Assembly: GCF_900143015.1 (NCBI RefSeq)
Contig: NZ_FSRT01000001.1
Coordinates: 1,488,001 to 1,552,000 of the forward strand
Direction of reading: 5' to 3'
From: Fibrobacter sp. UWB11
GTDB lineage: Bacteria; Fibrobacterota; Fibrobacteria; Fibrobacterales; Fibrobacteraceae
Length of the DNA stretch: 64,000 nucleotides
How positions within the stretch are numbered: position 1 is the stretch's first letter; each line of letters begins with the position of its first letter. The notes beneath the pieces are model-generated. The model was given only the letters and a program-made list of their open reading frames with translations, did no database searches and was not told where the DNA came from. Both the position numbers and the translations under genes were made by a program. Below, piece after piece: positions 1 to 64,000 of this stretch.

Positions 1-193
1 CGGCCAGATAATGCGCATTCGCGTGCAAGCGAACATCGCCAAGCGACTTCGCCCGCTCCATCTGGATTTCGAGAATGCTCTTGTCATAAACGCGAACCAA
101 CGGCTTCGGGATTTCCGACGTCAAAGGTCTCAGCCTTGTGCCAAGCCCCGCCGCTAAAATCAACACATTCAATTTATCATCAGCTCGCGTCAT
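1..193 (-). CDS. Sugar-phosphate nucleotidyltransferase, N-terminal part only
   Basis: The reading frame runs off the left edge; only about 64 N-terminal residues are visible. They carry the nucleotide-binding signature LAAGLGTRLRPLT followed by IPKPLV, diagnostic of the NTP_transferase family that makes NDP-sugars (mannose-1-P guanylyltransferase, glucose-1-P thymidylyl/uridylyltransferase and related enzymes). The start is an ATG at 193, 13 nt after the fabZ stop codon, so it is probably the last visible gene of the lipid A operon. The exact sugar cannot be told from this fragment. A phosphosugar or choline-phosphate nucleotidyltransferase is equally possible. Confidence 0.85.
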   Translation of the reverse strand, partial: MTRADDKLNVLILAAGLGTRLRPLTSEIPKPLVRVYDKSILEIQMERAKSLGDVRLHANAHYLA

Positions 194-206
194 AACACAG
201 CCTTAA

Positions 207-644
207 TTAGACCATTGCAGCGCTAAAGGAGGCGTTGCAGATAAGCGTTTCGCCCTGCCAGATTTCGCCAGTGTACTTGTAGATGCCATGACGAGCCATC
301 ACAAGCGTAGCCTTGAGCGTCAAGTCCTGCGGCGGAATCACCGGAGCGCGGAAACGGCAGTTTTCGACACCCATGAATGCCGGGCGCTTGCCTTCGACAT
401 CGGCCTTCTTCGCGATCATCGTCAAAAGCGTTGCAGCCTGAGCCATGGATTCAATCTGAATCACGCCCGGAAGCACCGGATTGTTCGGGAAATGTCCATC
501 AAAGAACTTTTCCTTGCCCGTCACGTGCCAAACAGCAACGATAGACGATTGGTCACCTTCGGTGATTTCCTGAATTTCGTCCACGAAAGCAAACGGAGCC
601 TTCTGAGGGAGGAGGGCATGTACTTGTTCTTCATTGTAAAGCAT
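207..644 (-). CDS. fabZ: 3-hydroxyacyl-ACP dehydratase (FabZ-like)
   Basis: A 145-residue single hot-dog domain. The FabZ active-site helix is present as GHFPNNPVLPG with His51, followed by IESMAQA with Glu65, the two catalytic residues of the family. It should dehydrate 3-hydroxyacyl-ACP in type II fatty acid synthesis, and so competes with LpxC/LpxD for the 3-hydroxyacyl-ACP pool. Its start codon lies inside the last codons of lpxC (14-nt overlap), suggesting translational coupling. In Bacteroidetes lpxC and fabZ are often fused; here they are adjacent and overlapping but separate. FabA is unlikely because of the short length. Confidence 0.93.
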   Translation of the reverse strand: MLYNEEQVHALLPQKAPFAFVDEIQEITEGDQSSIVAVWHVTGKEKFFDGHFPNNPVLPGVIQIESMAQAATLLTMIAKKADVEGKRPAFMGVENCRFRAPVIPPQDLTLKATLVMARHGIYKYTGEIWQGETLICNASFSAAMV

Positions 645-1548
645 AGGGCAATACCTTTTCTAAGATTGTTCTGTGGCTCAAATGACCACCGTTAATGATT
701 TCCAGACGAACTTTCGGGAGTGCGGGTTTTGCAAAGCAAAGGTCTCCCAACAAGTCGAGGATTTTATGACGAGCAGGTTCTTCGGCAACTCTAAACGAGG
801 CATTCGCCGCCGCAGAATCGTCGAGCAAGAGCCCACAGGATTCATCCACCCCGCCAAGCAACCCTGCTTTGCGGGCTTCGTCAAATTCGTTTTTTAAAAT
901 AAAAGTTCTCGCAGCAAAGACATTGTACAAATGCTCTGCTGAATAAATCGAAACGCTTGCCGCAGACGTAAAATTGCACACGCCATCGTTACGCTCTAAA
1001 ACGTATTCCACTTCGAACGTTTCGCTCGGTGTAATTTTCACGGAACCGTAAGGTTTGGAATCATGGCGATCCGTGCGGAACAAATCCCATTCAGCATGCA
1101 CCGGAGCATCGTAAAACGCAAGTTCTTCGGGAACGCCCACATTTCGGCGGAGCGCCAAAAAGAACGGAAGCGCACTACCATCCATCAAAGGAATTTCTGC
1201 CGCAAAACCGTTGTCACTTTTTTCATTGCAAGAGACATCCACCACAAAGCGGCGAGACGGCCACATCAAAAAAACAGGTGCAAGGTGTTCCGGAGACGCA
1301 AGTTTCAACGCATTTGTACTTTCGCCCGATTCATAAATTGCGGTACGGGCCACGCTGAACTTCAAATCAGCAAAGCACTTCACGCAATCGGTACTGTAAA
1401 AAGGATGACCGCCCACGCGCCATTCGACGCGAGGCTCCAGTTGCGGATTGTACTCCTGGACTTCAATTTTTACGTTCGCCTTGCCGTAAGACAGAGACGC
1501 AGAATTAAATTCGCATTCATGCGAAAATTTACGAGAATCTTTTTTCAT
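631..1548 (-). CDS. lpxC: UDP-3-O-acyl-N-acetylglucosamine deacetylase, divergent
   Basis: A 305-residue zinc hydrolase catalysing the first committed step of lipid A synthesis in the cytoplasm. Zinc and catalytic residues are recognisable: Glu87-His88 in SPEHL, His261 and Asp265 in ARHKILDLLGDL, and His289 in NGGHLSHR. The EIPLMDGSALPF (about 119-130), AARTF (212-216) and RKAGLLGG blocks also match LpxC. The N-terminal half is poorly conserved against the familiar proteobacterial enzymes, for example SYGK where G-x-H-S/T-G-K is usual. It follows lpxD by 23 nt and overlaps fabZ by 14 nt, consistent with a lipid A operon. Confidence 0.9.
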   Translation of the reverse strand: MKKDSRKFSHECEFNSASLSYGKANVKIEVQEYNPQLEPRVEWRVGGHPFYSTDCVKCFADLKFSVARTAIYESGESTNALKLASPEHLAPVFLMWPSRRFVVDVSCNEKSDNGFAAEIPLMDGSALPFFLALRRNVGVPEELAFYDAPVHAEWDLFRTDRHDSKPYGSVKITPSETFEVEYVLERNDGVCNFTSAASVSIYSAEHLYNVFAARTFILKNEFDEARKAGLLGGVDESCGLLLDDSAAANASFRVAEEPARHKILDLLGDLCFAKPALPKVRLEIINGGHLSHRTILEKVLPYALQ

Positions 1549-1571
1549 TTAGATAACGGGAATTTATAAAA

Positions 1572-2594
1572 TTATTTCTTCCCCATCATTCGGAGTTTCA
1601 CGACAGAGCGGCGCCACACATCGATTTCTTCGGCCGGGTAGCCAGCGTAAACCTTGCCCGCCTTGAGGCTCTTGGTCACACCAGCCTTGGCTGCAACTTT
1701 CACGCCCTTTCCAATCGTCAGATGCCCTGCCGACTGCACGCCGCCAGCAAACTCCACATCATCTTCCATCACAACAGAACCAGCCACTCCAGACTGCGAA
1801 GCCATCATGATATTGTTACCGAGACGGCAGTTATGCGCCACTTGCACGAACGTATCAAAATGGCAATCATCACCAATTACTGTTGGCGAAATAAAACCAG
1901 CAGCAACAACATCGTTTGCACTGAAGCTACAGCGGTTTCCGATGCGGACCCCCGCCAAGTGCGGAACCATACGACGTTTACCTTGATACTCGTAAAATCC
2001 AAAACCGCGAGGTCCCACGACAACGCCTGCCTGGAACACGCAATCTTCGCCAATCGTCACGCGCGGATAGACGGTCACATTCGCTTCAAGAACCGTGCCT
2101 GCACCAATCGTAGCGCCATTCATCACAACACAATTCGGGCCAATAACAGCGTTCTCGCCCACCACGCCCTCGATTACCGCCGAAGCATGAACCTGCGCAG
2201 ACGCCGCAATTTTTCTCGGTTCAAATGTTTCACGACGTTCAACAAATTCTTTCATGAACGTCACCATTGCATGGTACGGATTTTCGACCGGGCATACAAA
2301 ATGCACATTCGGCAAGAGCTCCGAACGACCATTCACGCAATACTTTTCGTATAAATTCGGGACAAATAACAGTCCCGCCGTAACGCCCGCAAAAGCGCTT
2401 GCACTTACGCCACCAGCATTCCCTGCAAGCCCCGTTTCCGTCTTGGCATCGCCAGTCCAGAACGAGACATCATGCGGCCCCGCTTGGTCGAGCGAAGAAA
2501 AACCAGTCAGTTCAAAATTCAAAGAGCCCTCATCCGAAGGCTTCTTTAAGTTCATTTGTTCAAAAACTTCCGATAGTTTTACCGAAAGCATCAT
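1572..2594 (-). CDS. lpxD: UDP-3-O-(3-hydroxyacyl)glucosamine N-acyltransferase
   Basis: A 340-residue protein with an N-terminal UDP-binding domain (about 1-110) and a left-handed beta-helix of hexapeptide repeats (about 120-310) that begins IAASAQVHASAVIEG. The likely catalytic His sits in VQVAHNCRLGNN. It adds the second 3-hydroxyacyl chain in lipid A synthesis, directly after LpxC. The gene overlaps the upstream lipid kinase by 4 nt (ATGA) and is followed by lpxC, the usual functional partner. The C-terminal KLRMMGKK tail is short and basic. Confidence 0.94.
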   Translation of the reverse strand: MMLSVKLSEVFEQMNLKKPSDEGSLNFELTGFSSLDQAGPHDVSFWTGDAKTETGLAGNAGGVSASAFAGVTAGLLFVPNLYEKYCVNGRSELLPNVHFVCPVENPYHAMVTFMKEFVERRETFEPRKIAASAQVHASAVIEGVVGENAVIGPNCVVMNGATIGAGTVLEANVTVYPRVTIGEDCVFQAGVVVGPRGFGFYEYQGKRRMVPHLAGVRIGNRCSFSANDVVAAGFISPTVIGDDCHFDTFVQVAHNCRLGNNIMMASQSGVAGSVVMEDDVEFAGGVQSAGHLTIGKGVKVAAKAGVTKSLKAGKVYAGYPAEEIDVWRRSVVKLRMMGKK

Positions 2595-3556
2595 TCCTCC
2601 AACGAAAGCATGCGTACTTGAGTGGCAAAGTCAATCTTTACACGACTGCCAACTTTACCGCTCAAATCTTCTCCATCGAGCTGGATATACTCATTGTCAG
2701 CTAGATCAAGAGTCAATGAACGCACTTTGCGAGACTTGAGCAAATACTTTTTCAAAAAGTAGCCCAAAACAGGGACGCCGCCCATTGCAATTGCAAGCAA
2801 GAAATTCAACATATTCGGCACACAGACAACTTCTAGATAACCGTCGGCCATGTCCGATTTAAAAAATGGATTTGCGCCACTGGCAAAGCTCGGGATATTC
2901 CCGACAATGACCGTTTTATGGCCCGTCAAGTCCATATTTTCAACAAATTCAGAATCGCGGTCAATCATTGAAATGCGGCCGCTCTTTAAATAATAAGCTC
3001 TATCAGCAAAGAATCGCTTGACGTAATGCAATTTATTTGCAACAACAGAATTCGAAGAAATCACACCCGTTGCACGGTCATGATTAAAATCATGTGCAAT
3101 ACGCGCATCAATGCCTGCCGAGAAATAATTTGCAAGCGCATACTTGCCGTTCACCATCCAAATATCGAACGGTCTCGACTTGGCAAGCAAAAGCCTACGA
3201 ACCAGATACAAAAGTCCTCTGTCTACAAAAAGCTTGTACAGTCCAAGCACGCGAGCAAGATCGTTCCCTGTGCCAAGCGGGATAAGTCCTATCTGCACTC
3301 GACTTGCATATTCAGACGAAAGCATAATCGAAAACACCGACGAAACCGTTCCGTCGCCACCAACAGCAATAAGTGTTTCCGTCGAAGCAAGGGCATTCAG
3401 GATTTGTTCATCCATCCCTTCTTTACGTGTAAATTCAGCCTTCCAATCGTCGGATTTAAAATCCATCGACTCCATAATTTCAGGAAGGAACTTATGGATA
3501 ACCTTTCCTTGTCCACCTCCACTCACCGGATTAATCAGGAAAAAGAACTTATACAT
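2591..3556 (-). CDS. Diacylglycerol kinase family lipid kinase (YegS/DagK-like)
   Basis: A 321-residue protein with the DAG kinase catalytic domain: FLINPVSGGGQGK at the N terminus, the nucleotide-binding GGDGTVSSV around residue 81, and IPLGTGNDLARVLG about 20 residues later. Members phosphorylate diacylglycerol, sphingoid bases or polyprenols. Its 4-nt overlap with lpxD and 8-nt overlap with the preceding carbonic anhydrase gene place it in the envelope operon. A role in recycling diacylglycerol from envelope synthesis is an inference; the substrate is not visible from sequence. Confidence 0.88.
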   Translation of the reverse strand: MYKFFFLINPVSGGGQGKVIHKFLPEIMESMDFKSDDWKAEFTRKEGMDEQILNALASTETLIAVGGDGTVSSVFSIMLSSEYASRVQIGLIPLGTGNDLARVLGLYKLFVDRGLLYLVRRLLLAKSRPFDIWMVNGKYALANYFSAGIDARIAHDFNHDRATGVISSNSVVANKLHYVKRFFADRAYYLKSGRISMIDRDSEFVENMDLTGHKTVIVGNIPSFASGANPFFKSDMADGYLEVVCVPNMLNFLLAIAMGGVPVLGYFLKKYLLKSRKVRSLTLDLADNEYIQLDGEDLSGKVGSRVKIDFATQVRMLSLEE

Positions 3557-4064
3557 CTTTTAAAAGTTCATCCTTTGCGTCCAAGTAGTGTTCCACGCCA
3601 ATCTTTACGTTTTTGAGTTCGTCTGTCGTCAACGTTCTGACAACATGCGCTGGAGCGCCCATTACAAGCGACCCTTCCGGGAATTCCTTACCATGCGTTA
3701 CAAGAGCCCCTGCTCCGATAATACAATTCTTTTTGATATGCGATCCATCCATGAGAATGGCCCCCATGCCAATGAGAACGTTATCCTCAATCGTGCATCC
3801 GTGAAGCACCGCACCATGGCCAACAGTCACCTCGTCGCCAATGCTCACGCCAACACCCGTGGACACGTGGATACACACATTATCCTGAATGTTTGTACGC
3901 TTACCAATTTTTATTTCAGCAAGGTCCGCACGAATGACAGCATTGTAAAATACCGACGAATCATCGCCGACTTTCACATCGCCAACCAAGCAAGCGCCTT
4001 CGGCCAAAAAGACCCGTTCACCCACCTGGGGGACTTTGCCTTTATATTTAATTAAGGAACCCAT
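3549..4064 (-). CDS. Gamma-class carbonic anhydrase-like hexapeptide protein
   Basis: A 171-residue left-handed beta-helix protein of the YrdA/PaaY/gamma-CA group. Metal-binding histidines appear in NVCIHVS, VGHGAVLHGC and the surrounding repeats, and the family pattern IGMGAILMDG is present. Members are often bacterial housekeeping proteins with weak or unproven carbonic anhydrase activity. It is the first gene of the minus-strand envelope run, divergent from aldH with a 114-bp intergenic region between them that presumably holds both promoters. Confidence 0.88.
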   Translation of the reverse strand: MGSLIKYKGKVPQVGERVFLAEGACLVGDVKVGDDSSVFYNAVIRADLAEIKIGKRTNIQDNVCIHVSTGVGVSIGDEVTVGHGAVLHGCTIEDNVLIGMGAILMDGSHIKKNCIIGAGALVTHGKEFPEGSLVMGAPAHVVRTLTTDELKNVKIGVEHYLDAKDELLKDV

Positions 4065-4178
4065 AGTTCCAATTTATAAAAATACATGCACAAAAGAAAT
4101 CAATAGACTTTTAAAAAAGCTTTGTTTTTTACCGCCCAAAAATCGACATTTTAAACAATAAGTTCTATCTTATTGAGT

Positions 4179-5630
4179 ATGAACGAAATACAAGAAATGG
4201 ACATTGAAAGAATTTTCGAAGCGCAAGGCCAAAATCGCTGGAAAATTGCGCAAACGACAGCCAAGGAGCGCATAAAAAAGTTAAAAAAGCTCCGCGCCGC
4301 CGTAATCCAAAGGCAAGTCTACTTTTACAATGCCGTTTGGTTGGACTTTCACAAGCCCAAATTCGAGGCGTGGCTTAGTGAAGTATTCCCCATCATCGAA
4401 GAAATTGATTACAACATTAGCCATTTGAAGCGCTGGATGAAAGACAAAAAGGCAAGCCGCGTGTTCTTTTTGCCGACATCTAAAAGTGTTCTCCATTACG
4501 AGCCCAAGGGACGCGTGCTCATTTTTTCGCCGTGGAACTATCCGTATCTGTTACTTGTAAACCCGATTATTTCTGCCATTGCAGCTGGCAATGTCATTAT
4601 GGCAAAGCCTTCTCGCAAGACTCCGCATGTAAGCGCATTTTTAGCGAAACTTTTTGCAGATACATTTCCCGAAAACGAAATTGCCATCATCGAAGGCAAC
4701 GGTTCTGAAATTGGTGATAAACTACTAGCACTTCCTTTCGACCATATTTTCTTTACCGGAAGTCCAAACGTTGGCGCACACATTGCAGAAATGGCCGCCA
4801 AGAATCACGCAAGCATTACGCTGGAACTCGGTGGAAAGTCTCCTGCAATTATACTCCCGAAAGCAAACATCAAGCGACATATCAAGCAGATTGCTTGGGG
4901 TAAAACGCTGAACGCAGGCCAAACATGCATAGCACCGGATTACGCACTTTGTCCGCAAGATAAAGTGCATGAACTTGCAGAAGCTTTTGCAAGTGAAATC
5001 AAGCGCATGTTCGGAGATACCGATGCAAAGCGCCACGAATGTAAAGACTTTGTCCACATCGTCGACAGGCGTGCAACAGAACGCCATGCAGCACTCATTA
5101 AAGACGCCATAGCTAAAGGTGCAACGCAAGTCATCGGAGGCGTAAGCGATATTGAAAATTGTTACACACCTATTACGGTTCTCACAAATGTCACGCCCGA
5201 CATGGAAATCATGAAAAGCGAGATTTTCGGACCGATACTCCCGATTGTGTCATACAACACTCTCGAAGAGGCTATCCAGTTTGTTCAAAGTCGCCCGAAA
5301 CCGCTGGCGCTATACATTTTCGGTACAAACAAACGTGAAATCGACTATGTTTTAAGCCATACGACATCGGGCTCTTCGTGCGTCAACAATACGATTATTC
5401 AAATCGAGAATTTAGATGTACCTTTTGGTGGTGTCGGCATGAGCGGAACCGGCAATTACCACGGCTTTTACGGATTCAAGACGTTTAGCCACGAACGCAA
5501 TATCATGCGACAGAAAGGCCTTGACGTCGTCACATTCTTCCATCCGCCTTATGGAAAAAACTTGGGCGATTTACATTCCAAGATTCAGGGACTCGCAGAG
5601 AAAGCTTTGCGATTCATCAAGTCAATGTAG
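4179..5630 (+). CDS. Class 3-type aldehyde dehydrogenase
   Basis: An NAD(P)-dependent aldehyde dehydrogenase of about 483 residues. Diagnostic motifs are FSPWNYPY and the following AAGNVIMAKPS (cofactor), FTGSPNVG, LELGGKSPAII (general base Glu) and the nucleophile Cys in NAGQTCIAPDY, the form typical of the ALDH3 group (fatty and aromatic aldehydes). The ATG at 4179 is preferred over an in-frame TTG at 4173. It is followed after 12 nt by an iron alcohol dehydrogenase, so the pair probably interconverts an alcohol, aldehyde and acid. The substrate is unknown. Confidence 0.92.
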   Translation: MNEIQEMDIERIFEAQGQNRWKIAQTTAKERIKKLKKLRAAVIQRQVYFYNAVWLDFHKPKFEAWLSEVFPIIEEIDYNISHLKRWMKDKKASRVFFLPTSKSVLHYEPKGRVLIFSPWNYPYLLLVNPIISAIAAGNVIMAKPSRKTPHVSAFLAKLFADTFPENEIAIIEGNGSEIGDKLLALPFDHIFFTGSPNVGAHIAEMAAKNHASITLELGGKSPAIILPKANIKRHIKQIAWGKTLNAGQTCIAPDYALCPQDKVHELAEAFASEIKRMFGDTDAKRHECKDFVHIVDRRATERHAALIKDAIAKGATQVIGGVSDIENCYTPITVLTNVTPDMEIMKSEIFGPILPIVSYNTLEEAIQFVQSRPKPLALYIFGTNKREIDYVLSHTTSGSSCVNNTIIQIENLDVPFGGVGMSGTGNYHGFYGFKTFSHERNIMRQKGLDVVTFFHPPYGKNLGDLHSKIQGLAEKALRFIKSM

Positions 5631-5642
5631 CAAAGGTTTACC

Positions 5643-6860
5643 ATGGCATCCATACTTTATAGATTCGCATGTCGAGCTTTTCAAAAAGTGTTTTTTGTAG
5701 GCGTCCATTTTATGCCTTGGCGCGAACCGCAAATCGTTCATGGCGCAGGGCGTTTACGCGAGCTCCCCAACCACCTCAAAGCTCACAATATAGGCAAAGT
5801 CCTTCTTGTCACGGACACAATTCTTGAGCAAACAGAGCATTTCCAAAACATCAAAAAGTATTTGGAAGAAGCAAATATTGGCTACGCCATTTACAACGGG
5901 ACCATACCCAACCCGACTATAGACAACATCAAAGACGCCACGCGCATTTACAAGAAAAATAAATGCAAGGGACTAGTAGCTTTTGGCGGCGGTTCTGCAA
6001 TTGATTGCGCAAAAGGTGTCGGTATTCACATTGCAAGGCCATGGACACCGATTTCATGGATGCGCGGGACATTACGCGTTTTACGCAAGATTCCGTACCT
6101 TGTAGCCATTCCCACAACTGCAGGCACCGGGAGCGAAGCAACTGTAGCCGCAGTCATTTCAAATCCGCAAACACACGAAAAGTATCCGATTAACGACTTT
6201 GTTCTGATTCCGCGCCTTGCGATTCTCGATGCAAACATCACGCTCGATTTACCGCCTCACCTGACAGCAACAACAGGCATGGACGCGCTCACGCACGCCA
6301 TCGAAGCGTACATCGGCTACAGCAATTTTAACGGAAGCGCCGAAGCGGCCATTATTGCAGGCCGTCTCATCATCGAGAACATCCAGAATGCCTATACCAA
6401 CGGGCACAACATCAAGGCAAGAGAAAACTTGCAAAAGGCTTCATACCTTGCAGGCTTCGCATTCACACGAGCCTATGTCGGTTACGTTCACGCCATTGCT
6501 CATAGCCTTGGCGGTATGTACCACACGCCGCATGGCCTTGCAAACGCAGTTATTTTACCGCATGTCCTAAAATACTATGGTGAAGCCGCCGAAAAACGCC
6601 TTGGATTTTTCGCGAAAGCGATTGGTGCCGTGCCCGCCGAAATAGACAATCACGAAGCATCAACACTGTTCATCACACAAATCCGCGAACTCAACCGTTC
6701 CATGAACATTCCAAAATTTTTGGACGTCATCCAAACCGAAGACATCCCGACTCTTGCGAAATCGGCCAGCAAAGAAGCAAATCCGCTTTACCCTGTACCT
6801 AAGATTTTAAATGCAAAGGAGCTCGAAGAGCTTTACCGCATTGTGAAAGGTAATCCATAA
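5643..6860 (+). CDS. Iron-containing alcohol dehydrogenase
   Basis: A 405-residue group III alcohol dehydrogenase. The NAD(P)-binding GGGSAIDCAKG and TTAGTGSEAT are present, and metal ligands appear in MDALTHAIEAY and in the block AIAHSLGGMYHTPHGLANA. It lies 12 nt downstream of the aldehyde dehydrogenase on the same strand and is presumably co-transcribed with it. It ends facing the convergent GH5 gene, with a perfect hairpin in the 27-nt gap. Butanol or lactaldehyde dehydrogenase types cannot be separated from sequence alone. Confidence 0.92.
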   Translation: MASILYRFACRAFQKVFFVGVHFMPWREPQIVHGAGRLRELPNHLKAHNIGKVLLVTDTILEQTEHFQNIKKYLEEANIGYAIYNGTIPNPTIDNIKDATRIYKKNKCKGLVAFGGGSAIDCAKGVGIHIARPWTPISWMRGTLRVLRKIPYLVAIPTTAGTGSEATVAAVISNPQTHEKYPINDFVLIPRLAILDANITLDLPPHLTATTGMDALTHAIEAYIGYSNFNGSAEAAIIAGRLIIENIQNAYTNGHNIKARENLQKASYLAGFAFTRAYVGYVHAIAHSLGGMYHTPHGLANAVILPHVLKYYGEAAEKRLGFFAKAIGAVPAEIDNHEASTLFITQIRELNRSMNIPKFLDVIQTEDIPTLAKSASKEANPLYPVPKILNAKELEELYRIVKGNP

Positions 6861-6863
6861 CAA

Positions 6864-6887
6864 GAAATGCCCCGCATGGGGCGTTTC
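6864..6887. terminator. Convergent hairpin between the alcohol dehydrogenase and GH5 genes
   Basis: A 10-bp stem (GAAATGCCCC / GGGGCGTTTC, one G-T pair) with a GCAT loop fills the gap between two converging genes. It can fold from either strand, so it probably terminates both, although the T-tract is short on each side. Confidence 0.75.
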
Positions 6888-8270
6888 TTACTTCTTCACT
6901 TTCACGACACGCGCCTGCGGGTTCTGCTTGCCGAGCAAGTCGTAAGTATGGGAAGAGCGCAAGCTGCGGGACTGCACCGGACGTGGACGCATCACCCCAA
7001 TTCCAGTCTTTCCGTCATCGGTCTTGAAGTTTTCGACGTGCGTAATGCCGTTGTTCACGTAATCGTCAAGGCCGTACGCATGACGCATGATGTTCAGGAC
7101 GTCCTTGTCAAACACGGAGCCGTCCGGAGCAGACTGCCTGCGGATAATCGTCATGTTGTTTTCGCCTTCGTGACCGGTATCCCAAGCAATCGGCACGACC
7201 TTGTTTTGTTTTGCAAGTTTCATCACGGCTTCGTAATAAGCGAGGCGGCCCTTGCGGTGTTTCGCATAATTGTCACCCGTCAACACCCCCACGCGGTCAT
7301 TCGCACCGAACTCGCCGATAATCACAGGCACGCCCTTATCGACAAAGTTCTTTTTCATCTTGCCGAACTGATCCTGAATCTGGGCGCTGGTGCACTTGTC
7401 GCCCATGGCACCTGCCCAAGCGTTGTAGCCGCAGTTATGCACGATATCCGCACCTGTCGCAAGGTCGTCGCCCCAGTAATACTGCGGATAGACTTGAGCG
7501 CCCCAATCTGCAATATCGTTCATGAGCGTGTAAGTATAAGGGTCATAAAAATGCACTTCGACCATCAGGCGGTTCGCGATTACATCCTTCGGGAGTTTGC
7601 TCACAGGCATCACTTCACTCGTGCGGTCGATGCTTGTCGAAGGGCCCTGAATCACGAGCGTACGGCTTGCGTTATTGCCGCCTGTCGCACGCACTGCATC
7701 CACGAACGTCTGATGATAAACCATCAAAATTTCAGTTTCGTGCTTGTAATTATCGTCTGTTGTCGCGGGCTCGTTTGCACTGGCGAAAAGCAAATTTTCG
7801 TTATAGTTTTTGAAGTGCGTTGCGATTTGCGTCCAATAAGATTTCTGCTTAGCGTTCACCTCATCCTTCTTGGCATCCTTCAAGTTTTCTTCGAGCCAGC
7901 CGCCATCCCAATGGATATTGAGAACCGTCACGAGCCCCGCGCGCATGCACATATCCACCACCGTCTGCACCGAATCCATCCAACTTTTGTTGATGACTCC
8001 GTTACTCGCATGGCTATCCCAAGCGCAAGGAATGCGAATCGTGCTGAAACCCGCCGCCTTGACCGAATCAATATACGCCTCGGTCGGGAACTTGTTGCCC
8101 CACCCCGTCGGATTCCCTGGAACTTCCATCGTGTTCCCGATGTTTATGCCAAAGCCCATCTTGGCAAACATTTCGTTTGCCGTCGGCAAATCTGCCGCGA
8201 AGGAATTTGACGCTAATGCAAAAGAGAACGCGCTGCAAAGAGCAGCAACGCGAATGTGCTGTTTCAACAT
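6888..8270 (-). CDS. Secreted GH5 cellulase (endoglucanase)
   Basis: About 460 residues from the ATG at 8270, preceded by an AGGATT ribosome-binding site; a longer frame to 8327 would hide the signal peptide. The signal peptide (MLKQHIRVAALCSAF...ANSFAA) is followed by the GH5 pattern: GFGINIGNTME, RIPCAWDSH, LNIHWDGGW, the acid/base Glu in SANEPA, EVHFYDPY, and the nucleophile Glu in IIGEFGAND. It should cleave internal beta-1,4-glucan bonds. After the catalytic domain a short basic tail (MRPRPVQSRSLRSSHTY... ending ARVVKVKK) resembles the basic C-terminal segments reported for Fibrobacter glycosidases and may be a secretion or surface-attachment signal. No carbohydrate-binding module is visible. 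Confidence 0.93.
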   Translation of the reverse strand: MLKQHIRVAALCSAFSFALASNSFAADLPTANEMFAKMGFGINIGNTMEVPGNPTGWGNKFPTEAYIDSVKAAGFSTIRIPCAWDSHASNGVINKSWMDSVQTVVDMCMRAGLVTVLNIHWDGGWLEENLKDAKKDEVNAKQKSYWTQIATHFKNYNENLLFASANEPATTDDNYKHETEILMVYHQTFVDAVRATGGNNASRTLVIQGPSTSIDRTSEVMPVSKLPKDVIANRLMVEVHFYDPYTYTLMNDIADWGAQVYPQYYWGDDLATGADIVHNCGYNAWAGAMGDKCTSAQIQDQFGKMKKNFVDKGVPVIIGEFGANDRVGVLTGDNYAKHRKGRLAYYEAVMKLAKQNKVVPIAWDTGHEGENNMTIIRRQSAPDGSVFDKDVLNIMRHAYGLDDYVNNGITHVENFKTDDGKTGIGVMRPRPVQSRSLRSSHTYDLLGKQNPQARVVKVKK

Positions 8271-8415
8271 AGTTAATCCTTTGGTTCTATGCCATTCGCG
8301 TTTTATCCCCAAACAACGAAAGACCATAACACCGAATTTAAATATATATCAATGATGGGCTAAATCGCAAAATGTAAGCAGAAAAGCATTGACGATTTGT
8401 CAAATGAGGTGTTAG

Positions 8416-9669
8416 CTAAGGCTCAAAGCAAGCCGGGATTTTGAGAGTCACGACTTGATTTAAAGATAAGTCTTCTTTGACGTACATAGCATGATATCGA
8501 TCAAACAACGTGTATATTGTCGGAAATTTAATCGGCTTTTTAGTGAATAGCGGCTCTATTTTTATACATTCCAAATAATTAATTCCGCTCGTAGCAAAGT
8601 CCTTCGTAAATCGGATTTCATCACAATGTTCTTTGATGATGTCAGAATAGCCGGCAATCTCAACAGAATCATTTTCACTTTTCTCTCCCTTACATTCCAT
8701 TCGGAAATATTCTCTAGAAAACGAAAGATGAACCTTTTCTGACTTGACAATTTCTTGTGCAACGACATAACTCCAAACATTCCGTGATTGTAATTCCGGA
8801 GGCAAATTATCAGAGAAATACATACAAGGAAGCGGATCCATAAGACGAGTTTGCACCGTTGGCGGCATCCAGGCATAATATAAAATGGACTTAACTTCTT
8901 CCAAAAAATCCTTATACTCGGAATGTTCCGTGTTCATCGAGACATTCGTAACGCGACCGCTATCGCCAAATGTAATCGTAGCATCAACAGAAAGATTAAA
9001 GCCATCTTTATAATATCGTTTGAGAGCTCGTTCAAGCCGCCAACCACAAGGCTTTTTTATACTCTGGATGAGTCCCGTTTCAAATTCACGCGGGCTCAAG
9101 GAGTCACCAAGATTTTTCCCTTCTTTAAGTTCGAATGTATCAACGTATATATCCACATTCAACACGGGTAGATTCGGGCGGGTATTGAATTCCGCCGTTT
9201 CACCCTCTGTAGAAATTTTTCGTTCCTTGAAAAACGCATAAACAGGATCCATTTTTTTCATTCTGCCGCTACCTTGTAACGAATATACAACGCCATCAAA
9301 CACAGTATCCCCAGAATAAGGATTTTCATAGTAGAACAAATAATCAATCAGTTTCCCTTTTTGAAATAAGCTAACAGATAAATTCGCTTCATCTTCAGAA
9401 ACATATCTGAGACTTCTATCATATTCAACATATTCTTCATCAAGCACAGTTGCCTTCGCAAATTTCTCGATTTCCTTCAAGCTATTCGTTGTGTAGGCCA
9501 AGCCCTGTGCATTATATACGACCATAGAATCTGCAAGCGCTAAAGATTCTTGCAAAAGTCGCGGTTTGCCAGGAATAAAATCTATAGAAACTTCATCGTG
9601 TTTCTGTTCGCAAGAGAGCAGAACACATGCAGCGAGGACGAGGAAAAAGAATTTGTAAAAACGATGCAT
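8416..9669 (-). CDS. Short lipoprotein paralogue lacking the DUF4419-like domain
   Basis: A 417-residue protein. The lipoprotein signal ends in VLLSC, but after about 30 residues the sequence jumps straight to the C-terminal module that in its neighbours begins near residue 420 (FIPGKPRLLQESLALADSM). That module carries the shared blocks FNLSVDATITFGDSGRV, YYAWMPP, FTKDFATSG and a C-terminal IPACFEP. Compared with the adjacent paralogues it looks like an in-frame deletion of the whole central domain. It starts 3 nt after the stop of the upstream copy, so it is probably the last gene of a three-gene operon. Function unknown; likely anchored on the periplasmic or outer face of a membrane. Confidence 0.85.
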   Translation of the reverse strand: MHRFYKFFFLVLAACVLLSCEQKHDEVSIDFIPGKPRLLQESLALADSMVVYNAQGLAYTTNSLKEIEKFAKATVLDEEYVEYDRSLRYVSEDEANLSVSLFQKGKLIDYLFYYENPYSGDTVFDGVVYSLQGSGRMKKMDPVYAFFKERKISTEGETAEFNTRPNLPVLNVDIYVDTFELKEGKNLGDSLSPREFETGLIQSIKKPCGWRLERALKRYYKDGFNLSVDATITFGDSGRVTNVSMNTEHSEYKDFLEEVKSILYYAWMPPTVQTRLMDPLPCMYFSDNLPPELQSRNVWSYVVAQEIVKSEKVHLSFSREYFRMECKGEKSENDSVEIAGYSDIIKEHCDEIRFTKDFATSGINYLECIKIEPLFTKKPIKFPTIYTLFDRYHAMYVKEDLSLNQVVTLKIPACFEP

Positions 9670-9672
9670 AAT

Positions 9673-11988
9673 CTATTTTTCTTCCACAAAGCAAGGCGGA
9701 ATTTTGAGTTTTATAACCTGCGACAACGGAAAATTGCGAAAATTCACTGCGTATGACCGATCAAAACTATAATTAGTAAAAACAGGAATGATTTTATTTT
9801 TTAATCGTCGAAATCCCTTATTAAACTCATTACATTCATAATGATTCACACCACCTGTGGCAAGATCTTTCGTAAAAATGATTTCACTGCAAAGATCCTT
9901 TCGTACATTTGAATACCCCACAAACTCAACAGAATCTTTCGCGGATTGTCCATTCTGCTTACAGGCCATGCGGTATTTTCTTGAAAAGGATAAATGCAAT
10001 TTCATTGATTTTATAATAAAATTGCCAACTCCGTCATTATCTATTTTGGGACTATCCCATACGTAATAAAGAGCGTCCTTAACATCTTCTAAAAAAGCTT
10101 TGTACTTAGGATGCTTTGTATTCATAATAACATTTACAACTTGCCCATTTTCGCCATACACAAGTTTTGCATCAACCGATAAATTAAAATCTTTTTTATA
10201 GTGCTTATAAAAGGCCTTTTTCAACAACCAAACGAAAGCCCCATCGAAATCCGGTCTTTTAAACTTGTAATAAAATTCTCCACCAATAACGTTACCATCT
10301 TTATGTTCAAAAGAATCAACAAAGACCTCTACATCTAATTTGGGGATATTCTTATCATTTGTAAATTCATTAAACTCATCCCCCAAGGAAACATGGCGTT
10401 CCTTAAGAAAAGTTTCCAAAGACAGAGAATCATTCAGAACCCCGATATTCTGTAAAAGAACAACATATTTTTTGTTCAGCTGTTTATACAGGCTCAAATG
10501 TTCTATAATTTTTCCTCTTTTATATAAGTTAATTACACAAATCGGTTCGGAGTCAGCAATTTTTCCTCTAATTTCATAAGTATCGTATGATTCATCCGTT
10601 TCTTTTTTGAACGATGATGCAACGGCAAAGTTTTCAATTTCTTTCGGATTGTTTGTCGCATAAGCCAATCCCTGCGCATTATAGACATCAATAGAATCCG
10701 AGATTGCCAAAGACTCGTGTAATCGCAGCGGTTTTCCAGGAATATATTTGATATTCTTTGCAATAGATTTCATATCGCACCAACCGCAATAAGACATGAG
10801 TGCGTATCCACGAGAAGCTTTCAGCATATTTCTCGTTGTATCGACCTGAATTCCGACGAAACCCGTATAAATTTTCAAAGGAATTTTCTTACCATAATAA
10901 ATCCAATTAACGTCAACATCCGTCAACCCCATCGGGACATCATAATAATCAACGCCTTCATTCCAATTCGTACGACGTTCTAGGTTATCACGGCCTATAT
11001 AAGGATAAAATTTGGTAATCCAACCATTAACCGGATCTGTTCCGCAATCATCAGATTCAACATACTTATAGATATTTTTCCAATGGCTTAAATTGATTTT
11101 TCCATCAAAAATATTGATAAACTCATCCAGAACAGGATTCAACTCTTTCGCCCACCATTCCAAATCCAATCGTGAAGCAAGTTTGTTAAAAGAATCCTTA
11201 AGCAAGCTCCAATCCAATTTCGTACCATTCACCTTAATTTTCGGAATTCCACAAGATTCAATCAAGGTATAAGTGTAATATTCCGACGCTACCGCCATCA
11301 CCATAGAACGAGATACGTTGTAATCAATTGGATTCGTCGTCGAGAATTTAATATTCAGCGGTTCTCCTGTTTCTACAGGCATTTTCATTTGCAGAGAATC
11401 AAACAAATCCGCAATAACGCCATGCCATTTTTCATACGTAGTATCCCACGAAAGGGAGTTATTCACGATTGCAATGGCAGTATCTGTCCCCGGTGACACA
11501 AAGCGTTCTTTCAACGAATCACGGTTGCTTTTTACATGGAGTCGAATGCCATCCAAAATTGTAAGCCATATATCGTCAGGATTTATTTCTATGGAATTAT
11601 GATCAGCATACGCACGTTCCACCACATTTATAAAGGCCATTTCCATAGAAGACGATTCCCTAATAAAAGGACTTGTGGAATCCGAATACGCATAAAACAT
11701 CTTTTTCGCATTCGTTCCTTCTTGCGAATAGCCTTTAAAATATTCAGTAAAACCACCTTGATTTATTGGAATCAATTCGCCATTGATGGCACTGTCGTGA
11801 ACGGCTGTATCTACAACCATCACGTACGCACTCGTATCACGGACAAAGCTCGCATTTTCTTTTACGAGTCTCGACGAATTTTCGGGAACATTATCACGTT
11901 CCTGTTCGCAGGAGAGCAGAACGCATGCGGTAAGGACGAGGAAAAGGAATTTAGAAACGGAAATCTTCATTGTATTTTTTTTCTTCAT
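9673..11988 (-). CDS. DUF4419-like lipoprotein, copy 2
   Basis: A 771-residue lipoprotein (lipobox VLLSC). The ATG at 11970 is an alternative start giving a more ordinary signal peptide. Residues about 80-410 resemble DUF4419: INPDDIWLTILDGIRLHV, AVASEYYTYT, CGIPKIKVNGTKLDWSLL and GFVGIQVDT. A C-terminal module of about 340 residues starts at YIPGKPLRLHESLA and ends KIPPCFVEEK. The start overlaps the end of the upstream paralogue by 38 nt. DUF4419 has no established function that I know. Base composition is visibly more AT-rich than in purL or hisD, which could mean transfer or relaxed constraint. Confidence 0.8.
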   Translation of the reverse strand: MKKKNTMKISVSKFLFLVLTACVLLSCEQERDNVPENSSRLVKENASFVRDTSAYVMVVDTAVHDSAINGELIPINQGGFTEYFKGYSQEGTNAKKMFYAYSDSTSPFIRESSSMEMAFINVVERAYADHNSIEINPDDIWLTILDGIRLHVKSNRDSLKERFVSPGTDTAIAIVNNSLSWDTTYEKWHGVIADLFDSLQMKMPVETGEPLNIKFSTTNPIDYNVSRSMVMAVASEYYTYTLIESCGIPKIKVNGTKLDWSLLKDSFNKLASRLDLEWWAKELNPVLDEFINIFDGKINLSHWKNIYKYVESDDCGTDPVNGWITKFYPYIGRDNLERRTNWNEGVDYYDVPMGLTDVDVNWIYYGKKIPLKIYTGFVGIQVDTTRNMLKASRGYALMSYCGWCDMKSIAKNIKYIPGKPLRLHESLAISDSIDVYNAQGLAYATNNPKEIENFAVASSFKKETDESYDTYEIRGKIADSEPICVINLYKRGKIIEHLSLYKQLNKKYVVLLQNIGVLNDSLSLETFLKERHVSLGDEFNEFTNDKNIPKLDVEVFVDSFEHKDGNVIGGEFYYKFKRPDFDGAFVWLLKKAFYKHYKKDFNLSVDAKLVYGENGQVVNVIMNTKHPKYKAFLEDVKDALYYVWDSPKIDNDGVGNFIIKSMKLHLSFSRKYRMACKQNGQSAKDSVEFVGYSNVRKDLCSEIIFTKDLATGGVNHYECNEFNKGFRRLKNKIIPVFTNYSFDRSYAVNFRNFPLSQVIKLKIPPCFVEEK

Positions 11989-14365
11989 TGAGTTTTTCTT
12001 CTACAAAGCATGGCGGAATTTTAAGTTTTACGACTTGCGAAATCGGGAGGCCGCCATCATACACAGCGTCATACTTGTTAAAGCGGACGTTTGTATGTCT
12101 CGGTTCGATTTCTTCAGAGCGTTCCCCGTACTTCACTTTTTTATTGTATTCTATACATTCATAGCGGACAACACCGCCAGTCGCAAGGTCTTTCGAGAAC
12201 GTAATCTCGTTACAAAGATCTTTCTTTACATCCGGCGCTCCGACAATATCGACAGAATCTTTAGCATTTCGCCCATTCTCCTTACAAACCATGCGGTAAT
12301 CCCTTGTAAAAGCAAGATGAATCCTGACAAAATCGATAATATCTTGAGCGATTTCTTCATTGCCGACATCCGTACGGACTTTCGGCGGCATCCATCCGTA
12401 ATACAAAATATCATGAAATTCTTTATCAAAAGCCTTATTTTTACCCTTGCGAAACGCAGTACTTGCAGTCGAACCATCATCCTTATACGACAATAAGGCA
12501 AGACCAGATAAATTAAAATTTTCTTTATAATAGCGATACAACAACCTTTTGAGTCGCCAGCCCATAGAATTATTCATCGCTCGGACAATTCCTGTTTTAA
12601 AAGCACGCATTTCTAGACCATCTCTAAGAGATTTCCCTTCCTTAAGGAAAACCGAATCCACAAAAATTTCGACATTCAATTTCGGGAGAGATTTTTCATT
12701 TTCAAATTCATGGACAGTTCCACTTATAGGAATATCGCGTTCCTTGAAAAAATTCTTGATTGCAGCAGGCTTTTTCCATCGCCCAACGCCCTGCAACGAG
12801 AGCATAGCGCCATCATAATCCGAAGTCAAAAAATCGAGTACGCGCTCCTTGAATGTTTCCTTTCGAGGTTTCGCATAATAAAGCAAATGATCCACTAGCT
12901 TGCCATCTCGGTACAAATTGATAGATAGATTGGGTTCACCAACCCCGACCATTTCTCTACGCCACGATTCGGCTTCAGGATATTCTTCATCAAAGGAAGA
13001 AAATTCAGCAAATTCCTCTATTTCGTCAGCGTTATTGGTTGCATAGACTAAGCCCTTTTCCCCATAAACATTCATGGAATCCGAAAAGGCCAAAGATTCT
13101 ACCAAGCGATATGCTTTTCCAGAAATATACTTTGTATTCCGTGCAACATTTTTTAACTTTTGCAATCCATAAGAGACAAGAGCATAACCTCTAGAAGCCT
13201 TCAATATATTATTCGTAGTATCCACCTGCACGCCTATAAAACCGGTGTAGAGTTTCAACGGGATAACCTCTTCAAAGTAATGCCATTGGATATCTATAAA
13301 AGTAATTCCCCTAGGAACTTGTTCTCCATCTAATTTTTTATTCCAATCATTGCGTTTGATATATTTTTCCGTATCAGAATACAAATCTTTTGTATAAGGA
13401 ATGAATCTTGAAATCCAACCACTAAAATCAGGAGCTCCACAACCTTCGGGTTCGTAATACTTATAAATATTTTTCCAATGTTTTAGATTTATTTTGCCAT
13501 CATAAATATTGATAAACTCATCTAAAATAGGATTAAGCCCATCAGCCCACCATTTCATATCCAACTGTGAAGCTAGTCTGTTAAAGGAATCCTTGAGTAA
13601 AGTCCAGTCCTCTTTTGTGCCATTCACCTTAATTTTGGGAATTCCACAAAGCGTTGAAACCCTATACGAATAATATTCCGATGCCACCGCCATCGTCATC
13701 GTACGAGAAATATTTGCATCCACAGGGCTTGTCGTCGAAAATTTCGTTCGCAACGGAGCGCCCGTTTCTAGAGGCAACTTCGCCTGCAATGAATCAAACA
13801 GTTCCGAGAGCGTATAGAACCATTCCTTGTGCGTAGATTCTAGAGTCAACGAATTATCCATAACCGAGACAACAGTATCAGTACCCGGAGCTACAAAGCG
13901 GTCCTTGAGTGCATCGCGATTATTCTTGACATGTAGACGGAAGCCGTCCAAAATCATAAGCCAGATATCATCTGGATTTATTTCCATAGCATAATGCTTG
14001 GCGTATGCAAGGGCGACAAGATTAATGAAAGAAGGTTCTTCAGAATAACCTTTAACAAACGGATTCACAGAATCGGAATACGCATAAAAAATTTTTTGCC
14101 CGTTCGTTCCTAAATTCTCCGCTTCGTTTGCAAAATACTCTACGAAGCCGCCTCTTTTTACATGGACGATTTTTCCATTGAATACGCTATCACGAACGGT
14201 CGTATCGATGACCATTGCATAAGCACTTGTGTCGCGAACAAAGCCTTCAAAACTCTCGGTCGGTTTCGAAGAAATTTCAATCACTTGCTCATCGCGTTTC
14301 TGTTCGCAAGAAGAGAGAACGCATGCGGCAAGGAAGAGGAAAAGGAATTTGTAAAGGCTATGCAT
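11951..14365 (-). CDS. DUF4419-like lipoprotein, copy 3
   Basis: An 804-residue paralogue with the same plan: lipoprotein signal (MHSLYKFLFLFLAACVLSSC), DUF4419-like region with INPDDIWLMILDGFRLHV, AVASEYYSYR and CGIPKIKVNGTKEDWTLL, then the C-terminal module from ISGKAYRLVESLAFSDSM to KIPPCFVEEK plus a charged extension. It is probably the first gene of the three-copy operon. A TATATTG element lies only 5 nt before the ATG, and no Shine-Dalgarno sequence is visible, so translation may start near the mRNA 5' end. Function unknown. Confidence 0.8.
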   Translation of the reverse strand: MHSLYKFLFLFLAACVLSSCEQKRDEQVIEISSKPTESFEGFVRDTSAYAMVIDTTVRDSVFNGKIVHVKRGGFVEYFANEAENLGTNGQKIFYAYSDSVNPFVKGYSEEPSFINLVALAYAKHYAMEINPDDIWLMILDGFRLHVKNNRDALKDRFVAPGTDTVVSVMDNSLTLESTHKEWFYTLSELFDSLQAKLPLETGAPLRTKFSTTSPVDANISRTMTMAVASEYYSYRVSTLCGIPKIKVNGTKEDWTLLKDSFNRLASQLDMKWWADGLNPILDEFINIYDGKINLKHWKNIYKYYEPEGCGAPDFSGWISRFIPYTKDLYSDTEKYIKRNDWNKKLDGEQVPRGITFIDIQWHYFEEVIPLKLYTGFIGVQVDTTNNILKASRGYALVSYGLQKLKNVARNTKYISGKAYRLVESLAFSDSMNVYGEKGLVYATNNADEIEEFAEFSSFDEEYPEAESWRREMVGVGEPNLSINLYRDGKLVDHLLYYAKPRKETFKERVLDFLTSDYDGAMLSLQGVGRWKKPAAIKNFFKERDIPISGTVHEFENEKSLPKLNVEIFVDSVFLKEGKSLRDGLEMRAFKTGIVRAMNNSMGWRLKRLLYRYYKENFNLSGLALLSYKDDGSTASTAFRKGKNKAFDKEFHDILYYGWMPPKVRTDVGNEEIAQDIIDFVRIHLAFTRDYRMVCKENGRNAKDSVDIVGAPDVKKDLCNEITFSKDLATGGVVRYECIEYNKKVKYGERSEEIEPRHTNVRFNKYDAVYDGGLPISQVVKLKIPPCFVEEKLNEEKKYNEDFRF

Positions 14366-14438
14366 ACCAACAATATAAAAACATAGCCTTGCAGAGATTT
14401 AATAAGGGAAAGTAAAATAATGTAGATACAAGAAATAA

Positions 14439-14470
14439 TGGATCCTATCGCCTTCGGCTCCAGGATGACA
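14439..14470. repeat. Dispersed GGATGACA-type intergenic repeat, copy a
   Basis: A short imperfect inverted repeat (GGATCCT ... CCAGGATGACA) between the lipoprotein gene and the M41-like gene. It ends in the GGATGACA-like motif shared with copies near 21.2, 25.2, 28.3, 49.2 and 59.3 kb. The sequence between the arms differs from the other copies. Confidence 0.6.
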
Positions 14471-14484
14471 TGGTCGAAACGGGA

Positions 14485-14976
14485 TTACTTACCGCTCATG
14501 ATGGCGGCGAGGTCGGCTCCACTCAAATTCGTCTTTTCGCTTAAGGCGGCAACGATTGCGGTGAGCGACTTTTGGCAAGCCATCATGAGATTGTAAACTT
14601 GTTCGACAACGTTTGTTTCGGCAAGCTGGTAATAATAGCAAGCCGCCTGGAAACTCTGGTAATCAGGGTCACTCCTGTAAAGCTCCATCGGGAGTTCTTT
14701 CATGACGGTGTCGAGGTCGCAGGCGAAATTTTTACGAATCAAGAAGTCCGACATGTGGCCTGCAATAGCGATGTGAGCGGCACCATCGAGCGAGCTTCCA
14801 GGCATACGCGTAGCGCTTGGTTTTTCCTTGGAATTATTGATTCTGACGTAATCAATCTGGCGCTTGAACAGGAATGCGATTAGAGCGTGGCCTGCCTCAT
14901 GGCGGCAAAGTTTTTCAAATTCTTGTTCACCGAAAAATTCAATTAAGTTTTCGCGAGTTAATGTTTGTTCTGACAT
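14485..14976 (-). CDS. Peptidase M41-like zinc protease domain protein
   Basis: A 163-residue protein with the zinc-binding signature CRHEAGHALIAFLF near residue 24-37, as in the protease domain of FtsH (M41), followed by helical sequence. There is no AAA+ ATPase and no membrane segment, so it is an isolated M41-like domain, shorter than the FtsH protease region. The GHMSDFLIRK and DPDYQ stretches may carry the third metal ligand, but I cannot place it with certainty. It overlaps the upstream alpha/beta hydrolase by 19 nt. The substrate is unknown. Confidence 0.75.
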   Translation of the reverse strand: MSEQTLTRENLIEFFGEQEFEKLCRHEAGHALIAFLFKRQIDYVRINNSKEKPSATRMPGSSLDGAAHIAIAGHMSDFLIRKNFACDLDTVMKELPMELYRSDPDYQSFQAACYYYQLAETNVVEQVYNLMMACQKSLTAIVAALSEKTNLSGADLAAIMSGK

Positions 14977-15566
14977 TTTTCAATCCACCTGTCTAAAAAA
15001 GCCATCTGTTCGTCGATATGGAACCAATGTTCGCCACCATCCATAATCGTGAGCGATGCGCCCACTTTTTGAGCAAAACCTTGCATCGTTTCAAGATCGG
15101 TCATATTGTCATTGGAGCCATACAAAATATGCGTCGGGATATTCCATTCGATGGGATTTTCTCGCACGTAGCAAAGGTATTTCCAAGAAAGCGTCTCGCC
15201 AAAGTTCGTCGCAATTTCACCTTTTTCGCGGAGTTCATCTTCGGAGACGTTCGCCCAAAGCATCATATTGCAAATGAGCTTTTCCAAGTTGACCATCGGC
15301 GAAATGAAATAAGCGTTCTTGATTCGCTTGCCTGCGAGCGCATTCATCGAGAAGAACGCTCCGATGCTATTTGCAATCAGGCTTACTTCGTCATAGCCCG
15401 CAGAAACGGAATCAAAATAAGACGAGAATTCTTCTTTGGCGTCCCAAGGAGTTTCGGACTTGTAATCAAAACCGATGACATCGCAGTTCGGGAAAAGAGG
15501 TTTGTAGTGATTCGCTTCGTCGGCGTTGCCGCCTTTCCCGTGAACATAAATAACGAGAGTTTTCAT
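14958..15566 (-). CDS. Small alpha/beta hydrolase
   Basis: About 202 residues from the ATG at 15566 (MKTLVIYVHGKGG); a start at 15602 is possible but adds an unlikely leader. It has the HG oxyanion motif, a serine nucleophile elbow in the form ANSIGAF, the acid region in YGSNDNMTD and a C-terminal His in GGEHWFHI. No signal peptide is visible, so it should be cytoplasmic. Members include esterases and thioesterases. It is coupled to the M41-like gene by overlap. A TATATTG element lies a short distance upstream. Confidence 0.8.
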   Translation of the reverse strand: MKTLVIYVHGKGGNADEANHYKPLFPNCDVIGFDYKSETPWDAKEEFSSYFDSVSAGYDEVSLIANSIGAFFSMNALAGKRIKNAYFISPMVNLEKLICNMMLWANVSEDELREKGEIATNFGETLSWKYLCYVRENPIEWNIPTHILYGSNDNMTDLETMQGFAQKVGASLTIMDGGEHWFHIDEQMAFLDRWIEKCQNKH

Positions 15567-15650
15567 TGTACTTTCACTTTTTTGCAACATGCAATATAAC
15601 AATATTTATGCAGGCATGGCAACAGCGATTAAACATCAGCAATTACGCTT

Positions 15651-17987
15651 TTATTCTTCCGCAAAGCAGGGCGGAATTTTAATAGAGACAAACAGGTCAC
15701 TCAGTTTTTTCAACGTTCTCTCACGATCTTCGTATTTATTTTTATTAAAACTAACTTTTATATCACCACGAATATTTTTAGCTGATTTTAATTTTTCATC
15801 TTTTTCATCGAACTTTTCACATTGATAACGATATATTTCACCGGTTGCAAGGTCTTTCGAAAAATCAATAGCGTTGCAAAGAGCGTAGTTCTTTCCTATA
15901 GTCCAAGCACCAAAGACCCAAACGGAATCTTTTGCAACAAGCCCATTCTGTTTGCACACCATTCGATAATCTCTTGATAAGGTTATACGAACTTTTATTT
16001 TGCCAACAATTTCTTGCGCAATTTTACGACCATGATCGCAATTAACTTTTGGAGGCATCCACGCATACTTCAAGATAGAACGAATTTCTTCCTGAAAAGA
16101 ACCGATTTTAGGTTTCAAGTCCATCAAAACAGAATCAACACGTCCTTCATCCTTATACGAAATCGTAGCCACAATAGAATCATTAAAATCATACTTATGA
16201 TGGCGATATATAGCCCGTTCAAGTCGCCAGCCACAAGATTCTCTCAAAGCCCCCATTATCCCTATTCTAAGGTCATCCATTTTTCCATCATCTTTTTTTC
16301 CATCTTTCAAAATAACAGTATCGACATAGATTTCAAGATTAAATTTGGGAAGATTCTTTTCATTTGAGAATTCATCGACTGTTCCGTTTATAGGAATTTT
16401 ACGCTGCTCGAAAAATTTTTTGATAGCAACATTCTTTTCCCAAAATCCAACTCCTTTTAACGAACGCATAGCACCATTACGATACTTTTTAGGATAGGCA
16501 TAATAAAGCAAATGGTCTTGCAATTCGCCTTTTCGATACAAATTAATCGACAAATTCGGTTCATTCCAATCATAGTCTTCCAGTATCCAAGAACCAGGTT
16601 CAAGATATTCCTCGTCTAAATAAGACACATCCGCAAAACGTTCAATTTCTTCAAGGTCATTGGTTGAATAAAGCAAGCCTTTTTCCCCGTAAACATTCAT
16701 GGAATCCGAAATTGCCAACATTTCATGCAGGCGGAGAGTTTTCCCCGGTATGTATTTTGTTTCTTTAGCGGTCTCCCTAAAATTCATCAAGCCATAGGCC
16801 ATAAGAGCATACCCTCTAGCCGCTTTCAACATTTTTGTCGTGGTATCGACTTGGATTCCAACAAAACCTGTATAAAGTTTTAAAGGAATATCTTTAGAAT
16901 AATGCCACTTCACATCTACAAACGTAATTCCCGATGGCACATCGTGAAAATACATCCGTTTATTCCAATCCGAATGCTTTACATAGGCAAACCCATCTCG
17001 AACAAATTCTTTCGTATAAGGCAAAAATCGAGAAATCCAGCCATCAAAGCTAGGGCTGCCGCATCCTTTGGGGTTGTAATATTTGTAAATACTTCTCCAA
17101 TGTTCTAAATTTATTTTACCATCAAAAACTTTGATAAATTCATCAAGTACAGGATTAAGACCTTTCGCCCACCACTTCATATTCAATTGCACGGCCAGTT
17201 TGTTAAAGGAATCCTTAAGCAAAATCCAATCCTCTTTAGTACCTTTAATCTTGATTTTGGGAATCCCGCAAGTAGTCCAAACATGATATGAATAGTATTC
17301 CGAGGCAACAGCCATTACCATAGTCCCTGAGATATTGTTATCTACCGGACTTGTTGTCGAAAATTTCGTCTTCAGCGGATTTCCCGTTTTTTTAGGCAAT
17401 TTAGACAGCAACGATTCATATAAGTTCGCGATTATCCAAAACCATTCATTATGCGTGGAATTATACGTCAATGAATTATCTACAATCGAAATTACAGTAT
17501 CGGCACCTGGAGCAACAAAACGATTTTTCAGAGCTTTACGATTGTTCTTTACATGGAGGCGAAAACCATCTAATATCATAAGCCAAATGTCATCAGGGCT
17601 AATTTCCATTGGGTAATGATTGGCATACGCGAGTGAAACAACATCAAGGAATGAAGATGATTTGGAACTTTTTTCAACAAATGGGCTTATAGAATCGGAA
17701 TAGGCATAGAAAATTTTAGTTTCATTCGTCAGATTTTCTTGGGGATAATGGGAAAAAATACGTGCAAAGCCGCCTTCTTCAACGGGGACTAGCGTCTCTT
17801 TAAAGGCACTATCGTGAACGCTCGTATCCACAACCATGACATACGCGCTCGTATCGCGCACAAAGCCTTCAAAGCTTCGAGTTGCTTTTGAAGAGGATTC
17901 AAGAACAGGTTCCGAAACCTTCGCTTCACAAGGATGCAGAACAGAGATGATAAAAGCAAGTAGAAAAAATTTATAGAGCGATTTCAT
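15651..17987 (-). CDS. DUF4419-like lipoprotein, copy 4
   Basis: About 778 residues from the ATG at 17987. It shares the full plan of the other copies: DIWLMILDGFRLHV, AVASEYYSYH, CGIPKIKIKGTKEDWILL, GFVGIQVDTT, then the C-terminal module from YIPGKTLRLHEMLAISDSM to KIPPCFAEE. The putative lipobox is SVLHPC, with Pro before the Cys, which is atypical; it may be poorly lipidated or simply secreted. It is separated from copies 1-3 by the two-gene hydrolase/protease cassette. A TATATTG element lies 5 nt before the ATG. Confidence 0.8.
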   Translation of the reverse strand: MKSLYKFFLLAFIISVLHPCEAKVSEPVLESSSKATRSFEGFVRDTSAYVMVVDTSVHDSAFKETLVPVEEGGFARIFSHYPQENLTNETKIFYAYSDSISPFVEKSSKSSSFLDVVSLAYANHYPMEISPDDIWLMILDGFRLHVKNNRKALKNRFVAPGADTVISIVDNSLTYNSTHNEWFWIIANLYESLLSKLPKKTGNPLKTKFSTTSPVDNNISGTMVMAVASEYYSYHVWTTCGIPKIKIKGTKEDWILLKDSFNKLAVQLNMKWWAKGLNPVLDEFIKVFDGKINLEHWRSIYKYYNPKGCGSPSFDGWISRFLPYTKEFVRDGFAYVKHSDWNKRMYFHDVPSGITFVDVKWHYSKDIPLKLYTGFVGIQVDTTTKMLKAARGYALMAYGLMNFRETAKETKYIPGKTLRLHEMLAISDSMNVYGEKGLLYSTNDLEEIERFADVSYLDEEYLEPGSWILEDYDWNEPNLSINLYRKGELQDHLLYYAYPKKYRNGAMRSLKGVGFWEKNVAIKKFFEQRKIPINGTVDEFSNEKNLPKFNLEIYVDTVILKDGKKDDGKMDDLRIGIMGALRESCGWRLERAIYRHHKYDFNDSIVATISYKDEGRVDSVLMDLKPKIGSFQEEIRSILKYAWMPPKVNCDHGRKIAQEIVGKIKVRITLSRDYRMVCKQNGLVAKDSVWVFGAWTIGKNYALCNAIDFSKDLATGEIYRYQCEKFDEKDEKLKSAKNIRGDIKVSFNKNKYEDRERTLKKLSDLFVSIKIPPCFAEE

Positions 17988-18147
17988 ACAGGCAATATAG
18001 CAATATTGCACTTTGTAGAGTCAAGAACTGATACCTTCTTTCAATTATGTTTATCGATCAATCTTCACCAGGAACACTGTCATTTTTCCAATCTACCGAA
18101 CATCCCGAATAAAAAAAGACTGAACAATTTCCATCTATTGAGCAATC

Positions 18148-18180
18148 AAAAAACCGCCCCCACGGTAAAGCAGGAGACGG
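18148..18180 (-). terminator. Rho-independent terminator after the radical SAM gene
   Basis: Read on the minus strand it is CCGTCTCC, an 11-nt loop, GGGGGCGG, then six Ts. It closes the repeat-protein/maturase unit. Its sequence is almost the same as the terminator at 21107-21139. Confidence 0.85.
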
Positions 18181-18221
18181 ATTTTTCATGAGAACAACAA
18201 GCTTTTCAACAACAAAGCAAT

Positions 18222-19682
18222 TTACTTGCTTGCGTATGCAGCTTTTGCAGCCATGTCGGATGTCATATATCTGAGATCTTGGATAAGATTCGGATCCTGA
18301 CCTCCGGACAACGAAACGGCCTCTTGCATAACGCGCAAGCCTTCTTCTGCCTGTCCGAGTCGATACAAAGCAAGAGCTCGACCACCCATAGCATAAGTAT
18401 CCATGCTATTGATATTCAAAGCCTTCTCGTTTGCTTCAAGGCACGATTCATAGTTACCGCACATGAATTCGCTGTAACCCATCGCCCTGTAAACATCGGC
18501 GTTATTGGGTTCCAGTTCTTGCGCACGCTTCAAAGCAAAGGAGGCTTCTTGGTAGTTGCCCTGCGGAATCAACGCTTCTGCCAATTTGAGCAAAGCAGCA
18601 GCACTGTCGCACTTGCCATACTTTGTTTCCTTTTCCTTTAGAGAAAGGTTGTATGCGCAATATTCATTTTCCTCATAAATGCTACCCTTCATCGTGAGAC
18701 GCGTATTCGGGCAGCCGCCAAGGCACTTGGAACCATAAATACATTTTTTGCAAGAACCAGAGAGTTTGTCCTTTGTCATCTGGCGACGCCACAAAAATGC
18801 ATTTTTATCTTCCCAAATTTCACGCAGCTTTCTTTCGCGGATATTTCCCTCGATGAATTCCTTGGAACGAATCGAGGTGCAACCCAAGATATCACCATTA
18901 TGCAAAATCCCGAAACCGCGAATTCCTGCATTGCAGCCATCCCACAAGGAATAACCATTTGACTTGTAGGACAAACGCCTTGTTTCAAGATCCTTCATCG
19001 AATAATATCCAATACAATCTGCTGGATAAATATCTATTCTACCTTCTTTTGCAGTATTGTAGCAAAAATCAATGACGTCTTTGACCTGTCTCGGTTCAAG
19101 GAGCCAATCAGGGCGTTCCTTCAAATTACCCATGGGCAAGCCAAGTTGAACCTGCCATGTGTTAACGCCCATGCGAATAAGTTCTTCCTTCAATTCCGGG
19201 AGAATATCCATGTTCTGCTTCGTAAAGGTCGTAACAGCACCGGTCTTTATCCCCAATTCCTTCATTGCGGCAAAGGCCTGCCTTGCATGTTCAAAGGCAC
19301 CTTTTTTCCTGATTTTGTCATGGATTTCGGGCGTTCCGTCAATGCTTATCGCAACCGTGGCAATGCCATTTTCTTTTAACTTTTTCGCCATTTTCGCGTC
19401 AAGGAGCCAACCATTCGTGATCATATTCACGATAACGCCATTGCCTGAAAGTCGCTTCACCAGCTCAGGTGTATCTTGTCTCGTAAGAGGTTCGCCTCCA
19501 GACAAGGTAATCCATTTCAGTCCAATATCAGCAATTTGATCACACAAATCAAGAGCTTCCTCGGTGCTCAATTGTCCAGGGAGAGCGCCTTCACAAGATG
19601 AACCACAATGCCCACAGCGAAAGTTGCAGCCCATCGTTACTTCCCAGACTGCAGTGACGGGTTGATACCCAATATTTGCCAT
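18222..19682 (-). CDS. Radical SAM/SPASM peptide maturase with C-terminal TPRs
   Basis: A 486-residue enzyme. The radical SAM cluster motif C-x3-C-x2-C is Cys19, Cys23 and Cys26, followed by GGEP at 62-65. A SPASM-type auxiliary-cluster region has Cys250, 268, 311, 314, 320, 324, 342 and 358. Residues about 361-460 form three TPR units, an unusual addition that may dock the substrate. SPASM enzymes typically make thioether, C-C or C-O links on ribosomal peptides. The gene sits 71 nt downstream of a tandem-repeat protein with 18 Cys, its probable substrate. An SD sequence GGAGG precedes the ATG. The exact maturase subfamily and chemistry are not determined; an anaerobic sulfatase maturase is unlikely because there is no sulfatase nearby and the TPR tail is atypical. 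Confidence 0.88.
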   Translation of the reverse strand: MANIGYQPVTAVWEVTMGCNFRCGHCGSSCEGALPGQLSTEEALDLCDQIADIGLKWITLSGGEPLTRQDTPELVKRLSGNGVIVNMITNGWLLDAKMAKKLKENGIATVAISIDGTPEIHDKIRKKGAFEHARQAFAAMKELGIKTGAVTTFTKQNMDILPELKEELIRMGVNTWQVQLGLPMGNLKERPDWLLEPRQVKDVIDFCYNTAKEGRIDIYPADCIGYYSMKDLETRRLSYKSNGYSLWDGCNAGIRGFGILHNGDILGCTSIRSKEFIEGNIRERKLREIWEDKNAFLWRRQMTKDKLSGSCKKCIYGSKCLGGCPNTRLTMKGSIYEENEYCAYNLSLKEKETKYGKCDSAAALLKLAEALIPQGNYQEASFALKRAQELEPNNADVYRAMGYSEFMCGNYESCLEANEKALNINSMDTYAMGGRALALYRLGQAEEGLRVMQEAVSLSGGQDPNLIQDLRYMTSDMAAKAAYASK

Positions 19683-19695
19683 TTAAAAAACCTCC

Positions 19696-19732
19696 AAACA
19701 GCCGGCCAGCATTCTTTGCCAGCAGGCTGTTT
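19696..19732 (-). promoter_or_regulatory. Intercistronic hairpin between repeat protein and maturase
   Basis: A 15-nt inverted repeat with one mismatch and two G-T pairs (outer arms AAACAGCC / GGCTGTTT, 7-nt loop) occupies most of the gap between the two genes. On the minus strand only three Ts follow before GGAGG, so it is a weak terminator or an mRNA-processing/stability element. It would lower maturase output relative to the precursor. Confidence 0.7.
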
Positions 19733-19753
19733 TGATCATGTATTCTGATTTAT

Positions 19754-20956
19754 TTAACAGTCAGTCTTCTGCGAATCGCACTTGAAGCCATAAATTATTG
19801 CAGCATCTTTTTTCGTTGCTGCATCTTGAGCACCGCACGGATAGCCATATTTCAAAGCAGCATCCTGAACACCGCAGGGATAACCGTACTTCAAAGCAGC
19901 TTCATTTGCACCACAGGGGTAACCGTACTTCAAAGCAGCATCTTGAACACCGCAGGGATAACCGTACTTCAAGGCAGCTTCATTTGCACTGCTCTTAAAG
20001 CCATAAATCATAGCGGCTTCTCTGTTAGAGGCTGCGTCTTGAGCTCCGCACGGATAGCCATACTTCAAAGCGGCATCTTGAACGCTGCATGGATAACCAT
20101 ACTTCAAGGCAGCTTCATTTGCACCACAGGGGTAACCGTACTTCAATGCAACATCACTTGCGCCGCAGGGATAACCGTACTTCAATGCAACATCACTTGC
20201 GCCACAGGGATAACCGTACTTCAAGGCGGCTTCATTTGCACTGCTCTTGAAACCGTAGATCATAGCAGCTTCTCTGTTAGAGGCTGCGTCTTGAGCACCG
20301 CAAGGATAGCCGTACTTCAAGGCTGCTTCATTGGTGCCGCACGGATAGCCATACTTCAAGGCAGCATCTTGAACGCTGCATGGATAACCATACTTCAAGG
20401 CAGCTTCATTTGCGCCACAGGGGTAACCGTACTTCAATGCAACATCACTTGCGCCGCAGGGATAACCGTACTTCAATGCAACATCACTTGCGCCACAGGG
20501 ATAACCGTACTTCAAAGCAACATCTTGAACGTTGCATGGATAACCATACTTCAATGCGGCTTCCGCCGAACCGAGAACAAGGCCATAGGGCATAGCAGGG
20601 CCAGCAACAGCTCTGATTGTAGCATCACTATTTTCGCTAAACTTTGCAAATTCTTCGGAATCGCTTGGGATCACATTCAGAAGCACTGTATGCGTCTTTT
20701 TCGCGGCGGACATATCAGACAAGTTAACCAATGTGAATTCAAGTTCAGCCTTGTCTTCCGTTGCGGAAACAGCACCAAACCAAAATCTTTGGACAACAGG
20801 AGCAATCGTTGCTGCCATCGGAGCTGTTTCTGTACTCAGCAGAGCAATTCCCTGCGGAAGTTTGGTCAGTGCCCAACCATAATTTGTAGAACCAAGCATT
20901 GATTGCAGTTCAATCGAGAAAGATTGACCCTGCAATACAACCATTTCATTTGCCAT
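19754..20956 (-). CDS. Tandem KYGYPC-repeat protein, putative multi-core RiPP precursor
   Basis: A 400-residue cytoplasmic-looking protein without signal peptide. Residues 1-97 look like an inhibitor I42 (chagasin)-type beta domain: QGQSFSIEL, STNYGW, QRFWFGAV and a closing HTVLLNV. Residues 98-133 are a linker with one degenerate unit (MPYGLVLGSAEA). From 134 to the end there are 16 units of 13 residues, consensus ALKYGYPCGAxDA, with three cysteine-poor units (AMIYGFKSSANEA twice, AIIYGFKCD at the end) placed after 6-residue spacers such as ASNREA. All 18 Cys lie in the repeat part and none in the N-terminal domain. It precedes the radical SAM/SPASM maturase in the same unit, and an AGAGG ribosome-binding site is present. 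I infer a multi-core peptide substrate; a repetitive metal-binding or structural protein is the alternative. Confidence 0.8.
   Translation of the reverse strand: MANEMVVLQGQSFSIELQSMLGSTNYGWALTKLPQGIALLSTETAPMAATIAPVVQRFWFGAVSATEDKAELEFTLVNLSDMSAAKKTHTVLLNVIPSDSEEFAKFSENSDATIRAVAGPAMPYGLVLGSAEAALKYGYPCNVQDVALKYGYPCGASDVALKYGYPCGASDVALKYGYPCGANEAALKYGYPCSVQDAALKYGYPCGTNEAALKYGYPCGAQDAASNREAAMIYGFKSSANEAALKYGYPCGASDVALKYGYPCGASDVALKYGYPCGANEAALKYGYPCSVQDAALKYGYPCGAQDAASNREAAMIYGFKSSANEAALKYGYPCGVQDAALKYGYPCGANEAALKYGYPCGVQDAALKYGYPCGAQDAATKKDAAIIYGFKCDSQKTDC
19757..20557 (-). repeat. 39-bp coding tandem repeat array (16 KYGYPC units plus three YGF units)
   Basis: The 39-nt units are nearly identical at DNA level and stay in frame. 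A larger block (units 2-5 plus spacer and YGF unit) recurs as units 8-11 plus spacer and YGF unit, showing a second, higher-order duplication. Such arrays can change copy number by slippage or recombination. Confidence 0.95.
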
Positions 20957-21035
20957 AAAATACCTCTTTTTGGTGAATTATTCAAAATTCATCATTTATC
21001 ATAAAAAAATATTTTACGGTTGGATAATTGTAATA

Positions 21036-21078
21036 AAAATATAACAAAACTTTGTAGACAATACTTTGTCATACAAAG
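21036..21078 (-). promoter_or_regulatory. Putative promoter and operator of the repeat-protein gene
   Basis: On the minus strand a TATATTTTT element (complement of 21036-21044) lies about 80 nt before the start codon. Just upstream are CTTTGT-type hexamers: plus-strand CTTTGT at 21050-21055 and 21064-21069, and ACAAAG at 21073-21078, the last two forming a perfect inverted repeat with a 3-nt centre. The placement over the upstream promoter region suggests a regulator site; the regulator is unknown. Confidence 0.45.
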
Positions 21079-21106
21079 CACATAAACTATTAATAATAAG
21101 CTATAT

Positions 21107-21139
21107 AAAAAACCGCCCCTGCGGTCAAGCAGGAAGCGG
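21107..21139 (-). terminator. Rho-independent terminator after purL
   Basis: Minus-strand stem CCGCTTCCTGC / GCAGGGGCGG with a TTGACC loop and six Ts. It ends purL transcription just upstream of the repeat-protein promoter, and is nearly identical to the terminator at 18148-18180. Confidence 0.85.
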
Positions 21140-21172
21140 ATTTATTTGCGTGTATGGTGCGGCTTATCCAAT

Positions 21173-21204
21173 GGCGATCCCGGCATAAAGCCGGGATGAC
21201 ATGC
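21173..21204. repeat. Dispersed GGATGACA-type intergenic repeat, copy b
   Basis: A palindromic element with ATCCCGGC / GCCGGGAT arms followed by GACA. About 30 bp are identical to copy f at 59269-59300. It lies directly after the purL stop codon, upstream of the terminator. Confidence 0.8.
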
Positions 21205-21211
21205 AAGGGGA

Positions 21212-24200
21212 TTACCCTACGAAGATACGGCCGTTGCGGAAGAGCTGCATCCACGGGCCATCTTCACCCCATTCTGCCGGGTGCCAAGAGTATTGGCAGG
21301 TGCGGAACACGCGTTCCGGGTGCGGCATCATCACGAGTGCACGACCATCTTCAGAGCAGAGGCCGTTGATGCCAAACGGAGAACCGTTCGGGTTGAGCGG
21401 ATAGCGTTCGGTGTATTCGTGCTTGCCGTCGACATAGCGGAGTGCCACGAGACCCGTCTTGAGGCTGGCTTCGGCAGCTTCGCGGCTTGCGAATTCAGCA
21501 CGGCCTTCACCGTGAGCAACAGCAATCGGGAGCACGGAGCCCGCCATGCCCTTGAGGAGCACTGCCGGCGTATCTTCAACCTTCAAAGAGCAGTAGCGAG
21601 CTTCGAAGCGTTCGGAGATGTTCTGCACAAAGCGCGGCCAGTGCTTAGCGCCCGGAATCAAATCCTTGAGGTTCGAGACCATCTGGCAGCCGTTGCAAAC
21701 GCCGAGCGTGAAGGTATCCTTGCGGTTGAAGTAAGCTTCGAATTCAGCGCGAGCCTTCGGGTTGAACAAGATGCTCTTGGCCCAGCCTTCGCCAGCACCG
21801 AGAACGTCACCGTAGCTAAAGCCACCGCAAGCAACGAGACCGTTGAAGTCCTTGAGGCTTACGCGACCGGAGAGGATGTCCGTCATGTGAACGTCGATAG
21901 ATTCGAAGCCAGCCTTTGCAAATGCAGCAGCCATTTCGAGTTCGCCGTTGACGCCCTGTTCACGGAGAATAGCCATCTTCGGGCGGCTTGCGTAATCCTT
22001 GATGACCTTGGCGCTAGCAGCGAGATCGAACGTGACCTTCGGCGTGATACCCGGATCGTCCTGTTCGAGCTTGAGCTTGTACTCGCTTTCGGCACATTCC
22101 GGATTGTCACGGAGAGCGGCAATGCGGCGAGTCGTATCACTCCAGATGGCGCGGAGGTCAGAGAGGCCTTCGGCGTAGTCGCCAATCACAATGTTATACG
22201 TATCGTTGAGCTTACCGATTTCAGAAACGGTATCGCCGAGACCGACAGCTTCGAAAGCAGCCTTCACTGCAGCGAGGTCTGCGTTTGCGACCTGGAGAAC
22301 GGCACCGAGTTCTTCGTTGAACAAAGCGTCAATCACATTGCCCTTGAGAGCTGTAGCGTCGAGCGTCACACCCACGTGACCGGCAAATGCCATTTCGACA
22401 ACCGTCGTAAAGAGGCCACCATCGCTCTTGTCGTGGTAAGCGAGAATCTTTCCATCGGCATTGAGCTTCTGGATCGTTTCGAAGAAGGCGCGGAGTTCCT
22501 TAGCGGAATCGACATCCGGAGCCTTGTCGCCGAGGAGGTTGTAAACCTGAGCGGCAATGGATGCGCCCATGCGGTTCTTGCCACGAGCGAGGTCCACGAG
22601 CACAAGCGTCGTGTCCTTCTTCTGCAAGAGCTGCGGCGTGAGCGTCTTGCGAACGTCAGCGCACGGAGCAAAGGCACTAATCACAAGAGAAATCGGAGCG
22701 GTCACGCGGTGGCTACCCTTTTCGTCCTGCCACACGGTGCTCATACTCATGGAGTCCTTACCGACCGGAATCGTAATGCCAAGTTCCGGGCAGAGTTCCA
22801 TACCGATGGACTTCACGGCTTCGTACAAGTCAGCGCCATCGCCTTCGTAGTTCGGCGTAGCCATCCAGTTTGCGGACAAGTTTACGCGGCCCATATCCGG
22901 AACGCAAGCGGCAGCCATGTTCGTGAGAGATTCTGCAACCGTCATACGGGCTGCAGCGGCCGGAGAAATGAGAGCAATCGGAGCGCGTTCGCCCATACTC
23001 ATGACTTCGCCTTCGTACGTGTCGAGAGTTGCACTCGTCACGGCGCAGTCAGCAACCGGCACCTGCCACGGGCCCACCATCTGGTCACGGCAAATCATAC
23101 CCGTCACGGAACGGTCACCAATGGAAATCAAGAACGTCTTATCTGCAACGGTCGGGTTAGCAAGCACGCGATGTGCAAGGTCCTTCACCGTCACACCAGC
23201 CGGCACCACCTGAGAAGAGAGCGGGCGCTTCTGGGACTTTTCATTGCGGATCATGCGCGGCGGCTTACCGAGGAGCACGCCGAGCGGCATGTCAATCGGA
23301 GTCGTACCGAAGTGCTTGTCCGTAAGGGTCAAGTGCTTTTCAGGGATAGCCTCGCCCACAACTGCGTACGGGCAGCGTTCACGCTTACAGATAGCGTCGA
23401 ACACATCGAGCTTGTCACCAGCAATAGCGATAACATAACGTTCCTGGGATTCGTTACTCCAGATTTCGAACGGGCTCATGCCCGGTTCGTCGTTCGGCAC
23501 ATTGCGGAGTTCAAACTTACCGCCGAGGCCGCCATCGTTCACGAGTTCCGGGAAGGCGTTCGAAAGTCCACCTGCACCCACATCATGAATAAATGTAATC
23601 GGGTTTTCTTCGTTCATCGCCCAGCAGCGGTCGATGACTTCCTGGCAGCGGCGTTCCATTTCCGGGTTTTCACGCTGCACAGAAGCAAAGTCGAGAGATT
23701 CATTACCGGCACCGTTAGCAACAGAGCTAGCTGCACCGCCACCAAGACCGATCAACATGGCCGGACCACCAAGAACGATCAAGTGGTCACCCGGATCGAT
23801 GTGGCCCTTTTCAATGTGCTGGTGCTTGATGTTACCGAGACCGCCAGCAAGCATAATCGGCTTGTGGTAACCACGAACTTCGGTACCCTTTTCAGAAGAA
23901 ACTTCCTGTTCGAACGTACGGAAGTAACCGAGGATGTTCGGACGACCATATTCGTTGTTGAATGCGGCACCACCGAGCGGGCCGTCAATCATAATGTCGA
24001 GAGCAGAAGCGATGCGGGACGGACTACCAAAGTCCTTTTCCCACGGCTGAACTGCACCCGGAAGCTTGAGGTTCGAAACGCTGAAGCCCGTAAGGCCAGC
24101 CTTCGGCTTGGAACCCTTACCCGTAGCACCTTCGTCACGGATTTCACCACCACTACCCGTAGCGGCACCCGGGAACGGAGAAATTGCAGTCGGATGGTTG

Positions 24201-25087
24201 TGGGTTTCGACCTTCATCAAGATGTCGACTTCTTCGTTGTGGAAGTCGTACTTGTTGTTGCGCGGGTCAGCGTAGAAACGGCCAGCCGTTGCACCCTTCA
24301 TCACAGCGGCGTTATCCTTGTAAGCGCTGAAGATGTTGGAATTGTGGAGCTGGTAAGTGTTCTTGATCATCTGGAACAAGGACTTGTCCTGCTTCACGCC
24401 GTCGATGGTCCATTCAGCACCGAACACCTTGTGGCGGCAGTGTTCCGAGTTGGCCTGAGCGAACATGTAAAGTTCCACGTCGGTCGGGTTGCGCTTGAGT
24501 TCAGTGAAATTCTTGACGAGATAATCGATTTCGTCGGCGGAGAGGGCAAGGCCCATTTCCTTGTCGGCCTTCACGAGAGCATTGCGACCTTCGGTAAGCA
24601 CCGGAATCACGTTCAGCGGACGCGGTTCTTCCTTGCTGAAGAGCACTTCGAGAGATGCTGTATCGGCAAACACGGCCTGAGTCATGCGGTCGTGAATCTT
24701 GGCCGTAATCTTTTCACGGGCGCCAGCTGGAGCAGCACCTTCAAATTTCACGTAGTAAGCAATGGCGCGTTCGATGCGCTTGATTGCCGGGAGGCCGCAA
24801 ATGTGAGCGATATCGGTAGCCTTCGAGCTCCACGGGCTGATCGTACCCGGACGCGGGCAGACCACAAAGAGTTCACCTTCGAGCGCCTTGACTTCGCGCA
24901 TCGGGCCGTAATGAAGGACCTTTTCGAGCGTTTCCTTTTCGGAAGCGGTCAGGTCGGCGGACAGATCCACCACATGGAGGAATTCGGCATAGACAGATGC
25001 AACCGGAATTCCAGCGGCCTTAAAATCAGATGAAAGCTTTTGCAGACGGAAATCCGACAGAGCCGGAGTACCACGAAGAATGAGCAT
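21212..25087 (-). CDS. purL: Phosphoribosylformylglycinamidine synthase, single-chain
   Basis: A 1291-residue large-type FGAM synthase that uses glutamine and ATP in purine synthesis. It has the N-terminal domain, two AIRS-like ATP-binding halves ([18 protein letters not shown] and [11 protein letters not shown] mark the active sites), and a C-terminal glutaminase with nucleophile Cys in LGVCNGCQ and His in [10 protein letters not shown]. This length is typical of the proteobacterial form; Gram-positives use split PurLQS. A TATATTTG element lies 34 nt before the start and an AGAGG ribosome-binding site is visible. It is probably monocistronic, bounded by its own terminator. Confidence 0.97.
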
Positions 25088-25120
25088 TTTGACCTCTTTT
25101 AGCCTAAATATTTACCGCCC

Positions 25121-25128
25121 CAAATATA
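25121..25128 (-). promoter_or_regulatory. TATATTTG -7-like element upstream of purL
   Basis: Minus-strand TATATTTG matches the TAnnTTTG -7 element known from Bacteroidetes promoters and sits 34 nt before the purL start. No convincing TTTG -33 partner was identified. Confidence 0.45.
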
Positions 25129-25153
25129 GCAATTTGAGGATATTTTCAAACGG

Positions 25154-25177
25154 AAAAAGCTCCGCAAAATGCGGAGC
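25154..25177 (-). terminator. Rho-independent terminator after hisD
   Basis: Perfect 8-bp stem GCTCCGCA / TGCGGAGC around an AAA loop (plus-strand reading), with five Ts following on the minus strand. It closes the cimA-hisD unit just upstream of the purL promoter. Confidence 0.85.
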
Positions 25178-25208
25178 CGTTTCATAAAATGTAAATAGAA
25201 CTGTGTAA

Positions 25209-25286
25209 GGCGATGCCCGCTCGGAGGCGGGCATGACATCGCGACCGAAGAGGCCGGGATGACAACCCTTCGACAGGCTCAGGGAC
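25209..25286. repeat. Dispersed GGATGACA-type intergenic repeat, copy c (compound)
   Basis: Two elements in a row: GATGCCCGC/GCGGGCATGACA arms, then GGCCGGGATGACA, then CCCTTCGACAGGCTCAGGGA, itself a palindromic motif. It lies between the hisD stop codon and its terminator. Confidence 0.7.
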
Positions 25287-25295
25287 CTTTCACAA

Positions 25296-26585
25296 TTACA
25301 GTCTCTTGAGAACTGCGGCGGCGTGGTGGATGAAGCCTTCTTCATTAGCCACGACAGCGATTGCCTTCGCATTCTTCTTGATAGCCTTTTCGCTATACTT
25401 GATGATGCTCATGCGCTTGAGGAAGTCATAGACGCCGAGCGGGCTGAAGAAACGACCCGTGCCGTTCGTGGGCAAAACGTGGTTCGGGCCTGCAAAGTAG
25501 TCGCCCACCGGTTCAGAAGACCACGGACCGATAAACACAGCACCCGCATTTTCGATCTGGGCAGCCATCGATTCGGCTTCGTCCGTCATGATTTCCATGT
25601 GTTCCGGAGCAATAGCATTTGCAATTGCCACACCATCGAACCAATCCTTCACCACGAGGATGCGACCGAAGTTGTCGAGCACCTTCGTCAAAAGTTCCTT
25701 CTTCGGAGAATTTTCAACCTGGATATCCACACATTCGCTAATCATCTGTGCGGTTTCCATGTTGTCCGTAATGCAGATAGCGGCTTCAAAGCCAGAACCG
25801 TGTTCCGCCTGGCTCAAAAGGTCGGCAGCGACAAAATCCGGATCACAGGTGTTATCAGCAAGCACGAGCACTTCGGACGGGCCTGCCACCATGTCGATAT
25901 CAACAATGCCAAAAACTTCCTTCTTCGCGACAGCGGCAAAGACGTTACCCGGGCCCACAATCTTATCAACGCGTTCCACGACAACCTTGCCCTTAGCATC
26001 CTTGGCACCGTAAGCGAGCATGCCGATAGCCTGAGCGCCACCGATGTGGTAAACTTCAGTAATGCCAAGTTCGCAAAGCACAAAAGCCACAGCGCGGTTG
26101 ATTTCGCCCTTGATCGGAGTCACGACAACGATGTCCTTGACACCAGCGACAATGGCCGGAACCGCATTCATGATGACCGTGCTCGGGTAAATGCCAGCAC
26201 CACCCGGAACGTAGAGACCCACGCGCTTCATCGGGCGGATACGCTGACCGAGAACCACACCGTCCTTGCCTTCCATGAGCCAGGAATCTTCCATCTGGTT
26301 CACGTGGAAATCGCGGACGTTCTTAATAGCCTGCTTGAGTGCACGCTGCATTTCGGGCGGGCACTTGGCAGCAGACTTCTTGATTTCGGCTTCAGAAACG
26401 CGGAGGTTCTTGCCCTTCAGACCATCGAACTTTTGGGCGTATTCAACAGCCTTCGCATAACCGCCGTTCTTGATGTCGGCGAGAATGTCCATAACCTTGT
26501 CGTGAATTTCCTTGCTCGGAGCAACTTCACGACCACAAATTCTATCAATCTCTTGAGACTTCGGAGTAACTTTTACGATTTTCAT
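25296..26585 (-). CDS. hisD: Histidinol dehydrogenase
   Basis: A 429-residue enzyme for the last two steps of histidine synthesis (histidinol to histidine, NAD-dependent, zinc). Family signatures are VPGGAGIYPSTVIMNAVPA, VDMVAGPSEVLVLAD and the zinc-site region LLSQAEHGSGFEA, with the catalytic Glu-His in IAPEHMEIM. It lies 31 nt downstream of the citramalate synthase gene with which it is probably co-transcribed. No other his genes are in the window. Confidence 0.96.
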   Translation of the reverse strand: MKIVKVTPKSQEIDRICGREVAPSKEIHDKVMDILADIKNGGYAKAVEYAQKFDGLKGKNLRVSEAEIKKSAAKCPPEMQRALKQAIKNVRDFHVNQMEDSWLMEGKDGVVLGQRIRPMKRVGLYVPGGAGIYPSTVIMNAVPAIVAGVKDIVVVTPIKGEINRAVAFVLCELGITEVYHIGGAQAIGMLAYGAKDAKGKVVVERVDKIVGPGNVFAAVAKKEVFGIVDIDMVAGPSEVLVLADNTCDPDFVAADLLSQAEHGSGFEAAICITDNMETAQMISECVDIQVENSPKKELLTKVLDNFGRILVVKDWFDGVAIANAIAPEHMEIMTDEAESMAAQIENAGAVFIGPWSSEPVGDYFAGPNHVLPTNGTGRFFSPLGVYDFLKRMSIIKYSEKAIKKNAKAIAVVANEEGFIHHAAAVLKRL

Positions 26586-26616
26586 TTTAACAGACCTTCT
26601 ATTTTAAAACTTTTGC

Positions 26617-28257
26617 CTACTTCTTGGGCGAAGCCTTGTCCGCATCATTGCTCGGTGTTCCCACATCAATGTGCTTGTAAGCGTTTGCAATGACCTTGTC
26701 TTCAATCAGAATCTTGTACGTAAGGCCATCGACAAAGGCGGTCCAGCAAGCTTCGATGATGTTGCTCGAAACACCGACCATGTTCCAGTAGCCGTGTTCA
26801 TCGCCAAACGTTGTCCACACGCGAACAGTCGCATCGGATGCAACGTTGGAACCGAGCACTCGCACCTTGAAGTCGTCGAGGCGCACGCTTTCCATGCACG
26901 GGAAGAACGGCAAAAGAGCCTTACGAAGAGCGGCATCGAGAGCATTCACCGGGCCATCACCTTCGCTCACCTGATGGCTGATTTTGTCGCCAACCTGGAG
27001 CTTGACCGTTGCCTGCGATACAGAAACACCCTGCGGAGTCTTATCTTCAATCACGCGGTAGTTGAGCACCTTGAACGGTTCCTTGACCATTCCCAAGTGG
27101 CGGTACACAAGCAACTTGAAACTTGCTTCAGCGCTGTCAAAATGCCAGCCTGCGTTTTCGCGTTCCTTGATTTCTTTGAGGAGGCTTGCTACCAGCGGAT
27201 CCTTCTTGTCGATACCCGGCTTGATGGCCTTGAGTTTTTCCACAACAAGAGAACCACCCGCCTGATCGCTCGTCACGAAAACGCGGTCATTGCCCACGGA
27301 ATGTGGGTCGATATGTTCAAAACTGCGAGAAACCTTCATGACGCCATCGATATGCGCACCACCCTTATGGGCAAATGCGGCATCGCCCACATATGGAGCA
27401 TGCACGTCGCTCGGCAAGTTCACAATCTGGTCGATGTTGCCGCTAAGCTGGCGCAAATGGCTCAACTTTTTAGCAGCAGCAAAATCGCGATCCATCTTAA
27501 ACTTCAAATCGGCAGCAATAGTCGTGAGGTTTGCATTACCGCAACGTTCACCGTAGCCGTTCACCACGCCCTGCACCATCACGCAACCGGCCTTCACGGC
27601 GTAGAGCGAGTTCGCAACCGCAAGTCCGCTATCGTTATGCACATGGATACCTAGCGGAGTAGAAATATGCTTTTGCACATCCGCTATGATTTTTTCAATT
27701 TCCCACGGCATCGTTCCGCCGTTCGTATCGCAAAGCACGATACAATCAGCATGGCCCTTTTCTGCGGCACGGAGCGTTTCAATCGCGTATTCCGGATTTG
27801 CCTTGTAGCCATCAAAAAAGTGCTCGGCATCGTAAATCACTTCCTCAGAATATTCCTTGAGGTATGCCACAGAAGACTCGATCATGTCGAGGTTTTCCGT
27901 AAGCGTCGTGCGAATCACGTCCGTTACATGCAAATCCCAGCTCTTACCAAAAATCGTCTTGACCGGAGCTTCGGACTTGATCAAAGCCTGCAAAAGCGGA
28001 TCGTTTTCCGGCAAGATTTTTGGACGACGCGTAGAACCGAAAGCGGCAATTTTCGCGTGCTTGAGCTTTACATCCTTGATAAGCTTGAAAAATTCTTCGT
28101 CAGTCGGATTACTCGGGTTCGGCCAACCGCCCTCGATATAATCAAATCCAAAATGGTCCAAAATTCGTGCAATCTGCACCTTGTCGGCTAAAGAGAGACT
28201 TATTTTACGGTCTTGGTTACCGTCACGGAGAGTTGTATCGTATAAAAGGACTTTCAT
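26617..28257 (-). CDS. cimA: (R)-citramalate synthase, CimA type
   Basis: A 546-residue member of the HMGL-like/LeuA superfamily. The N terminus LLYDTTLRDGNQDRKIS with YIEGGWPNPSNPTDEEFF fits the CimA group (TIGR00977-type) rather than isopropylmalate synthase. The metal-binding HVHNDSGLAVANSL and GYGERCGNANL are present, and residues about 400-530 form the regulatory LeuA dimerisation domain. It condenses pyruvate and acetyl-CoA to citramalate in the threonine-independent isoleucine route, probably with isoleucine feedback. Co-transcribed with hisD. Confidence 0.92.
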   Translation of the reverse strand: MKVLLYDTTLRDGNQDRKISLSLADKVQIARILDHFGFDYIEGGWPNPSNPTDEEFFKLIKDVKLKHAKIAAFGSTRRPKILPENDPLLQALIKSEAPVKTIFGKSWDLHVTDVIRTTLTENLDMIESSVAYLKEYSEEVIYDAEHFFDGYKANPEYAIETLRAAEKGHADCIVLCDTNGGTMPWEIEKIIADVQKHISTPLGIHVHNDSGLAVANSLYAVKAGCVMVQGVVNGYGERCGNANLTTIAADLKFKMDRDFAAAKKLSHLRQLSGNIDQIVNLPSDVHAPYVGDAAFAHKGGAHIDGVMKVSRSFEHIDPHSVGNDRVFVTSDQAGGSLVVEKLKAIKPGIDKKDPLVASLLKEIKERENAGWHFDSAEASFKLLVYRHLGMVKEPFKVLNYRVIEDKTPQGVSVSQATVKLQVGDKISHQVSEGDGPVNALDAALRKALLPFFPCMESVRLDDFKVRVLGSNVASDATVRVWTTFGDEHGYWNMVGVSSNIIEACWTAFVDGLTYKILIEDKVIANAYKHIDVGTPSNDADKASPKK

Positions 28258-28284
28258 GTAAGTAAAAATAGAAATTTATAAAAA

Positions 28285-28353
28285 TGGCGATGCCGGAATA
28301 AATCCGGCATGACAGCATAATGGGCTAAGTCAGAACTAATCTAGCATGACAGC
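28285..28353. repeat. Dispersed GGATGACA-type intergenic repeat, copy d (plus decayed half)
   Basis: GATGCCGGA/TCCGGCATGACA arms, followed by a second degenerate copy ending CTAGCATGACA. They fill the 124-bp gap between cimA and the next gene. Confidence 0.7.
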
Positions 28354-28381
28354 TTAATACGCAAAATGCTGCGGTTAGTAG

Positions 28382-29494
28382 CTATTCTTTATCATCGAAA
28401 GCTTCGGCGTCTTCGGGTTCTTCGACGGTCCACTCGCGAATGTGCTTTGCAAGTTCCTTTTCGCCAGCACGTTCAAGTTCGTCCGAAATCGCATTCAATT
28501 CAGCGGCGTCTTGCGCAGGCAATTCCTTTTCGAAATGATTGACGTATTGCCCTAGCAACTCAAACTTCTTGAGGTTCGCAAGGAGCATCATGTAGCTCGT
28601 GTCGCAAGTATTGCTGCGGTACTTCACATGGTCAATCAAAAGCTTATCGAGTTCAGAACCGCTCTTGAGCATGCAAAGTCTCGAAAGGTTCATGACCTTC
28701 GGGAAACATTCGTACAAACGCGTAGCATACTTGAGGCAATCCGTCTTGCGGCCTTCGCGGTCAGCAATCGCAGCCTGCAAATCGAGGAACGCTTCCTCGT
28801 CTTCAGCGCCAGGATCCTTCACGTCACCTAGCCATTGCTTGGCCATTGCAATATCGCCTGCGACAAAGTAAGAGTTTGCAATATCGATAAGCGTTGCATT
28901 GCTCTTGTCCGGATCCTTGTAAAGCGAAGCCTTCGCAAAGTTTTCAGTATCCTTGATAGCATCAGCCATGTCACAAATCGCATCAAGAACGTCTTCACGA
29001 TTTTCAAGTTCGGTTGCATCAATCACGCCAAGAAGCTCGACAATCAAAGCCTTAGCGCGTTCAACCGGCATCACATCTTCGATCGAAAGGAAAACGACCT
29101 CGCGGCCTTCCCCACCCACATGGCGCACAGCCAAATCGTGAATCAAGTCGGCAATGTAGTCCTTGTCGTCATAAGTTTTTGCAACTTCGATAAAGAACGT
29201 GCCTGCATCGTAGAACAAGTCGTTCCACGTTTCCATTTCATCATCGTCAGCCTTGAACGCCAAAAAGTCGGCACGGAGCGTCCAAGCAAGGAGTTCCAGT
29301 TGAACCTTAACATCCTTGATTTTTTCAATTTCATCAAGACCATTTGCAATAGCCTCGTACAAATCGTCCGGGCGGTGCAACAAACGGCTTTGACCACTTA
29401 CAATCTCGCGAAACGTCTTGCGGAGATTGTCTTCTTTACCACGAAAAGCCGCCTCGACAGAAGGCGACTTCCAAAATTTTTTCTTTTTAGCCAT
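28382..29494 (-). CDS. Hypothetical helical repeat protein
   Basis: Not recognised. The 370 residues start with a basic stretch (MAKKKKFWKSPS) and are then predicted to be almost all helix with an acidic C terminus (EEPEDAEAFDDKE). The segment ANSYFVAGDIAMAKQWLGDV and neighbouring stretches resemble TPR-like helical pairs. No signal peptide or membrane segment is visible. It is 16 nt downstream of the GLUG lipoprotein stop on the complementary layout but has a TACATTTA element 4 nt before its ATG. Function unknown. Confidence 0.8.
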   Translation of the reverse strand: MAKKKKFWKSPSVEAAFRGKEDNLRKTFREIVSGQSRLLHRPDDLYEAIANGLDEIEKIKDVKVQLELLAWTLRADFLAFKADDDEMETWNDLFYDAGTFFIEVAKTYDDKDYIADLIHDLAVRHVGGEGREVVFLSIEDVMPVERAKALIVELLGVIDATELENREDVLDAICDMADAIKDTENFAKASLYKDPDKSNATLIDIANSYFVAGDIAMAKQWLGDVKDPGAEDEEAFLDLQAAIADREGRKTDCLKYATRLYECFPKVMNLSRLCMLKSGSELDKLLIDHVKYRSNTCDTSYMMLLANLKKFELLGQYVNHFEKELPAQDAAELNAISDELERAGEKELAKHIREWTVEEPEDAEAFDDKE

Positions 29495-29510
29495 GTTCTA
29501 AATGTAGAAA

Positions 29511-30983
29511 TTACTTGGCCCAGCTAAAGGACGGATAACCGCCAAACTTGGCCGGATCGATAGCCCAAACTGCGCCAGTTCCATTCAAAGTAGCAACAAA
29601 CGTTGCAGCCTTCATTTCTTCCGTCGTAAATCCGGTCGGAAGTTCTGCGCTCATTTGGTTTGCAACAACGAGGCACGTGCCGCCAACGGTCTTGTCATAA
29701 TAAACGTTCGTCACCGTTGCGGTCGAAGTCACCTTGCCAGCCACCGTTCCCGAAAGATTGTTATCAGGAATCTTTCCCGAATTATAACCAGATTCCAACT
29801 TGGCATCATTATCGACAACGCCAACAAGTCCACCCAAGTTAGAAGCCTGACCAGAAATTTCACCCTGATTGAACAAATTCGTTGCCGCAACAGCCTTCAA
29901 GCTACCAATGACACCACCAGCAACCATCACCTTCTTTACAGTAACGGTTCCCGTATTGAAAGCTTCATTAACAGAAGACTTATTCGAAGCAACGGCAATA
30001 ACACCACCGACATTGCTCAACTGGCTTTCGTCAGCGGTCACAGCACCATAGTTACCGGCTTTTTCAAGTTTAGTGGACGAAAGTGTACCCACCACGCCAC
30101 CAACATCCTTCGTTCCCGCCACAGCACCGAGGTTCAATGCCATAGAAATAGAGCTTTCTTCACCGACACTCGAAGAACCGCCAACGACACCACCTACAAC
30201 TGATTTACCAGCCACAGTAGCACCATTCGTCAAACCCGTGAGCGCACCATTTTGCACACTGCCCAAAACACCGCCAACGTTGTTTGTACCGCTAACAGAA
30301 CCCGACACAGAGGCGTTCGTTACAGTAACGTATTTCGCTTCGCCGACCAAACCTCCGACACGATCCGTGCCCTTAATTTCGGCGTTTTCAATCGTGCAAT
30401 TTTCCACCGTCACTGAATCAGCCAAACCAGCAAGCACACCAGCAACAGAGCCAACATTCATCTTGGCATCCTTAATAACGACATTGCTAATATGCGCACC
30501 GCGAGCAAGTCCAAACAATCCGCTATAGCTAGCAGTATCGTTGACTGTCAAGCCAGAAATTGTCTTGAGCGAGCCATCAAAAGTGCCGCTAAAGACACGG
30601 TTACCTAAGCCATAAGCGTTCTTGCCAAAAATACCAATCGGACTCCAAGGCTTTGTAAGAGCAATATCAGCCGTGAGCTTAAAGAAATTATCTTTGAACG
30701 TCATCGAGGAATCGTTCACATAGAAGGCAAGTGAAGCCAAATCTTGTTCACTCGTAATCAAGAACGGATCTTCTGCCGTACCTTTTCCGCTCCAAATCAA
30801 GGAATAATCCCTGGTAATCGGTTTAAGGTCTTCATCGGGGATATTTTCGGGAATAGAATCCTTCGGTTGTTCCTGCGGATTTTCAGGACCTGGATTATTA
30901 CCAAAATTTCCCGAATTGCTGTCGCTACAAGCGAAAAGAAACATTGGCAAAGTTGCCACAGATAAGATTTTAGCAAAGCGCAT
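29511..30983 (-). CDS. GLUG-repeat lipoprotein
   Basis: A 490-residue lipoprotein with lipobox FLFAC and a Pro/Asn-rich linker (about 20-55). The remaining sequence is a run of GLUG-type repeats such as VGGLVGEAKYVTVTNAS and VGGVLGSVQNGALTGLTN, which form a right-handed beta-solenoid seen in bacterial surface adhesins and IgA-protease-like proteins. It is probably exposed at the cell surface; the ligand is unknown. A ribosome-binding site AGAGG precedes the ATG. Confidence 0.85.
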   Translation of the reverse strand: MRFAKILSVATLPMFLFACSDSNSGNFGNNPGPENPQEQPKDSIPENIPDEDLKPITRDYSLIWSGKGTAEDPFLITSEQDLASLAFYVNDSSMTFKDNFFKLTADIALTKPWSPIGIFGKNAYGLGNRVFSGTFDGSLKTISGLTVNDTASYSGLFGLARGAHISNVVIKDAKMNVGSVAGVLAGLADSVTVENCTIENAEIKGTDRVGGLVGEAKYVTVTNASVSGSVSGTNNVGGVLGSVQNGALTGLTNGATVAGKSVVGGVVGGSSSVGEESSISMALNLGAVAGTKDVGGVVGTLSSTKLEKAGNYGAVTADESQLSNVGGVIAVASNKSSVNEAFNTGTVTVKKVMVAGGVIGSLKAVAATNLFNQGEISGQASNLGGLVGVVDNDAKLESGYNSGKIPDNNLSGTVAGKVTSTATVTNVYYDKTVGGTCLVVANQMSAELPTGFTTEEMKAATFVATLNGTGAVWAIDPAKFGGYPSFSWAK

Positions 30984-31031
30984 ACGGCATCCTCTTGTGA
31001 GTTATTCCACACTCCTTCTTTTAAATTAAAT

Positions 31032-31070
31032 AAAAAAAGGCCCGAACGTACTAAAGTTCAAGCCTTTTTT
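31032..31070. terminator. Bidirectional terminator between slyD and the GLUG lipoprotein
   Basis: Nine-bp stem GGCCCGAAC / GTTCAAGCC with an 8-nt loop, flanked by seven As and six Ts, so it works on either strand. It ends slyD transcription. Confidence 0.9.
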
Positions 31071-31109
31071 CAAATTTTTTAAGGATGCCCGCGGGATTAC
31101 CCCGACACC

Positions 31110-31691
31110 TTACTTGCCGTGGTGTTCAGCGTGGTGTTCGCAGCCGCAACCGCCGTTACCATCGCAATTTTCCTTATTGCCATGGTCGCCACATTCACAT
31201 TCGTGATCACCGTCGTGGCCACCGCAGCAGCAGTGGTGTTCGAACGGCTTGAGGTCATCTTCAGTAGCTTCACGAACGCTCACAACTTCAATTGCAAAGT
31301 TGAGGTTCTTGCCAGCGAGTTCATGGTTAGCATCAATAACAGCAGTCTTTTCGCCAACGGACTTGATGCGAATCTGCATCGGACCACCCGGAGTCTGAGC
31401 ATAGAAAGCCATACCCGCTTCGACCTTGTCGACACCCTGGAACACGTTGAGCGGAACTTCCTGAGTCATGCGTTCATCGTATTCGCCGTAGCCTTCGGCC
31501 GGAATGACAACAACGTCAAACTTGTCGCCCACATCGTGACCGACCATCGCCTTTTCAAGACCCGGAACGATCATGTGCATGCCCTGGATGTACTGGAGCG
31601 GTTCACGACCTTCGGAGGAATCGATCACGGCACCTTCGTCAGATTTGAGGGTGTAGTGCATCTGGACGACTGTTTTTTCAACAATTTTCAT
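31110..31691 (-). CDS. slyD: SlyD-type FKBP peptidyl-prolyl isomerase
   Basis: A 193-residue cytoplasmic chaperone/isomerase. The FKBP core (GREPLQYIQG, VPGLEKAMVGHDVGDKF, VVIPAEGYGEYDERM) carries the inserted flap domain, and residues about 150-193 form a His/Cys-rich metal-binding tail (HHCCCGGHDGDH, CECGDHGN, CGCEHHAEHHGK). Such tails bind nickel and other metals and assist hydrogenase maturation in Escherichia coli. It has a TACATTTG element and an AAGGAT ribosome-binding site upstream. Confidence 0.93.
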   Translation of the reverse strand: MKIVEKTVVQMHYTLKSDEGAVIDSSEGREPLQYIQGMHMIVPGLEKAMVGHDVGDKFDVVVIPAEGYGEYDERMTQEVPLNVFQGVDKVEAGMAFYAQTPGGPMQIRIKSVGEKTAVIDANHELAGKNLNFAIEVVSVREATEDDLKPFEHHCCCGGHDGDHECECGDHGNKENCDGNGGCGCEHHAEHHGK

Positions 31692-31739
31692 AAATATCCT
31701 TTATAATCGCAGGCGGACCCGCGGTTGAACTATGAGCCG

Positions 31740-31747
31740 CAAATGTA
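31740..31747 (-). promoter_or_regulatory. TACATTTG -7-like element upstream of slyD
   Basis: Minus-strand TACATTTG, an exact TAnnTTTG match, 48 nt before the slyD start codon in the gap after nadE. Confidence 0.45.
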
Positions 31748-31758
31748 GAAAAAAGAGG

Positions 31759-33234
31759 CTAAACGCTTACCTGGCTTTCACGGTATTCACCGCCAAAGGC
31801 GTGTCCGCTCACCGAAAGGATCGGCGGGAACTGGATGCGTTTTGCCAAAGCAAGTCCCTTGAACCTACGGTACCAATGGCGCATATCCTCGAGTGCCGCT
31901 TCGACCGTCGGGAGTTTTGACTTGAAATAAACGGCATCTACGCCGAGCGATTCGCAAAGCGAACCTTCCAGCAACAGCTTTTCGGTAAAGCTCAAACTTA
32001 CCCCCTTTTCGACCCACATGGCAAAAAGTTTGTCGTGGTATGGGTAAAGAATCGGGTCGCCCTTGCCTTCATCAACATTCATCGCTTCGGAAAGTTCCGC
32101 GCTCGCCGGAATATCAATCGACGCCTTCGGGATAATTTCTTTATCGCGGTTGATATAACGAGCAAGTTCGTAGACTTGCGTTTTCCACAAGTCACCAATA
32201 GCGCACATCACACCGCAAGAATCACCATACAACGTGCAATAGCCGACCATCGCTTCGCTCTTGTTGCCATTGCAAGTAACGCCACCGCCCACCACCGACG
32301 CAACCGTCGAAAGGATTGATGCAGAACGCGTCCTCGCCTGCAAGTTCTCGTGATTAATTCCCGCAACCTTCATCACGGTATCGTTACGCACAAAAGAGCA
32401 ACGTTCAAGCGTATGGCAAACCGATTCGATAATATCAGAAATCGGAGCCACCATATATGGCGTTCCCAAATTTTCGGCCAAGTCACGAGCGGCATTCTTC
32501 GTCGTATCGGAATTGAAGCGCGTCGGCATATTCACGAGGAACACATTCTCCGGTCCAATCGCTTCAGAATAAAGCACTGCAGAAACGGCACTATCGATAC
32601 CGCCACTAGCACCAATGACCATGCGCGAAATATGGAACATCTTCAAGTTTTCGCGAATCATGAACACGAGCGCATCGTGAATTTCAGCAATTTCGCTCGT
32701 GTATGGCTTTGCGGATTCCGCATAAACTTGAACATTACCATCGACAAATTCAACGACGGCCTCGGCCTCGCTAAAAAGAGGCATTTCAAAGACAACTTTA
32801 CCATCGCAGTCGAACACGCGGCTTCCACCCGAAAGCGCATAGATGTTCTTACCGGTATTGTCGGTTCCGACACCGTTCAAGCAGACAACCGGCATTGCGC
32901 AATCCTTTGCCAAATGCGCCAGTTCCTTATTTTCGGCTTCACGACGACCAACCACATAGAAATCGCTACCATGCGTCACATGGGCAACATTCAAAAGCGG
33001 AGTATCATCGAGTACGTCACCGCACAAGAAAAACGGCATGTTGCCAGCATACTTGCGAATTTCAGCCCAGTCAACCGGAAGAGCCTTATTGCATGGTCCC
33101 GTCAACGCATTTCGCGGAAACACGACACAATCGACATCGGCGGCCTTAGCGCGATCGAAAGCGGCTTTCATCGTTTGCATATTCGCCGGCACATTACCCG
33201 GCAGAATTTTCATCTGCACCACATAAAGTTTCAT
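31759..33234 (-). CDS. nadE: NAD+ synthase with a shortened, degenerate amidase domain
   Basis: About 491 residues from the ATG at 33234. The C-terminal half is a normal NAD synthetase: P-loop GASGGIDSAVSAV, then NMPTRFNSDTTKNAA and DELARYINRDKEIIPKAS-type sequence (seen as YELARYINRDKEII). The N-terminal half is nitrilase-like (MKLYVVQMKILPGN, VVFPRNALTG, CLNGVGTDN). The catalytic Glu expected in FPE is Arg here, and the stretch that should carry the Lys is largely missing. It may therefore depend on free ammonia. A frame to 33291 exists but has no reason to be used. Confidence 0.88.
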   Translation of the reverse strand: MKLYVVQMKILPGNVPANMQTMKAAFDRAKAADVDCVVFPRNALTGPCNKALPVDWAEIRKYAGNMPFFLCGDVLDDTPLLNVAHVTHGSDFYVVGRREAENKELAHLAKDCAMPVVCLNGVGTDNTGKNIYALSGGSRVFDCDGKVVFEMPLFSEAEAVVEFVDGNVQVYAESAKPYTSEIAEIHDALVFMIRENLKMFHISRMVIGASGGIDSAVSAVLYSEAIGPENVFLVNMPTRFNSDTTKNAARDLAENLGTPYMVAPISDIIESVCHTLERCSFVRNDTVMKVAGINHENLQARTRSASILSTVASVVGGGVTCNGNKSEAMVGYCTLYGDSCGVMCAIGDLWKTQVYELARYINRDKEIIPKASIDIPASAELSEAMNVDEGKGDPILYPYHDKLFAMWVEKGVSLSFTEKLLLEGSLCESLGVDAVYFKSKLPTVEAALEDMRHWYRRFKGLALAKRIQFPPILSVSGHAFGGEYRESQVSV

Positions 33235-33263
33235 TTCAATATCCTCTATGTTGGAAAAATAAA

Positions 33264-33295
33264 AAAAATGCACCGCACATGAGCGATGCATTTTT
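33264..33295. terminator. Terminator after the Ser-rich lipoprotein gene
   Basis: Stem AAAAATGCA-C-CGC / GCG-A-TGCATTTTT with a 6-nt loop, flanked by an A-tract and a T-tract; active in either direction. It lies between the Ser-rich lipoprotein and nadE. Confidence 0.85.
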
Positions 33296-33314
33296 CAAAC
33301 GCGCGTCCTAAACC

Positions 33315-34685
33315 CTATTCGTACTGCGGAGCTTCGAAAGAGGTCGGAATCTTCGGCGTATCCGGGTCACTATGGATGAACGAGAATCCGCTAATCTTGT
33401 TAGTAGCTTTATCAATCGGTCCGGTCTGGAGTTGGCCATGGATGCTCGACGTGCACTTGTCCGGATGCAAGCATCCCGAATTGCGCATCATCAAGTGGTA
33501 ACCATAAACTTCCCAGACGCCACTCTTGGATTCAACATTTTTTTGGCCTTCGAAAGCAGAAAGTTCATAAGAACCGTCAGCCTTGAGCGTGAAATTCCAT
33601 TCAATACCATCTTTTATATTTTGCCATTCACCGACAAAATCGCTAGCCTTTTCGTATTTATATTCGCTAGATTCGACATTGCAGCTCATCGTGGTTGTCG
33701 TTTCACCATTAGACATAGAAATGGTATTTTCCGTTCCGACAGAATAAGCATACATTGAATAAACTGGCTTGTTATAGTATGCCGGACGCATCAACAACGT
33801 GCTACGTTGGATATCATAATGGCCGCCAATCCAGTAGGCAACTTTATCACCAACTCCATTTTCAACGATATACGAATTGTCGAAGAACGTGAACGTTCTC
33901 GTCGTATCGCCATCGGTGCACTTGTAAATTTTGTCCTTAATGTCTTCGGCCTTGGAAACCTTGCCCTTCGCCACAGTGACGCTAGCCTTTACAGCTTCGC
34001 TATATTCCTTCGAGCCATTGACCGCATACTTGACGACGCCGTTCTCATCGACAATGAACGAAATCGTGAAACCGTTCTTGTCCTTGAGTTTTTCCAAAAT
34101 CTTTTTAACGGCATCCGTTTCAGCATACTGCTTGCCGACATTACCGTCGACGAATTTCACTTCGCCATTTGCAAAATCCGTATAGGTCACAATCCACATT
34201 TCATTCGGAATGCGGAGAGCAACAAGGCCCTGCTTGCTACCCGTAGAAAGGTAAACAGTCTGATCAAACAACTTGAGTTCAACATTCTTTTCGAGATCCG
34301 TAAGCTTTGCAGCGCGAGCACCCTTAGGAACGTCAACTGAAGACGAAGACTTCGGAGCCTCAGCACTCGATGAAGAAGAGTTAGCCTTATTCTCAACAGA
34401 AGAAGAAGACTTATCACCTTCATTTTTTGTACTGGACGAAGACTTTTCATTCTTGGAATCCGAGGATTTCTTATCGCCTTCCTTTGAATCAGAAGACTTC
34501 TTATCATCTGTTTTTGAAGAAGAAGACTTCACTTCACATTCATCGGAATCGCAATCATCTTCTTCGGAAGAAGACGAAATCTCAGTATCGTTATTTTTGG
34601 GAGAAGAGGGATTATCATCATCTCCGCAAGCAGCAAAAAGGAATGCGGAGGACACCAAAAGGGCAAGCAATTTTTTCTTATTCAT
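33315..34685 (-). CDS. Ser-rich-linker lipoprotein
   Basis: A 456-residue lipoprotein (lipobox LFAAC). Residues about 25-125 are a low-complexity Ser/Asp/Lys linker with runs of SSSS, a feature common in Fibrobacter surface lipoproteins. The C-terminal part from about residue 130 is a folded domain I do not recognise; it contains YKCTDGDTTRTFTFFDNSYI and a Trp-containing segment (GEWQNIKDGIEWNFTLKADG) reminiscent of lipocalin-like hypothetical proteins. It is probably exposed on the outer membrane. Function unknown. Confidence 0.85.
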   Translation of the reverse strand: MNKKKLLALLVSSAFLFAACGDDDNPSSPKNNDTEISSSSEEDDCDSDECEVKSSSSKTDDKKSSDSKEGDKKSSDSKNEKSSSSTKNEGDKSSSSVENKANSSSSSAEAPKSSSSVDVPKGARAAKLTDLEKNVELKLFDQTVYLSTGSKQGLVALRIPNEMWIVTYTDFANGEVKFVDGNVGKQYAETDAVKKILEKLKDKNGFTISFIVDENGVVKYAVNGSKEYSEAVKASVTVAKGKVSKAEDIKDKIYKCTDGDTTRTFTFFDNSYIVENGVGDKVAYWIGGHYDIQRSTLLMRPAYYNKPVYSMYAYSVGTENTISMSNGETTTTMSCNVESSEYKYEKASDFVGEWQNIKDGIEWNFTLKADGSYELSAFEGQKNVESKSGVWEVYGYHLMMRNSGCLHPDKCTSSIHGQLQTGPIDKATNKISGFSFIHSDPDTPKIPTSFEAPQYE

Positions 34686-34797
34686 AGTATTTAATATAAT
34701 TTATTTAGTCCAATTTAGACCAACAAAAATTTACAATTTCCGCGAAAAAAGTCTAAAAACGCTCAAATTATTCAAATAACTGTATTATATGGAATTC

Positions 34798-35670
34798 CTA
34801 ATTGCTAAACGGGCAGCCCGGATGGTAATCTAAATCAGCTTCGGCTTCTTCGATGGAAGGCGCGGCATCATACAAAAAACCCGCCAAAGCCTGCTCGGCC
34901 GAAACACGTTCCCCGCCAATCCAGTTTTTCAGAACGGCAAGTCGCTTCGAGATCCACCACGGAAGCGGAATCATCATGTGGCGCATTCCAGCAGATTTAA
35001 GCACATACGAAGCCATTTCCGCCATCGTCATGACAGTCGAACCCGCAAGAGCGTATGTTTTCCCGACCGCTTTTGATTCAAGGCCAGCAACAGCGATCCC
35101 CTTGACCAAATCCACACTGCAAACCGGGCGTTTGAGGCACTTGCCTCCCCCCGGCATAAAATAGAGCGGGAACTTTTTCACGTAATCGCGGAACATGTTG
35201 AATTCCACGCCACCGCCATCGCCAATTACAAGCGTAGGTCGCACAATCGTCCAATCCAAACCAGACGCATGCACAAGCGCTTCGCCCTTCTTTTTGCTTT
35301 CGCCATAGGGCGTAAGCACCGGATATGTCACGGAAATGCTAGAAACATAAAGGAAGCGACGCACGCCAGCAAGTTTGCAAGCCTCAATAACATTGCGCGT
35401 TCCCCACGTATTCACGTGTTCAAAAGCACCACGTTTTGTTGATAAAAGAATTGCCGCCAAGTGATAGACGACATCCACCCCTTCAAACGCACTTTTTATC
35501 GATTCAAAATCGGTGACATCGCCGTAACAGACATCCACCTCAGCAGGCAAGGATTTTGCCAAAGAATCGCCCGGAAGCGTCAAGACGCGGACACACACTC
35601 CCCGTGCTATAAGTTCCCGGCACAACGCCTTCCCTACGACGCCGGCGCCACCCGTCAATAAAGCAATCAT
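34798..35670 (-). CDS. NAD-dependent epimerase/dehydratase family protein
   Basis: About 290 residues from the ATG at 35670; a frame to 35724 would overlap dnaA. It has the Rossmann motif TGGAGVVGKAL, the DVVYHLAA block, and catalytic Tyr-x3-Lys as YGESK. It resembles extended short-chain dehydrogenases acting on nucleotide sugars or isoprenoid/sterol-like substrates. It starts 1 nt after the dnaA stop codon, so the two are probably translated from one mRNA. The substrate is unknown. Confidence 0.87.
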   Translation of the reverse strand: MIALLTGGAGVVGKALCRELIARGVCVRVLTLPGDSLAKSLPAEVDVCYGDVTDFESIKSAFEGVDVVYHLAAILLSTKRGAFEHVNTWGTRNVIEACKLAGVRRFLYVSSISVTYPVLTPYGESKKKGEALVHASGLDWTIVRPTLVIGDGGGVEFNMFRDYVKKFPLYFMPGGGKCLKRPVCSVDLVKGIAVAGLESKAVGKTYALAGSTVMTMAEMASYVLKSAGMRHMMIPLPWWISKRLAVLKNWIGGERVSAEQALAGFLYDAAPSIEEAEADLDYHPGCPFSN

Positions 35671-35671
35671 G

Positions 35672-37132
35672 CTAGGCTTCCAGCATATAACGGATATCCT
35701 GAATGCGCCTTGCGAGCGACGCATCCTTTTCCATCTGCTTTTTTAGGGAATTTATGGCGGCGATTACAGTGGCATAGTCCCTGCAGAACATCGCGCCGAT
35801 ATTCTGGAGAGAATCGGTCGTGAGTTCGCGGCAAAGGAACATAGCCACCTTGCGGGGCATAGAAATCGCAGCAGACTGTCGCTTGGACGAGAGTTCGCAA
35901 ACTTCAACGCGGTATTCCAACGCTACAGCCTCAATAATGTTCTTGGACGTAAGTTCCACATGGCCACCATGTTCCGATGGAGCCACAAGACGCTTGACGC
36001 TATTCAAGTTCAAATCAGCCTTGCAGAACATGTTCATAGCGCCAAGGAAGTTCAAAAGACCTTCAATCAAGCGCACATTCTTGCGAGGCGGCATCGAAAG
36101 GTAACGGCAAATTTCTTCACGGTCAGCCTTTGCAAACGGCAAGTCTTCGGATTTCTTGCTAATCAAGTGCATGCGAGTGAGCAAATCCGGTTCATCAAGG
36201 CCCACAGCAACACAGGATTCAAGCGGAGTAAGGAGTTTCTTGGAAATGCTCGGAATCGAGGATCTCGAAGAGTTGCGTTCGTTATCCGTATCGACAACCT
36301 TGAACTTAGACGGATGGCGGTCGCAAGAAATCACCACCTGCTTGCCTTCGGCGCGCAAATGCCTAATCAAAATGGCAAGGCGTTCCTGCGTCCACAAGCC
36401 CTTTTCCAAAAGTTGAACGTCATCAAGCAACAGAATATCGCAAAGCTCATAACGTTCACGGAACTTCTGGGCAAGTTCACGTACATTGCCCGTCTTATTG
36501 TGAAGAGCCGATGCCATTGCAGTCGCATCACGCAAAAAATCGTATGCATGGCAATAGACGATCGAATAATCAGGATGGTTCTTCTGGATTTTTGCAGCAA
36601 TGGATTGCAACAAATGAGTCTTGCCCAAGCCGCTTTCGCCATAAACAAACAGCGGATTCAACGACGGGTCGCCCGGATTTTCGGCCACAGCCTGGCATGC
36701 GCGGAAAGCCGTGGAATTGCACTCCCCTTCGACAAAGTTTTCAAAAGTATAGCGTGCATAAAGCGATAAAGCCTGTTTCGGACGCTTTACCGGTTTCGGA
36801 GCTTGTACAACCTTCGGGATAACCGGCACCGTGAGCTTGATTTCGGGAATCGGGTCCGAAGGAGCAATCTGACGGATGCGATAATCAACAAATTCACTAC
36901 CAAATACAGCCGTAAAGGACTTGCGCAATAAATCGCCATAATGGGAATTCACCCAGTTCTCGCGAAGCTCGTCAGGAACAGTAAGCAAGGCATAGCCATT
37001 GCACATTCCCTCATAACCAAGAGCGTCAAGAATTACGGCACCAAAAAAGTCCTTGCATTCCGAACGCACGCGGTCGAGCACCTGTTGCCAGGGCGACTCT
37101 GCAATATCCAACAAAGAAACAGTATTATCCAC
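35672..37132 (-). CDS. dnaA: DnaA-like replication initiator, divergent
   Basis: A 486-residue protein with DnaA layout: domain I (about 1-85), a linker, AAA+ domain with Walker A GESGLGKTH (165-173) and Walker B ILLLDDVQ (233-240), sensor II region KNVRLIEG, and a C-terminal helix-turn-helix (about 395-486). Two conserved features differ. The DNA-contact signature usually written GGRDHTTV reads FCRDYATV (449-456), and the arginine-finger SRF segment appears as LTPLE after a 15-20-residue Ser/Arg insertion (about 282-297). It may be the chromosomal initiator of this lineage or a paralogue. Genes on both sides lie on the same strand, with no dnaN nearby. Confidence 0.85.
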   Translation of the reverse strand: MDNTVSLLDIAESPWQQVLDRVRSECKDFFGAVILDALGYEGMCNGYALLTVPDELRENWVNSHYGDLLRKSFTAVFGSEFVDYRIRQIAPSDPIPEIKLTVPVIPKVVQAPKPVKRPKQALSLYARYTFENFVEGECNSTAFRACQAVAENPGDPSLNPLFVYGESGLGKTHLLQSIAAKIQKNHPDYSIVYCHAYDFLRDATAMASALHNKTGNVRELAQKFRERYELCDILLLDDVQLLEKGLWTQERLAILIRHLRAEGKQVVISCDRHPSKFKVVDTDNERNSSRSSIPSISKKLLTPLESCVAVGLDEPDLLTRMHLISKKSEDLPFAKADREEICRYLSMPPRKNVRLIEGLLNFLGAMNMFCKADLNLNSVKRLVAPSEHGGHVELTSKNIIEAVALEYRVEVCELSSKRQSAAISMPRKVAMFLCRELTTDSLQNIGAMFCRDYATVIAAINSLKKQMEKDASLARRIQDIRYMLEA

Positions 37133-37140
37133 GATCTAAA

Positions 37141-37564
37141 AAACCAATCAAGAGTATAAAAGAGCAAGCAAAAAATAAGAAAGGAAAATTGAAGAACAAG
37201 CAACCAAACGAAAAAAATTTTTTATTGTCCGTTTTTTGTTCAAAAACGGCAATTTTTTTTTGAAAACACTTTTTATCCGACTTTTTCCAGTTTACACCAC
37301 CCTTACGAACGTATGTGTAACAAAATTATCACTTACTATTAGCACAAGTTATCAACAGGTATTTTTTCAAACATCCCTTGACAAGATTTTTCTTACTTTA
37401 AGCATACAAAATATTATACAAATGGCGAAATTCGTTCAAAAACGCCATTTTTTTGTCATAAGAAAAATGTAACTTGATGAAAATCAACAAGTTACATGCA
37501 CAGTTTGTTACCACAAATGGAAGCCTAGACCCACTGCAAAAACATGGTGAGAGAACATTACAAC
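37141..37564. other. AT-rich region upstream of dnaA with repeats
   Basis: No gene is seen in these 424 bp. They contain two direct repeats of about 24 bp (37237-37260 and 37432-37455, core GTTCAAAAACG), a DnaA-box-like TTATCAACA at 37349-37357, TTATCCGA at 37272-37279, and a perfect 10-bp inverted repeat at 37467-37497. It probably holds the dnaA promoter; an origin is possible but not shown. Confidence 0.6.
37467..37497. repeat. Perfect inverted repeat upstream of dnaA
   Basis: Arms ATGTAACTTG and CAAGTTACAT separated by 11 nt; an alternative inner pairing TTGAT/ATCAA is also possible. It could be an operator or an RNA hairpin. Confidence 0.8.
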
Positions 37565-38038
37565 TTACGGATTCTGCGGAGGCGGAGGATTATTATTTTG
37601 TCCGTTATTTTCACCAAGCTTTTCTTGCAAGTGGTCAATCCGGTCTTCAAGTAATTTCTCGATTTCAGGAAGCAAGCGGTCCTTCACGCGATCAAGATAC
37701 AAGCATTGCAGTTGAATCATGCGGTTACGATGGCGGCCTGCAAATTCCTGAATCCAGTGGCTTACGGCCTGCTGGCGATCCTGAATCTTGTCATGCAAAG
37801 AACGCTGGATGAAAGTTCTCTGGACTTCCATATAGCGCTGCATATTGAACGGCATGCGGTAAGTACGAATAAACTGTTTTAGCAACACCAGCAAGCAAAG
37901 ATGATCATTGCATTGATGATCACGAATGAACAGCTTCAATTCTTCCAGATGCTTCTGGAAGAATGGGACAATCGCTTTATCATCAATCTGATAAAGTTCA
38001 AGTTCATCCTGTTCTTTTGTCGCTTTATCGACAGCCAT
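37565..38038 (-). CDS. Hypothetical helical protein with Pro-rich tail
   Basis: Not recognised. The 157 residues are charged and helical (LEELKLFIRDHQ, RYMEVQRTFIQRSLHDKIQDR, LDRVKDRLLPEIEKLLEDR) and end in an Asn/Pro tail (NNNPPPPQNP). There is no signal peptide or membrane segment. A TAGATTTG element lies 4 nt before the ATG, with no visible ribosome-binding site, so the mRNA may be leaderless. Confidence 0.75.
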   Translation of the reverse strand: MAVDKATKEQDELELYQIDDKAIVPFFQKHLEELKLFIRDHQCNDHLCLLVLLKQFIRTYRMPFNMQRYMEVQRTFIQRSLHDKIQDRQQAVSHWIQEFAGRHRNRMIQLQCLYLDRVKDRLLPEIEKLLEDRIDHLQEKLGENNGQNNNPPPPQNP

Positions 38039-38042
38039 ATTC

Positions 38043-38050
38043 CAAATCTA
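38043..38050 (-). promoter_or_regulatory. TAGATTTG -7-like element abutting the start codon at 38038
   Basis: Minus-strand TAGATTTG, an exact TAnnTTTG match, ending 4 nt before the ATG. If it is a -7 element the transcript would begin at or near the start codon. Confidence 0.45.
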
Positions 38051-38065
38051 TTTTTTTACCGTTTC

Positions 38066-39355
38066 CTACACTTTTGCATGTTTCACAAGAAAGCTGAATT
38101 TGGCGTTTTTTTCGTTATTTAAGGTACTTTTTCCCAAAAAAACGCGTCCTTCAGTTCCCGGATTCAACCTATCTGCGGCAGCGCCGCGGAAATCTAGCAT
38201 TTCTTCAACTTCGCACTTTTGCATGCCATCGGGCGTCATCAATTCCAACGTATCGTCCATGGAGAACGGATTTTTCACGTTCACAAGGCATGCACCCGTA
38301 GCTTCATCAAAGTCCTTCACCTGAGCCGCCACGCAGCCACCTTCTGCATCCACATGCGTTGCTTCGTAATTCTGCGGCAAAGGACCACGCAAGAATCCCG
38401 GCATAAAGCCACGCCCATCGACAAATCGAATCGCACGACGGCTTTCTTCGGGCACTGGATTTCCGGCAGCCACAGCATCAATTGCCATACGATAAGCGCG
38501 CACCACCTGGCTCAAGTAATACACAGAACGCGTACGGCCTTCGATTTTGAAGGAATCAAGGCCACCCGCCACGAGTTCAGGAATCACATCCAAGGCGCAA
38601 AGGTCACGGCTACTCATAAAGTAGGTGCCCCATGTATCTTCATCGAGCGCAATCGGATCGAGTTCCGGGCGGTCAGTGCGCTGCAGAGCAAACGAGCCTT
38701 CGTGTTCGCGATAGTCCTCAACCTGAGGACCGGAATTCGCATACAAGCGATACGGCATGCGGCAACTGTTATCGCAGGCGCCCTGGTTCGCATCGCGGTG
38801 CGTCACCCAATTCGAAAGCATACAACGTCCAGACATAGCCATGCAAACAGCACCATGAACGAACACTTCAAGTTCAAGGTCCGGGACTTGTTTCTTTATC
38901 TCTAAAATTTCAGACAAGCGAAGCTCACGGCTCAAAATAATTCGACGAACACCTAAGTTTTTCCAAAACGAAGCGGCTAAGTAGTTAGTCGTATTTGCCT
39001 GCACGGACAAATGAACTTCCGTTTCGGGATGTTCCTTCAAAAGCCAGCCTACAAAGCCCGGATCAGCCACAATCAAGGCATCTGGTTTGAGTTCCAAAGC
39101 CGCATTCAAAGCCTTTTGGAAAGATTCCACCTTAACATTTCGCGGAATCACATTACTCGTGAGATAGAACTTTTTACCATGTTCATGCGCATAAGCAATG
39201 CCTTCAGCAAGGTCATCAAGATTCTTGAAGCCGTTTTCGCGAGCTCGCAACGAGAACGCCGGTTGCCCCGCATATACAGCATCTGCACCATAAGCAAATG
39301 CATACTTCATTCGTACAAGGTCACCCGCAGGTGCTAAAAGTTCAGGCTTTTTCAT
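38066..39355 (-). CDS. U32 family peptidase-like protein (TrhP/YegQ type)
   Basis: A 429-residue protein with N terminus ELLAPAGDLVRMKYAFAYGA and the U32 signature EVFVHGAVCMAMSGRCMLS, followed by the Cys-containing NQGACDNSCRMPY. This is the YegQ/TrhP branch, which takes part in prephenate-dependent 5-hydroxylation of uridine 34 in tRNA, rather than a true collagenase. Four conserved Cys fit an iron-sulfur site. Monocistronic or paired with the 157-residue protein downstream. Confidence 0.9.
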   Translation of the reverse strand: MKKPELLAPAGDLVRMKYAFAYGADAVYAGQPAFSLRARENGFKNLDDLAEGIAYAHEHGKKFYLTSNVIPRNVKVESFQKALNAALELKPDALIVADPGFVGWLLKEHPETEVHLSVQANTTNYLAASFWKNLGVRRIILSRELRLSEILEIKKQVPDLELEVFVHGAVCMAMSGRCMLSNWVTHRDANQGACDNSCRMPYRLYANSGPQVEDYREHEGSFALQRTDRPELDPIALDEDTWGTYFMSSRDLCALDVIPELVAGGLDSFKIEGRTRSVYYLSQVVRAYRMAIDAVAAGNPVPEESRRAIRFVDGRGFMPGFLRGPLPQNYEATHVDAEGGCVAAQVKDFDEATGACLVNVKNPFSMDDTLELMTPDGMQKCEVEEMLDFRGAAADRLNPGTEGRVFLGKSTLNNEKNAKFSFLVKHAKV

Positions 39356-39385
39356 TTTTAGGCGTTAGGTATAAGGTTTTAAGTG

Positions 39386-41017
39386 TTAGAATTTGAATCC
39401 GGCTCGAATGTAAGCTTTGCGATCGTCAATAAGCGTGAGTTCTCCCATAAAAGAGAAACGTTGTCCTTCATAACTGATTGCGGGAGTCAAAGAATACTGG
39501 AGTTCCGCACCTTTGAGATAGTGCTTTTTCTTCAAATTATGGGAGCCGGGAGTCGTATCGTTCACGGCACTACCGTAATTCGTTCCTTTCCAGAACCAAG
39601 TCTGACGGACAGACGCAAAGATATGGCCATCCAAACGAGCAAAAAGATTCCAGTCAATCGTACGGCTGTTCGGGCCACCCTGATTTCCGAGCGGATACCC
39701 TAAGTGAGCCATCTGGGCCGTATTCTTTTTAAAATGGGAATAGACATAAGGTTCAACGCGAGCGTATTCAAAGATCGTACCCGCTTCAATCTTATGACCT
39801 TTGTAATAGAAATTATGACCAGCCTGGAAACCCGCCATCCAAGCCCACTTCGCCTCAATATTATCATTGCGAATCAAGCTAATCGGGGAATCCATATCGT
39901 CCAAAAAGAATTCCGTATAAAGACGCACCGTGTTAAACAAACGATAGTTAAAATCAAAAGACAAGGAACCATTGTTGCTATTTTCCGAAAAATTACCCTT
40001 TTCCATAAACAACGGTGCTGTCGGTACAAACAACCAGGGTTTCATGTTATCATAAAGAATCGTAAGTTCGCTTATACCAAACGTAGCATTCCCTACGGCA
40101 AGTTCATAGCGGTGGCCAAAGAGGTTTCGTGTATTGTCCTTGTTCGCCATATCAAAGCTGTGGAAAATGCGCAAGTCCGCATAAAAGCTCATCACACGGA
40201 GAGGACCAATCATCAAGTCCAAGCTCATCATGTTGTACGGAACAGCAAACTGGTTTAAAGACAAGTTGTTATAGTAGCCAGGTCCCCAGTGCATTACATC
40301 ACGGCCAAAATCAAGGCGCAACCAGTCATGATTAAACGCGAAGTGCGTGCGATAACGAGCATAGCTTGTGTAATCAGCACCAGACTTTTTCGATTCATTT
40401 TGAATTTCCAAAAATTCGCGGTCATAAGAGCGCGGTTTCTTGGCAGAATGACCTTCGCTGTAAATACGCGCATCCAAAACAAAATCTAAAGAATCGACAA
40501 AACCGCGAACGTAAATGCCACCGTCTATTCCCGGCCAAATCGTATCTCCAAATGTCTTACCATTAGTGCTAATGCCACGATGATCAGTATCATTAATGTA
40601 TTCACCACCACGATAATCAATACCGCCTACAATGCTAGCCGCAATGGCCACACGCGGAATCGAGTTTTCAAGAGTGAGAGCACGAGCTGCACATGCAGAA
40701 TCACCCTTTTCACATTTGTACTGAAGTCCATTTCCCAAAATACCGGCACCGCGTAAATTATCGAAGTACAAAAGCGCGTTGCTTTCTGTCTTTGTGAAAT
40801 TCTTGCGGAAAGTCGTATCCCTGCGCGGGTACGTAAAGTACTGGCGTTCGTTTCCTATGGTCTGTCGATGGTATTCAAACAGCATCGGAGCCGTTTCGAG
40901 AGTCCGCAAATTGAAGGTTCGTTCGGGTTCAATGACCGGAGAAACCGCAAAGGACTCACTCACGCCCGCCCAAAGCAAAGCACAAGACAAAAGGGATAAA
41001 AAGTTCTTAAAAACCAT
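39386..41017 (-). CDS. Wzi-like outer-membrane beta-barrel protein
   Basis: A 543-residue protein with a signal peptide (cleavage near SESFA) and many alternating amphipathic strands ending in aromatic AGFKF, the usual C-terminal signature of outer-membrane barrels. The block DFGRDVMHWGPGYYNNLSL resembles the capsule-assembly Wzi family (GR...WGPG). Wzi anchors capsular polysaccharide in the outer membrane; that role here is inferred. Divergent from the carbohydrate-binding lipoprotein gene at 41202. Confidence 0.8.
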   Translation of the reverse strand: MVFKNFLSLLSCALLWAGVSESFAVSPVIEPERTFNLRTLETAPMLFEYHRQTIGNERQYFTYPRRDTTFRKNFTKTESNALLYFDNLRGAGILGNGLQYKCEKGDSACAARALTLENSIPRVAIAASIVGGIDYRGGEYINDTDHRGISTNGKTFGDTIWPGIDGGIYVRGFVDSLDFVLDARIYSEGHSAKKPRSYDREFLEIQNESKKSGADYTSYARYRTHFAFNHDWLRLDFGRDVMHWGPGYYNNLSLNQFAVPYNMMSLDLMIGPLRVMSFYADLRIFHSFDMANKDNTRNLFGHRYELAVGNATFGISELTILYDNMKPWLFVPTAPLFMEKGNFSENSNNGSLSFDFNYRLFNTVRLYTEFFLDDMDSPISLIRNDNIEAKWAWMAGFQAGHNFYYKGHKIEAGTIFEYARVEPYVYSHFKKNTAQMAHLGYPLGNQGGPNSRTIDWNLFARLDGHIFASVRQTWFWKGTNYGSAVNDTTPGSHNLKKKHYLKGAELQYSLTPAISYEGQRFSFMGELTLIDDRKAYIRAGFKF

Positions 41018-41201
41018 TGCAAAAATTTAGCATTTTCGTTCGCCGGATTCGTCAAAAATGGAAAATTTGAGCACTTTCGTCCCATACGGAACTTTTTGTT
41101 CCGCTTAAAAATTCAATGTCCGTAAAAAAGAACAATTCACATATTTAAAAGCGAATTCATCTAATATAAGTTTTAAGAAAATGTTGAATGGGAGATATTC
41201 T

Positions 41202-43268
41202 ATGAATAAAAAGTTTCTGACCATGGGCTGTATTTCGAGCCTTTCATTAGCAATGTACTCCGGCTGCTCGGACTCGACTTCTGATTTGTACAATCCTGCC
41301 AATCCATTTGGTGAAGTCAATGAAGAAAGTTCCTCTTCTGTAGCAAATGCCGGAGCTGGGGACGAAATTGTCGTTTCTAGCGATTCCGAAAGCGCAACAA
41401 GCAGCGCAACCGCCACCTCGTCTGCAAGTTTGAATTTATCATCCAGCGCTACAATTGCACCGAACAGCAGTGCAACAATTGCTCCAAACAGCAGCGCGAC
41501 TTTAGCATCATCCAGCAGCAACGGCACAAAGCCAAGCACGAATTCCAGCAGTTCTGCAACCCCGACAATACAAAGCTCTTCTAGCACAACAAGCCAGCAG
41601 GTTAACGAAAACACGGGCAACCGCCCTGTAATCACTTACGCCGCAAGTGGCGCCACAGCTACAAATGCAGGCAACTGCGTCACCGTTACAGGCGGTACAG
41701 TTACCATCAAATGCGGTGGCGAATACGATTTTAGCGGAAACTACAGCGGAAACGATGCTCAGATTCTTGTGAACACGGCAAAGACTGATTCTTCCGTTTA
41801 CTTGAACATGAGAGGCCTTACACTCAGCAACACCGCTGACGCCCCGATTTACATCCAGAAGGCAAGCAAGGCTTTCGTGGTCGCCAAAAACGGTACGACC
41901 AACACCTTGAGCGATGGCTCCACCCGCACCAAGACCTACAATTACACTAACGATAACGGTGAAGCAAAAACCGATACGACAGGCGCTTGCATTTACGCCA
42001 AGGACGACCTCACCATCAAAGGCGAAGGTACGCTCGTTGTCAAGGGAAATTACAATAACGGTATCCATACCAGCAACGACTTGAAGGTTAAAAACGGTCT
42101 CATTACGGTCAACGCCAAGAACAATGGTCTCAAGGGTAAAAGCTCCGTTGAAATCAGCGGTGGTACAATCAACATTACCACGACCGAAGGCGATGGCATC
42201 AAGAGCGATACCGAAGATGCAGCCGATTTAGCATCAGGCAAGGGAAGCATTGAAATTACGGGTGGCGAAATCACCATCACTTCTGCATTCGATGGCATCA
42301 CAGCAGCGAACGCAGTAACAGTCGCAAATGGAGAATCGACCTCCCCAACTATCAAGGTTACAGCAGGCGGCGGCCACAGCTGCCTTAGCGATCCCACAAG
42401 CAATACCGGCAGCACAGGCGGCCGCGGCGGCATGGGCGGATTCCCCGGTATGGGCGGCAGTTCCTGCTCTCCGACCGAAAGCATGAAGGGTATCAAGGGC
42501 GATTCGAGCATCACCATCAGCGCAGGCATTATCGATATCAACAGCCGCGATGACGGTCTCCATAGCAGTGGAAACATCACTGTTTCTGGCGGTACAATCA
42601 CAATTGCCACTGACGACGATGGCGTCCATGCCGAAAAAGCTCTCTACGTGAAGGACAACGCGAACATCAGCGTTACCCTCGCCTACGAAGGCATGGAATC
42701 TCCCGACATGCACTTTGAAGGCGGTATTACAAGCGTCATCACCACTGATGACGGTTGGAATGCGGCCGGCGGAACGTCTACGACCACGACCGGTGGCAAC
42801 ACGGGTCGCGGAGGCCCAGGCGGCTTTGGCGGAGGCTTCGGCCCTGGCAGCGGAAGCACCGGCAAGCTCACAGTTACGGGCGGTTACCACTACATTTACG
42901 TTGGCACCGGCGACACAGACGGCGTCGACAGCAATGGAGACATTACGATTTCCGGCGGTGTCATCATCGTGGAATGCCGCATGAACGGTGGCATGGGCGG
43001 TATGGTCGATTCCGACGGAACCACGAACATTTCTTCAAACGCAAAGCTCCTCGGTTTCGGCACGAACAATTCCGAAGAAGGCACGCAGTACAGCGTAAGC
43101 TTCAATACCAATAACTACTACGGCACTTCGTCAATCGCATTCAAGCCGAGTTTTTCCGGAAACAAGATGGTCTCTAGCGTGGGTCAGCCGAGCGCTATCA
43201 GCAGCGTAAGCGGCATGACCAAGACCTGCTTCGGCAACAGTACCGATCGCTGCGTTTATACGAAGTAG
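41202..43268 (+). CDS. Cthe_2159-type carbohydrate-binding lipoprotein
   Basis: About 688 residues from the ATG at 41202, which has GGGAGA placed well upstream; a frame to 41181 lacks this. The lipobox is YSGC. A Ser/Thr/Ala-rich linker (about 35-140) leads into a beta-helix with the Cthe_2159 (PF14262-type) pattern: GACIYAKDDLTIKGEG, NNGIHTSNDL, GDGIKSD, DGLHSSGNI and DGVHAEKALYV, with Asp-rich turns likely to bind calcium. Gly-rich inserts occur near GGRGGMGGFPGMGG and GGPGGFGGGFGPG. Related proteins bind acidic plant polysaccharides such as polygalacturonate. Divergently transcribed from the Wzi-like gene and probably surface exposed. Confidence 0.88.
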   Translation: MNKKFLTMGCISSLSLAMYSGCSDSTSDLYNPANPFGEVNEESSSSVANAGAGDEIVVSSDSESATSSATATSSASLNLSSSATIAPNSSATIAPNSSATLASSSSNGTKPSTNSSSSATPTIQSSSSTTSQQVNENTGNRPVITYAASGATATNAGNCVTVTGGTVTIKCGGEYDFSGNYSGNDAQILVNTAKTDSSVYLNMRGLTLSNTADAPIYIQKASKAFVVAKNGTTNTLSDGSTRTKTYNYTNDNGEAKTDTTGACIYAKDDLTIKGEGTLVVKGNYNNGIHTSNDLKVKNGLITVNAKNNGLKGKSSVEISGGTINITTTEGDGIKSDTEDAADLASGKGSIEITGGEITITSAFDGITAANAVTVANGESTSPTIKVTAGGGHSCLSDPTSNTGSTGGRGGMGGFPGMGGSSCSPTESMKGIKGDSSITISAGIIDINSRDDGLHSSGNITVSGGTITIATDDDGVHAEKALYVKDNANISVTLAYEGMESPDMHFEGGITSVITTDDGWNAAGGTSTTTTGGNTGRGGPGGFGGGFGPGSGSTGKLTVTGGYHYIYVGTGDTDGVDSNGDITISGGVIIVECRMNGGMGGMVDSDGTTNISSNAKLLGFGTNNSEEGTQYSVSFNTNNYYGTSSIAFKPSFSGNKMVSSVGQPSAISSVSGMTKTCFGNSTDRCVYTK

Positions 43269-43313
43269 ACGAAAGAACGGGCCGTTAACCGGCCCTACAG
43301 ACGAAAGATAAAA

Positions 43314-43343
43314 GGCGAGCAATTAAGCTCGCCATTTTTATTT
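43314..43343 (+). terminator. Rho-independent terminator after the carbohydrate-binding lipoprotein
   Basis: Perfect 7-bp stem GGCGAGC / GCTCGCC with an AATTAA loop and an ATTTTTATTT tail. A smaller GGGCC/GGCCC hairpin precedes it at 43279-43295. Confidence 0.9.
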
Positions 43344-43372
43344 CTAATTCCGATTTCCTAATTCCGAATTAA

Positions 43373-44488
43373 TTACATCCAGCCGCGGTCAGACGTACCA
43401 GAAATACCACGAATCTTAAGATCGAAGTCATCACGGTTCGTAGCAGCATTCATAGCCGTTTCAAGCGAGATTTGGTCGTTCTGGTAAAGTTCCAAAAGCG
43501 CCTGGTCGAACGTCTGGCTATGATACTGAATATGGCCTTCAGCAACCGCCTGTTCCACCATGTCAAGCTTATTCTTATCTTCGATATATTCCTTGATGGC
43601 GCCCGTATTCACGAGGATTTCGGCTGCAGGCACTCGCCCATTGCCATCCTTGGTCGGCAAAAGTCTAAGCGAAATAATACCGACCAACACTTCTGCTAGC
43701 AAAAGACGAATTTCATCATGCTGGTGCGGCGGATACATCGAAAGCACACGGTGAATCGTTTCCACGGCGTTCGTCGTATGGATTGTCGCAAACACCATAT
43801 GACCCGTATCGGCTGCAGTCAAAGCAATCTGCATGGTTTCAAGGTCACGAATTTCGCCCACCAGAAGCACGTCCGGGTCCTGACGGAGAGCCGCACGGAG
43901 AGCGTTCGCGTACGAAAGGGTATCCACGCCGATTTCACGCTGCGAGATAATTGCCACGTTGTCCTTGTAAAGGTATTCAATCGGGTCTTCGACAGTAATG
44001 ACGTTCACGGATTCTTTCTGATTGATGTAGTCAATCATGGAAGCAAGCGTCGTCGATTTACCAGAACCGGTCGTACCTGTCACAAGAATAAGCCCGCGCT
44101 TTGTCAAAGACAATTCGCGAATGATTTCGGGCAAATGAAGTTCTTCGAATGCAGGAATAACAGCCTTAATATGACGGATTACAACAGCAATCGTACCACG
44201 CTGGCGGAACACGTTCACACGGAAACGCCCCATATCGCGTGCGCCAACGGCAAAGTCACATTCCTTATTGGCCTCAAAACGCTGCTTTTGGTCGCGATTC
44301 ATGATGTCGTCCAAAAAGGAATCCATCATAGCGGAATCAATACGAACGTCAAAAAGCCTTTGCAAAGTACCGTTAATACGATAAACCGGCGGCACGCCCA
44401 CACGAAGGTGCAAGTCAGACGCCTTGCGGTTCACCATTTCGCGCAAGAGCTGTTCGATGCGAAGTTCAGCCATATTAGCCTTCTCCAA
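43373..44488 (-). CDS. pilT: Type IV pilus retraction ATPase
   Basis: A 371-residue secretion ATPase. N-terminal MAELRIEQLLREMV with KASDLHLRVGVPP, Walker A GTTGSGKSTTL, the Asp box, Walker B LVGEIRDLETMQIAL and the His box TGHMVFATIHTTNA are all present, as is the AIRNLIRE-like retraction motif region in altered form. The size and order fit PilT rather than PilB. It powers pilus retraction and twitching. Its start overlaps the upstream TPR/acidic-repeat gene by 14 nt. No other pil genes are in the window. Confidence 0.94.
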   Translation of the reverse strand: MEKANMAELRIEQLLREMVNRKASDLHLRVGVPPVYRINGTLQRLFDVRIDSAMMDSFLDDIMNRDQKQRFEANKECDFAVGARDMGRFRVNVFRQRGTIAVVIRHIKAVIPAFEELHLPEIIRELSLTKRGLILVTGTTGSGKSTTLASMIDYINQKESVNVITVEDPIEYLYKDNVAIISQREIGVDTLSYANALRAALRQDPDVLLVGEIRDLETMQIALTAADTGHMVFATIHTTNAVETIHRVLSMYPPHQHDEIRLLLAEVLVGIISLRLLPTKDGNGRVPAAEILVNTGAIKEYIEDKNKLDMVEQAVAEGHIQYHSQTFDQALLELYQNDQISLETAMNAATNRDDFDLKIRGISGTSDRGWM

Positions 44489-47219
44489 ACTTTTCGCGGC
44501 AGAGTTTTTCTACTTCTTCCAGACGAGATTTAATTTCGGCATTATTCGGATTCTTCTTTGCAAGATCCGAATAAATTTCAAGAGCCTTGGTATAGACACC
44601 CTGTTCCATGTAGATATCCGCAAGCGTACGCGTATTCAGACTATCGTCCAAATCAGCAGCACCACGGGAAAGCGGAGCTTCGGCATCGTTAACAAGACTT
44701 GCAGAAACTTCATCGTCGGAATCGCCCGACATCAAGTAATCAACACCCTTATTGTTCGGTTCGTCAGCTTCCGTCAAGGAATCATCTTCATCGAACAGGC
44801 CCTTGAATGCATTAGACACTTCAGAGTCAATAGAATCCAGTTCAGCAGAAGGTGCATTTTCAAAAGATTCAGCAGGAGCTTCAGCAACTTCGGCAGGAGC
44901 TTCGGATGCGGCCGGAGCTGCAACCGGTTCTTCGGTCTTAGCAACTTCAGCAGGTGCAGCCGTCTCTACGGTTTCCGTCTTTTCTTCCGGCAAATCATCA
45001 GAGTCTGAACCAAAGATGTTATCGAAGGATTCTTCGACATTTTCCTTCACATCTTCTTTTACAGAGCTTTCTTCAATTTCAGCACCTGTAGCTTCTTGGC
45101 TCAAAGGTTCTTCGGCAGGAGCTTCCGATTTTTCTTCAGGCAAATCCATGTCGTCTTCATCACCGAACATGGAAGCGAAGGCTCCGCCCATTTCCTTAGC
45201 AACATCTTCTTCTTGATCCGATTCCTGAACTTGTTCCGGAACCGTTTCTGCAGCAGGAGCTTCAACCGGAGTTTCAACCTTTTCTTCAGCGGTCGGCACT
45301 TCCGATATTGCAACTTCCTCCGTCGATGCTTCGGTCTTTTCTTCAGCATCTTCATCGCCAAAGAGTGCATCAAAGGCGCCATCCACTTCTTCAGCAGCGG
45401 ATTCCTCTTCTGCAACCGGAGTTTCTTCAACAGCAGGTGTTTCGGCTACAGCAACTTCCGCAGCGGCAGTTTCTTCAGCAGCCGGTTCTTCGTCCAAATT
45501 GAGAACAAAATCATCATCTGTCTTTGACGGAGCTTCTTCTTCCGAGAAGTCCATGTGCATAGAAGGCACTGCATTTTCTGCAGGCTGTTCTTCTTCCGCA
45601 GGAACACTCTCAGCCAAAGATTCTTCGGCCGGCTGTTCAGCCGGAGTTTCGTCCAAACTAAAGTCTGCATCAGCAGATTTTTCGAACAAACCGCCCAAGG
45701 ATTCTTCTTCGGAAGATTCGGTTTCAGCAGCAGGAACTTCAGCAGGAGCTTCGTTTACAGGAGCTTCATCAGCATTATCGTCCATGCTAAAGTCTGCATC
45801 AGCGGACTTTTCGAACAAGCTACCTAAAGATTCTTCTTCAGCAGGTTCGTTCTGGACTTCCGTAACAGCCTCTTCAGCTACCGGTTCTTCTACAGCAGAT
45901 TCTGCAGGAGTTTCAACTTCTTCAGCAGCTTCAACAGGCTTTTCAGCAACCGTTTCAGATTCTTCTGCCGGTTTTTCTTCCGGAAGATCATCATCGCCCA
46001 AAAGCGAAGAGAATGCATCATCAACATTCGTCTCAGCCTCAGCTTCTTCGGCCTTCGGCGTTTCATCTAAATCAAGTATATCGGAATCCGCATTGTCTGC
46101 ACTAGATTCTTCATCCGAGAAATCCATGTGCGTCGGCGGAACTTCGCTTTCCGAGGACTTTTCGAACAAACCACTCAAGGATTCTTCAGCAGAATCTTTC
46201 TGTTCTTCGGCAGCCGCTTCTTCTGCAGGCTTTTCATCCGGCAAGTCGTCGTCGCCCAAAAGCGAAGAGAATGCATCATCGACATTCGTTTCAGCGGCTT
46301 CCGCCTGTTGCGGTTCATCCTGTTGCGGTTCGTCCAAACTATCCAAGCTGAACAAACTTTCGTTGGACTTTTCTTCAACAAGTTCTTCGGATGATTCCTC
46401 GGACTTCGCCTGTTCGTCCGAAGTTTCTTTGTCTTCGTTATCGGCAAAATGCGAGAACAAGGACGATGTTTCAGGTTCTTCTTTTTCAGCAGGACCTGCG
46501 ATATCAAAATCGTCATCCGAGCCCAAAATTCCAGAAATAGCAGAAGACACTTCAGACGAATTCAACACTTGATCGTCAAATTCCTGACCTTCAGAATCTG
46601 AACTGCCTTCGGTAAGTCCATCCGAAGCAGAATCCAAAGAATCACGCAAAGCATCCATCGAGGTGTTGTCTTCTTCGTCCGTATTCGGAAGCGATGCTGC
46701 AAGACTTGCAAAGACATTGTCTTCTTCTGCAACTTCAGCCACCTCGGAATCATTGTCCACATCCATCGTAAATGAACTATCGTCATCCATCGGCGGAGCA
46801 ACCATGCTTGCCTGTTCTTCTTCGGTCAGAACATCGTATTCATCCTTCCAGAATGCATCCAACGGATCCATATCGTGAACACGACGGAAACATGCGTTAC
46901 GCTCGGCAACTTTACCAAGCTTATCGTAGGATTCCCCCATTCTCTTATGAGCAGACAGGCAGAACGGGTCCTTGGCGAGCACCTTCTTATATTCAGAAAT
47001 GCTCCCTGCAAAATCCTGTTTACCCGACAAAATCTTTGCACGCACCAACATAGCCGGAACATCGGACGGCGATGCGGCAAGAGCTTCATCGACCAACTTC
47101 AACGCAGCTTCGTAGTCACCCGAAGCACGTTCCATATCAGCAAGCCAGGCCAAAGCCTGTGAATGCCCCTTAGTCTTTTTTACAGCCTTTTTGAGAGAAT
47201 CCAACGTTACAGCCATCAT
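44475..47219 (-). CDS. TPR protein with long acidic motif-repeat region
   Basis: A 914-residue protein. Residues about 1-125 are TPRs (ALAWLADMERASGDYEAAL and following), then a disordered, extremely Glu/Asp/Ala-rich region of about 700 residues, then a C-terminal TPR (LADIYMEQGVYTKALEIYSDL). Inside the acidic region short motifs recur: AFSSLLGDDDLP, AFDALFGDEDAEEK, AFASMFGDED, ESLGSLFEKSADADFS, and MHMDFSEEE. The layout recalls FimV-type pilus regulators (acidic region plus C-terminal TPR), but no LysM domain is seen. It is coupled to pilT (14-nt overlap) and to the Trm112-like gene (ATGA overlap). Confidence 0.82.
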   Translation of the reverse strand: MMAVTLDSLKKAVKKTKGHSQALAWLADMERASGDYEAALKLVDEALAASPSDVPAMLVRAKILSGKQDFAGSISEYKKVLAKDPFCLSAHKRMGESYDKLGKVAERNACFRRVHDMDPLDAFWKDEYDVLTEEEQASMVAPPMDDDSSFTMDVDNDSEVAEVAEEDNVFASLAASLPNTDEEDNTSMDALRDSLDSASDGLTEGSSDSEGQEFDDQVLNSSEVSSAISGILGSDDDFDIAGPAEKEEPETSSLFSHFADNEDKETSDEQAKSEESSEELVEEKSNESLFSLDSLDEPQQDEPQQAEAAETNVDDAFSSLLGDDDLPDEKPAEEAAAEEQKDSAEESLSGLFEKSSESEVPPTHMDFSDEESSADNADSDILDLDETPKAEEAEAETNVDDAFSSLLGDDDLPEEKPAEESETVAEKPVEAAEEVETPAESAVEEPVAEEAVTEVQNEPAEEESLGSLFEKSADADFSMDDNADEAPVNEAPAEVPAAETESSEEESLGGLFEKSADADFSLDETPAEQPAEESLAESVPAEEEQPAENAVPSMHMDFSEEEAPSKTDDDFVLNLDEEPAAEETAAAEVAVAETPAVEETPVAEEESAAEEVDGAFDALFGDEDAEEKTEASTEEVAISEVPTAEEKVETPVEAPAAETVPEQVQESDQEEDVAKEMGGAFASMFGDEDDMDLPEEKSEAPAEEPLSQEATGAEIEESSVKEDVKENVEESFDNIFGSDSDDLPEEKTETVETAAPAEVAKTEEPVAAPAASEAPAEVAEAPAESFENAPSAELDSIDSEVSNAFKGLFDEDDSLTEADEPNNKGVDYLMSGDSDDEVSASLVNDAEAPLSRGAADLDDSLNTRTLADIYMEQGVYTKALEIYSDLAKKNPNNAEIKSRLEEVEKLCREKFGEG

Positions 47220-47473
47220 TTCTCCAATGGAAGAAGAACAGCTTCATCCGCCAAAAGTACAGGAATTCCCTCGCGAACCGGATAGAGACGAGCTCCGTCT
47301 GGCGTCACAAGGGCTTCAGTTAAAATATCAATTACACTTTCACCAGCAACGTTCTTTACAGAACCCGCTTGAATAGCGCTGTTCACAAGAGCGATTGTAT
47401 CCGCATCAGCCTGAGATAGAGGCTGACGTGTTTCCGGGCAGCAAAGAATGCTTAACAATTTAGAATCGAGCAT
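47216..47473 (-). CDS. Trm112-like small zinc-finger protein
   Basis: An 85-residue protein of the UPF0434/Trm112 group. It starts MLDSKLLSILCCPETRQPL and ends with YPVREGIPVLLADEA, the typical C-terminal pattern. Relatives are small zinc proteins that stabilise or assist methyltransferases, but the second Cys pair is not obvious here. It overlaps the TPR/acidic-repeat gene by 4 nt. Confidence 0.8.
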   Translation of the reverse strand: MLDSKLLSILCCPETRQPLSQADADTIALVNSAIQAGSVKNVAGESVIDILTEALVTPDGARLYPVREGIPVLLADEAVLLPLEK

Positions 47474-47538
47474 ATGACCTTTTTTAAATCGGTTATTTCA
47501 TAAAAAAAAATAACACAATTTTTACAAAAAAGGGCGTT

Positions 47539-49185
47539 TTAACGAAGATATTTGAGATTTACAAGGGCAAAATTGCCATTTTTTCCGTTTCCGATGAGCA
47601 AATACACGCACATTCCGAGTTTATCGAGCCAATTTATGTCGAAATTTTCGCGATATCCGGAGAAATTGGAGACTACCAAAAGCTCACGGCAGCCCGTGCG
47701 GTTGCAGATGTTTTCCATCTGAGAAAGGGGCCCGAGCAGGTGCTTGCGGTTCTCTTCGGAGAGCTTTTCGGGTTCGCCGCTCACGCAGCCGAGAATTTCG
47801 ATGCCGGGGATGACGTTGTAGCTATCGAACCAGTTGTTCAGGGAATCTTCGCGACCGCCGAGCAGAATGGAGCGGTGGCGTTTTTTCGCAAAGATACGGT
47901 AGAAATAGTTTATCCAGAATGCAACGCGGCGCCAAGCAAGGAGAACCAGCGGGATAAAGAGACTGGAACAGACAGCATAGACGCACCACCCAATACTGGG
48001 ATAGATTGTAGACTTGTCTCCCGGGACATAAGAAAATTGGGCAAAGTAACGGAATACCTCATACCCACCAACAGCAAGAAGGTTCAGTGGCACAAGGTAC
48101 TGCAAGAACTTTTCGCCCTTGAGGCTGGATTCCGTGTATTCCCCACGGAAAATAAGAAAGACCATATTAACAATGGCGACCAAGCCAACAAGCCACCAGT
48201 CTTCAAAAGTCGTTATCACCCCGATGGATTCCTTAATGGATGTAAAAATGCATCCGTCGTTTCCCAAACCGGGCAAAAATACAAGTGCCCACAGCGCCAC
48301 AACGCCCAAATCGAGGAACATCTTCCAGAACTTCGGAATCAAGCGCGAGAACATGCCCACGAACGCCGCAAATAAAATACCGAAAGACACGAGGAAGTTC
48401 GGAACAAAGTAAAGATCTTTGTGCTTTTTCACAAAGATAAGCATAGCCTTGTAGAAGTCCACGTAGGAACCCCAACGGCGTGTACGGCAACTCTGTCCCT
48501 TAAAGTGCAGAATATTCGTGACCGGCGTGTAATAGTTCTTGAGACCCATCTGCTTCGTCCGGAAACAGAGATCCAAGTCTTCACCGTACATGAAGTAGTC
48601 TTCGTCAAAGCCGTTCAGCTTTTCATAAACATCGCGACGGATGCAGAAGAACGAGCCACTCACGGCATCGACTTCAATCATCTCGTCCGGATCGGCGTAC
48701 GTCATGTTATAGCTGGCGAGTGTCTTGCTCTTCGGGAAAAGTGCAGCAAGACCAATCGTCTTCGACACTGCAGAAACAATCGTCGGGAAAGAGCGGCGGC
48801 ATGCCCATTGGAGCGTTCCGTCTTCGTTCAGAATTCGGCAACCGACAGTACCTGCATCCGGATGTTCTTCCATAAACTGGAGCATTTCGCGGAAAGCGTT
48901 CTTCGAAATGATCGTATCCGGATTGATGAAGAACAGGTACGGCTTAGTCGCATGCTTTTCAGCGAGGTTACAGCCTTTACCAAAGCCCAAATTTTCCTTG
49001 GAGTCAATCCATTCCACTTCCGGGAAGAAGTTCTTGATTTCGGGAATAATCGGTTCGGTGGAACCGTTATCCAGAACGATAATCTGCGAATCGATTTCTT
49101 CACAAGCATCGCGCACAGACTTGAGGCATGCCGGAATGAAGTCGCAAGAATTATAAGCAATGATAATGACAGAACAAGAAAGCAT
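47539..49185 (-). CDS. GT2 glycosyltransferase fused to a Rossmann-like membrane region
   Basis: About 548 residues from the ATG at 49185 (a TTG at 49200 is possible). Residues about 1-270 are a GT2 rhamnosyltransferase-like domain: VIIIAYNS, NPDTIISKNAF, VGCRIL and a C-terminal DEDYFMYGEDLDLCFR. The remaining part has about four to six hydrophobic segments and then RSILLGGREDS, EILGCVSGEP, GCRELLVVSNF, a pattern like the CoA_binding_3 domain of polyprenyl glycosylphosphotransferases, but without their catalytic domain. It is the last gene of a run with two polyprenyl-phosphate sugar synthases. Confidence 0.8.
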   Translation of the reverse strand: MLSCSVIIIAYNSCDFIPACLKSVRDACEEIDSQIIVLDNGSTEPIIPEIKNFFPEVEWIDSKENLGFGKGCNLAEKHATKPYLFFINPDTIISKNAFREMLQFMEEHPDAGTVGCRILNEDGTLQWACRRSFPTIVSAVSKTIGLAALFPKSKTLASYNMTYADPDEMIEVDAVSGSFFCIRRDVYEKLNGFDEDYFMYGEDLDLCFRTKQMGLKNYYTPVTNILHFKGQSCRTRRWGSYVDFYKAMLIFVKKHKDLYFVPNFLVSFGILFAAFVGMFSRLIPKFWKMFLDLGVVALWALVFLPGLGNDGCIFTSIKESIGVITTFEDWWLVGLVAIVNMVFLIFRGEYTESSLKGEKFLQYLVPLNLLAVGGYEVFRYFAQFSYVPGDKSTIYPSIGWCVYAVCSSLFIPLVLLAWRRVAFWINYFYRIFAKKRHRSILLGGREDSLNNWFDSYNVIPGIEILGCVSGEPEKLSEENRKHLLGPLSQMENICNRTGCRELLVVSNFSGYRENFDINWLDKLGMCVYLLIGNGKNGNFALVNLKYLR

Positions 49186-49206
49186 AATAGACAATTCCAA
49201 ACTTTA

Positions 49207-49239
49207 CAGGGTCCTTCACGCTTACGCGTTCAGGATGAC
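49207..49239. repeat. Dispersed GGATGACA-type intergenic repeat, copy e
   Basis: AGGGTCCTTCACGC ... GTTCAGGATGACG between two glycosyltransferase genes. It shares the closing AGGATGAC motif with the other copies but its arms are different. Confidence 0.5.
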
Positions 49240-49250
49240 GAGATGCAGAA

Positions 49251-49964
49251 CTACGCGAGTCCGAGACGAAGCTTGAGCACGAGGAAGAATGCTTCGGAGA
49301 TGATTCCGCCGCTCATCTTGGAGGTACCACGGGTGCGGTCCGTAAAGATGATGGGGATTTCCTTGACGCGGAGCCCCTTCTTCCAAATCTTGAAGGTCGT
49401 TTCAATCTGGAAGCAGTATCCGTCACTCTTCATCTTGTCGAGGTTCAAGGCCTGCAATGCTTCACGGCGGAAGCACTTGAAACCACCCGTGGCATCGCTA
49501 ATCGGGAGGCCCGTCACAAGTCGTGTATAGACGTTTGCACCATAGCTGAGGATTAGACGGCGAAGGTCCCAGTTCACCACGCTGATGCGGTGATCCTGAT
49601 AACGGCTACCAAGCACGAGGTCAGCATCTTCGGCAGTTTCCAAGAATCTGTTCAAGTCCGTCGGAGCATGGCTAAAGTCTGCATCCATTTCGAACACGCG
49701 TTCATAATCACGTTCTAGCGCCCACTTGAAGCCCATCACGTAAGCGGAACCGAGTCCCATCTTACCCTTGCGGCGAAGCAAGTGGATTCTAGGATTCTTG
49801 TCGGCTTCGGCCTGAACAAGGTCCCCCGTTCCATCCGGCGAACCATCGTCCACAACAAGAATTTCAAGACAATCATTCTGTTCCAAAATCGCCGACATGA
49901 TGAGAAGAATATTCTCCTTCTCATTGTAGGTGGGAACAATCACCAAACTCTTAGGGAACGCCAT
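49251..49964 (-). CDS. Polyprenol monophosphomannose synthase-like GT2
   Basis: About 237 residues from the ATG at 49964. The fold is GT2 with VIVPTYNEKENI, LVVDDGSPDGTGD, the catalytic MDADFSHAP and a C-terminal EIPIIFTDRTRGTSKMS, the pattern of Dpm1-type dolichol/polyprenol-phosphate mannose synthases. It should transfer a sugar from a nucleotide donor to undecaprenyl phosphate at the inner membrane. A TAGATTTG element and GAGAGG ribosome-binding site precede it. Confidence 0.9.
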   Translation of the reverse strand: MAFPKSLVIVPTYNEKENILLIMSAILEQNDCLEILVVDDGSPDGTGDLVQAEADKNPRIHLLRRKGKMGLGSAYVMGFKWALERDYERVFEMDADFSHAPTDLNRFLETAEDADLVLGSRYQDHRISVVNWDLRRLILSYGANVYTRLVTGLPISDATGGFKCFRREALQALNLDKMKSDGYCFQIETTFKIWKKGLRVKEIPIIFTDRTRGTSKMSGGIISEAFFLVLKLRLGLA

Positions 49965-49982
49965 TAAATACCTCTCTAAACA

Positions 49983-49990
49983 CAAATCTA
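49983..49990 (-). promoter_or_regulatory. TAGATTTG -7-like element before the Dpm1-like gene
   Basis: Minus-strand TAGATTTG, an exact TAnnTTTG match, 18 nt before the start codon, in the 33-nt gap after the upstream glycosyltransferase gene. Confidence 0.4.
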
Positions 49991-49997
49991 TACAAAA

Positions 49998-50936
49998 TTA
50001 CAATTCACCAATCGAGTCAGAAACAGGATAGGATCGTTTTCTATTTCCGTTCATCATTTCGCCAAGAAGACCAAGCGAAAAGAATTGAACGCTCATCACT
50101 AGCGAGAATGCACCCGCCAACAAGAGCGGACGCACATGCATCTCCCCTGTCTGAATCCATTCATAGCCAAAATAACCGCAAATGCCAAGGCCCAAAGCAA
50201 GCAACAACAGCCCGACAAGACCAAAGAAATGAAGCGGTTTGGAGGAGAAGCTACGCATGAACATCAAGGAGACGAGATCCAAAAATCCGCTCACCAGACG
50301 GGAAACGCCATACTTCGAAACGCCATGAACACGGGCACGGTGAGCAACCGGCATTTCAGTAATGCGGAAGCCCTGCCACTTGGCCATCACCGGAATAAAG
50401 CGGTGGTAGTCGCCATAAAGCTGGATAAAGCGGACTACGGAATTACGGTACGCCTTGATACCGCAGTTGAAATCATGGAGACGCTTGCCGCAGACAATCG
50501 AAACCGTCAAATTGAACAACTTCGACGGCATCGTCTTGTGCCACGGATCCAAGCGGCGGATTTTCCACCCCGAAACAAGATCGTAACCGCTTTCGAGAAT
50601 CTTGATCATCTTCGGAATTTCGAGCGGGTCATCCTGCAAGTCGCCATCGAGCGTTGCAACGTACCTGCCACGAGCCTTGGAAAAACCAAGAGCGAGTGCG
50701 GCGGCCTTGCCGCAGTTGAACTGGAAACGGAACGCACTTACCGAAGACTTTGGCTTTGCACCAAATTCCTTAGAAAGTTCTTCGATGACCTCCCAGGTAT
50801 TATCGCGGCTACCGTCATCAATCGCGATAACCTCGAACTCCATACCGGTCGGTTCAATTGCGGCCCAAATTTCCTTAAACAACTGAGGAAGATTTTCACT
50901 TTCTTCCTTAACAGGGATAACCAAGCTCAAATCCAT
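49998..50936 (-). CDS. GtrB/ArnC-type polyprenyl-phosphate glycosyltransferase
   Basis: A 312-residue GT2 protein: LVIPVKEESENLPQLF, AIDDGSRDNTWEV, ATLDGDLQDDP and GWKIRRLDPWHKTMPSK, followed by two C-terminal membrane helices (FFGLVGLLLLALGLGICGY and LLLAGAFSLVMSVQFFSLG). This is the pattern of enzymes that make polyprenyl-P-glucose or aminosugar donors. It lies 15 nt downstream of the DUF2723 gene and feeds naturally into it. Confidence 0.9.
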   Translation of the reverse strand: MDLSLVIPVKEESENLPQLFKEIWAAIEPTGMEFEVIAIDDGSRDNTWEVIEELSKEFGAKPKSSVSAFRFQFNCGKAAALALGFSKARGRYVATLDGDLQDDPLEIPKMIKILESGYDLVSGWKIRRLDPWHKTMPSKLFNLTVSIVCGKRLHDFNCGIKAYRNSVVRFIQLYGDYHRFIPVMAKWQGFRITEMPVAHRARVHGVSKYGVSRLVSGFLDLVSLMFMRSFSSKPLHFFGLVGLLLLALGLGICGYFGYEWIQTGEMHVRPLLLAGAFSLVMSVQFFSLGLLGEMMNGNRKRSYPVSDSIGEL

Positions 50937-50951
50937 TGCACAACCTCGAAA

Positions 50952-53900
50952 TTAATTAACGGCGGGAACGGCTTCAGTAGCTGGAGCTGGTTCTTCGTCA
51001 ACCTTGAGAGATTCGTCCCTAATGGCTTCAATCTGCTGAAGGCTCATAGAAAGACGACTGTGGCCCGGAATATCGTAAGACGGAATGCTTTCGAGACCGC
51101 GCTTCACGACATCGACCGCCTTAGACTTCATGCCTGCAGAGGCATAGACATAGGATGCAGCCCAGTAGTTGCGCCATTCTCTCGGGAACTGTTGAATGCC
51201 GAGTTCAAGATACTTTGCGGCATTCAAAGCAAGACGTTCCACTTCGTCCTTGTCGGCCTTGGTAAACGGCTTCTTGGTCACGAGCGCCGCAATCTTTTCG
51301 CGTGCATCGAAAGAAATCTGCAAGTAGAGCGAGACATAGCTGCTGAGGAGGCGTTCTGTTTCGGAGTTGATGAAAGCAGAACCGTCACCGAGACCGCGGA
51401 ACTTGTAAACGCTATCGATGAGGGCAGCAGTCTTTGCTGCATCAAAAGCATTCTGCTTCGGGGTAAGATCACCCTTCACAAAGTTGTAGACCATACCTTC
51501 TTGGACCATGTACTTTTCAAGACCCATAAAGTTCGAAGAACCAACAGTCGTCGAAATTTCAATCGGTCGATCCATATTCTGGAGAGCAAGGTCAATCACG
51601 AGCTTATTCTGCGTGAGCATCATGCTAGCGCGATTTCTCTTAGCCCAATCAATAAAGGCATCCCAAACCTGATAGTTCACCTTGAACTGAAGAAGCTTAG
51701 CAGAATCTGCCTCAGAAAGGTTGCCCTTAGCTTCCATCTGGTCAATGCGTTCCTTGAGTTTCGGCTTGAGGGTTTCAGCCTTGCGGATCCAAGTAGAAAC
51801 AAGATGATTCGGGTTATTGGCGCTGCTGTTATCAAGGACCATGTCGTTATCAATGGTTTCCTTGGTGTAAGAGAGCTTGAGAATCGGTTCGTTCGTGAGC
51901 ATCTGCTTGATGTACCAATCCGTGTTGCCCAAGGAAAGGTTCACCACGCGCACATCCTTACGGACACCAGCAACTTCCTGAGCAAACCACAACGGGAACG
52001 TGTCGTTATCGCCATTCGTGAAAAGAATTGCGTTCGGACGGCAGCTGTTGAGGAGGTTGTAAGCGTAATCCCAGGGAACCCAGAGACCAGAGCGGTCATG
52101 TTCCTTGTAGTTCGAAACGCACGGAACGATGAGCGAAACGAGCACGAGTACTGCAGCAATCGGAGATGCAAAAGCGGCAGTCGTTACAGATGTAGCCGCA
52201 AGCAGCACGAGGATACCGGCGCCAATACCGTAAATCATGCTCATGAAAATGAATGCCGGCGTATAGAAGTAGTCACGTTCGCGCACTTCCATGTGTACTG
52301 CTTCCGGGAACGGAGCACGCTGGCCAAAGCGGGCGAAGTTTTCTTCAATCTTCTGCCAGTTTTTCCAAGCCGTGGTGTTTTCGGCATCGCTAATCTTCTT
52401 TTCGTATTCAGCAATGCGGTTAGCCGGAGCATTGTGCATGCGAAGTCTTTCAATCGCATACTTAGAAGTTTCGATTGTCTGGCGAAGGTCAATAAGTTCG
52501 TTCGGATCCGGGAGGGCCGAAATTCCAGCACCAGAGTTGTTCAAATCCGCCACATTGCGAGTCATTGCATTGACCCAGTATTCGCGGTCGCGCTGTTCCA
52601 TGCGGGAACCATCAGCAAAGTTGATGTAGAACAGAAGTCCCAAGGAGCAAAGCGCATAAAGGGTCGAAATAAATACACCCACATGCCTGTTACGCTTGCA
52701 GACATATACGCAAACAGCGACAAGAAGACCATTAAATATCAAGAAGAATATGAGTTGCCATGCAACATTATCGCCCATGAACGACATCTGCGTCGGGAAG
52801 CTGATTCCGAAACGTTCAATCGGTTCGTTTTCGGAAGCGTCAAACGTGTAAACACCGTTAGCATAGTTCACCCCACCTACCTTAGTCGGCAAGTACTGGG
52901 CCATCTGGTAACCACCATAACTCATGCTCGGGAAAGAGAGCACCTGGTGAGCAAGGCGAGAACGACGGTAGAATGCACGAGTAATCATGCTTTCGGAACC
53001 GTACTGCTTACGTTCAATAAAGGCATTAAAGGCTTCCCAGTTCTTGCTATCCAAAAGGTTGCTCAACTGGAGGTTGCCCTGTTCATCGCGAATATTGAAT
53101 TCAGGATCGTTTTCGTCAATCGTCGGGTTGAGTTCCGAACGGATCGGGATGTAAAGATGAGTGCTGTAACCGACCAAAGCGAAGAAAGCAAAAGCAACAG
53201 AAAGGAGGAGACTGCGCTTCAGAGCGCCTTCATTGGACTTTGGAATCTTCCAACCAAGCACGGCATACAAAGCATAACCAGCAATGAACAAGACAATGAG
53301 AATGATGAAAGTAGCAAGCCAGCCACCCGTAATCATGTGCAAAGCAACGGCGAGCAAAATAGCCAAGCCAACCAAAGTGCTACGAACGAGGTTAAGTCCA
53401 ACGAACTTGGCAGCACCAAGAATAAGGCCCAAGGCTAAAAGGCAAAGGAAAGATATTTCGATGAAAGAAGACACCTGGTAAATCACGGAGCAAAGAAGCG
53501 TACCCGTAATCCAGATTGGCAAACGTTCCGGAATCTTTTTCGGCTGAGCGATAAGAAGAAGTGCAAATACAGCCGGAACCGTGAGCATCGTGTAAAGGTG
53601 AGCGCCTACGCCAAGGAATGCGATATAGCAAATGAAGATGAGGATTCTATCGCTACTTGCTTCTTCGCGCTTGTTGTACCACACCAAGCCGAGGTAAGAA
53701 ACAAGCATCAAAATAAGCATGGCAACGCCATAAACTTCTGCTTCGACAGCGTTGAACCAGAACGTATCGGAGAACGTGAGGAGGAATCCAGCGACAAGGG
53801 CTGCAGTCCCCAGCACATACATGCGCATCTTTTCGGAAATCTTTGCGGCCAAGGCATCGGTCTTGAGGACCGTCGACAAAAGTTCCCACGCAAAGAGGGC

Positions 53901-54182
53901 AGTCACATAGACGGTCGCTGCAGAACTTATCACGGAGATATAGTTCACACGCTTTGCAATTTCACCCACGAACGGCAAAAGGAGAATCACTGCACGGGCA
54001 AAGAATACGAAGAACGGAGTTCCAGGAGGATGCGGAATACCAAGCGTATTGGCGCAAGCGACGAATTCACCGCAGTCCCAGAAAGAGACCGTCGGGGCCA
54101 TCGTCATCATGTAGACAATCAAGGCTACAAAACCAGCAATTCCAGCAAAAAGGTGTTTATACCACTTTTCATTCATCTTCAT
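50952..54182 (-). CDS. DUF2723 / GT117 family membrane glycosyltransferase
   Basis: A 1076-residue protein with about 12-16 membrane segments in its first 750 residues and a soluble C-terminal part with TPR-like sequence. The DUF2723 signature is at the N terminus: TMAPTVSFWDCGEFVA with the likely catalytic Asp, then GIPHPPGTPFFV. Family members are GT-C type enzymes that use polyprenyl-linked sugars. Placed between nusB and two polyprenyl-P-sugar synthases, it probably performs surface or protein O-glycosylation; the acceptor is unknown. Confidence 0.9.
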   Translation of the reverse strand: MKMNEKWYKHLFAGIAGFVALIVYMMTMAPTVSFWDCGEFVACANTLGIPHPPGTPFFVFFARAVILLLPFVGEIAKRVNYISVISSAATVYVTALFAWELLSTVLKTDALAAKISEKMRMYVLGTAALVAGFLLTFSDTFWFNAVEAEVYGVAMLILMLVSYLGLVWYNKREEASSDRILIFICYIAFLGVGAHLYTMLTVPAVFALLLIAQPKKIPERLPIWITGTLLCSVIYQVSSFIEISFLCLLALGLILGAAKFVGLNLVRSTLVGLAILLAVALHMITGGWLATFIILIVLFIAGYALYAVLGWKIPKSNEGALKRSLLLSVAFAFFALVGYSTHLYIPIRSELNPTIDENDPEFNIRDEQGNLQLSNLLDSKNWEAFNAFIERKQYGSESMITRAFYRRSRLAHQVLSFPSMSYGGYQMAQYLPTKVGGVNYANGVYTFDASENEPIERFGISFPTQMSFMGDNVAWQLIFFLIFNGLLVAVCVYVCKRNRHVGVFISTLYALCSLGLLFYINFADGSRMEQRDREYWVNAMTRNVADLNNSGAGISALPDPNELIDLRQTIETSKYAIERLRMHNAPANRIAEYEKKISDAENTTAWKNWQKIEENFARFGQRAPFPEAVHMEVRERDYFYTPAFIFMSMIYGIGAGILVLLAATSVTTAAFASPIAAVLVLVSLIVPCVSNYKEHDRSGLWVPWDYAYNLLNSCRPNAILFTNGDNDTFPLWFAQEVAGVRKDVRVVNLSLGNTDWYIKQMLTNEPILKLSYTKETIDNDMVLDNSSANNPNHLVSTWIRKAETLKPKLKERIDQMEAKGNLSEADSAKLLQFKVNYQVWDAFIDWAKRNRASMMLTQNKLVIDLALQNMDRPIEISTTVGSSNFMGLEKYMVQEGMVYNFVKGDLTPKQNAFDAAKTAALIDSVYKFRGLGDGSAFINSETERLLSSYVSLYLQISFDAREKIAALVTKKPFTKADKDEVERLALNAAKYLELGIQQFPREWRNYWAASYVYASAGMKSKAVDVVKRGLESIPSYDIPGHSRLSMSLQQIEAIRDESLKVDEEPAPATEAVPAVN

Positions 54183-54187
54183 AACTA

Positions 54188-54628
54188 TTATGCATCCTTC
54201 TTAGTATTGTTTGCAACCATGCCACGCTTCTGCATGAATCCGGCCAAGAGTCCGTTCACGAACGTACTCGAGGAATCCGTGCTGAACTTCGCAGCAATCT
54301 GCACCGCTTCAGAAATGACAACCTTCATCGGGACTTCGGTAACATACAAAAGTTCGACCATCGCGATGCGGAGAACAATCCTGTCAAGAGTCGCCATACG
54401 CTCAATTCCCCAATGAGCGGAGCAAGCTTCGATTTCAGAATCGAGTTCGGCCTTGTGAGCAAGGACCAAGTCGACAAGCTTCATGCCGTACTTTTTCATG
54501 TTGTCCTGGAGCGGCTGGGCTTCCAAAACGCCCGGGAGTGCATCAGCAACCGTACCGCCAGAAATTTCCATTGCGTAAAGCAACTGCATCGCAAAAACGC
54601 GAGCAGGTCTAAAACTTACTTGTGCCAT
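54188..54628 (-). CDS. nusB: Transcription antitermination factor NusB
   Basis: A 146-residue all-helical RNA-binding protein: RPARVFAMQLLYAME at the N terminus and a closing VISEAVQIAAKFSTDSS, FVNGLLAGF pattern of the NusB family. It partners NusE (S10) in rRNA antitermination. It follows ribH by 2 nt, a common bacterial arrangement. Confidence 0.95.
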   Translation of the reverse strand: MAQVSFRPARVFAMQLLYAMEISGGTVADALPGVLEAQPLQDNMKKYGMKLVDLVLAHKAELDSEIEACSAHWGIERMATLDRIVLRIAMVELLYVTEVPMKVVISEAVQIAAKFSTDSSSTFVNGLLAGFMQKRGMVANNTKKDA

Positions 54629-54630
54629 AA

Positions 54631-55098
54631 TTATTTCCCAATCTGCTTGTAAAGATTTACCATTTCAACGGCTGTTCTTGCCCAATTGCAACCGAGGTTC
54701 CCGGCCTTGAGGCCAGCACGGTTCATCGCCTGGTCGACCGTATCGGTCGTTAAGATTCCGAGAATCACAGGAATCTTGCCTTCGGCAGCGAGAGAAGCGA
54801 TGCCACCCGTCGAATTGTTCACAACCACGTCGTAGTGCCCCGTTTCGCCACGGATAACGGCGCCGAGAGCAATCACGGCATCGTACTTGCCTGAATCTAC
54901 AAACCTGCGGCAAAGGCCCGGCAGTTCAAAAGCACCCGGCACATGAGCTACAGCGATATCGTCGCTTGCAACACCGAGCGTTTCAAGTTCGCGGACAGCG
55001 CCTTCGAGCAGACGATCCGTCACGACTTCGTTAAAGCGGGCAACAGCAATTGCCACTTTCAAGTTAGAACCATTGAGGGAATTTTTGAATTCTTTCAT
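54631..55098 (-). CDS. ribH: 6,7-dimethyl-8-ribityllumazine synthase
   Basis: About 155 residues from the ATG at 55098, with GGA 7 nt upstream inside the end of ribBA. An ATG at 55113 exists but lacks such a site. Motifs are VARFNEVVTDRLLEGA, VPGAFELP and GAVIRGETGHYD, with His of the active site present. It makes lumazine from 3,4-dihydroxy-2-butanone phosphate and the pyrimidine made by RibBA/RibD. Confidence 0.96.
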   Translation of the reverse strand: MKEFKNSLNGSNLKVAIAVARFNEVVTDRLLEGAVRELETLGVASDDIAVAHVPGAFELPGLCRRFVDSGKYDAVIALGAVIRGETGHYDVVVNNSTGGIASLAAEGKIPVILGILTTDTVDQAMNRAGLKAGNLGCNWARTAVEMVNLYKQIGK

Positions 55099-55099
55099 C

Positions 55100-56347
55100 T
55101 TATTTTCCTTCATCTAAAACTTCGGCTGCGCCATGATCCGCATTGTCAAGATGGAGTTCGTGGCCCATCTTTTCTTTCTTGGTGCGCAGATAAAAACGAT
55201 TGATGTTGTTCGGCTTGACTTCGATAGGCACACGTTCCACAATCTTTAAGCCATAAGCGGAAATGCCAGAAATCTTGCTCGGGTTATTCGTGAGGAGTCG
55301 CATTTCCTTCACACCGAGGTCTGCCAAAATCTGGGCACCCGTACCATACTGGCGCAAGTCGGACTTGAACCCAAGGTGGAGGTTCGCCTCGACCGTGTCC
55401 ATACCCTTTTCTTGCAATTCATAAGCGCGGAGCTTGTTGCAAAGACCAATACCACGGCCTTCCTGACCGCGCATGTAAAGGAACACGCCACCATGTTCGC
55501 CAATGAACTTCATCGCAGCGGCAAGCTGGTCGCCGCAATCGCAACGGAGGCTACCGAAAATGTCGCCCGTGAGGCATTCGCTGTGAACACGCACATAAAC
55601 AGGCTTTGAAAAATCCGGATTTCCGGCAACCCAAGCCACATGTTCGACGCCATCAGTCTTGCTGCGGTAAGCATAAGCTGTAAAATCGCCGTACTTGGTC
55701 GAAACGTGCGGGGCGGCAACGCGCTGCACCAACTTTTCGTTACGCAAGCGGTAGTCAATCAAGTCGTGGATGGAGATAATCTTGAGGTCGAACTTCTTGG
55801 CGACTTCCTGGAGCTGCGGCATACGGGCCATCGTGCCGTCTTCGTTCATGATTTCGATGAGGGCGGCAGCCGGGCGAAGTCCGGCAAGGCGAGCGAGGTC
55901 CACAGCGGCTTCGGTGTGGCCTGCACGGCGCAAAACGCCTTCTTCCTGGGCGTAAAGCGGAGAAATGTGACCCGGACGGCCAAAGTCCGAGGGCTTGGAA
56001 TTCGGATCGGCAAGAGCCTGGATCGTCGCGGCACGGTCATGGGCGGAAACACCCGTGGTGCAGCCTTCGAGCTTATCGACCATGACGGTGAACGGAGTCC
56101 CGAGCATGGAAGTGTTTTCGGCAGTCTGACGCGTGAGATTCAATTCGCGGCAGCGAGAAATCGGAAGCGGGCAGCAAAGCACGCCACGCCCCTCGTGGAG
56201 CATGAAGTTCACCTTTTCGGGAGTAATCTTTTCGGCGGCGATAATGAAATCGCCCTCATTTTCACGGTCTTCGTCATCAACCACGACCAAGAACTTGCCG
56301 TTCTTGAAATCCTCAATGGCCTCTTCAATCGTATTAAGCAAGGTCAC
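55100..56347 (-). CDS. ribBA: Bifunctional RibBA
   Basis: A 415-residue fusion. The N-terminal DHBP synthase part has [12 protein letters not shown] and the acidic-metal site (about 20-200); the C-terminal GTP cyclohydrolase II part has zinc Cys in [11 protein letters not shown] and GQEGRGIGL. It supplies both precursors of riboflavin. Its start overlaps ribE by 14 nt, and its end overlaps the longer possible ribH frame. Confidence 0.97.
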
Positions 56348-56933
56348 GTTCCTTTAGATAGTTTTCAATATATTTGCCCAACATGTCGACCTCGACATTG
56401 ACCACGGTGCCAGGCACCCAGTTTCTGAGATTCGTGCGGGCTAAAGTTTCGGGAATAATGCAGACGCGGATGTAATCCTCCCCTTTTTCGGCAACCGTAA
56501 GGCTAATGCCGTTCAAGGTGATCGATCCACGGCGAATCACGTAGCGGCGCAGGTCCTGCGGCAAAGCCAAATCGACCTCGACACCCGTTTCGCGCGGGGT
56601 AACACGCAAAACTTCGGTAGTGCAGTCGACATGCCCCATCACAAAGTGACCGCCCATAAAGCTATCGGCACGGCAAGGATACTCGAGATTCACGAGATCC
56701 CCGACTTTTGCCTGCTTGAAGGACGTATTCACGACGGTCTGGTGCATGAGACAGAACGTAGCTTCGTCATCGGTACAGTTTTCAACGGAGAGGCACACGC
56801 CGTTATTGGCAATGCTGTCGCCCAGTTTGCTGTTTTTGAAGAATCCCGGCGACTTCATGCGCATGGTAAGCGCGTCTCCCCTATTTTCGAGGGAAACGAT
56901 TTCGCCGGTTGCTTGAATTATACCCGTAAACAT
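56334..56933 (-). CDS. ribE: Riboflavin synthase alpha chain
   Basis: A 199-residue enzyme with [12 protein letters not shown] at the N terminus and two lumazine-binding repeats (GVCLSVENC and [12 protein letters not shown]). It converts two lumazines to riboflavin. A TATATTTG element is only 7 nt upstream of the ATG, suggesting a near-leaderless internal promoter within the rib run. Confidence 0.96.
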
Positions 56934-56940
56934 ACGCGGG

Positions 56941-56948
56941 CAAATATA
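56941..56948 (-). promoter_or_regulatory. TATATTTG -7-like element before ribE
   Basis: Minus-strand TATATTTG, an exact TAnnTTTG match, 7 nt before the ribE start codon. Confidence 0.45.
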
Positions 56949-57028
56949 GAATTTTTCTCATTTTTGAGCCGCAACTGCGGACACAGTAAGGCGCCAAAAA
57001 GGCGCTAGTTGCTAGGAGTAAGAACGGG

Positions 57029-57970
57029 TTACTTTTGCTTATTGGTCATTAGCAGTTTATAGGAGTCACCGTCTTTAACGGAGCGCACGCGATATACCTG
57101 TTTTTTGCCATCCTTATCCAAGACTTCTATAGGGCATACGCCCTCTGAAAGGACCGTCACATTTCCCTCGTTATCCTTCTTTTTAATAAAGTTGCATTTG
57201 ATATCGAAATCCTGAAGTTGTTCTCCGACATAATTCAGAATTTCGCAATTTGAAAGGGAACATTCGCCGAGTGTGAAAAAGTTTTTCTTATAAGCCCCGT
57301 AATTATAGTCACTATAAAAATGTCTGGATTTACGATTTTGATGATCGAACGTTTGATAAAAAACATATTCACTCATAATTCTAAACTTTTTCTGATCCCT
57401 CGTCACACGTAAATTACCAAAGAAGAACGTAAGCGTTCGTTGAACCCCTTTTAGACCAATATTCATCCGAACAGGGCAAATTCCGGTATCCAAAACTTCA
57501 ATGTATGATTTTTTATTATTAAACTTCACAAAGTCGCAGAGGAACTCTAAATCTTCACGAGGTATAGGCATGTCATAGAACAAGCCTATATTTTTAGATT
57601 TTTTACTTTGTTCTTTACACAAGGACTTCCGATCCTTCAAAGATGGCATCAACTTTACAGCCATAGGATCTTTTATAGTCTTGCAATAATTTGTAACGTT
57701 TTCACAATAAACATGAAACGTAGATCTGTAAGAATAATTAGCCAAGTAAAAATTATTATTTAGCTCTCTAAAACTCAATTCAGGAAATAAACGATAGCCC
57801 TCTTCATAACCATAGTGCCATTGACTTTTGCCAGGATGCACGCATTTTCCATCTTTTATATATCCATAAAGGCAATACGAGCAGCCATTTTCATCAGTCC
57901 ATTCGTATTGTGTATTATTAGAAAAAGCACTAACCACAAAGAATAAAATTAAAGAAGCGAGAAACTTCAT
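57029..57970 (-). CDS. Secreted Cys-rich hypothetical protein inside the riboflavin run
   Basis: Not recognised. The 313 residues begin with a signal peptide (MKFLASLILFFVVSAFS). The mature part is Cys-, Tyr- and Lys-rich; CSYCLYG and CVHPGK lie near the N terminus. Two segments align with each other: FLCDFVKFNNKK ... DTGICPVRM (about 167-195) and IKCNFIKKKDNE ... SEGVCPIEV (about 260-285), an internal duplication. It starts 3 nt after the ribD stop codon. Its AT-rich sequence differs from the rib genes around it, which fits an insertion. Any role in riboflavin is doubtful. Confidence 0.75.
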   Translation of the reverse strand: MKFLASLILFFVVSAFSNNTQYEWTDENGCSYCLYGYIKDGKCVHPGKSQWHYGYEEGYRLFPELSFRELNNNFYLANYSYRSTFHVYCENVTNYCKTIKDPMAVKLMPSLKDRKSLCKEQSKKSKNIGLFYDMPIPREDLEFLCDFVKFNNKKSYIEVLDTGICPVRMNIGLKGVQRTLTFFFGNLRVTRDQKKFRIMSEYVFYQTFDHQNRKSRHFYSDYNYGAYKKNFFTLGECSLSNCEILNYVGEQLQDFDIKCNFIKKKDNEGNVTVLSEGVCPIEVLDKDGKKQVYRVRSVKDGDSYKLLMTNKQK

Positions 57971-57973
57971 ATT

Positions 57974-59251
57974 TTATCCTGGATAATACACCGTCAGTAC
58001 ATCAGGGCCAATGACGGCAGATTCTTTGGCGACGATATTGGCAGGCAATTCAGGGTATTCAAGCCCATATTTCACAGCGCCTTGTTCAATAAGTTCTTCT
58101 ATTTTTTCATCAACAAGAGAATCTGTCGAACGCCACAAATCAAGGCGATTCCAAAGAGGCTGAGAATTTTGAGACTGCGCATTTTGACTTTGCAAGAGGT
58201 CGCGATGTTCGCTATTAAATAGTTCACGTGCAAGGCCTGCGCCCGGTTCCACCATTAAACGATGCATTCCGCGAGCGGACAAATCACCAATCATTTCGAG
58301 CCAATTTTCGGCAAATGTTTCATGACTTAAAACGAACGTATCCGGCAAATTCGGCTGCGCTACACATGAATACACCAATGTCTTTGAATTTTTCGACGAG
58401 AACACCACCAGATGCGTGATTTCATCAGCAGTAAATTCATGATGTCCCGCCCAAATCACTTTAACGGGGTCGTTACCATCCGCATAGCGCACATTCAAAC
58501 TTGGGTTATCGGCAAGGAGCGTCCCTGCGCCAACAAGCACGGCATCGCTCATTGCACGGAGTTCATGATTCCAGCAATTGGCACCGGGTTTCGTGATTGC
58601 AATCGGCAAATGCATTCCATGCGCATCGGCACATCCCATAAAGCCATCCTGCGAAACCGCAGACTTGACCTCAACAAACGTACGTTTAGTGCGCACAAAA
58701 TAATCGTATGCTTCAAAGAATCGCTCGACTTCGCGGAAAACTTCTCGCCCTTCGCCCTCGCGCAACGCACGGTCTTCGGGCGACATGCTTCGAAATTCAA
58801 AAACGCGACATTCCGTAGACGATTCGCCATTCGGACAATCCTCAACGCAGGCGCAAATGCAAGCATCCACGCCTTCGTGCACTTCGATTCCCGCTTCTTC
58901 TAAGATTGCACGGGACTTTCCATGCACAACGGGATTCGGGTCGGAATGTGCAAAATAAACTTTCTGGATTCCGGCTTCGATAATAGCCTTGGTGCAAGGC
59001 GGTGTGCGACCGTAATGGCAACATGGTTCCAAAGTCACAAAAATAGAGGCGCCGCATGCGAGTTCCCCCGCATCGCGTAACGCCATAACTTCGGCATGAG
59101 CACTTCCGGGACTTTGCGTATGCCCCTTCCCTACGACAATTCCATCCTTCACAACAACAGCGCCCACCGCCGGATTCGGGCGACTCACGCCAATTGCCAA
59201 AAACGCCTGTTGCAAGGCGAATTGCATGTAGTTTGTGATTTCTGGAGTCAT
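57974..59251 (-). CDS. ribD: Bifunctional riboflavin deaminase/reductase
   Basis: A 425-residue protein: N-terminal cytidine-deaminase-like domain with zinc ligands in GSAHAEVMAL and LEPCCHYGRTPPC, and a C-terminal reductase domain with VKSAVSQDGFMG-type and VGAGTLLADNPSLNVR blocks. It carries the second and third steps of riboflavin synthesis. No FMN riboswitch consensus was seen upstream. A dispersed repeat lies directly upstream. Confidence 0.94.
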   Translation of the reverse strand: MTPEITNYMQFALQQAFLAIGVSRPNPAVGAVVVKDGIVVGKGHTQSPGSAHAEVMALRDAGELACGASIFVTLEPCCHYGRTPPCTKAIIEAGIQKVYFAHSDPNPVVHGKSRAILEEAGIEVHEGVDACICACVEDCPNGESSTECRVFEFRSMSPEDRALREGEGREVFREVERFFEAYDYFVRTKRTFVEVKSAVSQDGFMGCADAHGMHLPIAITKPGANCWNHELRAMSDAVLVGAGTLLADNPSLNVRYADGNDPVKVIWAGHHEFTADEITHLVVFSSKNSKTLVYSCVAQPNLPDTFVLSHETFAENWLEMIGDLSARGMHRLMVEPGAGLARELFNSEHRDLLQSQNAQSQNSQPLWNRLDLWRSTDSLVDEKIEELIEQGAVKYGLEYPELPANIVAKESAVIGPDVLTVYYPG

Positions 59252-59268
59252 GTTTTAGCAATCCAAGA

Positions 59269-59300
59269 TGGCGATCCCGGCATAAAGCCGGGATGACAGC
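59269..59300. repeat. Dispersed GGATGACA-type intergenic repeat, copy f
   Basis: Palindromic element with ATCCCGGC / GCCGGGAT arms and GACA; about 30 bp are identical to copy b at 21173-21204, which is in a different intergenic region. Confidence 0.8.
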
Positions 59301-59326
59301 CAAGAATACACTCTAAGGGTAAACGT

Positions 59327-59764
59327 TTACTTCTGCGGCAAAGCCATAATTCCGCCGTCAATATTGAACACGCGGGTATAGCCATTTTCAATGAGGAATC
59401 TCGAAGCAGCCATGCTACGCTTGCCACTACGGCAATAAATCAGCAAGTCCTTATCCTTCGGGAATTCGCTCAAGCGCTGAGGAATTTCCTGGAGAGGAAT
59501 GTTAATTGCAGCAGGCGAAGCCTTACCTTTTTCCACTTCAGCCGGAGTACGCACGTCAATAAGAAGGGCTCCAGACTTGTTCATTTCCAAAGCCTTATTC
59601 CAATCAATCGTCGTTACCGTTGCTGCAGGTTGTTCAGCAACAGCTGCAGCCGGCTGCACTGCTTCGACCTTATTTACAACAGCCTGCGGTTTCGGTTCTT
59701 CGGAAGAATTGCAGGCCGTAGCAAGCAACATTGCACAGAAAGAAATAGCTAAAAATTTATTCAT
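59327..59764 (-). CDS. Rhodanese-domain lipoprotein
   Basis: About 145 residues from the ATG at 59764, with an AAGGAG ribosome-binding site. Lipobox LLATAC, a Pro/Ala linker, then a single rhodanese domain with active-site loop YCRSGKRS. It probably transfers sulfur or acts as a thiol carrier in the periplasm; substrate unknown. An upstream frame to 59824 would add residues before the signal peptide and is rejected. Confidence 0.88.
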   Translation of the reverse strand: MNKFLAISFCAMLLATACNSSEEPKPQAVVNKVEAVQPAAAVAEQPAATVTTIDWNKALEMNKSGALLIDVRTPAEVEKGKASPAAINIPLQEIPQRLSEFPKDKDLLIYCRSGKRSMAASRFLIENGYTRVFNIDGGIMALPQK

Positions 59765-59824
59765 CAGCCTAACTCCTTGAATTTCTTTGTTAAAAATAGC
59801 AATTACAATAATTTTTTCAGGCAC

Positions 59825-60988
59825 CTATTTTAAGTGACCTTCAATAAACTCAAAAGTTTCACGATACGCTTTGTCGCGAACATCCTTACGGGAAAGATAC
59901 AAATCATGGAGACCATCCTGAATGACTCGAGTCGTCACCTTTTCTCCAAGATTCGGGGCCCATTCTTCAATATGCTCCACGTTCAAGACACCATCGCAAC
60001 GCTTATAGTCATCAGTCCATAGCTCTTGTTCAACAGAACAACCGCTATGCATCACAAGTATCGGAGACTTGATATTCAACTTAGAATGGACTCTCGCCTG
60101 GCCATTCATAACAGCGCGGAGCCAGCCCAAATGTTGAGTCGGACGGGCATAGCTTTTTACAGTTTCATTGAATTCCCATTCTCCCCGTTCTCTCTTTAAT
60201 AACGAACTCGCATAATTCGGATCACCCGATGTATTCACGGCAAAATCAGGCACGAACAAAGCAATTTCAGAAATCAAAGGCAAGCCAATTTTGCGCATGA
60301 ACCAATTGAAATTCATGTCCAAGAAAGGACTATTGAGAACAAGCGCCGCAAATTTTTCTTCGCTTCGATCATTTATATACAGCGATGAAATCAAACCGCC
60401 CTGAGAATGTCCAATGATAATATACGGAATATGTTCCGCTTCTTCGTAATCATCTACAGCAATTTTCTTGCTGAGTTCAACGGCCACATCCAGTTCCGCA
60501 TAGAATTCCTTGATATTACGAAAATCGGCACGTGGCTCATCCGAGACATACGAGCGTCCGCAATAATGCAAATCGATAGCAAAGAAAGCAAAGCCAGCAG
60601 AATCCGCTTTTTCGGCAAGTTCTTTTTGGAAATAGTAATCATTGTAGCCATGTACGTACAGAATAATCCCACGCAGACTTACATTGTTCCCCGAATCGGC
60701 ACGCGGAGAACTCCCAAAAGGATACTCGACAAGAGTCGAACGGAACACCTCTTGACTATCGGGGCTTGTCTCAATCGGGTAGACTTTAAAAGGTTCGCCG
60801 AGTTCCATGTCGGTCTGCACATGCGACAAAGATTTTTCAATGACATCGGGATGTACATCTATAACGGAAGTACAATCAATTTGCACATCACGCATAGCTT
60901 CGGCATTCACATAATACACATAAACCGCCGATGCAATAAAAAAGAGCATCAGCAGAATAATCATAACGATTATTTTAAATTTTTTCAT
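59825..60988 (-). CDS. Membrane-anchored alpha/beta hydrolase
   Basis: About 387 residues from the ATG at 60988 (five residues shorter than the frame). One N-terminal membrane helix (IIVMIILLMLFFIASAVYV) anchors it. The hydrolase domain has ILYVHGYNDY, the nucleophile GHSQGG, and a C-terminal DGLHDLYLS His, matching serine aminopeptidase S33/monoglyceride lipase-like proteins. It ends next to the rhodanese lipoprotein. A lipase or esterase role is an inference. Confidence 0.85.
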   Translation of the reverse strand: MKKFKIIVMIILLMLFFIASAVYVYYVNAEAMRDVQIDCTSVIDVHPDVIEKSLSHVQTDMELGEPFKVYPIETSPDSQEVFRSTLVEYPFGSSPRADSGNNVSLRGIILYVHGYNDYYFQKELAEKADSAGFAFFAIDLHYCGRSYVSDEPRADFRNIKEFYAELDVAVELSKKIAVDDYEEAEHIPYIIIGHSQGGLISSLYINDRSEEKFAALVLNSPFLDMNFNWFMRKIGLPLISEIALFVPDFAVNTSGDPNYASSLLKRERGEWEFNETVKSYARPTQHLGWLRAVMNGQARVHSKLNIKSPILVMHSGCSVEQELWTDDYKRCDGVLNVEHIEEWAPNLGEKVTTRVIQDGLHDLYLSRKDVRDKAYRETFEFIEGHLK

Positions 60989-61023
60989 GGCTACATAATA
61001 CAAAAAAATAGAGCAGGCATTTG

Positions 61024-62772
61024 CTACGAAAGCAGCGCCACCACGTCTTTTGCGACCTGAGTGGGGTTCAAACGATTCTTTTCGCAGAGGTCGTTAAAGG
61101 GAACCTTGTCATAGAACTCCTTCGAGAGTCCCCGCACAAGCACCTTCGCTTGAGTATCGCCAAGAGCGGTCGCAACCTTTTGACCAAAACCACCTTCGAC
61201 AACGCCATTTTCGAGCGTTACAAATACATCATGCGTCTTGGAAAGTTCATGCAACAAGTCATTATCGACACCGCTTGCATAACGCGGATTCACAAGCGTA
61301 GCATCAATTCCATCACGACGGAGTTCAAGCGCCACTGCGGCTGCACGCTGGTAAAAATCACCAAGCCCAATCAAGGCTACACGTTCTCCACGATGTACAA
61401 CCTTGAACTTGTTGAGGCAAGAATAATCCTTTTCAAAAATATCACTGCGATGATGCACGGCATTCGGAATACGCAAAGCTACGGGATATTCAGTCTGGTC
61501 AATCGCCCAGTCTGCCATCGTCCGGAATTCCTCAACGCAAGTCGGACACAAATAAACCAAGTTCGGAATATTACTCATCATCGGGATATCGAAAATGCAA
61601 AGATGAGTCGTATCGTTCATACCATCGGCACCCGACATAGTCACAAAAATCATCGCGGCATTTTTATTTGTGCAAAGATCCTGCAACAGCTGGTCGTACG
61701 TACGTTGAATAAAGGTTCCGTGTGTACTATAGACAGGCTTTGCACCTCCCTTCGCAAGCCCTGAAGCAAGCGCTACCGCATGTTCTTCGGCAATGCCCAC
61801 ATCAATATATTGCTTGCCCGCTTCCTTACGGCGAGCCGCATGGAATCCGATTCCCGCAGGAACTGCGGAATGAATCACGACAACCTTCGGGTCGCTCTTG
61901 ATTTTTGCCATCAGGTAAAGACCAATAATCTCGCTATAGCTTTCGCCGCTACCCCAGTTGATTACACCCGTTTCAGCATTGAACGGAGCAGCCCAATGCC
62001 ACATTTCCCGATTCTGTTCGGCATACGAGAAACCGCGGCCCTTTTGCGTATGGATATGCACCACAACCGGATGAGTAGAATCCTTTACGGACTTGAACGC
62101 TTCGATGAGAGACGCAATATCATTACCTTGTTCCAAATACTTGTAATCAAAACCGAGAGACTTGAAGTAATTATTTTCGGACTTACCGCCCGTGGCACGA
62201 AGTTCTGCCAAGGACTTGTAAAGTCCGCCATGATTTTCGGCAATAGACATTTCGTTGTCGTTCACCACTACGATAAAGTTCGTCGCATATTCGCCCGCAT
62301 TATCGAGACCTTCAAATGCTTCGCCACCGCTCAAGGAACCGTCACCAATTACAGCAATCACATTGCCTGATTCACGCAGCACATCGCGAGCTGTTGCAAG
62401 GCCTAGCGCAAGACTAACAGACGTAGAAGTATGCCCCACCATGAAATGGTCATGTTCGCTTTCGGTCGGTTCCGTATACCCCGTCACATCACCGAAATGT
62501 TCAGCCTCCAAGAATGCCTGAGCACGCCCAGTGAGCATCTTATGGCTATAGCTCTGGTGACTCACGTCATAAACAATCTTGTCTTTCGGGGACTCAAAAA
62601 CGTAATGGAGCGCAATCGTCGCTTCCACAAAGCCAAGGTTAGGCCCCACATGTCCACCGCGCTGCGAAAGTTTGTTGATAAGAGCCGTACGCATTTCTGC
62701 AGCAAGTTGTTCAAGACTTTGGATATCCAACGCTTTCACGTCGGCAGGGGACTTGATTTTTTCTAGGAACAT
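61024..62772 (-). CDS. DXS-like transketolase-family enzyme
   Basis: A 582-residue protein, shorter than the usual 620 or so. It has RGGHVGPNLG, GHTSTSVSLALGLA, the thiamine-diphosphate motif GDGSLSGGEAFE...NDNEMSI and a C-terminal transketolase domain. It fits 1-deoxy-D-xylulose-5-phosphate synthase or the shorter DXS-like variant common in gut bacteria. The product feeds isoprenoid, thiamine and pyridoxal synthesis. I leave the symbol blank because I cannot separate these two. Confidence 0.85.
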   Translation of the reverse strand: MFLEKIKSPADVKALDIQSLEQLAAEMRTALINKLSQRGGHVGPNLGFVEATIALHYVFESPKDKIVYDVSHQSYSHKMLTGRAQAFLEAEHFGDVTGYTEPTESEHDHFMVGHTSTSVSLALGLATARDVLRESGNVIAVIGDGSLSGGEAFEGLDNAGEYATNFIVVVNDNEMSIAENHGGLYKSLAELRATGGKSENNYFKSLGFDYKYLEQGNDIASLIEAFKSVKDSTHPVVVHIHTQKGRGFSYAEQNREMWHWAAPFNAETGVINWGSGESYSEIIGLYLMAKIKSDPKVVVIHSAVPAGIGFHAARRKEAGKQYIDVGIAEEHAVALASGLAKGGAKPVYSTHGTFIQRTYDQLLQDLCTNKNAAMIFVTMSGADGMNDTTHLCIFDIPMMSNIPNLVYLCPTCVEEFRTMADWAIDQTEYPVALRIPNAVHHRSDIFEKDYSCLNKFKVVHRGERVALIGLGDFYQRAAAVALELRRDGIDATLVNPRYASGVDNDLLHELSKTHDVFVTLENGVVEGGFGQKVATALGDTQAKVLVRGLSKEFYDKVPFNDLCEKNRLNPTQVAKDVVALLS

Positions 62773-62841
62773 GAGACCTCATGATGCCCGTCAAGCGGGG
62801 ATAATACATTGCGGTAGAAAAACTTTTAAAATAATATATAC

Positions 62842-62875
62842 AAAAAACGCCCGCAAAAATTGAGATTTCCGCGGG
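62842..62875 (-). terminator. Rho-independent terminator after the small zinc-ribbon gene
   Basis: Minus-strand stem CCCGCGGAAAT / ATTTTTGCGGG (two G-T pairs), CTCA loop, then CG and six Ts. Confidence 0.88.
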
Positions 62876-62900
62876 ATTTTGTTACATAAGTATATAGAAG

Positions 62901-63167
62901 CTACAGCACGTAAAGCGCAAGAACAACAACGAGCGCGATAAACGGGAGCGCAAAAAGCGCAAGGAATCGCAAGCAATAAAGAGCGACTTTCGCATTCCAG
63001 AAGAAGAGGCGCCACCTACCCTGCTTGGTCTTGCGAATTTCGGCCTGACAATCAGGGCAAATATTGCCGATTTTATTGCGATAACGGATGGCAAGGTTAC
63101 TTTCCATCGGGGACATTCCCACCTTGTCATTAAATTCCTTTTTACAAATTGAACACTTACTTAGCAT
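62901..63167 (-). CDS. Small zinc-ribbon membrane protein
   Basis: Not recognised as a named family. The 88 residues begin with MLSKCSICKKEF and continue to CPDCQAEI, two CxxC pairs typical of a zinc ribbon, followed by a basic stretch and one or two hydrophobic helices (LYCLRFLALFALPFIALVVVL). TATATTAG lies 4 nt before the ATG. It ends in its own terminator. Confidence 0.8.
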   Translation of the reverse strand: MLSKCSICKKEFNDKVGMSPMESNLAIRYRNKIGNICPDCQAEIRKTKQGRWRLFFWNAKVALYCLRFLALFALPFIALVVVLALYVL

Positions 63168-63182
63168 ACTGCTAATATAACA

Positions 63183-63278
63183 ATTTAGTTATTAGTCATT
63201 AGTCTTTAGTCAGTAGATTTAAGTTTGGCGCCAATGGCGCGGTTATAAAACCATTGACTATTAACCAATGACCAAAGT
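63183..63278. other. Non-coding gap with decayed inverted repeats
   Basis: No gene seen. The sequence contains GTCATTAGTC-like direct repeats, a GGCGCC/GGCGC motif, and an inverted GGTTATAAAACC ... ACCAATGACC arrangement. A related GGCGC hairpin lies near 56985-57005. Confidence 0.5.
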
Positions 63279-64000
63279 CTAAATTCCCTTAAAGAGCGTA
63301 GTTATTTCTAACGAGTCGCTATTTCCTTTAAAATAATGTCCCTCATAATATCTGTATTTCAATTTCCAAGTAATCAAGGTATCTTTTTCTAAAGGTGCTT
63401 CAAGACTATTCCAAAGATGGAAGGGCTTCAGCGTGTATGACGAAGGATAAATCGTTGCCACATCTAGTTTTAGGGTATATAAATCTTCATTAGTTAGAAC
63501 CACGCAAACACGTAGAGAATCATTCGTCGTGCATTTAGATCGATTCGACGCCCAGTCCGGCAAGCCCTCCACTGTAACGGTATATGCCGAGAACAAAGTA
63601 TCTATTCCAAAGATTGGCTTTTGCGTGTCGAGCGTATCCAGCGCATTGTGGAATGCAGCCGTATCAAATGCGGGCGCATTGATGGCAGGAACATAATCCG
63701 TCCAAGCTCTTGGACCATAATTCAAGAAAGTTGTGTCACGAGCAATTGTTCGATATGTTTTATGAAGAACATCATGGAAAACAGTATCACGCACACAGCG
63801 ATACCCCGGTTGAGAACACAGTGGCTCATTCGTTATTAATACAGGATCTAAACGAACGACAGCAACCTCGGCAGAACTCGTTGCAAGATTATCTGTCTGA
63901 TTATACATATAACACATACTGGAAATTTCGCAACTAAACGTCTTTTGCGTATCAGAGGAATCAAGATTACAATAAACAGGAACTCTACCGCATGGGCCTG
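63279..64000 (-). CDS. Cys-rich hypothetical protein, cut at the window edge
   Basis: The frame stays open to the right edge, so the ATG at 63917 need not be the start; the upstream residues read GRVPVYCNLDSSDTQK and SCEISSMCYMYNQ. The visible 240 or so residues have paired Cys (PLCSQPGYRC, CTTNDSLRVCVV) suggesting a secreted, disulphide-bonded protein. No family is recognised. Confidence 0.75.
   Translation of the reverse strand, partial: GPCGRVPVYCNLDSSDTQKTFSCEISSMCYMYNQTDNLATSSAEVAVVRLDPVLITNEPLCSQPGYRCVRDTVFHDVLHKTYRTIARDTTFLNYGPRAWTDYVPAINAPAFDTAAFHNALDTLDTQKPIFGIDTLFSAYTVTVEGLPDWASNRSKCTTNDSLRVCVVLTNEDLYTLKLDVATIYPSSYTLKPFHLWNSLEAPLEKDTLITWKLKYRYYEGHYFKGNSDSLEITTLFKGI

Follow-up and report, generated by a model that had tools for sequence, protein, structure and literature searches.

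A second, ancient DnaA lineage alongside the canonical DnaA of Fibrobacterota, and its altered form in Fibrobacter

Introduction

A dnaA gene whose product departs from E. coli DnaA in its DNA-contact and arginine-finger regions raises the question of whether this protein starts replication in Fibrobacter or is a paralogue with another role; both possibilities had been left standing by an earlier sequence-only reading. The gene lies in a window, by which we mean the whole stretch of 64,000 nucleotides analysed here, that corresponds to C1:1488001-1552000 of a 3.76 Mb genome in nine contigs (G000). About 95% of bacterial genomes carry a single dnaA, and a survey of 1,067 genomes listed twelve genera with two, Chlamydia, Lawsonia, Desulfovibrio, Pirellula and Fibrobacter among them (PMC3080875). 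In our literature search, which mostly covered sources outside subscription journals, the Fibrobacter paralogue was found only as a copy count. No description of the second protein's residues, of its retention across the phylum or of the box array upstream of its gene was found there, and within the literature found these features, like the protein itself, appear to be new.

The window encodes a DnaA-like protein with an intact ATP site and altered contact residues

The gene, here called dnaA2, was compared with E. coli DnaA (sequence from NC_000913), which served as the reference for residue numbering. The following features were located.

35672..37132, minus strand: dnaA2, encoding an AAA+ DnaA paralogue of 486 aa with a GTG start (domain I, a short linker, domain III AAA+ and domain IV HTH; ORF, Pfam and AlphaFold2)
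36611..36643 (approximate, from residue numbers), minus strand: intact Walker A, YGESGLGKTH, residues about 164-173 (alignment)
36411..36441 (approximate), minus strand: intact Walker B, ILLLDDVQ, with D237/D238 (alignment)
36215..36310 (approximate), minus strand: insert of ~16 residues, VVDTDNERNSSRSSIP, and after it the box VII helix, here SKKLLTPLES, with Arg281 changed to Lys and Arg285 to Pro (alignment)
35745..35960 (approximate), minus strand: domain IV HTH, with Arg399 changed to Gln, one Gly lost, His434 changed to Tyr and Thr435 to Ala; Arg407 and Asp433 are kept (alignment)

The product matched Bac_DnaA (PF00308) at 142-145 bits and Bac_DnaA_C at 71.3 bits, and DnaA_N at a sub-threshold 22.9 bits. 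AlphaFold2, run on an alignment of 39 sequences, predicted a DnaA fold with good confidence (mean pLDDT 84.6) and modelled the insert as a small two-strand element ahead of the box VII helix. Fold searches returned solved DnaA structures as top matches, the nearest being those of B. subtilis, A. aeolicus and T. maritima, and nothing unexpected. The protein thus resembles DnaA (TIGR00362, or PF00308 with PF08299) in its four-domain layout and AAA+ core, and Walker A (GESGLGKTH), Walker B (LLLDDVQ), sensor 1 and sensor 2 are all normal in comparison to E. coli. It differs from DnaA, however, in falling below the TIGR00362 equivalog cut-off (309.8 bits against 343.9; the other DnaA of the same genome, DnaA1, scores 459), in carrying the insert, in not lying at an origin, in coexisting with a canonical DnaA, and in the contact residues described next. 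Tested DnaA2 proteins of other families pass the same cut-off.

The altered box-recognition signature noticed in the sequence-only reading was borne out by the alignment: FGGRDHTTV of E. coli corresponds to F-CRDYATV in the window, so that over the longer signature FGGRDHTTVLHA is replaced by FCRDYATVIAA, with one Gly missing and the changes H434Y and T435A. The replacement of the arginine-finger segment after an insertion was likewise confirmed, as E. coli box VII, EDRLKSRFGW, aligns with SKKLLTPLES (R281K, R285P). To these we add a change that had not been listed and that matters as much, namely the minor-groove Arg399, which is Gln in the window (KRRSRS in E. coli, KRQSAA in DnaA2). In E. 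coli DnaA, R285, R281, R227, L290 and K243 are required for interaction between domains III, and the R399A and T435M mutants are defective in box binding (PMC5742627). Arginine-finger mutants of DnaA from S. elongatus, H. pylori and D. radiodurans still bind nucleotide and have lost strand separation (PMC8287927).

The replaced residues are fixed or nearly so in Fibrobacter and dnaA2 is under purifying selection

We assessed the same positions in 38 Fibrobacter DnaA2 sequences. Arg285 is absent from all of them (0/38, mostly Pro), whereas it is present in 57/57 DnaA1. Position 399 is Gln in 38/38, position 434 is Tyr in 37/38 and position 435 is Ala or Ser in 38/38; DnaA1 has Arg, His and Ser there. 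In place of Arg281 there is mostly Lys, in place of Arg227 mostly Glu and in place of Val211 mostly Thr, and in the DnaA2 genus group, which also holds three sister-genus sequences, Lys243 is mostly Gly and Leu290 is Val. Lys178, Asp235, Asp236, Asp269, Arg334 and Arg407 are invariant in 38/38, and Lys408 is fixed in 38/38. Since the altered residues recur in all or nearly all of 38 genomes, they are not sequencing errors. The alignments show that the cis ATP site of Fibrobacter DnaA2 is complete, and that the residues by which DnaA contacts the ATP of a neighbouring subunit, binds the single strands of the origin and reads the box are lost.

Across the phylum, most DnaA2 proteins carry His434Tyr, while Arg285 and Arg399 are kept in most families other than Fibrobacter. 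As read from these sequences, DnaA2 has changed stepwise, with His434Tyr common phylum-wide and the further replacements in Fibrobacter. The change of His to Tyr had been taken as a sign of an altered role; the change itself is real, but it carries little diagnostic weight. A scan of 84,980 genomes for FGGRDY[ST]TVI gave 30 stretches, Treponema and Clostridia included, and in nine genomes of Treponema, Spirochaetaceae and Clostridia the Tyr434 copy is the sole DnaA found (L170, L173, L178 and L188 in Treponema and Spirochaetaceae; L176, L179, L181, L187 and L195 in Clostridia). The arginine finger is present in those Tyr434 copies that were read. The idea that His434Tyr alone marks the loss of initiator function is thus ruled out by these otherwise canonical sole DnaA proteins.

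In the same close genome pairs, dN/dS was 0.05-0.11 for dnaA2 and 0.003-0.02 for dnaA1; dnaA2 is under strong purifying selection, yet roughly ten times less constrained than dnaA1. Among the Fibrobacter copies, conservation of DnaA2 is highest in domain IV (64%, versus 54-58% for the other parts), and this domain therefore probably retains a binding function, for DNA or for a partner.

Two dnaA genes are retained throughout the phylum

Two proteins of the window's genome exceed the PF00308 cut-off, DnaA2 and a canonical DnaA1 at C1:1471136 (198.9 bits), and the next match is far lower. The two genes are 53 kb apart. The DnaA1 protein has SRFSWG, Arg at position 399 and FGGKDHSTV, so a second dnaA, which had been suggested as something to look for, does exist and is the canonical one. 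As there is no third PF00308 protein over the cut-off, this genome has no separate Hda.

A PF00308 match was found in 162 of 168 Fibrobacterota genomes, and two or more copies in 86 of the 89 good ones (at least 90% complete, at most 5% contaminated). In a maximum-likelihood tree of 78 proteins, all 39 DnaA2 rows fall on one side of a branch with an SH-aLRT of 99, and DnaA1 together with DnaA of other phyla on the other side. This tree came from a short search with few outgroups, and several of its long branches were flagged; because its root is unresolved, it is compatible both with duplication within the phylum and with acquisition from outside. These data indicate that dnaA2 belongs to an ancient DnaA lineage that coexists with DnaA1, the initiator, throughout Fibrobacterota. 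The alignments also show that the altered residues of the window protein are not common to all DnaA of the phylum. In two sister genera (f1g2 and f1g4; L156:6424-7458 and L157:6249-7280) it is DnaA1 that seems to be reduced, to ~345 aa, with domain I apparently missing and SRL in box VII.

A second DnaA is also known from Chlamydiae and a few other genera, and in Waddlia neither of the two dnaA genes lies at the GC-skew minimum (PMC2878342). The comparison of DnaA2 with these proteins covers copy number and position.

DnaA1 occupies the classical origin neighbourhood in early-branching families, and dnaA2 is not at a GC-skew switch

In early-branching families the DnaA1 gene has rnpA, yidC, mnmE and mnmG on one flank and dnaN on the opposite one, an order that Pfam confirmed in G005. 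The adjacent dnaN had Pfam support at L164, L010 and L029 as well, and was also present by inspection at L014 and L020. In about eleven early-branching loci the gap between dnaA1 and dnaN holds clusters of boxes of the TTATCAACA/TTATCCACA type. Because of this classical neighbourhood, DnaA1 is the orthologue of the standard initiator, and gene order and boxes mark it as the initiator of the phylum.

In the window's class the neighbourhood of dnaA1 is broken up. The sequence-only reading had noted that no dnaN lies near dnaA2, and this is correct, the only dnaN of the genome being on another contig (C2:742603); the meaning attached to it does not hold, however, as the canonical dnaA1 of this genome also lacks a neighbouring dnaN.

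No GC-skew sign change was seen at the window's dnaA2, and the skew minimum is not there. Of ~37 dnaA2 loci in which skew was measured, nearly all likewise showed no clear sign change within 6 kb of the gene. In G144, a single-contig relative, skew switches from negative to positive near 1.42 Mb, with dnaA1 at 0.79 Mb and dnaA2 at 2.39 Mb. In G000, C4, C6 and the initial 1.25 Mb of C1 have positive skew, while C2, C3 and most of C1 past 1.28 Mb have negative skew; both dnaA genes lie 190-250 kb beyond the positive-to-negative, terminus-type switch near 1.28 Mb of C1. Neither dnaA is thus at a skew switch in either genome, and no origin of G000 could be pinned down from skew over the contigs. 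Judged by that terminus-type switch, both genes of G000 are nearer to the terminus than to the origin.

A DnaA-box array upstream of dnaA2 is reduced to one clear box in Fibrobacter

Comparison of loci revealed the following elements in front of the window's gene.

37343..37357, minus strand: conserved DnaA-box element TGTTGATAACTTGTG upstream of dnaA2, with the box TTATCAACA on the plus strand (locus comparison)
37377..37384, minus strand: TTGTCAAG, promoter-like (-35-like) by sequence, preceding the box in most Fibrobacter loci (locus comparison)
37125..37133, minus strand: CGTGGATAA, matching a DnaA box at 8/9 positions and covering the GTG start codon; not conserved within the genus (box matching)

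In Fibrobacter, TTGTCAAG is followed about 20 bp on by TGTTGATAASTTGTG, whose core GTTGATAA.TTGTG is exact in 32/38 dnaA2 loci. This 15-mer has two exact copies in the genome. The one not upstream of dnaA2 (G000:C3:482970-482984, L241) occupies a short intergenic gap, flanked by two minus-strand genes, close to the end of C3, and is a possible DnaA site. Upstream of Fibrobacter dnaA1, TATCAACA and TGTTGATA form an inverted pair spaced 33-35 bp apart, which is invariant in 15/15 genomes (directly upstream of dnaA1 at L006:9700-9825 and L220-L233). Because this pair is invariant, the DnaA box of the genus is probably YTATCAACA, and the arrangement suggests that dnaA1 is autoregulated through it. 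The consensus TTWTNCACA occurred 9 times in the window against 7.5 expected, a count that is uninformative since the Fibrobacter box differs. Outside Fibrobacter, dnaA1 has essentially no upstream boxes (one relaxed site in one genome).

In early-branching families, a head-to-tail array of DnaA boxes at offsets 0/14/25/36/47 stands where Fibrobacter has its box. In eight aligned loci, the boxes at offsets 14, 25, 36 and 47 scored on average 8.75, 6.25, 8.5 and 7.0 of 9, compared with 2.8 elsewhere. Most of twelve early-branching loci have, in addition, two boxes of the TGTTGATAACATGTTAACAA type, 11 bp apart, across the dnaA2 start codon, and the position of CGTGGATAA matches that of these tandem boxes. 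The 0/14/36 pattern was found upstream of dnaA2, independently obtained named contigs included, with only two weaker sites elsewhere in 2.8 Mb of sequence enriched in dnaA loci, the set to which this rarity applies; shuffled sequence gave none. The window's gene retains the first array box, which is the one clear box left in Fibrobacter.

The array resembles the cooperative arrays of low-affinity DnaA sites in E. coli oriC, which are same-orientation 9-mers 2 bp apart (PMC4451416), although the shared spacing concerns the last four sites, the first Fibrobacterota gap being 5 bp. Unlike the E. coli arrays, it fronts a dnaA paralogue, has no skew switch and is not an origin. The array together with the start-codon boxes (L126-L129, L136-L139) has an oriC-like layout, and this had led us to consider the upstream region of dnaA2 as oriC itself; we rejected the idea, as skew has the same sign on both sides at nearly all loci.

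The gene neighbourhood of dnaA2 varies between lineages

The window has the following gene next to dnaA2.

34798..35670, minus strand: NAD(P)-binding epimerase-like gene, starting 1 nt past the dnaA2 stop codon (gene comparison)

Fibrobacter and two sister genera keep these two genes together. In early-branching families dnaA2 lies beside a divergent DUF5610 (PF18433) gene, often followed by mlaD, fliD and fliS (L122, L127, L129, L132, L137-L139), a link to flagellar genes. We considered the neighbourhood as a clue to function and set it aside, since there is no stable partner: DUF5610 and flagellar genes in early-branching families, tol-pal in the class and the epimerase in Fibrobacter. In two other stretches of the window (8001-18000 and 20001-28000) G+C falls to 0.385-0.41 and then climbs to 0.53-0.55, against about 0.47 in the rest; these are possible acquired segments.

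Discussion

DnaA2 is very probably not an initiator in Fibrobacter. The lineage-specific initiator that had been proposed is unlikely there because the residues for ATP-DnaA oligomers and for origin opening are gone. The other proposal, a paralogue with a different role, is well supported by the presence of a second, canonical dnaA, by a skew minimum that lies elsewhere and by residues that the phylum does not share. Our main reading, to which we give a probability of about 0.5, is that DnaA2 is an ATP-binding, non-initiating paralogue that is itself controlled by DnaA and modulates DnaA1. The protein would no longer start replication and would bind ATP either as a lone subunit or in the terminal position of a chain. 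We infer contact with DnaA1, which could be modulated through mixed interactions involving domain I and the ATP-side face; because DnaA2 cannot offer an arginine finger, it might cap or poison the DnaA1 oligomer, and it may also, or instead, bind a changed DNA site. Its expression would be set by DnaA, as suggested by the box array (in early-branching families) or the remaining first box (in Fibrobacter) in the promoter region. Taken together, these steps would place initiation under feedback control in a lineage in which the genome searched lacks Hda. Two counterpoints belong to this reading: a regulator acting purely by protein-protein contact may be too simple a picture given the conservation of domain IV, and in Fibrobacter the putative control by DnaA would operate through one clear box.

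Hda, the proteobacterial inactivator of DnaA (TIGR03420), offers a comparison, being also a DnaA-derived, non-initiating AAA+ paralogue, as is proposed here for DnaA2 with its action on DnaA. However, Hda lacks domain IV and bears a clamp-binding motif at its N-terminus, whereas DnaA2 has domains I and IV (Bac_DnaA_C is present). As read by eye, the N-terminus of DnaA2 has a conserved NTVSLLD in which the Gln seen in known clamp motifs is missing. The Hda model gave 55 bits against a cut-off of 194.8, and the box VII Arg, the Hda-type finger that stimulates hydrolysis of DnaA-bound ATP, is absent in Fibrobacter DnaA2.

The strongest competitor to a modulator of DnaA1 is a dedicated transcription factor, whose HTH, with Gln399, Tyr434 and Ala435, would read a different site and control other genes with ATP as a co-signal. 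The high conservation of domain IV fits this idea, Gln399, Lys408 (38/38) and Tyr434 (37/38) look like changed specificity and not like decay, and the early-branching gene has DUF5610, mlaD, fliD and fliS for neighbours. Those neighbours, however, change from lineage to lineage, through tol-pal to the epimerase, and suggest no stable target, and no DnaA2 site was found; we consider this explanation unlikely, though worth keeping in view. It is quite improbable that DnaA2 is a second functional initiator acting at its own upstream array, perhaps under special conditions. Early-branching DnaA2 does keep R285 and R399, passes the DnaA equivalog cut-off and stands behind a dense array with start-codon boxes, but the skew sign near dnaA2 is steady in the window as at nearly all ~37 loci, the rnpA/dnaN-type locus holds DnaA1, and in Fibrobacter the array is down to one box and all checked residues for ATP-DnaA assembly and box reading are replaced.

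The remaining explanations are less probable again. DnaC and DnaI, which assist loading of the replicative helicase, are AAA+ relatives of DnaA, and DnaA2 keeps domain I, so a similar task could be imagined for it; yet the DnaI model gave only 26.5 bits against a cut-off of 228, and the genome encodes DciA (54.9 bits), which replaces DnaC/DnaI in most bacteria, Fibrobacteres included (PMC5109545). With DciA present we rejected the helicase-loader role as very improbable. That dnaA2 is a decaying, functionless relic is the least probable of all: its protein evolves roughly ten times faster than that of dnaA1, but dN/dS stays at 0.05-0.12, the ATP-site residues are invariant, the reading frame is intact in same-genus matches and the gene is present in nearly all complete genomes of the phylum.

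The modulator reading can be extended to a phylum-wide anti-initiator, which we put forward tentatively and regard as somewhat doubtful. Here the array would act as a switch for dnaA2, rising ATP-DnaA1 would set the amount of its look-alike, and this would cap or displace DnaA1 filaments, in Fibrobacter without an arginine finger. If it is true, feedback based on a paralogue would do the job of Hda/RIDA in a lineage that has no Hda. A DnaA paralogue retained over the whole history of the phylum, its gene behind a switch-like box array, also shows, as a natural experiment, what an initiator may lose once a twin takes over its duty. In a cultivated rumen bacterium, it may be tested how initiation is limited without Hda, and whether a DnaA that lacks the arginine finger can terminate chains in DnaA filaments.
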